DNA of 37,321 nt from an uncultured Oscillospiraceae bacterium (GTDB taxonomy: Bacteria; Bacillota; Clostridia; Oscillospirales; Acutalibacteraceae). The notes beneath the pieces were generated by a model that worked only from the letters and a program-made list of their open reading frames with translations, ran no database searches and was not told the DNA's origin. The position numbers and the translations under genes are program-made. The stretch's first letter is position 1, and each line of letters opens with the position of its first letter. The stretch is taken from positions 1-37,321 of the forward strand of contig UQLR01000020.1 in NCBI GenBank assembly GCA_900541975.1, written 5' to 3'. This document shows positions 1 through 37,321 of the stretch, in pieces.

Positions 1-1
1 A

Positions 2-1336
2 AAGGCGGTAAAAACAGCCAGCCGGTCTGTGAAAGGCGTAAAGCAGAGCGCCAAGGGAATCAAAACTGCCCAGCATTCAGCAAAGACGGCGCAGCAGGCA
101 GCGAAAGCGACACAGAAAGCAGCGCAGGCTACCGCAAAAGCGGCAAGGGCGGCGGCCCAAGCAGCCAAAACAGCAGCGAAAGCGGCAGTGACAGGGGCAA
201 AGGCAGCGGTGAAAGCGACCGCCACTGCCATCAAAGCAGCAGCGGCAGCGATAAAGGGATTGGTTGCCGCTATTGCAGCTGGGGGCTGGGTGGCTGTGGT
301 CATTATCCTGTTGATTTGTTTAATTGCCCTGATTGTCGGTTCCTGCTTCGGCCTGTTTTTTGGTTCGGATTCCACCGGAACCGGCACCAGCGTAACACAG
401 GCGGTGTCTACCCTCAATGGGGAATATCTGTCTCACATTCAGGAAATAGAGGATTCCAATCCCCATGACCGGCAGGAGATCACCTCCAACGACGGAGTGC
501 TCTCCATCAACTGGGAAGATGTTCTCGCTGTATTTTCCGCAAAGGTTACCGGCGCGAAGGATGGGGCGCAGGTGGCCTCGTTGGATGACGCCCAAGTTCA
601 GCAGCTGCGGGATATTATGTGGGAGATGAATGCGGTGTCTTCCAGCACCCGTACCGAAAGCCAAGAGGTGGAAGTCACCGAAGTGGATGAGGATGGCAAT
701 GAAACCACCCATACCGAAACGGTGACAGAAACCATTCTGGAAATTACCATCACCCACAAAACCCCGGAGGAAATGGCCCGGCAGTACAGTTTTAACCCAA
801 GGCAGAACGAATATCTCGCCTTAATGTCGGAGCCGGAGAACCAGAATCTGTGGGCGGAGCTGCTGGGTGGTTACACAAGCGGCGGAGGACAGATTGTAAA
901 TCCCAATACTGACTGGATAGGCACCAGCATCTTCCAATGGCCGCTGCCGCAGAGCTATACAATAACCTCGTGGTTCGGTTACCGGGAGGACCCTTTCACC
1001 GGAGAAATTGCCTATCACAGCGGAACCGACATCGCCGCACCGGGCGGCACGCCCATCCTTGCCGCAGCAGACGGAACCGTCACCATAGCCAACGCCATCG
1101 ATTCATGGGGCGGCGGGTATGGGTACCACATCAAAGTGAAGCACAACGATACCTATGACACCCTGTATGCCCACTGTTCCTCCATCTGCGTGACGGTTGG
1201 TCAGGAAGTGAAACAGGGCGAGGTCATCGGCTATGTCGGCACCACCGGCAATTCCACCGGAAATCACCTGCACTTCGAGGTCTGGCAGAATGGGGAACGC
1301 ACCGATGCCCTTGGATATTTTAAAGCGAATGATTGA
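2..1336 (+). CDS. CD1108-family conjugation protein with C-terminal M23 peptidase, 5' end cut by window
   Basis: The reading frame is open to the first base of the window, so the real start lies upstream; the GTG at 29 is only the first start-like codon visible. The N-terminal 80 residues are a Lys/Ala repeat region (KTAQ, KATQKAAQ) followed by one membrane segment (GGWVAVVIILLICLIALIVG), a layout typical of CD1108-like proteins of Tn1549-type conjugative elements. The last 130 residues form an M23/LytM metallopeptidase domain with all zinc ligands visible: HSGTD, then YAH and HLHFE. Family members sit in the mating-channel module and are thought to open peptidoglycan locally for DNA transfer, with the peptidase outside the membrane. 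This gene marks the sequence to its right as part of a conjugative element. Assignment is by motif and architecture recall. Confidence 0.88.
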   Translation, partial: KAVKTASRSVKGVKQSAKGIKTAQHSAKTAQQAAKATQKAAQATAKAARAAAQAAKTAAKAAVTGAKAAVKATATAIKAAAAAIKGLVAAIAAGGWVAVVIILLICLIALIVGSCFGLFFGSDSTGTGTSVTQAVSTLNGEYLSHIQEIEDSNPHDRQEITSNDGVLSINWEDVLAVFSAKVTGAKDGAQVASLDDAQVQQLRDIMWEMNAVSSSTRTESQEVEVTEVDEDGNETTHTETVTETILEITITHKTPEEMARQYSFNPRQNEYLALMSEPENQNLWAELLGGYTSGGGQIVNPNTDWIGTSIFQWPLPQSYTITSWFGYREDPFTGEIAYHSGTDIAAPGGTPILAAADGTVTIANAIDSWGGGYGYHIKVKHNDTYDTLYAHCSSICVTVGQEVKQGEVIGYVGTTGNSTGNHLHFEVWQNGERTDALGYFKAND

Positions 1337-1410
1337 GAAAATTTAAGTGCAGAAGTTTCTTGATAGGGGAATTTTCAGCAAAACTGAATGTAGTCTGAAC
1401 AGATAATTGA

Positions 1411-1450
1411 AAGAGGTAAGCTCACAGAGATTTCTGAGGGCTTATCTCTT
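1411..1450 (+). terminator. Hairpin downstream of the conjugation gene
   Basis: A long imperfect inverted repeat: AAGAGGTAAGC (1411-1421) pairs with GCTTATCTCTT (1440-1450) with one G-T wobble, and an inner CAGA/TCTG pair extends it. It lies 75 bp after the stop of the conjugation gene. There is no clear T tract behind it, so it may be a weak or bidirectional terminator or an RNA-processing structure. Confidence 0.45.
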
Positions 1451-1564
1451 GAAATAATGCGATCATTTTCGCCAATTTTTTGCAATCCACAGTATCATGT
1501 GCTTGCATTTACAACCTGTATTTGATATAATAAAAAATAAATCTGTTGTTTTTGGGATAAGGGG

Positions 1565-1594
1565 TTGACAAGATATGGCTCTCGAAAATATAAT
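1565..1594 (+). promoter_or_regulatory. Near-consensus sigma-A promoter reading into the CAGA repeat
   Basis: TTGACA at 1565-1570 and TATAAT at 1589-1594 match both consensus hexamers exactly, with an 18-bp spacer. The predicted start of transcription falls at about 1601, which is exactly where the CAGA tandem repeat begins, so the repeat would form the first 55 nt of the RNA and changes in copy number would not alter promoter spacing. Confidence 0.8.
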
Positions 1595-1600
1595 GTCTAT

Positions 1601-1655
<55 letters not shown>

Positions 1656-1694
1656 CGATAAGAGCCTGCTTTTATAAATATATTTTTGATTTGG

Positions 1695-1735
1695 AAAAGG
1701 CACAGAAATCCATAAGGGTTTCTGTGCCTTTTTTT
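1695..1735 (+). terminator. Strong intrinsic terminator between promoter and LytTR gene
   Basis: AAAAGGCACAGAAA (1695-1708) pairs perfectly with TTTCTGTGCCTTTT (1719-1732) over 14 bp with a 10-nt loop, and T residues continue to 1735. It is placed after the promoter at 1565 and 44 bp before the LytTR start codon, so it should end or attenuate the upstream transcript. Confidence 0.85.
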
Positions 1736-1778
1736 ACTTTTTCCCAATATATGGCTTCTGGGAAAGGAGGCCGTATTT

Positions 1779-2495
1779 ATGGTTGAAATTGCAGTATATC
1801 ATCACGACAGCCTGCAGCGGAAAAAAGTTTTACAGGATTTTATAAATAGCTTAAAACAGTCACAGGTCTATGGAAAGGTGTACTCCATTCAAAACTTACA
1901 GAAATTTTCAGAGAACCTTTTGAACGGGAAATATCAATTTGACATCATTTGTGTTGATACGGCTGAAAAAGAGCAGGCGCAAAAGCTCATGGAACACAAT
2001 CCTTCCAATCCGGAGTATATTCTTCTGGATACGCCTGCGGAGGAAGTATCAGGATATATGCGGTACAAGCCTGCGGCGTGGATACATTCAGATGGTGGCG
2101 GACAGAGAGAGGTAGCCAAAGCATTACAGTCCTGCCTATATCATCTGCACAGAAAACGTGAAGAATGCTTCTGTATCCGTACAAAAGCGAAAAGCGTGCG
2201 GATCCCGTACCGGCAAATCCTATATCTGGAAAGCCGTCTTCATCAGGTAATTGTTCATACGGTACGGCCGCAGGATGTGTGTGCCTTTGCCGCCGTTCTG
2301 GACGATGTGGAAAAAGCGCTTCCGGAAGAAACATTCTTCCGATGCCATCAAAGTTTCCTCGTAAATATCGACAGCATCTGCCAGCTTGACCGCACGGGAC
2401 GGAATCTGATATTGAGCAACGGAGAAACGCTCGGAATCAGCAAGCGGTATTATAAAGACGTTAACCGCATTTTTCCATGGGAAGCCACAATATAA
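1779..2495 (+). CDS. LytTR-family DNA-binding response regulator with degenerate receiver domain
   Basis: 238 aa; ATG start chosen because AAAGGAGG sits 8 nt upstream (1763-1770). Residues 1-120 look like a receiver domain that has drifted: a candidate phospho-acceptor Asp60 (FDIICVD) remains, but the usual N-terminal acidic pair reads HHD. Residues about 138-232 form a LytTR domain (RIPYRQILYLES, FFRCHQSFLVNID, ISKRYYKDV), the family that binds pairs of short direct repeats upstream of promoters. No histidine kinase is adjacent, so it is an orphan in this window. It is the first gene of a same-strand series ending with three dynamin-like GTPases and is the obvious candidate for their regulator. 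Two AAATNTGCAG repeats lie just after its stop codon. LytTR assignment is firm; the regulatory target is inferred from position. Confidence 0.88.
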   Translation: MVEIAVYHHDSLQRKKVLQDFINSLKQSQVYGKVYSIQNLQKFSENLLNGKYQFDIICVDTAEKEQAQKLMEHNPSNPEYILLDTPAEEVSGYMRYKPAAWIHSDGGGQREVAKALQSCLYHLHRKREECFCIRTKAKSVRIPYRQILYLESRLHQVIVHTVRPQDVCAFAAVLDDVEKALPEETFFRCHQSFLVNIDSICQLDRTGRNLILSNGETLGISKRYYKDVNRIFPWEATI

Positions 2496-2500
2496 AAGCT

Positions 2501-2584
2501 AAATTTGCAGGAAAAGACCAAATCTGCAGTTTGCTCGTCCAATACGGCAAAAGGGGTGGCGCCATATCCCTACAACGATATAAT
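2501..2584 (+). promoter_or_regulatory. Possible LytTR operator plus activator-dependent promoter
   Basis: AAATTTGCAG (2501-2510) and AAATCTGCAG (2520-2529) are ten-base direct repeats differing at one base, 19 bp start to start. A perfect TATAAT lies at 2579-2584 but no -35-like hexamer stands 17 bp before it. Paired direct repeats upstream of a promoter with a poor -35 is the usual arrangement for a LytTR activator. The spacing is slightly short of two helical turns, so this is tentative. Confidence 0.35.
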
Positions 2585-2624
2585 GGAGACAAGCTGAAGA
2601 TACTGAAAAAGGAGGAAGCACATC

Positions 2625-3620
2625 ATGAAGGACTTTATGGATTTTTCAGGGGCCTTAGACGGTGAAGATCCCACCATATCGCAGGGAGCAGACAGCTTTA
2701 CAACAGGGACGGATTACAACGGCGACGGCATTATGGACGGGGAAGCAGTATATGAAGACCTGAATGGAGACGGCGTGTTCGATACCATTACCGCATCGGT
2801 AGATACAAATAGCGACGGGATCGTGGATTTTGTTTCTGTATATCAGGACACGAACGGCGATGGATTTACAGATTATTCAGCCACCCTTATGGACGTTGAT
2901 ACAAACGGGGATGGAATCGCGGACAGTGTGTTTTTTGGCGAAGACGCCAACGGCGACACTGTTTTTGAGACAACACAGATCATGGACGCAGAGGAATGGG
3001 CCATGTTTACCGGAAGTCCGGACAGCGGATATGTCCCGGTAGACGAAGGCGGAGGCTTTGACGCGGGATATGAGCAGTTTAATCCCGCAGAAACCGATAT
3101 GTCCCAGGTAGTCGGAACTCCTGCTGCGGACGAGCAATGCTGGGATTATCAGGGAGAAAGCGGTCCCTGCGCAATATATGCGCAGGTGATGGCGTATGAA
3201 GGCATGACCGGCCAGGATATTGACCCTCAACAGATGATAGACATCGCCACGGAGCAGGGCTGGTACGATGATGGAACCTCTCTGGAGGATATGGACAAGA
3301 TTTTGAATTATCTTGGCGCTGAAACAGAAAAAGGGTTTGGCGGAGATATGCAGGATCTTCATGACTGTCTGGAAGATGGCGGCAGGATTGTTGTCGCAGT
3401 GGACGGAAATGAAATCTGGTATGGGAATACGGAAACCTATGCGCCGAACGATCCGAACCATGCGGTAGAGGTTATCGGGATCGATTATTCCGGTTCGGAG
3501 CCAATGGTTATTATCAATGATTCCGGCACGATGGACGGACACGCGATCACAGTACCGGCTTCTCAGTTTATGGACGCATGGGAAGACAGCGGCTGCTATT
3601 ATGTGGAAGCATACGCTTAA
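2625..3620 (+). CDS. Calcium-binding-repeat protein with C39-like cysteine peptidase domain
   Basis: 331 aa, very acidic; GGAGG at 2611-2615 supports the ATG. Residues about 30-115 carry six DxNxDGxxD-type loops (for example DYNGDGIMD, DLNGDGVFD, DTNSDGIVD), the calcium loop seen in dockerin and thrombospondin-3-type repeats; the sixth is degenerate (DANGDTVFE). Residues about 170-330 resemble the papain-like C39_2 fold: Gln176 before Cys182 (QGESGPCAIY), His279 (DPNHAVEVIGID) and Asn298/Asp299 (VIINDSG) are the expected catalytic set. No signal peptide or membrane segment is visible, which is odd for a calcium-loop protein since cytosolic calcium is low. It stands between a LytTR regulator and GTPase genes, so it may be a calcium-gated processing enzyme or an inactive binding module. 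Domains are recognised by motif; substrate is unknown. Confidence 0.75.
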   Translation: MKDFMDFSGALDGEDPTISQGADSFTTGTDYNGDGIMDGEAVYEDLNGDGVFDTITASVDTNSDGIVDFVSVYQDTNGDGFTDYSATLMDVDTNGDGIADSVFFGEDANGDTVFETTQIMDAEEWAMFTGSPDSGYVPVDEGGGFDAGYEQFNPAETDMSQVVGTPAADEQCWDYQGESGPCAIYAQVMAYEGMTGQDIDPQQMIDIATEQGWYDDGTSLEDMDKILNYLGAETEKGFGGDMQDLHDCLEDGGRIVVAVDGNEIWYGNTETYAPNDPNHAVEVIGIDYSGSEPMVIINDSGTMDGHAITVPASQFMDAWEDSGCYYVEAYA

Positions 3621-3670
3621 TCCGGAAAGGAAGCGGAATATCGAAAATAAAAGAGCAGGAGGATAAAACA

Positions 3671-4192
3671 ATGCTTTCAATACAGGAATTTTTAAAGAAA
3701 ATCAATACGGGCAGCGCCGTCCGTGAAAATATCCCGATGGGGTTGGGAATGGGATTTCCTGTGCTCAATATTACAGGGGACCGGCTTTTAGTTTCCGTCT
3801 TTTACTATCGTTCCGTGCTACGGCCAAATGACCAGACTTTGCTGATGCCCCCGGAATATAAGCTCACGGTTGATTATCCGAGTGGGAAACTGATTTCATT
3901 TGAAAATCTTAGATTGGATTACCGGTATGCAAAGGTGAATTTTGATAAGCCGTTAGGGATGTTCCGTCATGAAGCAATCAAGCATTTGGACCGGGATGGA
4001 TACAAAAAAGCAAAAGAGGATTTATATGAAGCTCTGAACCGCTTAATCGCGTTTTTAGGGGATGAGGGCGAGTTTACGAAAGAGGATGAGGAAAAGCTGT
4101 CGGGACTGTATACCATGATGACCGAACCGCCCCTGCATCCGTTCTATAAATCCCTTTCGCCGCAGTTCTTTGAACGGTATATCGAGCAATAA
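3671..4192 (+). CDS. Unknown 173-aa protein of the GTPase cluster
   Basis: The ATG at 3671 is preceded by AGGAGG (3657-3662); a longer frame from 3578 overlaps the previous gene and has no better site, so the shorter form is preferred. I do not recognise the family. The protein is soluble-looking: an N-terminal beta-rich half (LLVSVFYYRSVL, YKLTVDYPSGKLISFENL) and a C-terminal helical half with charged segments (DGYKKAKEDLYEALNRLIAFL). Its stop codon is embedded in the AAGGAGG that serves the first dynamin-like gene, 13 nt upstream of that start, so the two are very probably co-transcribed and translationally linked. This makes it a likely partner of the GTPases rather than a bystander. Confidence 0.7.
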   Translation: MLSIQEFLKKINTGSAVRENIPMGLGMGFPVLNITGDRLLVSVFYYRSVLRPNDQTLLMPPEYKLTVDYPSGKLISFENLRLDYRYAKVNFDKPLGMFRHEAIKHLDRDGYKKAKEDLYEALNRLIAFLGDEGEFTKEDEEKLSGLYTMMTEPPLHPFYKSLSPQFFERYIEQ

Positions 4193-4205
4193 GGAGGCGG
4201 GATTT

Positions 4206-6062
4206 GTGTTTCTCAAAAATAAAAATTTTTTTAACGACCCGGCTCCTCTGAAAGAGCGTACGGAGAAAACGGACGTTCAGGAGGAAAAAGAATCCTCTGG
4301 AAAAGAGCAGAAGGATTGGGAGGACGTAAATCTCAGCTTCTATGACGAAGCTTTTATGGCGCGGCTTCAGAAGCTGGAAGGGTATTGCCGTGAGGCCGGC
4401 AGGAAGGACTTACTGGAACAGCTGGCTTCCATCAGAGCGTACCTGGCTTCGGAAAAATTCAGCGTGGCGGTAGTCGGCGAATTTAACCGGGGAAAAAGCA
4501 CCCTGGTCAACCGGCTGATCGGTCGGGATATTATCCCGACCAGCGATATCCCGACAACCTCCCTTCCGATTTACGTGTCGGGCGGAGAGCAGGAAAGCAT
4601 CACTTTAAAAACAGTAAACGGGCAGAAACAGTACCCGGTCGCGGAAAAGAGCTGGGAAGCCATTGAAGAAGAGAAGAAAAAACTCAGGGAGACTAAAGGC
4701 GCGATCCTTTTAAAGCGGAACTGCAGTCTTTTGATGGAGAACGATCTGGAGTTGGTTGATACGCCCGGTGTAAATTCGCAAATCCGCGGGGATCTCAGCA
4801 TGGCGGAGCAGGCGCTGAGCGGATGCGACTGCGCCATCCTGCCAATGGCCGCTATAGCGGCGTTCAGCGAATCGGAAAAGCTGTTTCTTCAGGAGCGGAT
4901 CCTGATGAAAAAAGTCCCGCGCATTATGGTTGTTTTGACAAAGCTTGACCTTGTGGAAGAAAAACAGCGGTTAAGCGTTGTGGAATCTGTGCAGAGAAAA
5001 CTGGAAGCTATGGAAGCAGAGATCCCGCTTTACCTGTCCGCAGAGAACATGGCGGAGGGCTGGGAAGAGCGGTCCGGGACAGAGGCGATCCGGAAGCAGA
5101 TCCTTGCATGGCTGCATGAATCCTCCCATATCCAGCTGAAAAAAGAGAGGGCCAGCCAGGAAATAAAGGCGGTTTCCGCAGATCTGGCAACGGTTTACCA
5201 ATGCCAGCTGGATATTATCGCAGAAAAGGAAGAAAAGCGGAAGGAAACGGCGGAACAGAGCAAACAGAAGCTGCTCCGCAGCGCACAAATCCAGTGGGAC
5301 ATGCTTGAGAACGATATGCTGAAGCGATGCAATCAAAACTTTGAGTGGATCCGCAGCATGACGGAGGAACGCCAGCAGGACGTCATAGAAAAACTGACGC
5401 TGGAGCTTACCCATGTGGCTAATCCGAAAGACTGGTGGGAGAAGGATTATCCGTACCGGATGAAAATGGAAATGATCTCCTTGGGGAATATTCTGGAAAA
5501 CAACCTTCAGGGCTTTTATACCCGTGACGTCAACTGGCTGAACCATCTCCTTGAAGAGAAATACGGTTCCGCTATTCCGCCGCAGAACCAGCGGATTGCG
5601 GAGAAGGGCGTTTTCCGTGCGCCGATGGTGCAGCAAGCGGTTGAACTGGAGGATATGAAACGTTCCCGGCTGATTTCCCGCGTGGGGACGGGCGTCGCTA
5701 CAGTCGGAGGATACCTGGTAGGCGGGCTTATCGGGCTGTCGCCCATCGGGATGGCTGTAGGCATTGGCGGAGGTATTATTTCCGAGGTCTTTATGAATAA
5801 GCGCGTGGAATCGCAGAAACGGGAGCTTGCGAGGATTATCCGCGAAGAACTGCCGGGCGTTTTCAGCGGCAGTATTGAAACGGTTGAGAGGAATATCCGG
5901 GAGGTTTATATCTCAACGATCCGCACAATGAAGCGAACCTGTTCGGATTGGGTAAAGGTAAAATGCGACGCCATCGACGCGGCGCAAAAACAGGCGGATG
6001 ATCCGAAGCGTGAGGAAGCCATCCGCCAAAAGCTTGCCGAACTGAGAGGGATCGGCATATAG
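4206..6062 (+). CDS. Dynamin-like GTPase 1 of 3
   Basis: 618 aa. The GTG at 4206 is chosen over the upstream ATG at 4170 because AAGGAGG (4191-4197) fits only the GTG. After a charged 40-residue leader comes a dynamin-type G domain: P-loop G91-S98 (GEFNRGKS), switch threonines in PTTSLP, D185TPG and the T245KLD base-recognition motif. A long helical middle with heptad-like charge follows (about 320-480), then a glycine-rich hydrophobic hairpin at about 492-531 that would act as membrane paddle, then a helical tail. Bacterial dynamin-like proteins of this layout bind and deform lipid membranes using GTP. It is followed after 36 bp by a second, clearly different dynamin-like gene. GTP binding looks intact. 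The role in this cluster is inferred; membrane repair, envelope stress or phage defence are possible. Confidence 0.88.
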   Translation: MFLKNKNFFNDPAPLKERTEKTDVQEEKESSGKEQKDWEDVNLSFYDEAFMARLQKLEGYCREAGRKDLLEQLASIRAYLASEKFSVAVVGEFNRGKSTLVNRLIGRDIIPTSDIPTTSLPIYVSGGEQESITLKTVNGQKQYPVAEKSWEAIEEEKKKLRETKGAILLKRNCSLLMENDLELVDTPGVNSQIRGDLSMAEQALSGCDCAILPMAAIAAFSESEKLFLQERILMKKVPRIMVVLTKLDLVEEKQRLSVVESVQRKLEAMEAEIPLYLSAENMAEGWEERSGTEAIRKQILAWLHESSHIQLKKERASQEIKAVSADLATVYQCQLDIIAEKEEKRKETAEQSKQKLLRSAQIQWDMLENDMLKRCNQNFEWIRSMTEERQQDVIEKLTLELTHVANPKDWWEKDYPYRMKMEMISLGNILENNLQGFYTRDVNWLNHLLEEKYGSAIPPQNQRIAEKGVFRAPMVQQAVELEDMKRSRLISRVGTGVATVGGYLVGGLIGLSPIGMAVGIGGGIISEVFMNKRVESQKRELARIIREELPGVFSGSIETVERNIREVYISTIRTMKRTCSDWVKVKCDAIDAAQKQADDPKREEAIRQKLAELRGIGI

Positions 6063-6098
6063 CATCAGCAGGTGATATCGGAGTAGGAGGAAAATACA

Positions 6099-8117
6099 AT
6101 GACGAACGATCAGCTCAAAGAATATGCGGCAAGGCAGAAGCGTCTGACCGGCATCATCCAGGAAGCGTCCGGTCTGGTACAGAAATTGGATATGGAGCAC
6201 TGTGCGCAAGTATTGCAGCAGCTGCGGCAGAAGATTTCATCGGATACATTCAAGATCATGGTGATGGGAAATTTCAAAAACGGTAAGAGCACGTTTATCA
6301 ACGCGCTTCTTGGGCAGGAGATCCTGCCGGCCTATGCCGTGCCGACAACCGCGATTATCAATGAAATCAAATATGGCGAAAAGCCGAAAGCGGTCCTGCA
6401 TTTTCTGAACCCGCTGCCGGAAAAGATGTATGATGGGATTCCGGAAAAGGCGCTTACCCATATGCGGCGGTTCCAAATGAAGGACGTCCCGCCGATTGAG
6501 ATGCCTGTGGATGAAATCGAGGATTATGTGGTTATTCCGATGGGCATGGAACATAAAGAGGCGATTAAGCAAAGCCCCTTTGAAAAGGTGGAACTGTTCT
6601 GGCCGCTGGATCTGCTCAAGGACGGCGTGGAGATTGTGGATTCCCCGGGCCTGAATGAAAATCCGGTGCGCACCCAGGTAACCATGGAATACCTGAGCAA
6701 AGCGGACGCTATCATTTTTGTGTTCAGCGCTTTGGCGATGGGTTCTGCGGGAGAGATTGCATACATAGACGATACGCTGCGGAAAAACGGGTTTGGAGAG
6801 CAGAGCCTGTTCTGCGTGGTAAACCGGTTCGACCAGCTGACCAGCGAGCGGGAACAGCAGCGTCTGCGCAAATTCTCGGACAACCTTTTGGCGCCTTATA
6901 CCAAGCACGTATATTATACTTCAGCCTATAAGGGGCTTGTGGGTCAGCTTCAAAACAATCCGGCAATGCTGGATGAATCCAAAATCCCGGCGGTGGAAAC
7001 AGCTTTGGCGGATTATCTGGCCAATGAGCGCGGGAAGATCAAGCTGGCGACGCCGGCACGGGAACTGATCCGCGTTATTCGGCAGGACGCGCTGGAAACG
7101 ACAATTCCCCAGCGGCGAAACGCGCTGTCCACAGATTTGGATGTGCTGAAGCAGCGGTACAGCGAGGCGCAGCCGGAAATCGAAAAGCTCAGGCAGCAAA
7201 AGGATTTGATTACCAGCCGGACGGAAGCCTTTATTGCAAACCTGCTTCCGGATATCCGGCGGAGCGCTGTCAATTACTTCAATAACCTCCCGGGGCAAAT
7301 CCGCGTATGGGTTGAAGAATATGAACCGGAGACAAAGGTTTCGGCGCTTCATCCAAAGCGGGATGCGGAAGCGTTGTCGGACGAGCTTGTGAATTTTATA
7401 CAGAATAAAATAGACGGTGAAACCAGAGAATGGCTGTCCGGGCCGTTTACCAATCTGGTCAATGATAAAGTAGAATCCTTGAAGGATTCTCTGGAAGGCC
7501 GTTTGGAGGAATTCTTTGTTTCTCTGGATCAGGTCAAGGTGAGCGTAACGGGGTCTCACAATATCGATACAGAAGATATCCCGGTTTGGAAGCGCGTTGT
7601 AGCCGCCGGCGGCGGACTGCTGATCGGAGATATCGGCGTTGCAGCTCTGGGCGCTACGACAGGGCTTTCTTCAGAATTTGCGAAGGGCATTGCCTTACAG
7701 CTTGGCGCTTATATCGGTCTGGCAATACTGGGCTTCCTGAACCCGGTCACGATTATTGCTGTGATTGCGGCTTCCGTCATCAGGGGCGGGCTCAAGGTAT
7801 CCGAAAAGGCTGTGAAGAATGCCAAGGAACAGGTGGCGGCAACGTTCTGCGAAGAAATCAGCGGCAAAAGCATGCAGCTGGTCGATACCGTTGTCAGCGG
7901 GGCGACAGAGAATTTTGATAAAATCAAGGATATTATTTCCAACTCAATGGACGTGGAAATCGGAGAAATGCAGAAACAGTTGGAAGGCATTATCCGCGAT
8001 ATGGAACAAGGCAAAGAGGTTGTGGAACAGAAGTCAGCGCAGTTGTCTGAATATGAAAAGCAGCTGAAGGGAACTGCGGAGAATCTCGATACCTTTATTT
8101 TTGAACTGTTGAAATAG
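6099..8117 (+). CDS. Dynamin-like GTPase 2 of 3
   Basis: 672 aa; ATG with GGAGG 9-10 nt upstream. The G domain shows P-loop G57-S64 (GNFKNGKS), a VPTTAI switch segment, D181SPG in G3 and N242RFD in G4; N242RFD is the canonical NKxD form with Arg for Lys, unlike the TKxD of its two neighbours. Residues about 330-480 are helical and charged. A long two-segment hydrophobic stretch at about 500-566 (GLLIGDIGVAALGATTG, then GLAILGFLNPVTIIAVIAA) is a strong membrane-inserting paddle, longer than in GTPase 1. The C-terminal 90 residues are coiled-coil-like. Sequence differs enough from the flanking GTPases that recent duplication is unlikely; paired non-identical bacterial dynamins often work as hetero-oligomers, so a complex of the three is plausible. 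Confidence 0.88.
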   Translation: MTNDQLKEYAARQKRLTGIIQEASGLVQKLDMEHCAQVLQQLRQKISSDTFKIMVMGNFKNGKSTFINALLGQEILPAYAVPTTAIINEIKYGEKPKAVLHFLNPLPEKMYDGIPEKALTHMRRFQMKDVPPIEMPVDEIEDYVVIPMGMEHKEAIKQSPFEKVELFWPLDLLKDGVEIVDSPGLNENPVRTQVTMEYLSKADAIIFVFSALAMGSAGEIAYIDDTLRKNGFGEQSLFCVVNRFDQLTSEREQQRLRKFSDNLLAPYTKHVYYTSAYKGLVGQLQNNPAMLDESKIPAVETALADYLANERGKIKLATPARELIRVIRQDALETTIPQRRNALSTDLDVLKQRYSEAQPEIEKLRQQKDLITSRTEAFIANLLPDIRRSAVNYFNNLPGQIRVWVEEYEPETKVSALHPKRDAEALSDELVNFIQNKIDGETREWLSGPFTNLVNDKVESLKDSLEGRLEEFFVSLDQVKVSVTGSHNIDTEDIPVWKRVVAAGGGLLIGDIGVAALGATTGLSSEFAKGIALQLGAYIGLAILGFLNPVTIIAVIAASVIRGGLKVSEKAVKNAKEQVAATFCEEISGKSMQLVDTVVSGATENFDKIKDIISNSMDVEIGEMQKQLEGIIRDMEQGKEVVEQKSAQLSEYEKQLKGTAENLDTFIFELLK

Positions 8118-8325
8118 CAGTTTGGAGCGGTTGAAAACATCCGCTTCCTCCCAAGCGTTTTTTACTGAAGAATAGTTCCTATTCAAAGTGTTTTTCAGGA
8201 GTCGGGGAAAATGATTGTTTTGCACTGGCATATCTGGAATATATCGGGGGCTCCTGCCTTTGGAAGGAATTGACGGCTATAGAATCCGAGAGTGTCAGCG
8301 GAGCCTCAAATAGTGGAAATAATTG

Positions 8326-8424
8326 ATGAGAAGCTATCTCAGGAGAAAATTGAATCGGGTGATTACCAGTTTGAATGATACGCTTGAGAATATGCCGAAT
8401 CAGCAGGAGAGAAAACGAAAATGA
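8326..8424 (+). CDS. Possible 32-aa basic leader ORF coupled to GTPase 3
   Basis: A short frame starting MRSYLRRK and ending QERKRK; its TGA overlaps the ATG of the next gene in an ATGA arrangement typical of translational coupling. Strongly basic composition. The ribosome binding site is poor (AGTGGAAAT). It is the only frame that uses the otherwise empty 303-bp gap between GTPases 2 and 3, but it may be chance; codon evidence is too short to decide. Confidence 0.2.
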   Translation: MRSYLRRKLNRVITSLNDTLENMPNQQERKRK

Positions 8425-10388
8425 AAGCACGTATATGTACAACAGAGAGCACAACGCCTGTATCCCTTGATTTCAGGACACAGCAGATAATCCAGCTGGC
8501 GGATATTGACGGGCATATCCGGTTTATACAGGCCTTGATGGGAAAATATAGTTTCCCATCCGAACAAAAAGCACAGCTTCAAACGGAGTTGAAGAAGATC
8601 CAGGACCGTCAGAACGAAAAAGCGTTGAATATGGCGGTAATCGGCGAATTTTCTTCCGGAAAGAGCAGCTTTATCAATGCCCTTCTGCGGGAAAACCTGC
8701 TGGAAGCAGACGCGATACAGGGGACGACGGTAGCCTCTACCCTGATTGGCTACAGCCCGGAAAGAATGTTCTGCACCTATGGAAGGGGCGGAAAAGGCAA
8801 GCAGACGAGAAGCGTTGAAAACGCAGCGGCACTGGCGAAACTTCTTGCAGCATATACCTCCGGTAATCGGAAGGATGAAAATGCGCAGCACCTGGAGGTG
8901 GGATACCCATCTGATTTTTTGCAGCAGGGTATCCGCATTATCGATACCCCGGGAACCAATTCGCTGGAGCAGTGGCACGAGGACGTCACAAAAGAAGCAA
9001 TCCGGGAACAGGCGGACGCCTGTATTATCCTTACCAGCGCTGAAAAGCCGTTCCCGGAAAGCTTCTGCCGTTTTTTGGAGGATAACCTTGAAGACGTTTT
9101 GCAAACCTGTGTTTTTGTAGTGACAAAGATCGACTTGGTTCCGCCGAAGCAGCAGGCCAGACAGCTGGAGTATATCCGAAAAGTCCTGAAAGAGAAGCTG
9201 TCTGTTCACGATCCGTTGGTATTACCCTATTCCGCCCTGCCGGTCATAAATGGGACCGGAACAGAATATATTGAGGGAAATCGTGAAACAGAGGAAAGAA
9301 TCCTGAAATTTTTGCAGGAGCAGAGAATCCGGATCCAGCTGCAGCGGTGCATGGCCTTGTCAGAAAACGCAATGGGACGGCTGAAAGAAAGCATGGAGCA
9401 GATATCCTCGCAGCAGGAGCAGCGGCACCTTCAGCTTATGCAGGCCGTTACAACGGACCTGCAGGGCTTTGTCATGAGAAAAAAGTCGGAAATCAGCTTA
9501 TCCTATCAGGAAAACACAAACGAGAAATTAAAGGCGATTGGAGAAAACGTTGACGTCTGGATTCGGGATAAAAAGAGAGAAGTATATGAAGCGTTTCAAA
9601 AACCGGCAACGGAAAGCGGCATACGGGATTTTTTACAGACAAAGCTGAATCCTTTGCTGGAGGAAAAGAAATCGGAAATTTTGAAAAATGCCGGCATATC
9701 CGCAGAGAGCTCCTCGAAGTATTTGAGTGAGATACAGTCAATAGCGGAAGGGCATTGCAGACGCTTTGAAGCGGATTTTAAGAGAGAATACCGGCAGCTG
9801 GAACTGCTTGCGCATGATCTGGTGCAGGAGGTGGATAAAAGCGTCCGTCTGGATGATTCCTTGATGACAAATATACAGGCTAATATTGCCATCCGTCAAA
9901 AGGTTGAGGCCAACGTCAAACAGTCAAACCGTGGTTTTATGGGATATGCGGGAGCGGGAGCGGCAGCCGGGGCCGCGATCGGTTCAGTTGTCCCGATTAT
10001 TGGAACAACAGCGGGAGCTGTTATTGGCGCCGTTGCCGGCTTTATGCGGTTTAGCAAAAAATCAGACGATTCATCCAGAGGGACGGCTTTCCGCAATCAG
10101 GTAGCTGGTGATGTCAACGCGGTGGTAGAGCAGTATTTCAGAAGCTTGAAAGATAGTGTGCTGCAGTTTTTTTATCAAAATGCAGCAAATTGCTGGATGC
10201 AGGTCGAGCGTGTTATGGATCAGTATCTCACGCAGTATACTGGTATAGTTCATGAAATGAGAAAACGCGATCAGCATGCGCAGGAAGAGGCCGCATTAAA
10301 AATCCGGGCCATTCAGGGCGATATCAGCTTAACGCAGCAGCAGCTTGAACAAATAAAGTCAGTAAGATACAAAATCAGTCAGATGTAA
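8421..10388 (+). CDS. Dynamin-like GTPase 3 of 3
   Basis: 655 aa; ATG preceded by AGGAGAG. G domain motifs are complete: P-loop G75-S82 (GEFSSGKS), switch threonines in QGTTVAS, D175TPG and T235KID. A helical stalk covers about 320-500. A glycine/alanine-rich hydrophobic hairpin at about 505-545 (AGAGAAAGAAIGSVVPIIG) is the probable membrane paddle and resembles the hairpin of the small protein encoded just downstream. It is separated from GTPase 2 by 303 bp, the longest gap in the cluster, so it may have its own start of transcription, but no consensus promoter is visible there. Function as for GTPases 1 and 2: nucleotide-dependent membrane binding or remodelling at the inner face of the cytoplasmic membrane. 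Confidence 0.87.
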   Translation: MKARICTTESTTPVSLDFRTQQIIQLADIDGHIRFIQALMGKYSFPSEQKAQLQTELKKIQDRQNEKALNMAVIGEFSSGKSSFINALLRENLLEADAIQGTTVASTLIGYSPERMFCTYGRGGKGKQTRSVENAAALAKLLAAYTSGNRKDENAQHLEVGYPSDFLQQGIRIIDTPGTNSLEQWHEDVTKEAIREQADACIILTSAEKPFPESFCRFLEDNLEDVLQTCVFVVTKIDLVPPKQQARQLEYIRKVLKEKLSVHDPLVLPYSALPVINGTGTEYIEGNRETEERILKFLQEQRIRIQLQRCMALSENAMGRLKESMEQISSQQEQRHLQLMQAVTTDLQGFVMRKKSEISLSYQENTNEKLKAIGENVDVWIRDKKREVYEAFQKPATESGIRDFLQTKLNPLLEEKKSEILKNAGISAESSSKYLSEIQSIAEGHCRRFEADFKREYRQLELLAHDLVQEVDKSVRLDDSLMTNIQANIAIRQKVEANVKQSNRGFMGYAGAGAAAGAAIGSVVPIIGTTAGAVIGAVAGFMRFSKKSDDSSRGTAFRNQVAGDVNAVVEQYFRSLKDSVLQFFYQNAANCWMQVERVMDQYLTQYTGIVHEMRKRDQHAQEEAALKIRAIQGDISLTQQQLEQIKSVRYKISQM

Positions 10389-10407
10389 GTAAGAGAGGAG
10401 TAAAGCA

Positions 10408-10938
10408 GTGATGGATACAATCCGGGAATTTGATTCCGTATGGAAAAAGTTTATGGTGATGTGCCGGGCAAAGCTGATGGAAAAAAGCAAACAATGCGCA
10501 TTAAGCGGTGCTGCGGCGGAGATGTCGGTTCAAGATGCGGCCTCCATGTGGTTCGATCCATACAACGCATGCGGCCAGTGGCTGAAACAGCTGGAAAAGG
10601 AAGAACCGCAGACGGCTGAGAAAGTCAAAACGATTTTACAGGAAATCAAGCTGGAGGAAATCCCAGAGAAAAAAGGTTTCCCGGAACTTGGCGTTATCGG
10701 GATTGCGGCAGGAGGAGCGGCGGCCGGCGCCGGTGTCGGGGCGTGGATTCTCCACTTAGGGACATGGGGAACCCTCCTGTCAGCGGCAATTCCAGCGGTG
10801 GCTTTGTACCCGGCGATGAAAGGATATCAGAAAAGCGAAAGGGAAAAGGCGGAAAGAGAAGGAATTACAAAATATCTGGAACAGCTTTCCCTTGTCCGGG
10901 AGGAAATTGACGGGGTATTGAACTGTTCTGCCTGCTAA
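10408..10938 (+). CDS. Small membrane-hairpin protein following the dynamin genes
   Basis: 176 aa from GTG at 10408; an in-frame ATG immediately follows at 10411 and either may be used (GAGGAG at 10395-10400). It starts 19 bp after GTPase 3, so it is almost certainly in the same transcript. Residues 1-80 are helical and charged. Residues about 92-132 form a hydrophobic glycine/alanine-rich hairpin (GIAAGGAAAGAGVGAWIL, then LLSAAIPAVALYPAM), and the tail is basic and helical. No enzyme motif is visible and there is no GTPase domain. The hairpin resembles the paddle segment of GTPase 3, which suggests a membrane anchor or adaptor. I do not recognise a named family. Confidence 0.7.
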   Translation: MMDTIREFDSVWKKFMVMCRAKLMEKSKQCALSGAAAEMSVQDAASMWFDPYNACGQWLKQLEKEEPQTAEKVKTILQEIKLEEIPEKKGFPELGVIGIAAGGAAAGAGVGAWILHLGTWGTLLSAAIPAVALYPAMKGYQKSEREKAEREGITKYLEQLSLVREEIDGVLNCSAC

Positions 10939-10962
10939 ATTTATAACCCTGCATAAGACAAA

Positions 10963-11004
10963 AACGGTCTGGTCTGCCTTTTGAAAGCTGCGGACTGGGC
11001 CGTT
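10963..11004 (+). terminator. Hairpin closing the dynamin cluster
   Basis: 15-base arms at 10963-10977 and 10990-11004 pair over their whole length as RNA, with four of the pairs G-U wobbles. A T-rich stretch follows after a short A-rich spacer (ACCTTATTTTT). It probably ends the GTPase transcript; the spacing of the T tract makes it a weaker terminator. Confidence 0.55.
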
Positions 11005-11050
11005 CTTAAAACCTTATTTTTGAAGTCAGAGCGGAAAGAAAGGGAAAATT

Positions 11051-11386
11051 ATGATTGATGTTAAAATTTCTGTGAACAATGTTGATTATGAAGCCGCTTT
11101 GGATACACTGCTTCCAGTGCTGCTGGAGCATTTGTCAAAAAAATCTGAGAACGCTTTTTTGGTTTCCGTCTTGTCGAAGACCAAAGGTGTTTCGTCAATA
11201 GCGGCAAAAGCGGCTTTAAAAGCGCTTCCGCAGGATACGAGGGATGAGCTTGCCGTGGCGTGCTTAAACCATTATAAGGAGGATATTCAGCGTCTGCTTA
11301 CCGAAGCGTCGAAACAAAAGGGGATTGCGCTGCAAATTGAAGGGATTGATATCGCTGTGGCACAGAATTCTGAAGCCGGTCAATAA
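11051..11386 (+). CDS. Unknown 111-aa protein
   Basis: Starts at ATG 11051 with GGAAAGAAAGGG upstream. The sequence is mostly helical (LDTLLPVLLEHLSKKSENAFLV) with a basic centre and a beta-like C-terminus (ALQIEGIDIAV). No motif, signal peptide or membrane segment is seen. It lies after the hairpin that closes the GTPase cluster and before the HD hydrolase gene, on the same strand as both. I do not recognise the family. Confidence 0.55.
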   Translation: MIDVKISVNNVDYEAALDTLLPVLLEHLSKKSENAFLVSVLSKTKGVSSIAAKAALKALPQDTRDELAVACLNHYKEDIQRLLTEASKQKGIALQIEGIDIAVAQNSEAGQ

Positions 11387-11500
11387 CAGAGCGCCAAAAA
11401 AGCGGTTTTGAAGGTGAAAAATGCAGACAAGAGTTATTTTTGAGAATGATATGATAAAATGGCGATAGGTCGGTTAAGGCAATACAAAGGAGGATGTGAA

Positions 11501-12148
11501 ATGGAACGTACAGTTTATAATGCGGACAAAATGTATACATATATCCGCGGATATGCATCGGGGGTTGGTATGATCCAGACGCTTAAGGCACTTTCTTTTG
11601 CCAGGGAAAAGCATAATGGACAGAAACGTAAAAATGGCGATCCGTATATTGTGCATCCTCTTACTATGGCTTGTAATGCGTTGAGTATGGGAATTCGAGA
11701 TGACAATACCATAGCAACAATTCTTCTGCATGATGTTTGTGAAGATTGCGGTGTGGCTTTAGAAGAACTTCCGGTAAACGATATTGTCCGCAGGGGCGTT
11801 CAGCTAATGACTTTCGAAGTTTTGCCAGGAGAAACAAAAGATATTGCCAAGACCAGATATTATAATATGCTCATTCAGAGTAAGGAAGCTGTGATTACCA
11901 AGTTTATCGACCGGTGCCATAATGTTTCAAGTATGGCAGGTACTTTTTCTGTTGAAAAGCTCAAGTCTTATATAAAAGAGACAAGAACTTATGTACTCCC
12001 ACTGTTGAGACAAGCTAAGGATCATTATCCAGAGGAATCAGACAGGCTGTTTATGCTGAAATATCATATCACAAGTGTGGTTGATGCAATCGATTTGACA
12101 ATGCAGGCATACGAAAGCAGAAATGAAGATACTGAAACAATAGAATAA
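11501..12148 (+). CDS. Stand-alone SpoT/Mesh1-type HD-domain phosphohydrolase
   Basis: 215 aa. The ATG at 11501 is chosen because AAAGGAGG lies just upstream; a longer frame from 11459 has no site. The motifs of the (p)ppGpp hydrolase HD domain are all visible: H38NGQKRKNGDPYIVHP with His52, H77D78 followed by E81D82 (LLHDVCED) and K-FIDRCHN with Asp137. There is no synthetase (RelA) domain, TGS or ACT domain, so it resembles small alarmone hydrolases. Such proteins degrade (p)ppGpp or related alarmones and some act as antitoxins to toxic small alarmone synthetases. No synthetase is nearby in this window. Its base composition is more AT-rich than the GTPase cluster, suggesting a separate acquisition. 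Substrate is inferred from motif only. Confidence 0.78.
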   Translation: MERTVYNADKMYTYIRGYASGVGMIQTLKALSFAREKHNGQKRKNGDPYIVHPLTMACNALSMGIRDDNTIATILLHDVCEDCGVALEELPVNDIVRRGVQLMTFEVLPGETKDIAKTRYYNMLIQSKEAVITKFIDRCHNVSSMAGTFSVEKLKSYIKETRTYVLPLLRQAKDHYPEESDRLFMLKYHITSVVDAIDLTMQAYESRNEDTETIE

Positions 12149-12196
12149 AATAGCGCTTTTAGATGTATGTATGAATAGATATGCGGAGGATTAACT

Positions 12197-12568
12197 ATGT
12201 TTAACAAATCTATTGAACGCGATTTCGGTAAGGGCTTTCTCTTTTCAATGGAGACTTTAAACGTGACAGAGGAAGATCTGGAGAAATATCAAAGCGGCAC
12301 CCCCCTTGACGCGGACAAATTCAAAGACTGCAATGTGAGGTTTTTTACCGATGGTTATTATCCGAGGGTTGTTCGGCTCTCTAAGGATATTCCGACTTTT
12401 GATTCAGGAGATCGGGAATATGATTCATGGCATGACTTGTATTTAGTACAAGAGCAAAGCGGAAATATTCATGCTGTTTATTGCACCGGTGGTTATCGCA
12501 TTGCAACAATTCAAGGATACGCCAAAGTGCATCAATTACCAAACATATTAAAGAAATATTTTTTCTAA
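12197..12568 (+). CDS. Unknown 123-aa protein
   Basis: ATG start with GGAGG 9 nt upstream (gcggaggattaac). 123 aa, acidic, with a beta-rich body (DCNVRFFTDGYYPRVVRLS, HDLYLVQEQSGNIHAVYC). No signal peptide, membrane segment or catalytic motif stands out. It lies 48 bp after the HD hydrolase on the same strand and has the same AT-rich character, so the two may be a pair. Family not recognised. Confidence 0.6.
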   Translation: MFNKSIERDFGKGFLFSMETLNVTEEDLEKYQSGTPLDADKFKDCNVRFFTDGYYPRVVRLSKDIPTFDSGDREYDSWHDLYLVQEQSGNIHAVYCTGGYRIATIQGYAKVHQLPNILKKYFF

Positions 12569-12635
12569 TTAGTGAAACGGCGACAGCATACCTACAAATA
12601 AATATAATCCTAAATAAAAGAAGGAGTCCTTTGCT

Positions 12636-13278
12636 ATGAGAAACGATTTTGATGATTATTGCCCAGCCTCTGTTTCGAGAGGTGAATTGGAAGATATAGC
12701 TAGCATTACAGTTAGATTAATGCCATATTATGGCCGTGATATAGAGAAAATGCGGGATATGCCCAGAGAACAGGCAGTCGCTTATAGGCAGGAATTGAGA
12801 GAAAAAGGAATGTTCTATGATGCCGCTAAGGCAGTAGATATTTATTCGCACGGTAATTTTTGTGCATCTCATCTCAGTAATTTTTGTAAGACAGATTTTA
12901 TATTTGAGGGTATAAACATCAAGTCAATGGAAGGTTTTTTTGCAATCACTAAAAACTTCAAATCAAGAAGAACAGATTCATATATGCTCTCTTGCAGGCA
13001 AAGAAGCAAAAAAGGCAGGTCTGGCAGTTGCAGGCTTTGATGGCAAACATCTCTATTGGCAAGGAGAAACGATTGATCGTTTTTCCGAACAATATCATGT
13101 TCTTGTTCGCAGAGCGTATCATGCAAGATTTGAACAGGATAACCTCTTTAGAAAAGCGCTGATGGAAGCGAAAAACAAACAGCTTTTACATACAATTGGG
13201 AATAATGATCCTAAAGTAACGATATTGACCGTAGATGAATTTATTGGCTTTTTGCAAGAACTTCAGGAAAAATTGTGA
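12636..13278 (+). pseudogene. NADAR-like (YbiA/DUF1768-type) gene split by a +1 frameshift
   Basis: The first frame (from ATG 12636, with AAGGAG upstream) reads LSNFCKTDFIFEGINIKSMEGF and then loses sense; the second frame, entered at 12940, continues SLKTSNQEEQ, AGKEAKKAG, LYWQGETIDR and AYHARFEQDNLFRKAL to the stop at 13278. Together these follow the order of motifs of a NADAR-like family (SNF, SMEGF, GKEAKKAG, LYW, IDR, Y, FRKAL). The break falls in a run of seven T at 12935-12941; six T would give GF-LQSLKTSNQ and one intact gene of about 213 codons. NADAR proteins act on ADP-ribose derivatives; one subset is known from phage-defence settings. Here the gene is either dead, variable at the T run, or the result of a sequencing error. 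Confidence 0.7.
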
Positions 13279-13312
13279 GCTCGCGCAGTTTAGCAAACAA
13301 TACGTTTGATTG

Positions 13313-13344
13313 TATGCTCCTCTAGCGTAAATGACAGGAGCATA
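13313..13344 (+). terminator. Hairpin after the NADAR-like gene
   Basis: TATGCTCCT (13313-13321) and AGGAGCATA (13336-13344) form a perfect 9-bp stem with a 14-nt loop, 35 bp past the stop codon. No T tract follows, so termination would be inefficient. Confidence 0.4.
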
Positions 13345-13373
13345 TGATCTAAAGAGGTAGTAAATTGAAAACA

Positions 13374-13454
13374 ATGAATATTTTTGACGATACCATAAGA
13401 ATAGTCCGCCAAGGCTATTATAAAAGATGGCAAAAGAATCAACTTAAAGCTTAA
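13374..13454 (+). CDS. Possible 26-aa small protein
   Basis: ATG at 13374 (or in-frame TTG at 13365, which fits AGAGG at 13353-13357 better, giving 29 aa). The peptide is MNIFDDTIRIVRQGYYKRW followed by a basic tail. It is tightly placed between the hairpin at 13344 and the next start at 13465 and could be the remnant of a longer gene. Too short to classify. Confidence 0.35.
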   Translation: MNIFDDTIRIVRQGYYKRWQKNQLKA

Positions 13455-13464
13455 GGACAGTGAA

Positions 13465-13656
13465 ATGAAAACGGTAAGAGTGTTTTTATCTGAAGAAGTC
13501 CATGCATTAAGCGAGTATAAGTTTGAAAAACATATTTTTTATATTGGAAAATGCGGTCATAGCTGTGTGGATATGGATTCTTTTGTTGTGGCTCGCAGAA
13601 ATTATAGGCAACCTTATTTAATCAGTAATATGTTATATGTCAAAAAAATAAAATAA
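13465..13656 (+). CDS. Unknown 63-aa protein
   Basis: ATG preceded by AAGGACAG. The peptide begins MKTVRVFLSEEVHALSEYKF and has two cysteines in KCGHSC. No family recognised. It belongs to the AT-rich cargo patch and may be a truncated remnant, since nothing recognisable follows its stop at 13656. Confidence 0.4.
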   Translation: MKTVRVFLSEEVHALSEYKFEKHIFYIGKCGHSCVDMDSFVVARRNYRQPYLISNMLYVKKIK

Positions 13657-13813
13657 TAGAACTAGGGGGATATTTAAATAGTACAATAGTGATTATTATT
13701 GTAAATATGGGAGTAGAAAAGTGTTCGTTACATAATAAATCACCTTTTTCATTTGACAGCTTTCTTCTGTAATTTTCCTTTATCTTCTTTTTTTGATAGA
13801 ATAGTCGTATTAT

Positions 13814-13845
13814 GCGCATTCGCCTTTTGGCGGGTGCGCTTTTTT
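13814..13845 (+). terminator. Intrinsic terminator at the end of the cargo region
   Basis: GCGCATTCGCC (13814-13824) pairs with GGCGGGTGCGC (13829-13839) through a TTTT loop, with two G-T wobbles, followed by six T. The stretch 13657-13947 around it contains no gene; a second hairpin at 13904-13932 (CAATCTGAA paired with TTCAGATTG) lies directly before the ribosome binding site of the next gene and could mask it. Confidence 0.7.
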
Positions 13846-13947
13846 CATGTCTGCAGAAAAAAGTCATGGTTAAAGATACATAGCGGCAGGCCGCCGCCCC
13901 GACAATCTGAATTTTTCAAAATTTCAGATTGATCGGAGGAAACAGCC

Positions 13948-14373
13948 GTGGCTTACAACAAAGCCAAAGCGGAGAGAGAATGGCTCCGCTGGAAAGAAGC
14001 AGAAGAAAAGAAACTCAGAGAACTTGGCGTGGATGAAGAAACCATCCAGCGCCTTCATACATACGATTGGGCGCAGTTCAACAAAGAGCGCCAGTACCTG
14101 CAGCGACAGGTGGAATGGTCACCATATATAGATTGGGTGTCAGCGCAGGATCTGGAATTGCCCGTGGAAGATACGGAATCCCTGCTGGACAGCATCGAGG
14201 ATATAGAGCTTTTTTCTTTATTACATAATGTAGACAAGCTCACCCTCGAAATTCTCTTCATGAAGATGGACGGATATGGCAGCAAGGAAATCTCAGAGAA
14301 AACCGGCCTGTCAGTAAACGCCATTGATCTGCGGATTTTCAAACTCAAGAAAAAATTAAAAAATTTTTTATAA
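13948..14373 (+). CDS. Sigma-70 region-4-like regulator of the mobile element
   Basis: 141 aa from GTG 13948, with ATCGGAGG 9 nt upstream. The N-terminal half is highly charged and helical; the C-terminal 50 residues (LTLEILFMKMDGYGSKEIS, KTGLSVNAIDLRIFKLKKKL) are a sigma-70 region 4-type helix-turn-helix. Short sigma-like proteins of this size are common in Tn916/Tn1549-type and serine-recombinase ICEs, where they stand next to the recombination module and control its expression. A hairpin at 13904-13932 immediately before its ribosome binding site may tune translation. Regulatory target unknown. Confidence 0.72.
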   Translation: MAYNKAKAEREWLRWKEAEEKKLRELGVDEETIQRLHTYDWAQFNKERQYLQRQVEWSPYIDWVSAQDLELPVEDTESLLDSIEDIELFSLLHNVDKLTLEILFMKMDGYGSKEISEKTGLSVNAIDLRIFKLKKKLKNFL

Positions 14374-14930
14374 GCGGAAAGATTCCGGCCTTTTTCCTGG
14401 GCTATAGGGCGAACGGGGAAAAAGAAACGTTCGCCTTGTAGCTTGAAAAATGAATACCAGCCATGCGGGTACGTTCCCGCCTGAGCGAGCGACTAAAAGT
14501 TTGTTATGCACAAACTTCGGAAAAAGCGCCAAGACAATCCAGAGCCATAGCTGTCTCCCTTTTCAGGGATGGCGGCTGTTGCTCTTGGATTCGAGCGATG
14601 CATTTTGACCGGAAAGAGGGGGTAGTTTCCCTTTTCGCCACGACCTTGGGCGGGGGATTATGATACGCGCTATCGTTTGCCCACACGTCAGATGGGCTGG
14701 CCGACCTTGGGTTGTAATCAGCAAGACCTTTGGGGAGCCAGTGAACGGCTTGTCAACTGCAAGCCTGCCCGCATGGTTCCCAAGGTTGCCGGGGGGCGAG
14801 CTGCAAATACGGCACATCAAAATCAAACCTTTTTTAATTCAGATTGCCGTTGACGGCGAATCCGTGCGGCGCAGCCTAAAAACTGCGCCGCATCAGTTTG
14901 CCGCCAACAGGCCAAGGAGAATGTGCCGAA
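14374..14930 (+). other. GC-rich, hairpin-dense non-coding stretch (possible structured RNA or transfer origin)
   Basis: 557 bp with no frame that has both start signals and protein-like sequence. Visible hairpins: GGCGAACG/CGTTCGCC at 14406-14436, and GCGGCGCAG/CTGCGCCGC at 14866-14874 and 14883-14891 just before the helicase ribosome binding site; shorter pairs occur between (for example GCCGT-TG-ACGGC near 14847). The frames that cross it read as Arg/Pro-rich noise. Position between a sigma-like gene and the helicase is consistent with a long structured leader, an origin of transfer or an element-specific RNA. I cannot decide among these. Confidence 0.45.
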
Positions 14931-16886
14931 ATGAACAATCACTCTCTGAAAGAGCAGGCCCATGGGGAAATCGAACGGATCTTCCGAATCCTTCTCCCTC
15001 AAAACGGGCTGGCAGTTCGGGAAGAACAGATTACCCTCTGCCACGCCATGCTGGACACCCTGCTCCAAAACAATATCGCTTTATGCGACGCGGGAGTCGG
15101 GATCGGCAAGACCTACGCCTACCTGACCGCCTGCATTTTACTGAAAAAGTTTGCCCCGCACGGGCCTGCCGGTTCCCAGCCGGTGGTGGTCTCCACCTCC
15201 AGCGTTGCCCTGCAGGACGCCATCATCGGGGAATACATCCCGTTTTTATCCCGGATTTTTCTGGAGAACCGCATCATTCAAAAGCCCATCCGGGCAATGG
15301 TGCGAAAGGGTAAGGAACGCTTTGTCTGCGACTCACGTCTCGCCCAACGGTTGGAAGCCGTGAAACATAAGAAAAAGAATGCGGAGCAGATGAAAGCCCT
15401 GCTCTCCCTTCGCAGCTATTATGATTTAGACGCCGTAACCGGCCTCAGTGGATTTGACAGGCGGCAGGTGTGCGTCCCCAAGGTTTGCGAGAAAACCTGT
15501 TCGCTGCGAAATATTTGCCGGTACCATCAATACCTGAAGGAAGCCAGAAGCGCGGAGATTTTTGTCCAGATTTGCAATCACAATTACTTGTTGGCAGATG
15601 CAGCCCACCGTTTACAGGAACTGCGGCCTCTTCTCAATGATTACCGGGCTTTGGTAATCGACGAGGCCCACAAGCTGCCGGACGCAGCCCGCCAGATGTA
15701 CGGGCAGAGTTTGTCGGCGGAGGATTTCCGTGAACTCTGCGACCTGCTGGCAAAAGAAAAATATATCCTTGCTTCCCAGCGTCTGAAAGAAAAGTTTACT
15801 GCCCTATTGGGTGCCATGTGCCGGGGCGAACTGCTGGAAGAAGCCCAACGTACCGCCTTTATTTTAACGCCGGATCGGGAAACGGCCCTTCGGGATTGCC
15901 TTTCCCTCCTCCGGCAGCTACAAAAACAGCTTGCCCCGCACCTCCCACGATGGCTTCTTTACCGGCTGGGAACAACAGAGCAGTCTCTAAACCTCTTTTT
16001 TACCGGGGATCGCAAATACATCCTCTACATTCAATACGACAGGGACGGAAGTCCCAGCCTCTGCGCCGCCAGCCGGGAAATGCCGGAGCAGCTGCGCCGG
16101 GCGCTGTGGCTAAAGGATATCCCCGCCATCCTGACCTCCGGCACCCTCATGGCTGGTGGCAGCTTTGAACGAACAAAAAAGGTCATGGGGCTGTCCGTGA
16201 ACCAACGGCTGGAGGATTTTATTGCGGTTTCGCCCTTTAACTATGAAGAAAACTGCCTCCTTTACATCCCCGGCGACCTGCCGAGAGCGCAGATGGGAAG
16301 CGAAAAGGAAGCTAAGTGTCTGGCAGAGCAGATCTGCCGGTTGGTGGAAGCCACTCATGGCCACACTCTGGTGCTCTTTACTTCCTATTCCCTCATGGGC
16401 GCTGTTTATAATCAGGTAAAGGACCGGCTGTCTTTTCCCTTGATGGAAGTATGGCGGCACTCGCAGGATATCATTCACCAATTCAAGCAGGCCAGCAACG
16501 CCGTGCTGTTCGCGGCGGGCTCCTGTTGGGAAGGTGTGGATTTTCCCGGCGATATGGTGTCGTCGCTCATACTTGTGCGGCTGCCGTTCCCTGTTCCAGA
16601 TCCATTGAGCGAAGCGGAACGGGAACAGTACCCAACCCTGCAGGATTACATCAAGACCGTAGTCATACCGGATATGCAGGTAAAACTCAGGCAGGGATTC
16701 GGGCGGGCCATCCGCACCGAAACCGACACCTGCGTGGTGAGCATTTTGGATTATCGGGCAGCCCCCGGCCAACGGTATCACAAAGCTGTGCTGGAAACCC
16801 TGCCGAACCTTCGGCTCACCGGAAAAATCGAAGATGTAGAGGATTTCATCCGGGCAAAGAAAGGCCCGGATTATTTTATGTCATAA
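14931..16886 (+). CDS. DinG/Rad3-type ATP-dependent DNA helicase
   Basis: 651 aa; ATG at 14931 with AAGGAG upstream is preferred to the longer frame from 14898, which has no site. Superfamily 2 XPD-like motifs: Walker A with Lys60 (GVGIGKTYAYL), D244EAH, and the C-terminal motifs SCWEGVDFPGD and RQGFGRAIR. Four cysteines at 181, 186, 190 and 196 (C-x4-C-x3-C-x5-C) match the iron-sulfur cluster of DinG/XPD helicases. Such enzymes unwind 5'-to-3' and resolve D-loops, R-loops and forked DNA. In this element it lies between the regulatory segment and the recombinase genes and probably helps DNA processing after conjugation. The assignment is secure; the precise role in the element is inferred. 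Confidence 0.88.
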   Translation: MNNHSLKEQAHGEIERIFRILLPQNGLAVREEQITLCHAMLDTLLQNNIALCDAGVGIGKTYAYLTACILLKKFAPHGPAGSQPVVVSTSSVALQDAIIGEYIPFLSRIFLENRIIQKPIRAMVRKGKERFVCDSRLAQRLEAVKHKKKNAEQMKALLSLRSYYDLDAVTGLSGFDRRQVCVPKVCEKTCSLRNICRYHQYLKEARSAEIFVQICNHNYLLADAAHRLQELRPLLNDYRALVIDEAHKLPDAARQMYGQSLSAEDFRELCDLLAKEKYILASQRLKEKFTALLGAMCRGELLEEAQRTAFILTPDRETALRDCLSLLRQLQKQLAPHLPRWLLYRLGTTEQSLNLFFTGDRKYILYIQYDRDGSPSLCAASREMPEQLRRALWLKDIPAILTSGTLMAGGSFERTKKVMGLSVNQRLEDFIAVSPFNYEENCLLYIPGDLPRAQMGSEKEAKCLAEQICRLVEATHGHTLVLFTSYSLMGAVYNQVKDRLSFPLMEVWRHSQDIIHQFKQASNAVLFAAGSCWEGVDFPGDMVSSLILVRLPFPVPDPLSEAEREQYPTLQDYIKTVVIPDMQVKLRQGFGRAIRTETDTCVVSILDYRAAPGQRYHKAVLETLPNLRLTGKIEDVEDFIRAKKGPDYFMS

Positions 16887-16901
16887 AGGAGATTACCATA
16901 G

Positions 16902-17336
16902 ATGAACAGAAAAACAGAAACGGCGGGATTTCTCTACGCAGACCGCCCCATGTGGTTATACAGCCGCAGCAGCGATAAAAGAATGTTTGTCCTGATTCAG
17001 CAGATGCGGAATCTTTTAGAGGAAGCCAATCATCGGGGATACACTGTCGTGGGTACCTCGCAGGATATGGGAACCGGCAGGAGCACAGCCCGCATGGGCC
17101 TAAAACAGATGATGCGGGCTGTGCAGGGCGGCTTCGTCCGCGCTGTGCTTGTGCGGGATTTATCCCGCCTGAGCCACGATCCCGCCATCTTGATTCAAAT
17201 ACTGGAGTTTCTGCAGGACCATAACGCGGTACTGATCACCACCGAGAGCGACTTGCGGTATGAGCTTTACATCAAGGGACTGGAAAACCGCTTTTTCCAG
17301 AGGGCAGCCCAAAAGGGCCTCCATCTGCCGTGGTGA
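16902..17336 (+). CDS. Stand-alone resolvase catalytic-domain protein
   Basis: 144 aa, 15 bp after the helicase. It resembles only the N-terminal domain of serine recombinases: YSRSSD aligns with the usual YARVSSD so a nucleophile-position serine (Ser24) is present, and DLSRLSHD matches the conserved arginine segment (LSRLSRD). The recombinase and zinc-ribbon DNA-binding domains are absent. The start region is divergent, so activity is doubtful. Small proteins of this type precede the large recombinases in related elements and may modulate them or assist the catalytic-domain-less recombinase at 19153. Function beyond family is inference. Confidence 0.7.
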   Translation: MNRKTETAGFLYADRPMWLYSRSSDKRMFVLIQQMRNLLEEANHRGYTVVGTSQDMGTGRSTARMGLKQMMRAVQGGFVRAVLVRDLSRLSHDPAILIQILEFLQDHNAVLITTESDLRYELYIKGLENRFFQRAAQKGLHLPW

Positions 17337-17342
17337 ATTTTC

Positions 17343-17522
17343 ATGGCAATTCCCTATACCTTGCAGACCCCAAGCGAAAAGGTGATCAATGAAATCAAAT
17401 ACTTTGCAGCATTCTCCGCATTAAAACGGCTGTTAGAACAAGAGAAAATCACATTGGAAAACTGCCGGCTGGCGAATGTTGCTATTGCCGAAAAGTACGG
17501 CGTTTCACAACTCCATATTTAG
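17343..17522 (+). CDS. 59-aa SHOCT-like small protein of the recombination module
   Basis: ATG 17343, only 6 bp after the preceding stop, so translation is probably coupled. The peptide contains FSALKRLLEQEKITLENC and ends with IAEKYGVSQLHI, resembling the SHOCT pattern (short helical segment, then I-T-x-E, then IAEKYG). SHOCT domains are short C-terminal oligomerisation segments; here it forms most of the protein. Its fixed position before large serine recombinase genes suggests an accessory factor such as a directionality or oligomerisation partner, which is inference. Confidence 0.65.
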   Translation: MAIPYTLQTPSEKVINEIKYFAAFSALKRLLEQEKITLENCRLANVAIAEKYGVSQLHI

Positions 17523-17599
17523 TGGTTGTCGTGATAGCTATCCCAAACCGGTTGTGGTAGTCTTTGGTGTGACAAAAAAGATGTCCAACCGGAAAGGGG

Positions 17600-19150
17600 G
17601 TGGCAAAGGTGCCGCAGGTTAAGGTCATACAGCCAATAGCAGAACAAGCCAAAAAGCTACGGGTTGCAGCTTACGCCCGTGTGAGCAGCGATTCAGCCGA
17701 CCAGCTGAATTCCTTTTCCACCCAAGTGGACTATTACACCAGTTACATTAGGTCGAAAGAAGAATGGGAATTCGCAGGGCTGTATGCGGATGAAGCGGTC
17801 TCCGGCACCACAGCCGACAAGCGGGATGATTTTCAGCGCCTGCTGGCCGACTGCCGTGCCGGGAAGATCGACCGCATCCTCGTCAAATCCATTTCCCGAT
17901 TTGCAAGGAATACCATCGACTGTATCCAGACGGTGCGGGAACTCAAACAGCTTGGCGTTGCTATAGAATTTGAAAAAGAGGAAATCGACACCGGGAACAT
18001 GGGTAGCGAAATGCTGCTGAGTATTTTAGGATCAGCCGCACAGGAAGAATCCCTCTCTATCTCGAAAAACCTGAAATGGAGCTATCGCCGCCGGATGAAA
18101 TCCGGCGATTTTATTACCTGCAGCGCACCTATTGGCTATATTCTGAAGAATAAGACTTTAGTGCCAGACCCACAGGAAGTTCCCATCGTCGAGTATATTT
18201 TCAGCAGCTATCTTGCCGGAAAAGGCGCTGATGAAATTGCTTCAGAACTTAATGAAATAGAGATAAAAAGCAAGGCTGGAATTGCTAAACATTGGCGTTC
18301 CGTGACTGTACTCAAAATTTTGAAAAATGAAAAATATATTGGCGATTCGTTAGTTCAAAAGAGCTTCACAACAGAAGAATTGCCATTCCGGAGGAAACAA
18401 AATAACGGACAACTTCCCAAATACTACATCAAAAATTCCCACCAAGGTATTATACCTGTTGAGATTTTTGAAGCGGTACAGGAACTTCTCAGGCAGAGAA
18501 GTATTACCCATTCACCGAAAAATAAAGTCCAACAGTTTCCTTTAAGTAAAGTAGTCAAATGTGGCTTGTGCGATTCCACCTTTTATCGGAAATCCAATGA
18601 TCGACTTACAAAATGGATTTGTTACCAACATCTAAAAAGTAAAGAATTATGCCCTATAAAAGCAATTCCCCAAGAAGAATTCTATCAAGCCTTTTTGAAG
18701 GTATACAACAAGCTTTTGGACAACAAGGATATGATTTTGAAAGTGATGTTGGACCAGCTTTTAGAACTCCAAGTCAAGACCACACTCACGAAACCAGACA
18801 TCGTAGAGATAAACGAAAAAATATCTGAATTAGTCAAGCAGAACCATTCACTCGCAAGGTTACAGACCAAGGGGTGCATCGATTCTGCTATTTTTATAGA
18901 GCGAAGCAACCGCAACAACCAGAAAATCGAAGAGTTGCGCTGGAAACTGCGCCAACTACAGGAGCCAGATAATATCACCAAAACGATTGAAGATACAAGG
19001 CTGTTGCTGGATTTATTGGAAGAAGCCCAACCAATGGTAGAATTTGATCCGGTGATATTTAAGAGCATGATACAGAAGATCATTGTTTACCCGGAAAAAT
19101 TTGGCTTTTGCCTTATCAATGGGTTGGTTCTTGATGAAGGACGGTGTTAA
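17600..19150 (+). CDS. Large serine recombinase 1 of 3
   Basis: 516 aa from GTG 17600 (GGAAAGGGG just upstream). Resolvase domain with nucleophile Ser29 (YARVSSD) and the RFARNT segment; recombinase domain from about 170 to 280 (NEKYIGDSLVQKSF); zinc ribbon at about 315-355 (CGLCDSTF ... CYQHLKSKELC); coiled-coil after 380. This is the TndX/TnpX-like class that excises and integrates conjugative or mobilisable elements with short att cores. Its second half is clearly more AT-rich than its first half, suggesting a recombination joint within the gene. Next gene overlaps or abuts its stop. Confidence 0.9.
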   Translation: MAKVPQVKVIQPIAEQAKKLRVAAYARVSSDSADQLNSFSTQVDYYTSYIRSKEEWEFAGLYADEAVSGTTADKRDDFQRLLADCRAGKIDRILVKSISRFARNTIDCIQTVRELKQLGVAIEFEKEEIDTGNMGSEMLLSILGSAAQEESLSISKNLKWSYRRRMKSGDFITCSAPIGYILKNKTLVPDPQEVPIVEYIFSSYLAGKGADEIASELNEIEIKSKAGIAKHWRSVTVLKILKNEKYIGDSLVQKSFTTEELPFRRKQNNGQLPKYYIKNSHQGIIPVEIFEAVQELLRQRSITHSPKNKVQQFPLSKVVKCGLCDSTFYRKSNDRLTKWICYQHLKSKELCPIKAIPQEEFYQAFLKVYNKLLDNKDMILKVMLDQLLELQVKTTLTKPDIVEINEKISELVKQNHSLARLQTKGCIDSAIFIERSNRNNQKIEELRWKLRQLQEPDNITKTIEDTRLLLDLLEEAQPMVEFDPVIFKSMIQKIIVYPEKFGFCLINGLVLDEGRC

Positions 19151-19152
19151 AC

Positions 19153-19983
19153 ATGAAAAAAATACGATATCTTCTCTTCGGATATCAAATAGTACACGGA
19201 AAAACAATTGAAAATCCTCCTGAGAAAGAACTTGTAGAAGAAATTTATCAGAAATACTTGCAGGGTTGGTCCATCAAACAATTAGCGCTATATGCAGAAC
19301 AAAGTGGAATCCCATATCGGGAAAACTCAAATGGCTGGAACAAGAATATGGTTACCCGGATACTGGAGGATGAACGCTACTGGAACGGGGAAAAATATCC
19401 GCCAATTATAAGCAAGGAACTTGCCGATAGCGTAGTCCAATTAAAAAGGAGCAAAGCTACACCATATTCTGACGTTCTCTTTATCCAAAAAAAGATGATT
19501 TGTCCGATATGCGGAAAACGCTTGACCAGAAACAGTCAAAGAAAACCTATTATTTTGTGGAACTGCCAAGAGTGTCAGAGGTACTTCGGACCTATATCTG
19601 ATGATGAGATTAGGCAGATGGTTATGGCAAAACTGTTGGAAATTTTCCGGGAGCCACAGAAAGTAGAGCCTGATAAATTAAGTAATAACAGCCTGTCCAT
19701 ACAGGCAGCCCGATTGACTAACGAGATCAATCAAATGCTGGATCAGCGTGAAGTTGATACGAACAAGGTGCTTTCCCTCATTTTAGAGTGCGCTGCCGAA
19801 AAGTATAAGACCTGCAGCATCAAGGAATCCGACCACCTCACCATCAAAATAAAGGCTCTTTTTCAGGAGCATAGCAACGACGAGGAACTGAACCGGGAAC
19901 TTTTCGAGCAGACCGTGAAGCAGGTTATCCTGCAGCCGGATGACTCCATAAAGTTTCAGCTGCTGAATGGAAAAATAGTTTGA
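19153..19983 (+). CDS. Recombinase-like protein 2 of 3, lacking the catalytic domain
   Basis: 276 aa from ATG 19153 (AAGGA 11 nt upstream; an upstream GTG at 19144 is too close to it). The sequence begins directly in the recombinase DNA-binding domain (FGYQIVHGK, VTRILEDERYWNGEKYP), has a zinc ribbon (CPICGKRL ... CQECQRYFG) and a coiled-coil-like C-terminus. No resolvase N-terminus and no nucleophile serine are present. The normal start signals and intact frame argue against a decayed gene; the family is known as an accessory partner in three-recombinase elements. It could provide DNA-binding specificity while neighbours supply catalysis. Confidence 0.82.
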   Translation: MKKIRYLLFGYQIVHGKTIENPPEKELVEEIYQKYLQGWSIKQLALYAEQSGIPYRENSNGWNKNMVTRILEDERYWNGEKYPPIISKELADSVVQLKRSKATPYSDVLFIQKKMICPICGKRLTRNSQRKPIILWNCQECQRYFGPISDDEIRQMVMAKLLEIFREPQKVEPDKLSNNSLSIQAARLTNEINQMLDQREVDTNKVLSLILECAAEKYKTCSIKESDHLTIKIKALFQEHSNDEELNRELFEQTVKQVILQPDDSIKFQLLNGKIV

Positions 19984-19999
19984 AAGGAGCGAACTTCCC

Positions 20000-21610
20000 A
20001 TGCCACAAAAGGTAGTCATGGAAATCCCGGCAAACCCCATGCTGGGAGATTTGCGAAAGCGAAAACGAAAGCTGAGAGTTGCGGCCTACTGCCGGGTAAG
20101 CACCGAGGAAGAAGAACAGCAAAACAGCTTTGAGGTACAGGTGGACTATTACACCGAAAAGATCACCCATCACGATGGCTGGCAGCTTGCCGGAATTTTT
20201 GCAGACGATGGGATCTCCGGGGTGCGAACCAAAAAGAGGGACCAATTCAATGAAATGATAGATCTCTGCAGGAAAAAGAAAATAGATCTCATCCTGACGA
20301 AATCCATTTCCCGATTTGCCCGGAATACCCTCGACTGCATCAAACACGTCCGAATCCTCAAAAGCTGGGGTATCCCCGTGATATTCGAGAAGGAAAACAT
20401 CGACACCTCGAATATGAACAGCGAAATGATCCTGACTTGCCTGAGTTCCTTCGCACAGGCCGAAAGCGAATCCATCAGCGGAAACGTCACCAAGGGAATT
20501 CGCATGGGGTACAAGCAAGGGCGGTTTGCCTTCCGTTACACCGGCTTCGCCTTTCAAAAGGGGCTGGACGGAGAGCCTGAAATCATCCCCAAGGACGCCC
20601 AAACAATCCTCATGATCGCACGGGAATTCCTGAACGGCGGCAGCCTGAAAGGGATCAAGGAAAAGCTGGAGAAAGCAGGCCTCCCAAGCCCTGCAGGAGA
20701 GCCGAAATGGACAACACAGACGATCCAGCGAATCCTCCAGAATGAGAAATACGCAGGCGACGTTCTGCTGCAGAAAACCTACACCGCCGATTTTTTAGAA
20801 GGGAAAGTCAAGAAGAATAACGGAGAACTGCCGCAATACTACATTCAGAATAACCATCCGGCTATCATCCCAAGAGAAATGTTTTTTCAAATTCAGGAAG
20901 AACTCGCCCGAAGAAGAAGCAAAAAGCCTGCCAATACCAAGAGGGCCAAGACCAACCGTGGCAGGTTCACCAGTAAATATGCCCTATCCGAAAGGCTGGT
21001 CTGTGGGGACTGCGGCTGTTATTTCCGCAGGGTAACATGGAACATCCACGGAAGAAAGCAAATCGTCTGGCGGTGCATCAACCGGCTGGAGTTCGGACCG
21101 AAATCCTGTGGAAAATCACCCAGCCTTGAAGAAGCAGCCCTTCACACCGCCATATTGGAAGCCATCCGTTCTCTGGTTCATGGGCAGCAGGAAGAAATGG
21201 CTGCGGCACTGCAGGATACCCTGATACAGTGCATCGCCGGAGAAAAGGAAGAAGCCAGCCCCATTGTGATAGAGAACAAAATCAAGGAACTGGAAACAGA
21301 GTTTGACCGGCTGCTGGTTCTGGCGGTTGACGAAAACGACATCATCGACCATAAACTGAAACAGATCAGCGAAACCATCCTCAAACTGAAACAGCAGAAA
21401 AAGCGGATTGAATATACCGCAGAGCGTTCCGAGGTAATGGAATCTAAAGCCAAAGATGTCATGGGGCTAGTTTCTGCCGAGGACCTCGACCTGACAGAAT
21501 ACTCCGACGCCTTAGTGTACCGCATCATTGAAAGAATCACCGTACTTTCCAAAGAGGAAATCCGCATCCGTTTCATAGGCGGATTTGAAATCACACAGCC
21601 CCTTCGCTAA
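20000..21610 (+). CDS. Large serine recombinase 3 of 3
   Basis: 536 aa; ATG with GAAAGGAGC upstream, 16 bp after the previous stop. Complete domain set: resolvase with nucleophile Ser34 (YCRVSTEE) and RFARNTLDC, recombinase domain at about 170-290 (RILQNEKYAGDVLLQKTY), zinc ribbon at about 335-375 (CGDCGCYFRR), then coiled-coil. It is as GC-rich as recombinase 1's N-terminal half. Being the last gene before a strong terminator, it probably lies at the very right end of the element. Together with recombinase 1 it should carry out excision and integration. Confidence 0.9.
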   Translation: MPQKVVMEIPANPMLGDLRKRKRKLRVAAYCRVSTEEEEQQNSFEVQVDYYTEKITHHDGWQLAGIFADDGISGVRTKKRDQFNEMIDLCRKKKIDLILTKSISRFARNTLDCIKHVRILKSWGIPVIFEKENIDTSNMNSEMILTCLSSFAQAESESISGNVTKGIRMGYKQGRFAFRYTGFAFQKGLDGEPEIIPKDAQTILMIAREFLNGGSLKGIKEKLEKAGLPSPAGEPKWTTQTIQRILQNEKYAGDVLLQKTYTADFLEGKVKKNNGELPQYYIQNNHPAIIPREMFFQIQEELARRRSKKPANTKRAKTNRGRFTSKYALSERLVCGDCGCYFRRVTWNIHGRKQIVWRCINRLEFGPKSCGKSPSLEEAALHTAILEAIRSLVHGQQEEMAAALQDTLIQCIAGEKEEASPIVIENKIKELETEFDRLLVLAVDENDIIDHKLKQISETILKLKQQKKRIEYTAERSEVMESKAKDVMGLVSAEDLDLTEYSDALVYRIIERITVLSKEEIRIRFIGGFEITQPLR

Positions 21611-21611
21611 G

Positions 21612-21677
21612 AAGCAGGTACAGAGAAATGCTGGCAGACCATGTGCTGTCGGTGTTTCTCTGTACCTGCTTTTTTTG
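21612..21677 (+). terminator. Terminator of the recombinase operon, near the element's right end
   Basis: The arms AAGCAGGTACAGAGAAA (21612-21628) and TTTCTCTGTACCTGCTT (21655-21671) pair perfectly over 17 bp, with T residues to 21677. It starts one base after the recombinase stop codon. Confidence 0.9.
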
Positions 21678-21741
21678 CATTTTATATTTATTTGTGTTAT
21701 ACTACTTATAGAATATTTGAAAAGAAGGGGTGCGTGTCCAA

Positions 21742-21782
21742 AAAAGATATTTTTCTTTTCAAACAAGAGGGTATCTTTTTTG
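21742..21782 (+). terminator. AT-rich hairpin near the presumed element boundary
   Basis: AAAAAGATA (21742-21750) pairs with TATCTTTTT (21773-21781). Weak because nearly all A-T. The interval 21678-22066 carries no gene; it holds this hairpin, one copy of the dispersed repeat and the promoter region of the next gene. The element's right attachment site should lie here but I see no decisive core. Confidence 0.4.
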
Positions 21783-21792
21783 TAGCGTAAAC

Positions 21793-21930
21793 CCACGTCG
21801 GAACGAGTTGCGCTCGTTCCGATTTTTTTATTTTATAAGAAATCGGTCGCCCGTCCCGCTGTCTCTTCTTTTCAGCAAAAAAGTCATGTGCTGTATCCGC
21901 ACATCTCCGAAGGTTTACCGCAACCAGCTT
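21793..21930 (+). repeat. Dispersed repeat, copy A
   Basis: Opens with CCCACGTCGG and a perfect 9-bp hairpin CGGAACGAG / CTCGTTCCG (21799-21807 and 21813-21821) followed by a T run, then a C/T-rich tail (CCCGCTGTCTCTTCTTTTC, AAAAAAGTCA). The same order of blocks occurs at 27666-27800 and 27893-28055. The hairpin and T run make it a functional-looking terminator. Confidence 0.7.
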
Positions 21931-22066
21931 TTGCGGCGTTAATAAAATTGCGGTACAATGCTTCCATTTATTTTTTCGTTATAATCAGAATTTTAAAATT
22001 AAAAAGGGGAATTTTTACCGTCGTTTTGGATATACTTCGTTTATAAAGGAAAGGATGGTGTTCTTT

Positions 22067-22501
22067 ATGATTGAACAGGATACAATCCGGCTTTTACGGG
22101 AGTGCGACGCCGGTGTAAAAATGGGGGTTTCATCTATTGACGAAGTTTTGGGCTATGTGCAGGCCGACGCATTTAAAAAATATTTGTCCGACTGTAAGCA
22201 GGAACATGAAAAACTTGGTACGGAAATGCAGGAATTGCTGGGCCGATATAAGGACGAAGGCAAGGAGCCAAACCCTATTGCAAAGGGAATGTCCTGGATA
22301 AAGACCAACATGAAACTGGTCATGAATGAATCCGATAATACAATTGCCGATTTGATGACCGACGGCTGCAATATGGGAGTCAAGTCATTGAACCGATACC
22401 TAAACGAATATAAAGCTGCAGATGAGGTTTCAAAGGATATTACCAAACGGTTGATTAACCTTGAAGAAAAACTGGCAATAGATATTCGTCCATTTTTATA
22501 A
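22067..22501 (+). CDS. Putative four-helix-bundle protein (DUF2383-like)
   Basis: 144 aa. ATG 22067 is chosen (AAAGGATGG upstream); an in-frame ATG at 22055 sits inside the ribosome binding site. The protein is all-helical and soluble: EQDTIRLLRECDAGVKMG, DAFKKYLSDCKQEHEKL and a C-terminal LINLEEKLAIDIRPFL, resembling the PA2169/DUF2383 four-helix fold of ferritin-like proteins. No clear di-iron ligand set is visible. It stands alone between terminators. Function unknown; such proteins are often stress-induced. Confidence 0.65.
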   Translation: MIEQDTIRLLRECDAGVKMGVSSIDEVLGYVQADAFKKYLSDCKQEHEKLGTEMQELLGRYKDEGKEPNPIAKGMSWIKTNMKLVMNESDNTIADLMTDGCNMGVKSLNRYLNEYKAADEVSKDITKRLINLEEKLAIDIRPFL

Positions 22502-22586
22502 GGCAAACAACGGCTCGCTGTTTTTGTGCTTTATAGCATGCGCCTTTTTATTGCAAATCCACGTTGGCATGCATGCTGTTCTGTTG

Positions 22587-22614
22587 AAAAGCTCGGTTTT
22601 TGCCGGGCTTTTTT
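22587..22614 (+). terminator. Intrinsic terminator after the helix-bundle gene
   Basis: AAAAGCTCGG (22587-22596) pairs with CCGGGCTTTT (22603-22612) with one wobble, T-rich loop and trailing T run. Confidence 0.75.
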
Positions 22615-22691
22615 ACTATCGTTTTGTTTCTTTAGCAGCAGCCTGTAAGCATGGACCTCTGCAGAAAAATGAATAGGAGGCGGATTCCCGG

Positions 22692-22720
22692 TTGACATTT
22701 CCGGAGATATTCTATATAAT
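22692..22720 (+). promoter_or_regulatory. Consensus promoter of the cation-ATPase leader
   Basis: TTGACA at 22692-22697 and TATAAT at 22715-22720 with a 17-bp spacer. Transcription should start near 22727, about 230 nt before the ATPase start codon. Confidence 0.85.
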
Positions 22721-22726
22721 GAGGAG

Positions 22727-22890
22727 CATAACTAATAAGAAAGGGAGATATGCTGGAATAATGGATGACATTGACAGCAGCGACGCCGACGGCGTAAGCA
22801 ATCTTTTTAGCTTTTATTTTATATGCAAATTTGTATGATATGGCATAACCTGCGCCCTTGAATAGGGCCTGGCGGGTTGTGCCTTTTTTT
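22727..22890 (+). promoter_or_regulatory. Structured leader plus terminator upstream of a P-type ATPase (riboswitch-like)
   Basis: The leader opens with AAAGGGAGAT (22740-22749), which can pair with ATCTTTTT at 22801-22808 using G-U pairs, enclosing a conserved-looking block with a tight hairpin ACGCC-GAC-GGCGT (22784-22796). An intrinsic terminator follows at 22842-22890 (GGCATAACC with GGTTGTGCC, an inner CCCTT/AGGG stem, then seven T), 64 bp before the ATPase start. Promoter, compact structured RNA, terminator and metal-ATPase gene is the usual layout of a transcriptional riboswitch. The yybP-ykoY Mn2+ class controls such ATPases but I do not see its hallmark GGGGAGUAGC loop, so the class is unassigned. 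Confidence 0.55.
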
Positions 22891-22954
22891 ACTGATTTTC
22901 GCCTTTGGGCGGTCAGAATATATGTATTTGAAGAAAGGAGTGGTCTGTCCAATT

Positions 22955-25609
22955 ATGGATAGTCACAAACAGACGCCTTGGCACGCCAAGCCGCTGCCGG
23001 AAATCTACCAGTTACTGCATACCTCCGACGATGGGCTGAGCGATACAGAGGCGGCTGAAAGGCTGAGGAAAAACGGAAAAAATACATTGCGGGCAAAACC
23101 CCAAAAAACTGTTTTTCAAATGCTCAAAGAACAAATTTTTGACCCTATGGTGTTAATCCTGATCGGCGCGGCCGCGTTTTCCGCTGTTTTACAGGAGTGG
23201 ACCGAAGCAATCGTGATTTTTTCTATTGTGGTAATTAACGCGGTAATTGGTATTGTGCAGGAAAAAAAAGCGCAGTCCTCATTGGAGGCTCTGCGCAATA
23301 TGAGTGCGCCCACCGCCCGCGTTTTGCGCCAGGGAGAAGAAAGCATCATTCCTGCCGATGAGCTTGTAGTGGGCGATGTGGTTTTTTTAAGCGACGGTGA
23401 CATGGTTCCTGCAGACATGCGGTTGATTGACGCAGCAAATTTAAAGGTACAGGAAGCCTCTCTTACCGGTGAGTCGCTTCCTTCAGAAAAGGATGCAGAC
23501 GTATTGTTACCGGAAAGCTGTACGCTGGGTGACCGCAGCAATATGGTGTACACTTCCGCAATCGTTACCTATGGGCGCGCTGTCGGTGTGGTTGTTGCCA
23601 TCGGCATGGATACAGAGGTTGGAAACATTGCCGGGCTGCTGGATAACCAGGATGAACTGGATACACCGCTTAAGCGCAAGCTAAACGCCGTGGGCAAAAC
23701 GCTGACGGTAGTAGGGTTTATCGTATGTATTTTGATTTTTGCCATCGGCGCACTGTACCAGCGTCCGCTGGTTCCGCAATTTCTTGTGGCAATTTCTCTG
23801 GCAATCTCTATTATCCCGGAAGGCCTGCCTGCTACGGCCACGATTGTCATGGCATTGGGTGTGCAACGTATGGCAAAACGCAATGCGTTAATCCGCAAAC
23901 TGCCGGCAGTTGAAACGTTGGGGAGCGCAACGGTAATCTGCAGCGACAAAACAGGCACATTAACGCTTAATAAAATGACTGTAACGCATATTGCAGTCAA
24001 CGGAGACTTTGAGGCGGGGAAGGCAACGCCGGTAGAAGGTGCTTCCAACAAGCATGCAAAAGTGTATGAAGAGCTGGTATATGCGGCGGCGCTTTGCAAC
24101 GACGCCAGCCTGGACCCCGACCGTAAGGGAGAAATCATTGGGGACCCTACAGAAGGGGCGCTGATCTATATGGCGCAGGCGTTTGGAATTAATCACGAGG
24201 AGTTGGAAGACAAATATCCCCGTCTGTTTGAACAGCCCTTTGACTCCGACAGAAAGCGCATGACGACCGTACATCAAATTGACCAGAAAAACATTGCATA
24301 TACAAAGGGCGCAGTGGACGAGATGTTGCCGCTGTGTACGCATATTTTAACGGCACAGGGCGTTCGCCCTGTTACAAAAGCAGATCAGTCCAACATTTTA
24401 AAGTTATGCTTTACAATGTCTGAAAACGCACAGCGGGTCTTGGGCTTTGCCATGCGCAATTTACAAAGAATTCCTGATGACGACGATGAAAATCTGGAAT
24501 TTGATATGACGTTTATCGGTGTAGTGGGGATGATTGACCCTCCGCGTAAAGAGGTGCAAGCGTCGGTACAAACCTGCCATGAGGCTGGAATACGCACGAT
24601 CATGATTACCGGCGACCATAAGGTGACAGCGCTTGCAATCGCCAGAGAGCTTGGTATTTACAGACAGGGGAACACGGTTGTATCAGGCGATGCGCTCGAT
24701 ACGATGACCGACGCACAGCTCGACGCGGCGGTTAAAACCGCCACAGTTTTTGCACGCGTGTCTCCCGCGGATAAACTGCGCATCATCCAGTCCTTAAAAC
24801 GTACCGGCGAGGTAGCCGCCATGACAGGCGACGGCGTCAACGACTCCCCTGCGCTAAAGGCCGCCGACATTGGCGTGGCTATGGGTATTACAGGTACTGA
24901 TGTTGCAAAGGAAGCTTCAGACATGATCTTGCTCGACGACAGCTTTACAACCATTGCCTACGCAATTAAGGAAGGCCGCCGCGTTTATCGTAACATTCAA
25001 AAAGTAATCCAGTTTTTATTGGTAGGGAATATAGCGGAAATTTTAACCTTGTTTGTAGCAACGCTGTTTAACTGGGACGCACCGCTTCTGGCAATTCACA
25101 TTTTATGGGTAAACCTTGCTACGGCAACGCTGCCGGCGCTGGCACTGGGGGTTGACCCGGCCAGCAAAAATATTATGAAACATCAACCTGTGAAGTCCGG
25201 AACGCTGTTTGAAAAGGATTTGGTGCGCCGTGTTGTAACACAGGGTGTATTTGTGGCAGCGGTGACCACCGCCGCTTATTGGGCTGGTGCGAGCATGGGT
25301 GGCCACACGGCGGGGCAGACCATGGCATTTTGCGTACTGGCCTTTTCGCAAATGCTGCGCGCATTTAACCAGCGTTCAAATACTGAACCGATCTGGGTAC
25401 GCGCTGAAGGGGCAAATCCCTGGTTAATTCTTTCTTTTGCCGTTTCTGCCGTGCTTATGCTTTGTATTCTTTTTATTCCTGCTCTGCAAAGCGCTTTTCG
25501 CCTGACTGCATTAAACGGCGTGCAATGGCTGGCTGTTATTGGTTTTTCTCTGCTATCTATTGTTCAGGTGGAAATTTTTAAATGGATCAGGCGCATAAAA
25601 GCGCGATAA
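22955..25609 (+). CDS. P2A-type cation-transporting ATPase
   Basis: 884 aa from ATG 22955 (AAAGGAG upstream, spacing slightly long; earlier in-frame starts lack sites). Ten-helix P-type pump: actuator TGES, phosphorylated Asp331 ([11 protein letters not shown]), TGDH, and the hinge [18 protein letters not shown]4 has PEGLPA with the ion-site Glu, and TM5 has GNIAEI with Asn and Glu, as in SERCA/PMR1 calcium pumps. In TM6 the usual NLxTD reads N720LATA: Ala724 replaces the Asp that coordinates both calcium ions in SERCA. The ion may therefore not be Ca2+, or transport may be altered. The leader upstream suggests regulation by a ligand, perhaps the transported ion. Membrane location is certain; substrate is open. 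Confidence 0.9.
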
Positions 25610-25613
25610 ATGC

Positions 25614-25649
25614 AACGCGCAGAAGAAATTTCTTCTGCGCGTTGTTTTT
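25614..25649 (+). terminator. Terminator of the ATPase gene
   Basis: A perfect 30-bp palindrome (15-bp arms, 25614-25628 and 25629-25643; core GAAATTTC) begins 5 bp after the stop and is followed by GTTTTT. Strong in the plus direction. Confidence 0.85.
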
Positions 25650-25655
25650 AAAGCT

Positions 25656-25694
25656 TACAAAAAAAACGGCCCCGGCATGTTTGCCGAAGCCGTT
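25656..25694 (-). terminator. Terminator of the LysM-CAP gene
   Basis: On the minus strand AACGGC (25694-25689) pairs with GCCGTT (25670-25665), with an inner TCGGCA/TGCCGG stem, followed by a T run (the A run at 25658-25666 on the plus strand). Confidence 0.75.
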
Positions 25695-25713
25695 GCCAAA
25701 TTGTTTTTTGCTG

Positions 25714-26325
25714 TTATGCAATAAACATCTGCGTCCAGTAGTTGCCGTTTGCAACGTACCCTACGCCAATTTGTGTAAATGAAGCGTTTAAAATATTTGC
25801 GCGATGTCCGCTGGAATTCATCCACCCGGTTACAACAGCCTGCGGTGTGCGGTAGCCCTGCGCAATGTTTTCTCCATAGGTTTTATACGAGATGCCAAAG
25901 TCGCGAATCATCTTTCCGGGGGAGCCGTATACAGGGCTTGTATGGGAAAAGTAGCGGTTGTCGTGCATATCCTGTGATTTGTAGCGTGCAACACGGCTAA
26001 GTTCCCAGTTAACGGTAAGCGCTTTCAGACCTCTTGCGGTACGTTCCTGGTTTACAAGCCTTACGACTTCTTCTTCAAAGCTGCTTACGGTAGCGTCTAA
26101 TGTGGGGATCTGTAAAACTTGCCCTGGATAGATCAGGTTTGGATCAGATACCTGAGGATTGGCCTGAATAATTTCACTGACGCCCATTTGGTACTTAACG
26201 GCAATTTTCCACATGGAATCACCTTTCTGTACAATGTGCGTTTTTCCCTGCGCCGCACTGACGGGGAAAACGGCAAGAACAAAAAAGAAAGCGGTAACAA
26301 CAACTGCACTGATAAATTTTTTCAT
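25714..26325 (-). CDS. Secreted LysM plus CAP (SCP/YkwD-like) protein
   Basis: 203 aa; AGGAGG lies upstream of the ATG. Signal peptide at 1-25 (FISAVVVTAFFFVLAVFPVSAA, cut after SAA-type site), one LysM peptidoglycan-binding domain at about 29-75 (HIVQKGDSMWKIAVKYQMG) and a CAP domain at about 85-203 (VNQERTARGLKAL, HTSPVYGSPGKM, GENIAQGY, GWMNSSGHRANIL). LysM-CAP proteins are common in spore-forming Clostridia and Bacilli, often spore-coat or cell-wall associated. Transcribed alone, ended by the hairpin at 25656-25694; the CAP domain is at full length. Biochemical activity of the family is uncertain. Confidence 0.88.
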   Translation of the reverse strand: MKKFISAVVVTAFFFVLAVFPVSAAQGKTHIVQKGDSMWKIAVKYQMGVSEIIQANPQVSDPNLIYPGQVLQIPTLDATVSSFEEEVVRLVNQERTARGLKALTVNWELSRVARYKSQDMHDNRYFSHTSPVYGSPGKMIRDFGISYKTYGENIAQGYRTPQAVVTGWMNSSGHRANILNASFTQIGVGYVANGNYWTQMFIA

Positions 26326-26479
26326 AGCATAACCTCCTGTTTACAGTATACATGTATCATTATATATTTTCAAATGTAAGTATTGGATAAAACGCAAAAT
26401 TGTGGAATACTACATTTGTATTATTTTAACCGAATCATTGCTGCAAACAGAAAATTGTTTTAAAACGCGCTTTTGCTAT

Positions 26480-26518
26480 AAAAAAGCTGCCGCCGGATTT
26501 TACAAAATCCGGCGGCAG
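26480..26518 (-). terminator. Terminator of the DUF378 gene
   Basis: Perfect stem on the minus strand: CTGCCGCCGGATTTT with AAAATCCGGCGGCAG (26504-26518 and 26488-26502 on the plus strand), followed by a run of T (plus-strand A run at 26480-26485). Confidence 0.88.
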
Positions 26519-26534
26519 AAGTATGGCATTTATT

Positions 26535-26759
26535 TTAAGACTGCGTTGTATAATGATGCTCGCCTGCTTCGGTACGGTCGCGGAACAAAAGTGAAATACA
26601 CCAGATTGCCGCAAGGCCTACCAGCGTGTAGATAATCCTGCTCACAATACCTGTTTGCCCACCGCAGATCCAGGCGACGACGTCAAATTGGAAAATACCG
26701 ATAATACCCCAGTTGATGCCGCCAATGATCGTGAGTAAAAGACAGATTTTATCAAGCAT
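26535..26759 (-). CDS. DUF378-family small membrane protein
   Basis: 74 aa. The start at 26759 is set by AAAGGAGG 8 nt upstream; the longer open frame to 26882 has no start signals. Two membrane segments: residues 4-24 (ICLLLTIIGGINWGIIGIFQF) with the family's GGINWG signature, and about 38-60 (SRIIYTLVGLAAIWCISLLF); the C-terminal tail is hydrophilic. DUF378 proteins are widespread in Firmicutes, function unknown. Expressed as a single gene judged by its own terminator. Confidence 0.85.
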   Translation of the reverse strand: MLDKICLLLTIIGGINWGIIGIFQFDVVAWICGGQTGIVSRIIYTLVGLAAIWCISLLFRDRTEAGEHHYTTQS

Positions 26760-26809
26760 GCTTTTTCCTCCTTTGCTGTTTGGAAATAGCATGCCCCAAT
26801 CTTTCAGGC

Positions 26810-27193
26810 TTATACATGCAAAAAGAAAAATCCGGCAATCAGCAGCACCAAGCCGGTCATCCACAAAAGGCAGGCAATCCATTTTACATTTTTTATTGTT
26901 TTTTTAATTTTAGATTTTTTAATCATATCGGGCGTACCGAACGGCAGTAAAAAATATAAAATCCCTAAAAGCAGGCAGCCGCCGCTCACAATATAAATGC
27001 CAATATTTGGCTGGAAGACCATCCAGAACAGGCCGACCACTATGGCAAGCAGTCCTAAAATATTACAGATGGAAAACAATCTGCCGCAATTACGCGTAAG
27101 GCGGTAATACTTCATGGCAGCCTGCTGGCAGGCGTCGCTGCAGTATTGCTCATGATATGAAATTTCCTTTGCACAATATTCGCATTTTTTCAA
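26810..27193 (-). CDS. Zinc-ribbon membrane protein
   Basis: 127 aa. N-terminal C-x2-C ... C-x3-C (CEYCAKEI, YCSDACQQA) is a DUF2116-type zinc ribbon in the cytosol. Three hydrophobic segments follow (about 40-60 NILGLLAIVVGLFWMVF, 66-86 IYIVSGGCLLLGILYFLL and 106-126). It lies 50 bp upstream of the DUF378 gene and reads toward it, so the two may share a transcript. Function unknown. Confidence 0.78.
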   Translation of the reverse strand: MKKCEYCAKEISYHEQYCSDACQQAAMKYYRLTRNCGRLFSICNILGLLAIVVGLFWMVFQPNIGIYIVSGGCLLLGILYFLLPFGTPDMIKKSKIKKTIKNVKWIACLLWMTGLVLLIAGFFFLHV

Positions 27194-27535
27194 ACAGAAT
27201 CATTCCCTGTCAACTTGGTCTAACTACATTATAGTACGCATTCTGTGAAAGTCAATAGATACAGCCGTGCGCTGTACCTTTCTCAGCAGATGCAAGGTGT
27301 TTTTCGGCGATTCGTATCACAAATTTACATGCTTGTTATGCATACAAGAAAATTGCAAAGTTTGCTTTTAAATATGAATTAAAATTCATTAAAAGATCCG
27401 GCTTTTGTACAGATATATAGCAATATTCCTATCTTTCCCTTTTTTATGGAAATTGTTACGTTGCAGCCTTTCCGTTTTCTTAACATGGGAAGGCATATTT
27501 GTGATATGGCAGGTTTTCTTATATACAAAAAGTAC

Positions 27536-27564
27536 TTGACAAGAAACACGGCCTTTGCTATAAT
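27536..27564 (+). promoter_or_regulatory. Promoter of tRNA-Leu
   Basis: TTGACA at 27536-27541 and TATAAT at 27559-27564, 17-bp spacer, ending 20 bp before the mature tRNA. The rest of 27194-27535 is AT-rich and shows no gene. Confidence 0.88.
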
Positions 27565-27584
27565 ATACCACGCTGACTAAAAAT

Positions 27585-27669
27585 GCGAGTGTGCTGGAAC
27601 TGGCAGACAGGCACGTTTGAGGGGCGTGTGTTTCATGACGTACGGGTTCAAGTCCCGTCACTCGCACCA
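27585..27669 (+). tRNA. tRNA-Leu, anticodon GAG
   Basis: Acceptor stem GCGAGTG (27585-27591) pairs with CACTCGC (27659-27665), discriminator A, and CCA encoded (27667-27669). Anticodon arm CACGT-TTGAGGG-GCGTG gives anticodon GAG; a long variable arm and GGTTCAAGTCC T-arm are present, as expected of a class II leucine tRNA of 85 nt. It reads CUC/CUU leucine codons. Confidence 0.95.
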
Positions 27670-27800
27670 CGTCGGAATGGACTACGCTCCATTCAAAATC
27701 CCCAGTCAAATGGCTGGGGATTTCTCATACCGCTTCGTCATTCCTCCTTTCCGCAAAAAGTCACGCTTGCTGCGGCTATGCCCTTGTAAACGCGGGCATG
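27666..27800 (+). repeat. Dispersed repeat, copy C, fused to the tRNA 3' end
   Basis: ACCACGTCGGAATGGA...TCCATTC hairpin variant at the tRNA 3' end, then a T/C-rich tail (CATTCCTCCTTTCCGCAAAAAGTCACGC) and CTTGTAAACGC that matches the tail of copy B. Copies A and B share the CACGTCGGAA start. In this copy the repeat begins within the CCA of the tRNA. Confidence 0.6.
27697..27726 (+). terminator. Terminator of tRNA-Leu
   Basis: AATCCCCAG (27697-27705) pairs with CTGGGGATT (27714-27722) and is followed by a short T/C stretch. Confidence 0.7.
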
Positions 27801-27892
27801 ACGCCTCCGCTTTGCTACCAACTTTTTGCGGGATGCGCGAAGGTTCAAATTCCCTTCTAAAAAACACTGGGGATTTTTTTGTCTCACCTTTA

Positions 27893-28055
27893 CACGTCGG
27901 AACGAGTTACGCTCGTTCCGGTTTTTTATTGGATAAAAAACCAGTCACCCGCTCCGCTGTTCCTCCTCTTCCGAAAAAGGCCGTACTCACGTCTTCTGTT
28001 CGGTTGTAAACGCCCTCACGACGGTTTCAGCTTGCTGCCAGCCTTTTGCGGTTCA
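27893..28055 (+). repeat. Dispersed repeat, copy B
   Basis: CACGTCGGAACGAG, a perfect hairpin CGGAACGAG / CTCGTTCCG (27898-27906 and 27912-27920) with T run, then CCCGCTCCGCTGTTCCTCC and TTGTAAACGCC. Differs from copy A by a few bases in the hairpin region. Lies between the tRNA and the 3' end of vanT. No gene in 27670-28124. Confidence 0.7.
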
Positions 28056-28124
28056 GGTTTTCTTTGCCTTACAGTCTATGGTTGTATACGGTATCTTTTT
28101 CCTCTGGAGAGCATCTATTATCTT

Positions 28125-30260
28125 TTAGTTTTCTATGACAGGCAATCTTGTTCCCATTCTGCAAAGCAATTCATTACTAATGCTCCCGGTATGATCTGCA
28201 AGGATGGTGGCGGTTAATTCGCTGTCTGTTTTTGCTTCAATAAGTGTTGCAATATCACCAACCGAAACACCTTCCGTTTCCGTGATGTCTACTGCAAGTT
28301 GATCCATACAGATTCGTCCTATGACAGGGACAAAGTATTGCTTAATCTGTATTGCACCGTTTCCGCAGGATAGATTTCTGGGAATCCCATCGGCATACCC
28401 AATGGGAATGATGGCAATTTGACTGTCTCTTTTTGCAATAAATGTTCTGCCGTACCCAACGCTATCTCCTTTTGGAATAGACCGTATCAGTACGACTTTT
28501 GACTTTAGAGAAAGTACGGGGCGCAAATCCAGTTTACGGCTGCTTTCATCATATGGTGAACTGAGAACTCCATACAAGGCGATACCTGCCCGAACATAAT
28601 CGCATTGTAGTTCGGGGTAATTGAGAATACCATAGCTGCTTTGAATGTGCAGCTTCGGTATGGTTATGCCTCGATTTCGCAAAGTGTAGATTAAACTGTA
28701 AAAATGATCGATTTGTTTCCGGGTGAAAGCGACATCGCTGGTTTGTAAACTATCTGAACAGCACAGATGTGTGTAGATTCCACAGACTGTTATATGTTTC
28801 AATGAAAATACCCTTTCAACATCGGTTAAGTCACTGCTTAATATTCCTAATCGATGCATACCCGTATCTATTTTGAGATGGGCTTTTATAGAAATGCCCT
28901 GTCTGTTTAGGGCGATGGCATGTTCATAGCTAATCAACGTCTGAATCAAGTTGTATTTTTTCAGTTCAGCCGCCCGCCAGGCAGCAGTATATCCAAGAAT
29001 CAGAATTTCTCCACGAATACCATATTTTCTTAATTGTATTCCTTCATCAATGGTAGCGACAGCAAAGGCTTTTACACCAATTTTTTCAAGACAGGTAGAA
29101 ACCTCAAAGGCCCTATGCCCGTATGCTTCCGCTTTGACAACCGCCATCAGTTGGCATTTGGGAGGCATGGCCTTTTTCAAGACTTTCACATTGTGGGCTA
29201 AATGATTCAAATGAACTTCTATCCACGCTCTGTCCATGTGGGGAGCCGGTTTTTTGTTTTTACTCTTGTATATACTAAAGAGTGCGGCTACTGCTATGCC
29301 AACAGCTGCAGATGTAAAGCAGACCACCCCAAAATGCAGCAGACTGTTTTCAATCAACCAATTCTGTAAGTGAGTAACCTTTGCAAGCAGACGTACCATG
29401 ATAATCATCATAGGGTGTATGATATAAATACATAGTGATAATGTTCTTATCCATACAAGGCGTTTTCCTTGTAGATGTAAAATTACATGAAAAAGGAAAT
29501 ACATACAGGGCAGCAAAAATATATACATACTGTCGTGGCGCTGCAAGTCAAGATAATGTAACAGCAACGCCTCCGCCAACAGAAAAGTAAGACTGATACC
29601 AAACCCAAGGCCGCTCTTTCGTAAAGAATTCTTGTGGGGCATATCCGCTGTCAATCCACCCAGAACAAAAAACGCGGGGGCAAAGAAAATACCATTTCTT
29701 GTATAGTCGGATACTTGAAAAACAAATGGATAAAAGCTATTTAAGCCGGGGATTTTTTCGGCAATTCCATAATAGCTATCTCCAAACAGGCCGATTAAAT
29801 AAAGGGCGGATGACGCTAGCATTGCTTTTTTGTAATCAAGGCGTTTTACCAGATACCAAGCAATCCCTGCACCGAAAATAGACGCCGGTAGATACCATAG
29901 ATGATAGATTGTCCCGTCAAAAAACAGATCTTTTAAAATGTTTGGGATAAGGCTTCCGCAGTTGAAATAACCGTTATATATGTTGACCGGTATGTAAATG
30001 AGTATCGCAAGTACATAAATGTACGCTGTCTTTTTTACAAACTTCTTTCGTTTTTTGTTGTCCCGGGAATATCTCGAAATCAAAAAGAATCCGGACGTCA
30101 TAAAGAAAAAAGGAACAGCAACACGTGCCAGAATCCGGGTCAGAATAAAGTCGCCTGTTGCGGTGAAAGAAGCCAATGGGGATGTATGGATTGTTATAAT
30201 CAAAATAGCTGCAACCAGGCGGAACAAATCAATGCCTGTGTAACTTTTACACTTGTTCAT
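28125..30260 (-). CDS. vanT: VanT: membrane serine racemase of the vanG operon
   Basis: 711 aa, matching the length of enterococcal VanTG (about 712). The N-terminal 335 residues are an acyltransferase-3-like membrane domain with about ten helices (VAAILIITIHTSPL and on), probably a serine uptake or binding part. The C-terminal 365 residues are an alanine-racemase-type PLP enzyme: Lys376 in AVVKAEAYGHRA is the cofactor lysine. It converts L-Ser to D-Ser, the substrate of VanG. The ATG overlaps the end of vanXY by 14 bp, so the two are translated together. Last gene of the operon, expressed under VanRS control. Confidence 0.95.
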   Translation of the reverse strand: MNKCKSYTGIDLFRLVAAILIITIHTSPLASFTATGDFILTRILARVAVPFFFMTSGFFLISRYSRDNKKRKKFVKKTAYIYVLAILIYIPVNIYNGYFNCGSLIPNILKDLFFDGTIYHLWYLPASIFGAGIAWYLVKRLDYKKAMLASSALYLIGLFGDSYYGIAEKIPGLNSFYPFVFQVSDYTRNGIFFAPAFFVLGGLTADMPHKNSLRKSGLGFGISLTFLLAEALLLHYLDLQRHDSMYIFLLPCMYFLFHVILHLQGKRLVWIRTLSLCIYIIHPMMIIMVRLLAKVTHLQNWLIENSLLHFGVVCFTSAAVGIAVAALFSIYKSKNKKPAPHMDRAWIEVHLNHLAHNVKVLKKAMPPKCQLMAVVKAEAYGHRAFEVSTCLEKIGVKAFAVATIDEGIQLRKYGIRGEILILGYTAAWRAAELKKYNLIQTLISYEHAIALNRQGISIKAHLKIDTGMHRLGILSSDLTDVERVFSLKHITVCGIYTHLCCSDSLQTSDVAFTRKQIDHFYSLIYTLRNRGITIPKLHIQSSYGILNYPELQCDYVRAGIALYGVLSSPYDESSRKLDLRPVLSLKSKVVLIRSIPKGDSVGYGRTFIAKRDSQIAIIPIGYADGIPRNLSCGNGAIQIKQYFVPVIGRICMDQLAVDITETEGVSVGDIATLIEAKTDSELTATILADHTGSISNELLCRMGTRLPVIEN

Positions 30261-31011
30261 TGGGTTTTCTCCTGATCGTTACAATAAAACCATCGATATT
30301 ATTACCGGAAATTTGATAGGCGAATTGTTCCGGTATGAGTATCGTTGTTTTCTCTGTGAAAACCGGGACATAATACACCTCAATTGCAGTGTTCTTTTTT
30401 GACGGGTACAGAAACCGATTACTTTCTCGATAGATCTTGATAAAATGGATGTATTCTTCGAGCGTAAGGCGGTGTTCTGTCATGATTTTTGAATGAGGAT
30501 ATCCCACATAGCGAAAATGCCACGGCTCATATGCAATTTTGGTCAACGCTTCTTTTCCTTTTGGATAACGTTCCACAAAGCCAAAATGGGGCGCTGATTT
30601 TCGGAAATCGCCGCAAATTCCTTTATATGGGAAGTAAGGGCGGATAAAGTCGATATTTTTCTGATTCAGTCCCAGGTCGATAGCAAGTCCGGTTTCATGT
30701 TCGCTATGGCCGGGCGTAGCAACAAACTGTTTTGTAAACGCCTCCCCGTTGTCTCTAAGAGAATTTTGATAAATGGCAGTCTGCTCTTTTATGGAGCGGT
30801 AGCCGCTTACAGGAACAATTGCGTTGCCCGCCATAATATTAGATAAAAGCAGTTGTAAGGCGCTGGCGGCTTCGCTTTGCAGAAGAATATGAGGGAAATT
30901 TGGTTTTATAGCTATGAAATCCCCATTTTCCATACATCTGACAGGGTATTGTGCGTTTACAAGCAACAGATTTCCACAATATACCTTTTCCTTTTCAAGC
31001 GTTATTTTCAT
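30247..31011 (-). CDS. vanXY: VanXY: D,D-dipeptidase/D,D-carboxypeptidase
   Basis: 254 aa, the same length as VanXYG. Zinc peptidase of the VanX/VanY superfamily: SGYRSIKEQ, the zinc-binding SEHETGLAIDLG and the catalytic EPWHFRYVG. It removes D-Ala-D-Ala dipeptide and terminal D-Ala from precursors, so that cell wall is built only from D-Ala-D-Ser. Its ATG overlaps the stop of vanG by 4 bp (ATGA). No signal peptide, so it acts in the cytoplasm. Confidence 0.95.
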   Translation of the reverse strand: MKITLEKEKVYCGNLLLVNAQYPVRCMENGDFIAIKPNFPHILLQSEAASALQLLLSNIMAGNAIVPVSGYRSIKEQTAIYQNSLRDNGEAFTKQFVATPGHSEHETGLAIDLGLNQKNIDFIRPYFPYKGICGDFRKSAPHFGFVERYPKGKEALTKIAYEPWHFRYVGYPHSKIMTEHRLTLEEYIHFIKIYRESNRFLYPSKKNTAIEVYYVPVFTEKTTILIPEQFAYQISGNNIDGFIVTIRRKPNEQV

Positions 31012-32060
31012 GGTGCAATATATAACCCGATCAGCTTGTCCAGCATTTCAGCAAAAGACAAACCAATTCCTTTCATCATATTGGGGTAACGGCTGTGAGA
31101 AGTCAGGCCGGGTATGGTATTTACTTCGTTAAAAACTATGTCGCCGCTTGTAGATAGAAATAAATCCACTCTGGCAAAGCCAGAACATCCCAACACCTTA
31201 TAAATCCTGATAGCTGTGTCCTGTATCTTTTTTTCTGTTTCGGTGTCGATTCTTGCCGGCATATGGATTTTTGAAGTTTTCAGCGCGTATTTCTCCGAAT
31301 AATCAAAGAAGCCGCTTGACAGTTCTATTTCGTCCACGCGTCCGACCGTTAGCGCATCGTTTCCAAGAACCGCGCAGCCTACCTCAAAACCATTGATTGC
31401 TTCTTCTACAATTACTTCTGTATCATGTTTAAAGGCTGACTTTATCGCCACACAAAGCATTTTTTGTTCGGTTACTTTTGTGATCCCAAAGGAGGAACCT
31501 GATCTAACTGGCTTTACAAAAAGGGGATAGGTTAAGCGCAATGCGATTTCTTTCAATGCATTTTCTTGTTCAAGGCGGTTGAAAGTGACCGATTTAGGCA
31601 CGGATATTCCCTCAAGACTAATCAACCTGTGCGCCCTGCTTTTGTCCATACAAAGAGCGCAAGAAAGGGTGTTGCAGCCGACAATGGGGATTCCGGCCAA
31701 TTCAAACAATCCCTGTAATGTACCGTCCTCTCCATTCTTACCGTGTAATACTGGGAAAACCAGATCAACTGGAATAAGCGTATATTGATTTTCGAAAATT
31801 TCTAAAAATCCTTTTGCAGAACAGTTCTGCGATACAACAATGGGAAAGGTTTCTGTATTGTCTTCAAACCATGTGTTGTTTGCAATGTTTTCATAGTTTC
31901 CTGTATAGTGAAACCAGTTGCCTGCCTGAGTAATGCCGATTGGAAAAATATCAAATCTTTCTGTATTGATATTTTTAAGGACAGCGGTTGCCGATTGCAG
32001 GGAAACCTCGTACTCGCTGGAATGCCCACCGAAAATTACAGCAATTCGTTTCTTTTTCAT
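31008..32060 (-). CDS. vanG: VanG: D-Ala:D-Ser ligase
   Basis: 350 aa; AAAGGAGG before ATG. ATP-grasp ligase with VFGG-type start (IAVIFGGHSSEYEVSLQSA), the EDGTLQG motif of the D-Ser-specific VanC/E/G group (rather than the D-Lac VanA/B type), KPVRSGSSFGI and FNEVNTIPG. It joins D-Ala to D-Ser made by VanT; vancomycin binds D-Ala-D-Ser poorly, giving low to moderate resistance. From memory the sequence follows enterococcal VanG along its whole length, with many scattered substitutions, so it is a diverged vanG allele rather than a recent enterococcal copy. Confidence 0.95.
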   Translation of the reverse strand: MKKKRIAVIFGGHSSEYEVSLQSATAVLKNINTERFDIFPIGITQAGNWFHYTGNYENIANNTWFEDNTETFPIVVSQNCSAKGFLEIFENQYTLIPVDLVFPVLHGKNGEDGTLQGLFELAGIPIVGCNTLSCALCMDKSRAHRLISLEGISVPKSVTFNRLEQENALKEIALRLTYPLFVKPVRSGSSFGITKVTEQKMLCVAIKSAFKHDTEVIVEEAINGFEVGCAVLGNDALTVGRVDEIELSSGFFDYSEKYALKTSKIHMPARIDTETEKKIQDTAIRIYKVLGCSGFARVDLFLSTSGDIVFNEVNTIPGLTSHSRYPNMMKGIGLSFAEMLDKLIGLYIAP

Positions 32061-32146
32061 TTTATAGCCTCCTTTTGGCCATAGCCGAAAAGCAGTATAA
32101 TGTTTGCTGAAAGCTTTATGGCCGAAATAGAATAAAGCACATCGTT

Positions 32147-32974
32147 TTAATCCAGTGCTTTCACTTCGATGTTATCTGGCAGAGGATAAGCAATTTCACA
32201 CTGGTTGGTATACAGTTCTCTTTTTGTATGCTCGCCAGTTTCCTGATTTACTTCCTCACGGCAGACAACCGAAATCTGATAAATTATTTCATTCCGTTTT
32301 ATATAAGAAACAGATGAATTAAAGACGGTATAATTTGTATGTACCGGCTTTTGCGATAAAATTTTCCCATACATATATTTGCCATCAAACAAAATTACAA
32401 CTTGAAAGGAATGATTTGTCCCATTCCGAACTTTTAAGTCCAGCCAGCCTTCACTGATGGTTGCGTCTGTCCCGAACGGCAGATCTTCTGTTGTGGATGG
32501 GAAAGATTCAACAGCATGCCCGTGCCTTTCTATAATAGTCATTGGCGTGTGTAAAAACATCCAAAACAGCATATTGCTTAACTGGCACAGGCCACCGCCG
32601 TAAGAGCCAACAATTTTTCCATTCACAAAATTTAAGCCATCTTTATAGGGTGTATGGCGATCGGCATAACGAGTAAGCCAGAAGAAGGAAAACGTTTCAT
32701 TTGGAGCAATCACAAGTTTATCCATTGTTTTTGCAGCCAATTTCAGGTTGTGTACCTTATTGTATTGAAACTGAATATCAAAACCGCTGTTCTCATTTAC
32801 CATTAACGCAGAGGTTTCAAATACCACATTGGGTAAGAGCCTTTCTGAAATAGTACTTGCATACCTGTTCCCGTCAAACTTCATTTTTAAATAGCGGCAT
32901 TGCTTTTTTTGCCATCTGCGAAACGGCAACAGAAACGGAAATATTTGTGTTAGTCTTTTTCTTGACATCATCAT
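32147..32974 (-). CDS. vanW: VanW-family protein
   Basis: 275 aa from the first ATG of a triple ATG (32974, 32971, 32968; GGGG lies just upstream), the same length as VanWG. VanW core: LLPNVVFETSALMVNENSG, NETFSFFWL and the SYGGGLCQLSNMLFWM signature. VanW proteins accompany vanB and vanG clusters; biochemical role unknown, not essential for resistance. It is the first gene after the terminator at 33005-33046, where the prototype operon has vanY, and is followed by vanG after 86 bp. Confidence 0.92.
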   Translation of the reverse strand: MMMSRKRLTQIFPFLLPFRRWQKKQCRYLKMKFDGNRYASTISERLLPNVVFETSALMVNENSGFDIQFQYNKVHNLKLAAKTMDKLVIAPNETFSFFWLTRYADRHTPYKDGLNFVNGKIVGSYGGGLCQLSNMLFWMFLHTPMTIIERHGHAVESFPSTTEDLPFGTDATISEGWLDLKVRNGTNHSFQVVILFDGKYMYGKILSQKPVHTNYTVFNSSVSYIKRNEIIYQISVVCREEVNQETGEHTKRELYTNQCEIAYPLPDNIEVKALD

Positions 32975-33004
32975 CGCCCCTTTGGGATATGCATAAAACA
33001 AAAA

Positions 33005-33046
33005 CACTCTTGTATTGGCGCTTTTATTGTACCAATAACAAGAGTG
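33005..33046 (-). terminator. Strong hairpin terminator between vanS and vanW
   Basis: On the minus strand CACTCTTGTTATTGG pairs with CCAATACAAGAGTG (arms at 33046-33032 and 33018-33005, one bulged base), followed by TTTTTGTTTT. It stands 60 bp after vanS and 30 bp before vanW, in the space that carries vanY and its promoter in the prototype operon. It may end the vanURS transcript, separating sensor genes from resistance genes. Confidence 0.75.
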
Positions 33047-33108
33047 TGATTTATTCGCTCGCTTACAAGGTATTCTACTGTTTTTCTGTGGAATTTCTTA
33101 CAATTTTT

Positions 33109-34260
33109 CTACGAGAGGGGCAACGTAACGGTAAACTCAATCAAATCATTTTTGCTATTTGCAGTAATCGTGCCATGATGAAGTTCGACAATTCGTTTGG
33201 CAATGGCAAGCCCTAATCCGGCTCCGCCACTACGTGTACTTCGGGATACATCCAGTCTGAAGAATTGTTCAAAAATACGCCCCAGATTTTCATTTGAAAT
33301 CGTATCGCCATGATTGATAAATTTAACCATCACATCATCGCTTTGTCGAACAACTGTAACATTGACTTCTGTACCCGGGTAGCTATAAATGACAGCATTC
33401 CGCAAGAGGTTATCAAACGCACGCTGAATTTTATTGGCGTCACAGCGTAATATTAAATCGTCGGGAATTTGGAGATTGCAGGTCAGGCCCTTTTCTTGCA
33501 GCATGGGTTTAAATTCAAAGGCAAGCTGCTCCAATAAACGCGTTAAATTGATTGTGCTGTATTGCAGCGAAATGTCGGTCAAATTAAACCGGGCAATATC
33601 GAAAAATTCATTGATTAAATCTTCCAATCGCTCTGCCTTTTCTAGGGAAATTGAAAGGTATCTTTCCTGCAAATCTTCCGAAATGTGCCGCTCATCCCGT
33701 AGCAAATTTAAGTAACCAATGACTGAAGCAAGTGGTGTTTTCAAATCATGGGCTAGGTACAAAATCAGGTCGTTTTTTCTGGCGGTTTCTTCCTTCAGAA
33801 TTTGCTCATGGCTTCTCATCTGTGCTTTAATTTCGGACATTTGTGTTGCAATATCGCTGTAATCTTCTGGAAAGATATCTGCTGCATCTTTTTCCGAAAG
33901 AATATAGTCATGCAGCATTTTCCCAATCTCTTTTGTGTTCTTTCTTACTCTGGACCCGGCATACAGATAAGACACCCATGTTACAACAAGTACCCCGATA
34001 AGGAGAATGCCTATTACTGCCACAAAAAACAGTTGTTTTAACATATCCCAGTTTGGTCGTTGAATAATACCCACCTTCCCCACATCGGGGATATACTCTT
34101 CATATGTTGTCATATAGTTATTTTCAAACCAGTCCACAATCATTCCATTTAGAATAGTATCAAAAAACCAAAAGACTACAAACGTGGCCAGCATAAGGAC
34201 AAGAAAAATAACAACGATACGGAGTAACTTTTTTGATTTACTACTCAATTTCATATCCAA
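33109..34260 (-). CDS. vanS: VanS: membrane histidine kinase
   Basis: 383 aa (VanSG about 367). Two membrane helices (12-33 and 77-99) with a short 43-residue extracellular loop, HAMP-like linker, phosphorylated His171 (YLAHDLKTPLASVIG), N-box (DNLLRNAVIYS) and G-boxes (GGAGLGLAIAKRIV). It senses glycopeptide and controls VanR by phosphorylation and dephosphorylation. ATG start inside the 3' end of vanR (20-bp overlap). Confidence 0.93.
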   Translation of the reverse strand: MDMKLSSKSKKLLRIVVIFLVLMLATFVVFWFFDTILNGMIVDWFENNYMTTYEEYIPDVGKVGIIQRPNWDMLKQLFFVAVIGILLIGVLVVTWVSYLYAGSRVRKNTKEIGKMLHDYILSEKDAADIFPEDYSDIATQMSEIKAQMRSHEQILKEETARKNDLILYLAHDLKTPLASVIGYLNLLRDERHISEDLQERYLSISLEKAERLEDLINEFFDIARFNLTDISLQYSTINLTRLLEQLAFEFKPMLQEKGLTCNLQIPDDLILRCDANKIQRAFDNLLRNAVIYSYPGTEVNVTVVRQSDDVMVKFINHGDTISNENLGRIFEQFFRLDVSRSTRSGGAGLGLAIAKRIVELHHGTITANSKNDLIEFTVTLPLS

Positions 34261-34939
34261 CCCCCCAGACTGTTTTAATAAATTTCGGTTTTTTTGCAGG
34301 CTCGTTCATCTTTTCTCTGAGCCGCCCAATATGTGCCATCACCGTGTTGTTATTATTCAAATATTTTTCTTTCCACACAGCTTCAAATAATTCTTCTGAT
34401 GGGACGACCTTTCCTTGATGCTCACACAGATACCACAGAATTGAAAATTCTGTGGGCGTTAATTGCAATTCTTTCCCAAATAAAAAGCACTTATGGCTAT
34501 CCTTGTTGATTATCAATCCTCTGATGTCGTATTCATTCTTTTCGGCAGGCTGAATCTGTGTAGAATTGTTATATCTCTGGTAACGTCTTAACTGTGTTTT
34601 TACTCGTGCAACAACTTCTAAAGGATTAAAGGGCTTGGTGATGTAGTCATCTGCACCGATGGTAAGCCCCATGATTTTTTCACCATCTTCAATCTTGGCT
34701 GTCAGCATAATAACCGGGAAATAGAATTTTTCCCGTATTTTCTGACAAATACGAAACCCATCAATATCAGGAAGCATAATGTCCAGTATGGCTAAATCAA
34801 TTTTTGCTTCTTCAATGCATTTCAAAGCACCGGTACCATTATAAAACTTATAAACGGTATAATTTTCGTTTTTTAGATAGACTTCCAGCAAATCGGCTAT
34901 CTCTTTTTCATCATCTACTACTAAAATTTTTTCGCTCAT
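34241..34939 (-). CDS. vanR: VanR: OmpR/PhoB-type response regulator
   Basis: 232 aa (VanRG 235). Start at 34939 is preferred over the longer frame; its AAGGAGC site lies inside the end of vanU. Receiver with D9D10, phospho-acceptor Asp53 and Lys102 (TKPFNPLE); winged-helix C-domain with LTPTEFSILWYLCEH and GVGYEIE at the end. Phospho-VanR activates the van promoters. One base separates it from the vanU stop codon. Confidence 0.94.
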   Translation of the reverse strand: MSEKILVVDDEKEIADLLEVYLKNENYTVYKFYNGTGALKCIEEAKIDLAILDIMLPDIDGFRICQKIREKFYFPVIMLTAKIEDGEKIMGLTIGADDYITKPFNPLEVVARVKTQLRRYQRYNNSTQIQPAEKNEYDIRGLIINKDSHKCFLFGKELQLTPTEFSILWYLCEHQGKVVPSEELFEAVWKEKYLNNNNTVMAHIGRLREKMNEPAKKPKFIKTVWGVGYEIE

Positions 34940-34940
34940 C

Positions 34941-35156
34941 TTATTGCTCCTTATATTCGGGTACGGCTTCCATGATATCCCCAAAATCACATTTCAGAAA
35001 TTCGCATATATTCAACAGAACAGGAAGCGTAACATTTTCATTTTTACTGAGTTTAGTAAATGTACTTTTACTTGCTCCAACCGCTTCCCGTAATTGACTT
35101 TTTTTCATTCCTTTATCTATCAATAGTTTCCAAAGCTTATTATAGCTGACCTTCAT
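34941..35156 (-). CDS. vanU: VanU: Cro/C1-type helix-turn-helix activator of the vanG operon
   Basis: 71 aa (VanUG about 75); start at 35156 with GGAGG upstream, not the longer frame to 35231, which would include the promoter. XRE-type HTH: KGMKKSQLREAVGASKSTFTKL as recognition unit (quoted in part), LNICEFLKCDFGDIME. VanU is described as a transcriptional activator of the vanG type operon. It is co-transcribed with vanR: vanU's stop TAA is one base before vanR's ATG. Confidence 0.92.
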   Translation of the reverse strand: MKVSYNKLWKLLIDKGMKKSQLREAVGASKSTFTKLSKNENVTLPVLLNICEFLKCDFGDIMEAVPEYKEQ

Positions 35157-35187
35157 GTGTACGCCTCCATTCCAATATAATGCTTGT

Positions 35188-35216
35188 ATTATAGTGTATT
35201 GCGACCGCTTTTGCAA
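35188..35216 (-). promoter_or_regulatory. Promoter of vanURS
   Basis: On the minus strand TTGCAA (35216-35211) and TATAAT (35193-35188) with a 17-bp spacer; transcription starts about 25 bp before the vanU ATG. No consensus promoter is equally clear in front of vanW. Confidence 0.75.
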
Positions 35217-35393
35217 TTGTTTAGCCTGCATTTTAAGACTTTTAGTTTGCCAATTTTGTTACAATAGATATCACGATTGGCATCCGGCTTCTTTTTGCAA
35301 AGGCCTCTATTTACAAGGGGGACCCTACACAATTTAACCATAGATCGGAGGTATGTCTGTTTTAAAACTTAGAATATCCTCCTATATTTTCTT

Positions 35394-36167
35394 CTAACAG
35401 AGAATATAATCCGTGATGCAATCGCAGCAGTGAATATAGGTTGTACCGTTAATGGTAAGCCTCTCGTTGGTGGGAAGCGCTTCGTTCCATTTCTTTTTAT
35501 AATGGTCCATAGCCCAATCATCACGATTGAATCTACGCCAGAGAATTGTCTTACCGTTCTGATCAAGGAAGTGCTCGGAGGCCACGCCACAGTTATAAGT
35601 TTCAATATCCATAACACAAACGGTATCGTAGTTCTTACCGCCAATTGTTACAGTATATCGTCCTACAATATCAAGCAGAAATTTCTTTTTGGCACTTGTA
35701 ACTACAGCGCCGGTTCTTTTGATGTCTCCCTTTGGAGCAAGATGGGTTTCGTTTCCAGCGTTGTCTTCTCCAAATCCCCAATTAGGCATGAATTCCTCTC
35801 CATCGAGGAATGTAATGTAGTTTCTCACATCGCCATCATTTCTGAGCGTGGCAAGATATCGACAATGGGTATCGGTGAGCTGGGCAACAAAGGTGCGGTT
35901 GATTACATCGGATCTACCGGAATAAGATGCTTCTCGTGCAGGTATCTCCACACCTTCAATCCCATGCACCTTCGCTTTGCCGGTAACTTGCATGTCATAT
36001 ACATGGCTGCACTTACGGGAGGGAATATCATACATACCCCAAGACAATTTCTTACCAAACTTCGGTACCAAAAACCATCCCATTAATTCTTCCCACCGCA
36101 CCGCAAACGGCTTCTTGTTACTTGTTTCAATCTTGTATTCTGGCATAAATTCGGGTAGCTTTTTCAT
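35394..36167 (-). CDS. Unknown 257-aa protein downstream of sigma gene
   Basis: ATG with AAGGAGAAG upstream; begins MKKLPEFMPEYKIETSNKKP. Soluble, aromatic-rich, mixed alpha/beta, with repeated WxxxD-type segments (LSWGMYDIPSRKC, NWGFGEDNAGNE, ILWRRFNRDDWAMDHYKKKW) and a CCDCITDYILC C-terminus. It begins 15 bp after the sigma gene, with which it likely forms an operon. I recall similar proteins encoded next to ECF-type sigma genes in Clostridia, but no function; it does not look like a membrane anti-sigma factor. Confidence 0.7.
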   Translation of the reverse strand: MKKLPEFMPEYKIETSNKKPFAVRWEELMGWFLVPKFGKKLSWGMYDIPSRKCSHVYDMQVTGKAKVHGIEGVEIPAREASYSGRSDVINRTFVAQLTDTHCRYLATLRNDGDVRNYITFLDGEEFMPNWGFGEDNAGNETHLAPKGDIKRTGAVVTSAKKKFLLDIVGRYTVTIGGKNYDTVCVMDIETYNCGVASEHFLDQNGKTILWRRFNRDDWAMDHYKKKWNEALPTNERLTINGTTYIHCCDCITDYILC

Positions 36168-36182
36168 ATGGACTTCTCCTTT

Positions 36183-36662
36183 TCATATACCGGAGCAATA
36201 CGGATATAGATTTTTAAAATTTTGCTTTGCTGTGTGAAGTCGGCTTTTTACTGTGCCAATCGGAATATTTAGCTGTTTCGCAATCTCTGCCTGGGGCAGC
36301 TCTTTGTAGAAGAAAAGATACAGGATTTGCTTGTCTTTATCGCCTAGCAAATCCAAGGTTTCTCTTACGGTGGGAATCTCAGATATACCGTGCCTGCCAT
36401 CCGGCAATTCTTTTTCCAATAATTCATCTATCGAAATTTCAAGCTGACTGGCTTTCTTACGAAAATAGTCGTTGCATTTATTTCTTGCAATACTGATTAC
36501 CCAAGCCTTGAAGGAGCTTTTATTTTTAAGTAGAGAAAATTTTTGATAAGCGGTCAAATAGACTTCCTGCAGCACATCGTCTGCTTTTGCGTTCAATTGT
36601 AATTTGACAAAACGCTCAATTCAAATACGTTCCGATCGAAGCAGCTTTTCAAATTCATCCAT
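36183..36662 (-). pseudogene. ECF-type sigma-70 factor gene with premature TGA at codon 14
   Basis: The natural start is ATG 36662 (GGGAGTG upstream), reading MDEFEKLLRSERI, then TGA at 36623-36621, then IERFVKLQLNAKADDVLQEVYL in the same frame. Beyond the stop all sigma regions are intact: region 2 (AKADDVLQEVYLTAY, KAWVISIARNKCNDYF) and region 4 (YLFFYKELPQAEIA, GTVKSRLHTAKQNFK). A TTG at 36596 could restart translation and yield 137 aa lacking the first helix of region 2. The rest of the gene shows no decay, so the change is recent, an error, or tolerated by restarting. Confidence 0.75.
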
Positions 36663-36891
36663 ATCATCACTCCCTTTGGTCTATTCGCAATTAAAACCGG
36701 CTTCGCTAATATAGACAGATTTTAACACGGAAAAGTTCATTGGCAGTAAATGTTTTTGAGTTTTGCGTATTTGCCTGCAATATTTATAGCGTTGCAAGTG
36801 TGTAAACTTTAACGATACCCATCTTATAAAAAATACTATCATAAGTCAGAACTCCTGCTGATAAGGGCAAAAAAGATCGGATTATTAAATG

Positions 36892-36955
36892 AGCCAATCT
36901 CATTATTTGTAGGTTCCAAGCTCTGCAAAAAATGAGGTTGGTTATCTTTTTGGTT
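36892..36955 (+). terminator. Hairpin with weak T tract
   Basis: CCAATCTCATT pairs with AATGAGGTTGG (one G-U wobble); the loop is about 28 nt and a T-rich stretch follows (TTATCTTTTTGG). Belongs to an unidentified transcript. Confidence 0.4.
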
Positions 36956-36970
36956 TCCCATTAACATGGC

Positions 36971-37002
36971 AAAAACCGTCGATTTTATATCGACGGTTTT
37001 TT
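36971..37002. terminator. Bidirectional terminator
   Basis: AAAAACCGTCGAT (36971-36983) pairs with ATCGACGGTTTTT (36989-37001); T runs on both strands make it usable in either direction. Confidence 0.8.
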
Positions 37003-37321
37003 ATGTTGCATGTTTAAAAAATAGCAGTTATCAGGTTGTCAATATACGTTGCTTTCTCAGAAAATATATGGATACAGACCTTTTCTTCCCAGAAGATCGC
37101 GCTGTTTGATGCAACTACCTGCGCTTGCAGACAGGCTAACGGCGCCTGCACGGCGTTGGCAACCTTTTGGCGTTGAATGTACAATGTGTTGGCATGGGTA
37201 TCTTTTTTGTCAGTGTGTTCCACTAAGAGCCGTCGGGTTTTAGTGGTGGTTTCTTTCTATTTCTGCATTTATAAAAATTTAAGCGCCTTAAAATAGATCT
37301 AAAGTTTTATTTATTCAGAAG
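37003..37321. other. Intergenic or unresolved end of window
   Basis: A 69-codon minus-strand frame (37223-37014, GTG start, EHTDKKDTHANTLY...) fills part of it and could be a gene remnant, but it has no good ribosome binding site and no recognisable motif. I see nothing else. The stretch 36663-36891 before it likewise holds only the promoter region of the sigma gene. Confidence 0.3.

Follow-up and report, generated by a model that had tools for sequence, protein, structure and literature searches.

The window, a stretch of 37,321 nucleotides from an uncultured Oscillospiraceae bacterium, carries a cassette of seven genes: a LytTR regulator, a C39-like cysteine protease, a conserved protein which we call u173, three dynamin-like GTPases and a small hydrophobic protein. 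We read the whole as a membrane-response system that is phase-variable and moves horizontally, and whose protease, cytosolic and possibly Ca-gated, would control a dynamin hetero-complex. This reading is tentative, with a probability of roughly 45%.

Gene layout, recurrence and genomic context

All seven genes lie on the forward strand (Table 1), as first described from the letters of the window. For dynamin 1, the GTG start codon at 4206 after a GGAGG was chosen over the upstream TTG at 4170 of the ORF caller. The spacings of 13, 36 and 19 bp, which the sequence-only reading had taken as a sign of shared expression, are correct, but a gap of 303 bp separating dynamin 2 from dynamin 3 had been overlooked, and because this gap holds the terminator-like hairpin, a single transcript across the two genes is uncertain.

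Table 1. Features of the leader and cassette, with positions in the window.
Feature	Position	Strand	Remarks
Promoter-like site P1, TTGCAT-17-TATAAT	1503..1531	+	consensus match only
P2, perfect 12/12 sigma-70-like match, overlaps leader start region	1565..1594	+	consensus match
Leader ORF, present phase, ATG to stop, spans repeat	1575..1661	+	stop 33 nt 5' of terminator
(CAGA)13.8 perfect tandem repeat	1601..1655	+	inside leader ORF
Intrinsic terminator between leader and LytTR	1693..1734	+	19-pair stem; -28.1 kcal/mol, z -7.9
Second hairpin, enclosing LytTR GGAGG	1749..1776	+	-16.3 kcal/mol, z -3.6
LytTR regulator	1779..2495	+	Pfam LytTR 1.1e-21; no Pfam receiver match in N-terminal half
C39-like cysteine protease, N-terminal Ca-loop array	2625..3620	+	C182, H279, D299, Q176 conserved; papain-like model
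u173, conserved protein	3671..4192	+	no family match; model pLDDT 95
Dynamin 1	4206..6062	+	Dynamin_N 8.6e-28; clade of 33, support 1.0
Dynamin 2, G4 NRFD	6099..8117	+	Dynamin_N 1.9e-26; clade of 30, support 0.998
Terminator-like hairpin between dynamins 2 and 3	8142..8157	+	consensus match only
Dynamin 3	8421..10388	+	Dynamin_N 5.2e-23; clade of 26, support 0.84
Glycine-rich hydrophobic-hairpin protein	10408..10938	+	no Pfam family; homolog in 16/72 loci

A profile search with the C39-like protein yielded 80 genomic loci (L001-L080), and linkage was counted in the 72 loci with at least 2.5 kb downstream of the C39-like gene. The u173 gene adjoins the C39-like gene in 52 of these, dynamins are present in 61, and 67 have either dynamins or an Hsp70-like gene. 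Three layouts recur, namely C39-u173-three dynamins (the type of the window), C39 with two dynamins and GrpE/Hsp70, often including u173, and C39-u173-HerA-type ATPase, most examples of which have a divergent Hsp70-like gene. A LytTR gene lies upstream of C39 in 12 of the 66 other loci with room for it. The relatives are spread over six phyla in a patchy distribution, with most of the genomes searched lacking the cassette. The gene order is not a one-off of the window; with its recurrence across phyla, it is not a chance association. Gene linkage and position-specific dynamin clades indicate a dedicated, repeatedly co-inherited module, as the sequence-only reading had proposed; the Hsp70/GrpE and HerA variants had escaped it.

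The context in the window is ICE-like: an M23 peptidase (Pfam) is encoded upstream, and the genes downstream include those for large serine recombinases, a DinG-like helicase and a sigma-r4 protein. The view of the cassette as mobile cargo holds, given partial copies of 90-92% identity in different neighbourhoods, the patchy occurrence and contigs ending inside the cassette, as those of L001 and L006 do. It is improbable that the cassette works for the mobile element that carries it, e.g. in membrane handling or in protecting donor or recipient cells during conjugation. Such a service would suit the ICE-like element found here, the plasmid location of a relative in Anabaena and the actin-like (ALP_N/MreB-like) gene near the L001 cassette, whereas the core is also found in chromosome records, e.g. 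of Streptomyces sp. GQFP (L056), and the upstream Pfam families differ among L001, L006 and the window.

The repeat-bearing leader upstream of the LytTR gene

A leader with a repeat and a terminator, at positions 1503-1778, had been overlooked in the first reading. Its P1 pattern, TTGnnT-17-TA(T/A)AAT, occurs in all four compared leaders (window, L001, L006 and L002). P2 is less well conserved in the relatives, and transcripts from P2 would begin 3' of the leader start codon. Tetranucleotide arrays of at least four perfect copies were found three times in 1,388,539 bases (the window and L001-L080), all in this leader. Hairpins similar to the leader terminator of the window are found in L001, L006 and L002. 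The second hairpin was analysed in the window alone, where 1 of 200 shuffled sequences reached an equally stable fold. The openness of the segment after the repeat, compared with shuffles, was 0.34 in the window, which is not unusual, and 0.03 in both L001 and L006.

Two relatives have the same leader design with a different repeat and one more has a seemingly decayed repeat, while the leaders of the remaining LytTR-bearing loci inspected showed no repeat. The repeat unit changes from CAGA to TACA, yet P1, a start codon, the terminator and an ORF that ends at the LytTR start or close to it are preserved. In its sequence anatomy the leader is of the pil1 type, with a repeat within an ORF upstream of a terminator and a stop-to-hairpin distance that depends on the phase. 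The pil1 leader of Streptococcus gallolyticus is a proven phase-variation attenuator (Danne et al. 2014, PMC3894217). From the anatomy of the leader, we infer that the cassette may be phase-variable through repeat length. The perfect P2 match, directed into the repeat, would instead yield a short RNA of repeat and terminator, and the two elements may serve as a small RNA or as an ordinary attenuator that involves no phase variation. We consider this unlikely in view of the features retained despite the change of the unit and of the precedent in pil1.

Dynamins, protease and u173

The three GTPases are distinct dynamins as described, with Dynamin_N matches all above the Pfam cut-off, and each has a P-loop, DxPG, G4 and its own hydrophobic paddle (Kyte-Doolittle 19-residue maxima of 1.73, 2.31 and 1.88 in dynamins 1, 2 and 3). 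Dynamin 2 additionally matches the bacterial dynamin helical domain in the Pfam search (3e-16). The G4 difference of dynamin 2 is genuine and a subfamily trait: among the listed loci of the three-dynamin type, NRFD is found in 20 of 29 second-position dynamins and TKLD in 21 of 29 first-position dynamins. In the tree the dynamins form three position-specific clades with few exceptions, each with its own motifs. Dynamins 1 to 3 presumably act as a hetero-complex. Sequence matches to Nostoc BDLP1 and to 5owv, which we take to be the Campylobacter Cj-DLP1/DLP2 pair, relate them to membrane-acting bacterial dynamins, and a membrane role of the cassette is likely. The distances among the three dynamins are correlated, a pattern that co-inheritance alone could produce.

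The catalytic Cys, His and Asp of the C39-like protein are kept in 49 of 49 aligned sequences and the oxyanion Gln in 47 of 49. Together with the papain-like fold of its structure model, these residues place it among the papain-like/C39-type peptidases. Some homologs bear the C39-type Pfam label PF13529, and no Pfam model reached the protein of the window at 0.01. The protease is probably cytosolic, judging from hydropathy with start codons picked by script: there is no clear export signal, the protein of the window has no membrane segment and a hydrophobic stretch above 1.5 occurs in 3 of 89 frames. Its N-terminal array suggests that it may be gated by calcium. The number of Ca-loop motifs, called as DxNxDGxxD only, ranges from 0 to 60 across the homologs. 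Since many relatives, mostly those with two dynamins, have none of these motifs, calcium is not essential to the core.

LytTR and C39 co-occur in bacteriocin loci, and the fold-search matches include C39 domains from ComA and PCAT1. These points would suit a peptide-maturation or bacteriocin-type locus, with an AgrA-like LytTR regulator and the C39 protein as double-glycine leader peptidase. This explanation is already disfavoured and very improbable, as the cassette genes include no ABC transporter, a crude scan of positions 1-13000 of the window turned up no double-glycine leader in a small ORF, and to our knowledge dynamins, Hsp70 and GrpE are not parts of such loci. With no transporter in the cassette and no membrane segment in the protease, an identity as exporter-type leader peptidase was rejected.

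No family match was found for u173 with the Pfam, PADLOC and NCBIfam models. Its structure model is confident, yet has no significant PDB match, and the modelled fold is possibly new. One unexplained fold match was to a viral-contig protein. Being conserved, u173 offers a marker for finding the system.

Little sign of adjoining known defence systems was found. A scan of 142 neighbour proteins from 54 loci gave matches to twelve PADLOC families, with 1 to 3 proteins per family (raw counts); mad2, mad3 and mad8 had one protein each. The ten proteins around the cassette contain no complete PADLOC system, only LeoA, LeoB and LeoBC dynamin matches, and the M23 protein has one weak LeoBC match. The LeoA/LeoBC models match all three dynamins (best 1e-12 to 1e-23), which probably reflects general dynamin homology. 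LeoA was rejected as an identity, with 33.9 bits at best against the NCBIfam cut-off of 325, and so was Bacillus DynA, with 62.1 bits against 1600 and three separate genes in place of a fused double dynamin. An anti-phage system, in which the protease would sense a phage product and cleave a partner while the dynamins arrest, seal or break the membrane in an Eleos- or DynA-like way, is a doubtful alternative. The PADLOC dynamin matches and the patchy occurrence argue for it, DynA is described as delaying phage lysis, and phase variation is common among defence genes. The sparse neighbour matches and the missed LeoA cut-off argue against it, and phage records and viral contigs gave no relative of C39 or u173 at the sensitivity of the searches used.

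Proposed mechanism and comparison with known systems

In the membrane-response reading, the promoter would read the short leader ORF with its tetranucleotide repeat and then a strong terminator before LytTR. In the on-phase the leader frame would pass through the hairpin, and ribosomes would hold open both the terminator and the hairpin at the LytTR ribosome-binding site; in the other repeat phases the operon would be mostly off, giving a population of on and off cells. The dynamins and the small hydrophobic protein would assemble into a hetero-complex at the cytoplasmic side of the cell membrane, which would tether, seal or remodel the membrane using GTP; such membrane action is presumed. The Ca-loop array of the cytosolic protease would be empty at resting cytosolic calcium and become filled after a membrane breach, and the loaded protease would act on u173 or a dynamin and release the complex. 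Both the calcium trigger and the cleavage target are speculative. By analogy, calpain acts in eukaryotic membrane repair and proteases act on OPA1. In sister systems, Hsp70/GrpE would join the dynamins, or a HerA-type ATPase replace them.

A wider and rather unlikely reading is a previously undescribed machine of six phyla, a bacterial counterpart to membrane repair driven by calpain. A Ca-gated cytosolic papain-like protease and u173 would be its sensor core, its effectors would be exchangeable (the dynamin trio, a dynamin pair with Hsp70/GrpE, or a HerA-type ATPase with divergent Hsp70), and repeat-length phase variation would turn it on in a fraction of cells. If the proposals are true, bacteria own a transferable membrane-emergency kit which couples proteolysis to dynamins, in parallel with eukaryotic calpain and OPA1 processing, and a repeat-length switch hedges its use. 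Phase variation of the pil1 type would then govern not only surface pili but also an internal membrane system carried by a mobile element. Since one core recurs with interchangeable effectors (dynamin, Hsp70/GrpE or HerA), the trigger of bacterial dynamins can be tested directly.

The protease shares its fold and catalytic residues with the ComA and PCAT1 domains, staphopain and a B. anthracis C39-like protein; unlike known C39/papain-like peptidases, it has no transporter or clear export signal and has an N-terminal Ca-loop array. Eleos/LeoABC and Bacillus DynA are likewise dynamins, tied to membrane or phage protection, whereas the gene content of the cassette is different. The DO-GTPase/GAP1 conflict systems, as presented in the accessible text of Kaur et al. 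(2020, PMC7159879), rely on GTPases of another TRAFAC family, together with GAP1. They resemble the cassette in combining GTPases with exchangeable Hsp70, GrpE, kinases and peptidases and in having firmicutes and actinobacteria among their hosts, whereas the cassette has dynamins, and the words dynamin and C39 are absent from that text. The Pfam matches of the cassette include no DO-GTPase/GAP1 family, the presence of such models in the library being unconfirmed.

Like pil1 (PMC3894217), the window has a promoter, a leader ORF with a short repeat, a premature terminator and an operon; its repeat unit has four bases where that of pil1 has five, and its leader precedes a regulator and membrane machinery instead of pili. 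Cj-DLP1/DLP2 of Campylobacter jejuni is described in PMC6104087 as a hetero-tetramer that tethers membranes, encoded like the cassette dynamins by neighbouring dynamin-like GTPase genes in one operon. Compared with this pair and with Nostoc BDLP1, the window has three position-specific dynamins with the C39 protease and u173 as fixed partners.

Gene content and recurrence of the cassette

All seven genes named by the sequence-only reading were confirmed in the window and lie in the same orientation. They encode a LytTR regulator, a C39-like cysteine protease with a calcium-loop array (C39), a 173-aa protein (u173), three dynamins and a 176-aa hydrophobic protein. Pfam models match the LytTR domain and all three dynamins. 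For C39, u173 and the hydrophobic protein no Pfam, PADLOC or NCBIfam match was found at 0.01, and some C39 homologs bear the PF13529 label. The gene spacings reported earlier stand for the values stated, but dynamins 2 and 3 are separated by 303 bp with a terminator-like hairpin. The upstream neighbour is an M23 peptidase gene (Pfam); downstream lie large serine recombinases, a DinG-like helicase and a sigma-r4 protein. These flanking genes are in keeping with an integrative element. The 111-aa and HD-domain proteins may be occasional cassette members, because relatives of either protein are found close to the cassette in a few further loci (L002, L008, L019, L025 and L027).

Features of the window and of two related loci
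Feature	Sequence	Positions	Strand	Remarks
Promoter-like site	window	1503-1531		between the M23 gene and LytTR
Leader start codon	window	1575
(CAGA)13.8 repeat	window	1601-1655
Terminator	window	1693-1734
Hairpin	window			3' of the terminator; encloses the LytTR ribosome-binding site
111-aa and HD-domain (RelA/SpoT-like) proteins	window	11051-12148	+	after the cassette
P-type cation ATPase	window	22877-25609	+	beyond the serine recombinases; calcium-pump type by eye; Pfam E1-E2_ATPase, Cation_ATPase N and C
tRNA-Leu (gag)	window	27585-27669		towards the right part; possible integration site
Candidate vanG-type glycopeptide-resistance cluster	window	28125-34990	-	judged by eye; racemase/acyltransferase, DD-peptidase, D-Ala ligase-like, VanW-like, sensor kinase, response regulator
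C39-like protein, 1267 aa	L031	7451-11251		60 Ca-loop motifs vs 5 in the window
Fused third dynamin	L002	7070-10150		extra N-terminal dynamin-like stretch

The search with C39 found 169 homologs, 120 of them listed, and an alignment of 30 served as a profile. This profile matched 173 stretches of genome contigs, 114 of them encoding relatives, and the best 80 of these 114 form our loci (L001-L080). Their stop-to-stop frames, down to a length of 60 aa, were scanned with profiles derived from the window and from neighbours that recur. The gene order recurs: among the 72 loci with at least 2.5 kb 3' of the C39 gene, u173 adjoins C39 in 52 and a dynamin is found on either side of C39 in 61. A dynamin or Hsp70-like gene is near C39 in 67 of the 72; two of the five loci with neither (L046 and L060) have a HerA-type ATPase. 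Downstream dynamins, counted in the 63 loci with at least 7.5 kb, number three or more in 24, two in 19, one in 7 and none in 13. Upstream of C39, 12 of the 66 loci with room carry LytTR and five a sigma-r4-like protein. The u173 protein is not universal in loci with C39, since its profile found no match in the Akkermansia loci or in many actinobacterial loci.

A script rule applied to the 80 loci and the window sorted these 81 into at least three dynamins without an Hsp70 or GrpE match (27), dynamins with Hsp70 or GrpE (30, a few of them with three dynamins or a HerA gene), a HerA-type ATPase without dynamin (9), one or two dynamins (9) and others (6, several truncated by contig ends). The GrpE, DUF87/HerA and LRR-kinase labels are backed by Pfam for one representative each. 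Seven of the nine HerA loci have an Hsp70-like gene, the other two being truncated close to the C39 gene. Out of 12 Hsp70-labelled frames, eight reach the Pfam HSP70 cut-off, three fall below it and the one in L039 has no match, so the Hsp70 of the HerA loci is divergent.

In the tubeworm endosymbiont loci L050, L051 and L054, the cassette contains two C39 genes, and after it comes a protein of ~1236 aa, for which no Pfam match was found in L050. An Hsp70 gene lies 5' of the cassette in L050 and L051, and in L050 it is fused to a beta-helix.

The three dynamins

A tree built from 150 dynamins has one clade per position, with 33 (support 1.0), 30 (0.998) and 26 (0.84) members for the first, second and third. 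These clades extend across Clostridia, Coriobacteriia and Bacteroidales; deep nodes are weakly supported (0.10 and 0.19). The dynamins of two-dynamin loci form separate clades. Exceptions are L062 with its three dynamins reordered, L031 with its second dynamin inside the third clade, and L004 and L024 with dynamins outside the position clades. The G4 difference noticed earlier for the second dynamin holds across three-dynamin-type loci, with NRFD in 20 of 29 second-position dynamins against TKLD in 21 of 29 first-position ones. Other characteristic motifs are GEF(S/N)RGKS at the first position (19/29), G(T/N)FKNGKS (24/29) and DSPG (28/29) at the second, and GEFS(T/S)GKS (19/24) and TK(I/L)D (15/24) at the third. 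Dynamin 2 aligns to BDLP1 across residues 29-642, and dynamins 1 and 3 match IniA, BDLP1 and 5owv, chiefly in the GTPase part.

Over 24 loci, the distances of the five proteins (C39, u173, dynamins 1-3) are correlated, with r 0.72-0.88 for the ten pairs and none of 999 permutations reaching the observed value for any pair; co-inheritance alone could be a sufficient cause. In 12 cassette-bearing genomes, 25 of the 29 dynamin matches above 50 bits are on the cassette contig.

The third dynamin is fused to an extra dynamin-like stretch in L002, L003, L027 and L038, in frames of 902-1060 aa which recall the double-headed DynA. No P-loop match was found in this N-terminal stretch in L002 and L003.

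Distribution and the leader upstream of LytTR

The u173 search profile was itself derived from the C39-seeded loci. Among 348 genomes of the family of Bacterium C-53, which we take to be Lachnospiraceae, it matched five: Bacterium C-53 and four distant genomes, in all four of which C39 (weakest 7e-6) and LytTR matches adjoin the u173 match. In the order of Flavonifractor sp. An112 it matched 2 of 345, namely An112 and one weak match with an internal stop. C39 searches among relatives gave 2/195, 4/198 and 5/198 genomes, centres counted and some genomes shared between searches. With so few genomes matched, the cassette is rare and patchy.

The loci belong to Bacillota, Actinomycetota, Bacteroidota, Verrucomicrobiota and Pseudomonadota, as assigned from record titles, which may be wrong for the many metagenome bins. 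An Anabaena plasmid adds Cyanobacteriota, with Hsp70, four hypothetical genes, C39, u173 and two dynamins in a single orientation. The other 26 of the 27 plasmid records with a C39 match are from Rhodococcus or Prescottella; in the one Rhodococcus plasmid examined, dynamins, GrpE and Hsp70 are separated from the C39 gene by at least 5 kb that holds other genes.

The cassette DNA is 90-92% identical to the window in L001 (Lachnospiraceae bin) and L006 (Clostridia bin), whose contigs end in dynamin 1 and after C39, respectively. Similarity starts at the repeat, and the Pfam families of the upstream genes differ. Both leaders have the layout of the window, but their repeat unit is TACA, with 11 copies in L001 and 14 in L006; L002 has the layout too, with repeats read as decayed. 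In 1,388,539 bases, tetranucleotide arrays of at least four perfect copies occur only in these leaders of the window, L001 and L006, and most LytTR-bearing loci have no repeat array.

Such a leader could be phase-variable like the pil1 attenuator of S. gallolyticus. There, according to passages of Danne et al. 2014 (PMC3894217), isolates are mixed with low cells in the majority when the leader stops 28 nt or more ahead of the terminator, and have a high share of high cells when it ends immediately upstream of the terminator or runs through it. The present leader ORF of the window stops 33 nt before the hairpin, so by that rule this copy would be in a mainly-low state. Of its other two phases, one stops 17 nt before the hairpin and one continues through it as far as the LytTR start. 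L001 and L006 each have a single phase that stops short of the hairpin, by 31 or 32 nt, and two that run through it; the present ORF runs through in L001, L006 and L002. Counted against phase variation are a perfect promoter match within the leader start region, the few relatives that share the design, and a shuffle test in which the single open frame of the window is not unusual (0.34; 0.03 each for L001 and L006).

Proposed working and relation to known systems

By family, the dynamins likely act at the membrane. Their position-specific clades, together with the pairing known among bacterial dynamins (passages of PMC6104087), lead us to infer that dynamins 1-3 form a hetero-assembly. That a protease gene precedes the dynamin genes points to a trigger by proteolysis. 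The weakest step is that the Ca-loop array, if cytosolic, may sense calcium entry when the membrane is breached. The cassette may have the defence role proposed by the sequence-only reading, but the genes next to the cassette loci give little sign of defence.

Our literature search found no description of the cassette. The nearest published systems that it gave comprise pairs of bacterial dynamins, DynA, Eleos and the conflict systems centred on GTPases of Kaur et al. 2020 (PMC7159879), whose GTPase family differs from the cassette dynamins. We rate the cassette as a variant, not described before, within dynamin-based membrane systems, and there is a fair chance that its core of protease and u173 represents a separate kind.
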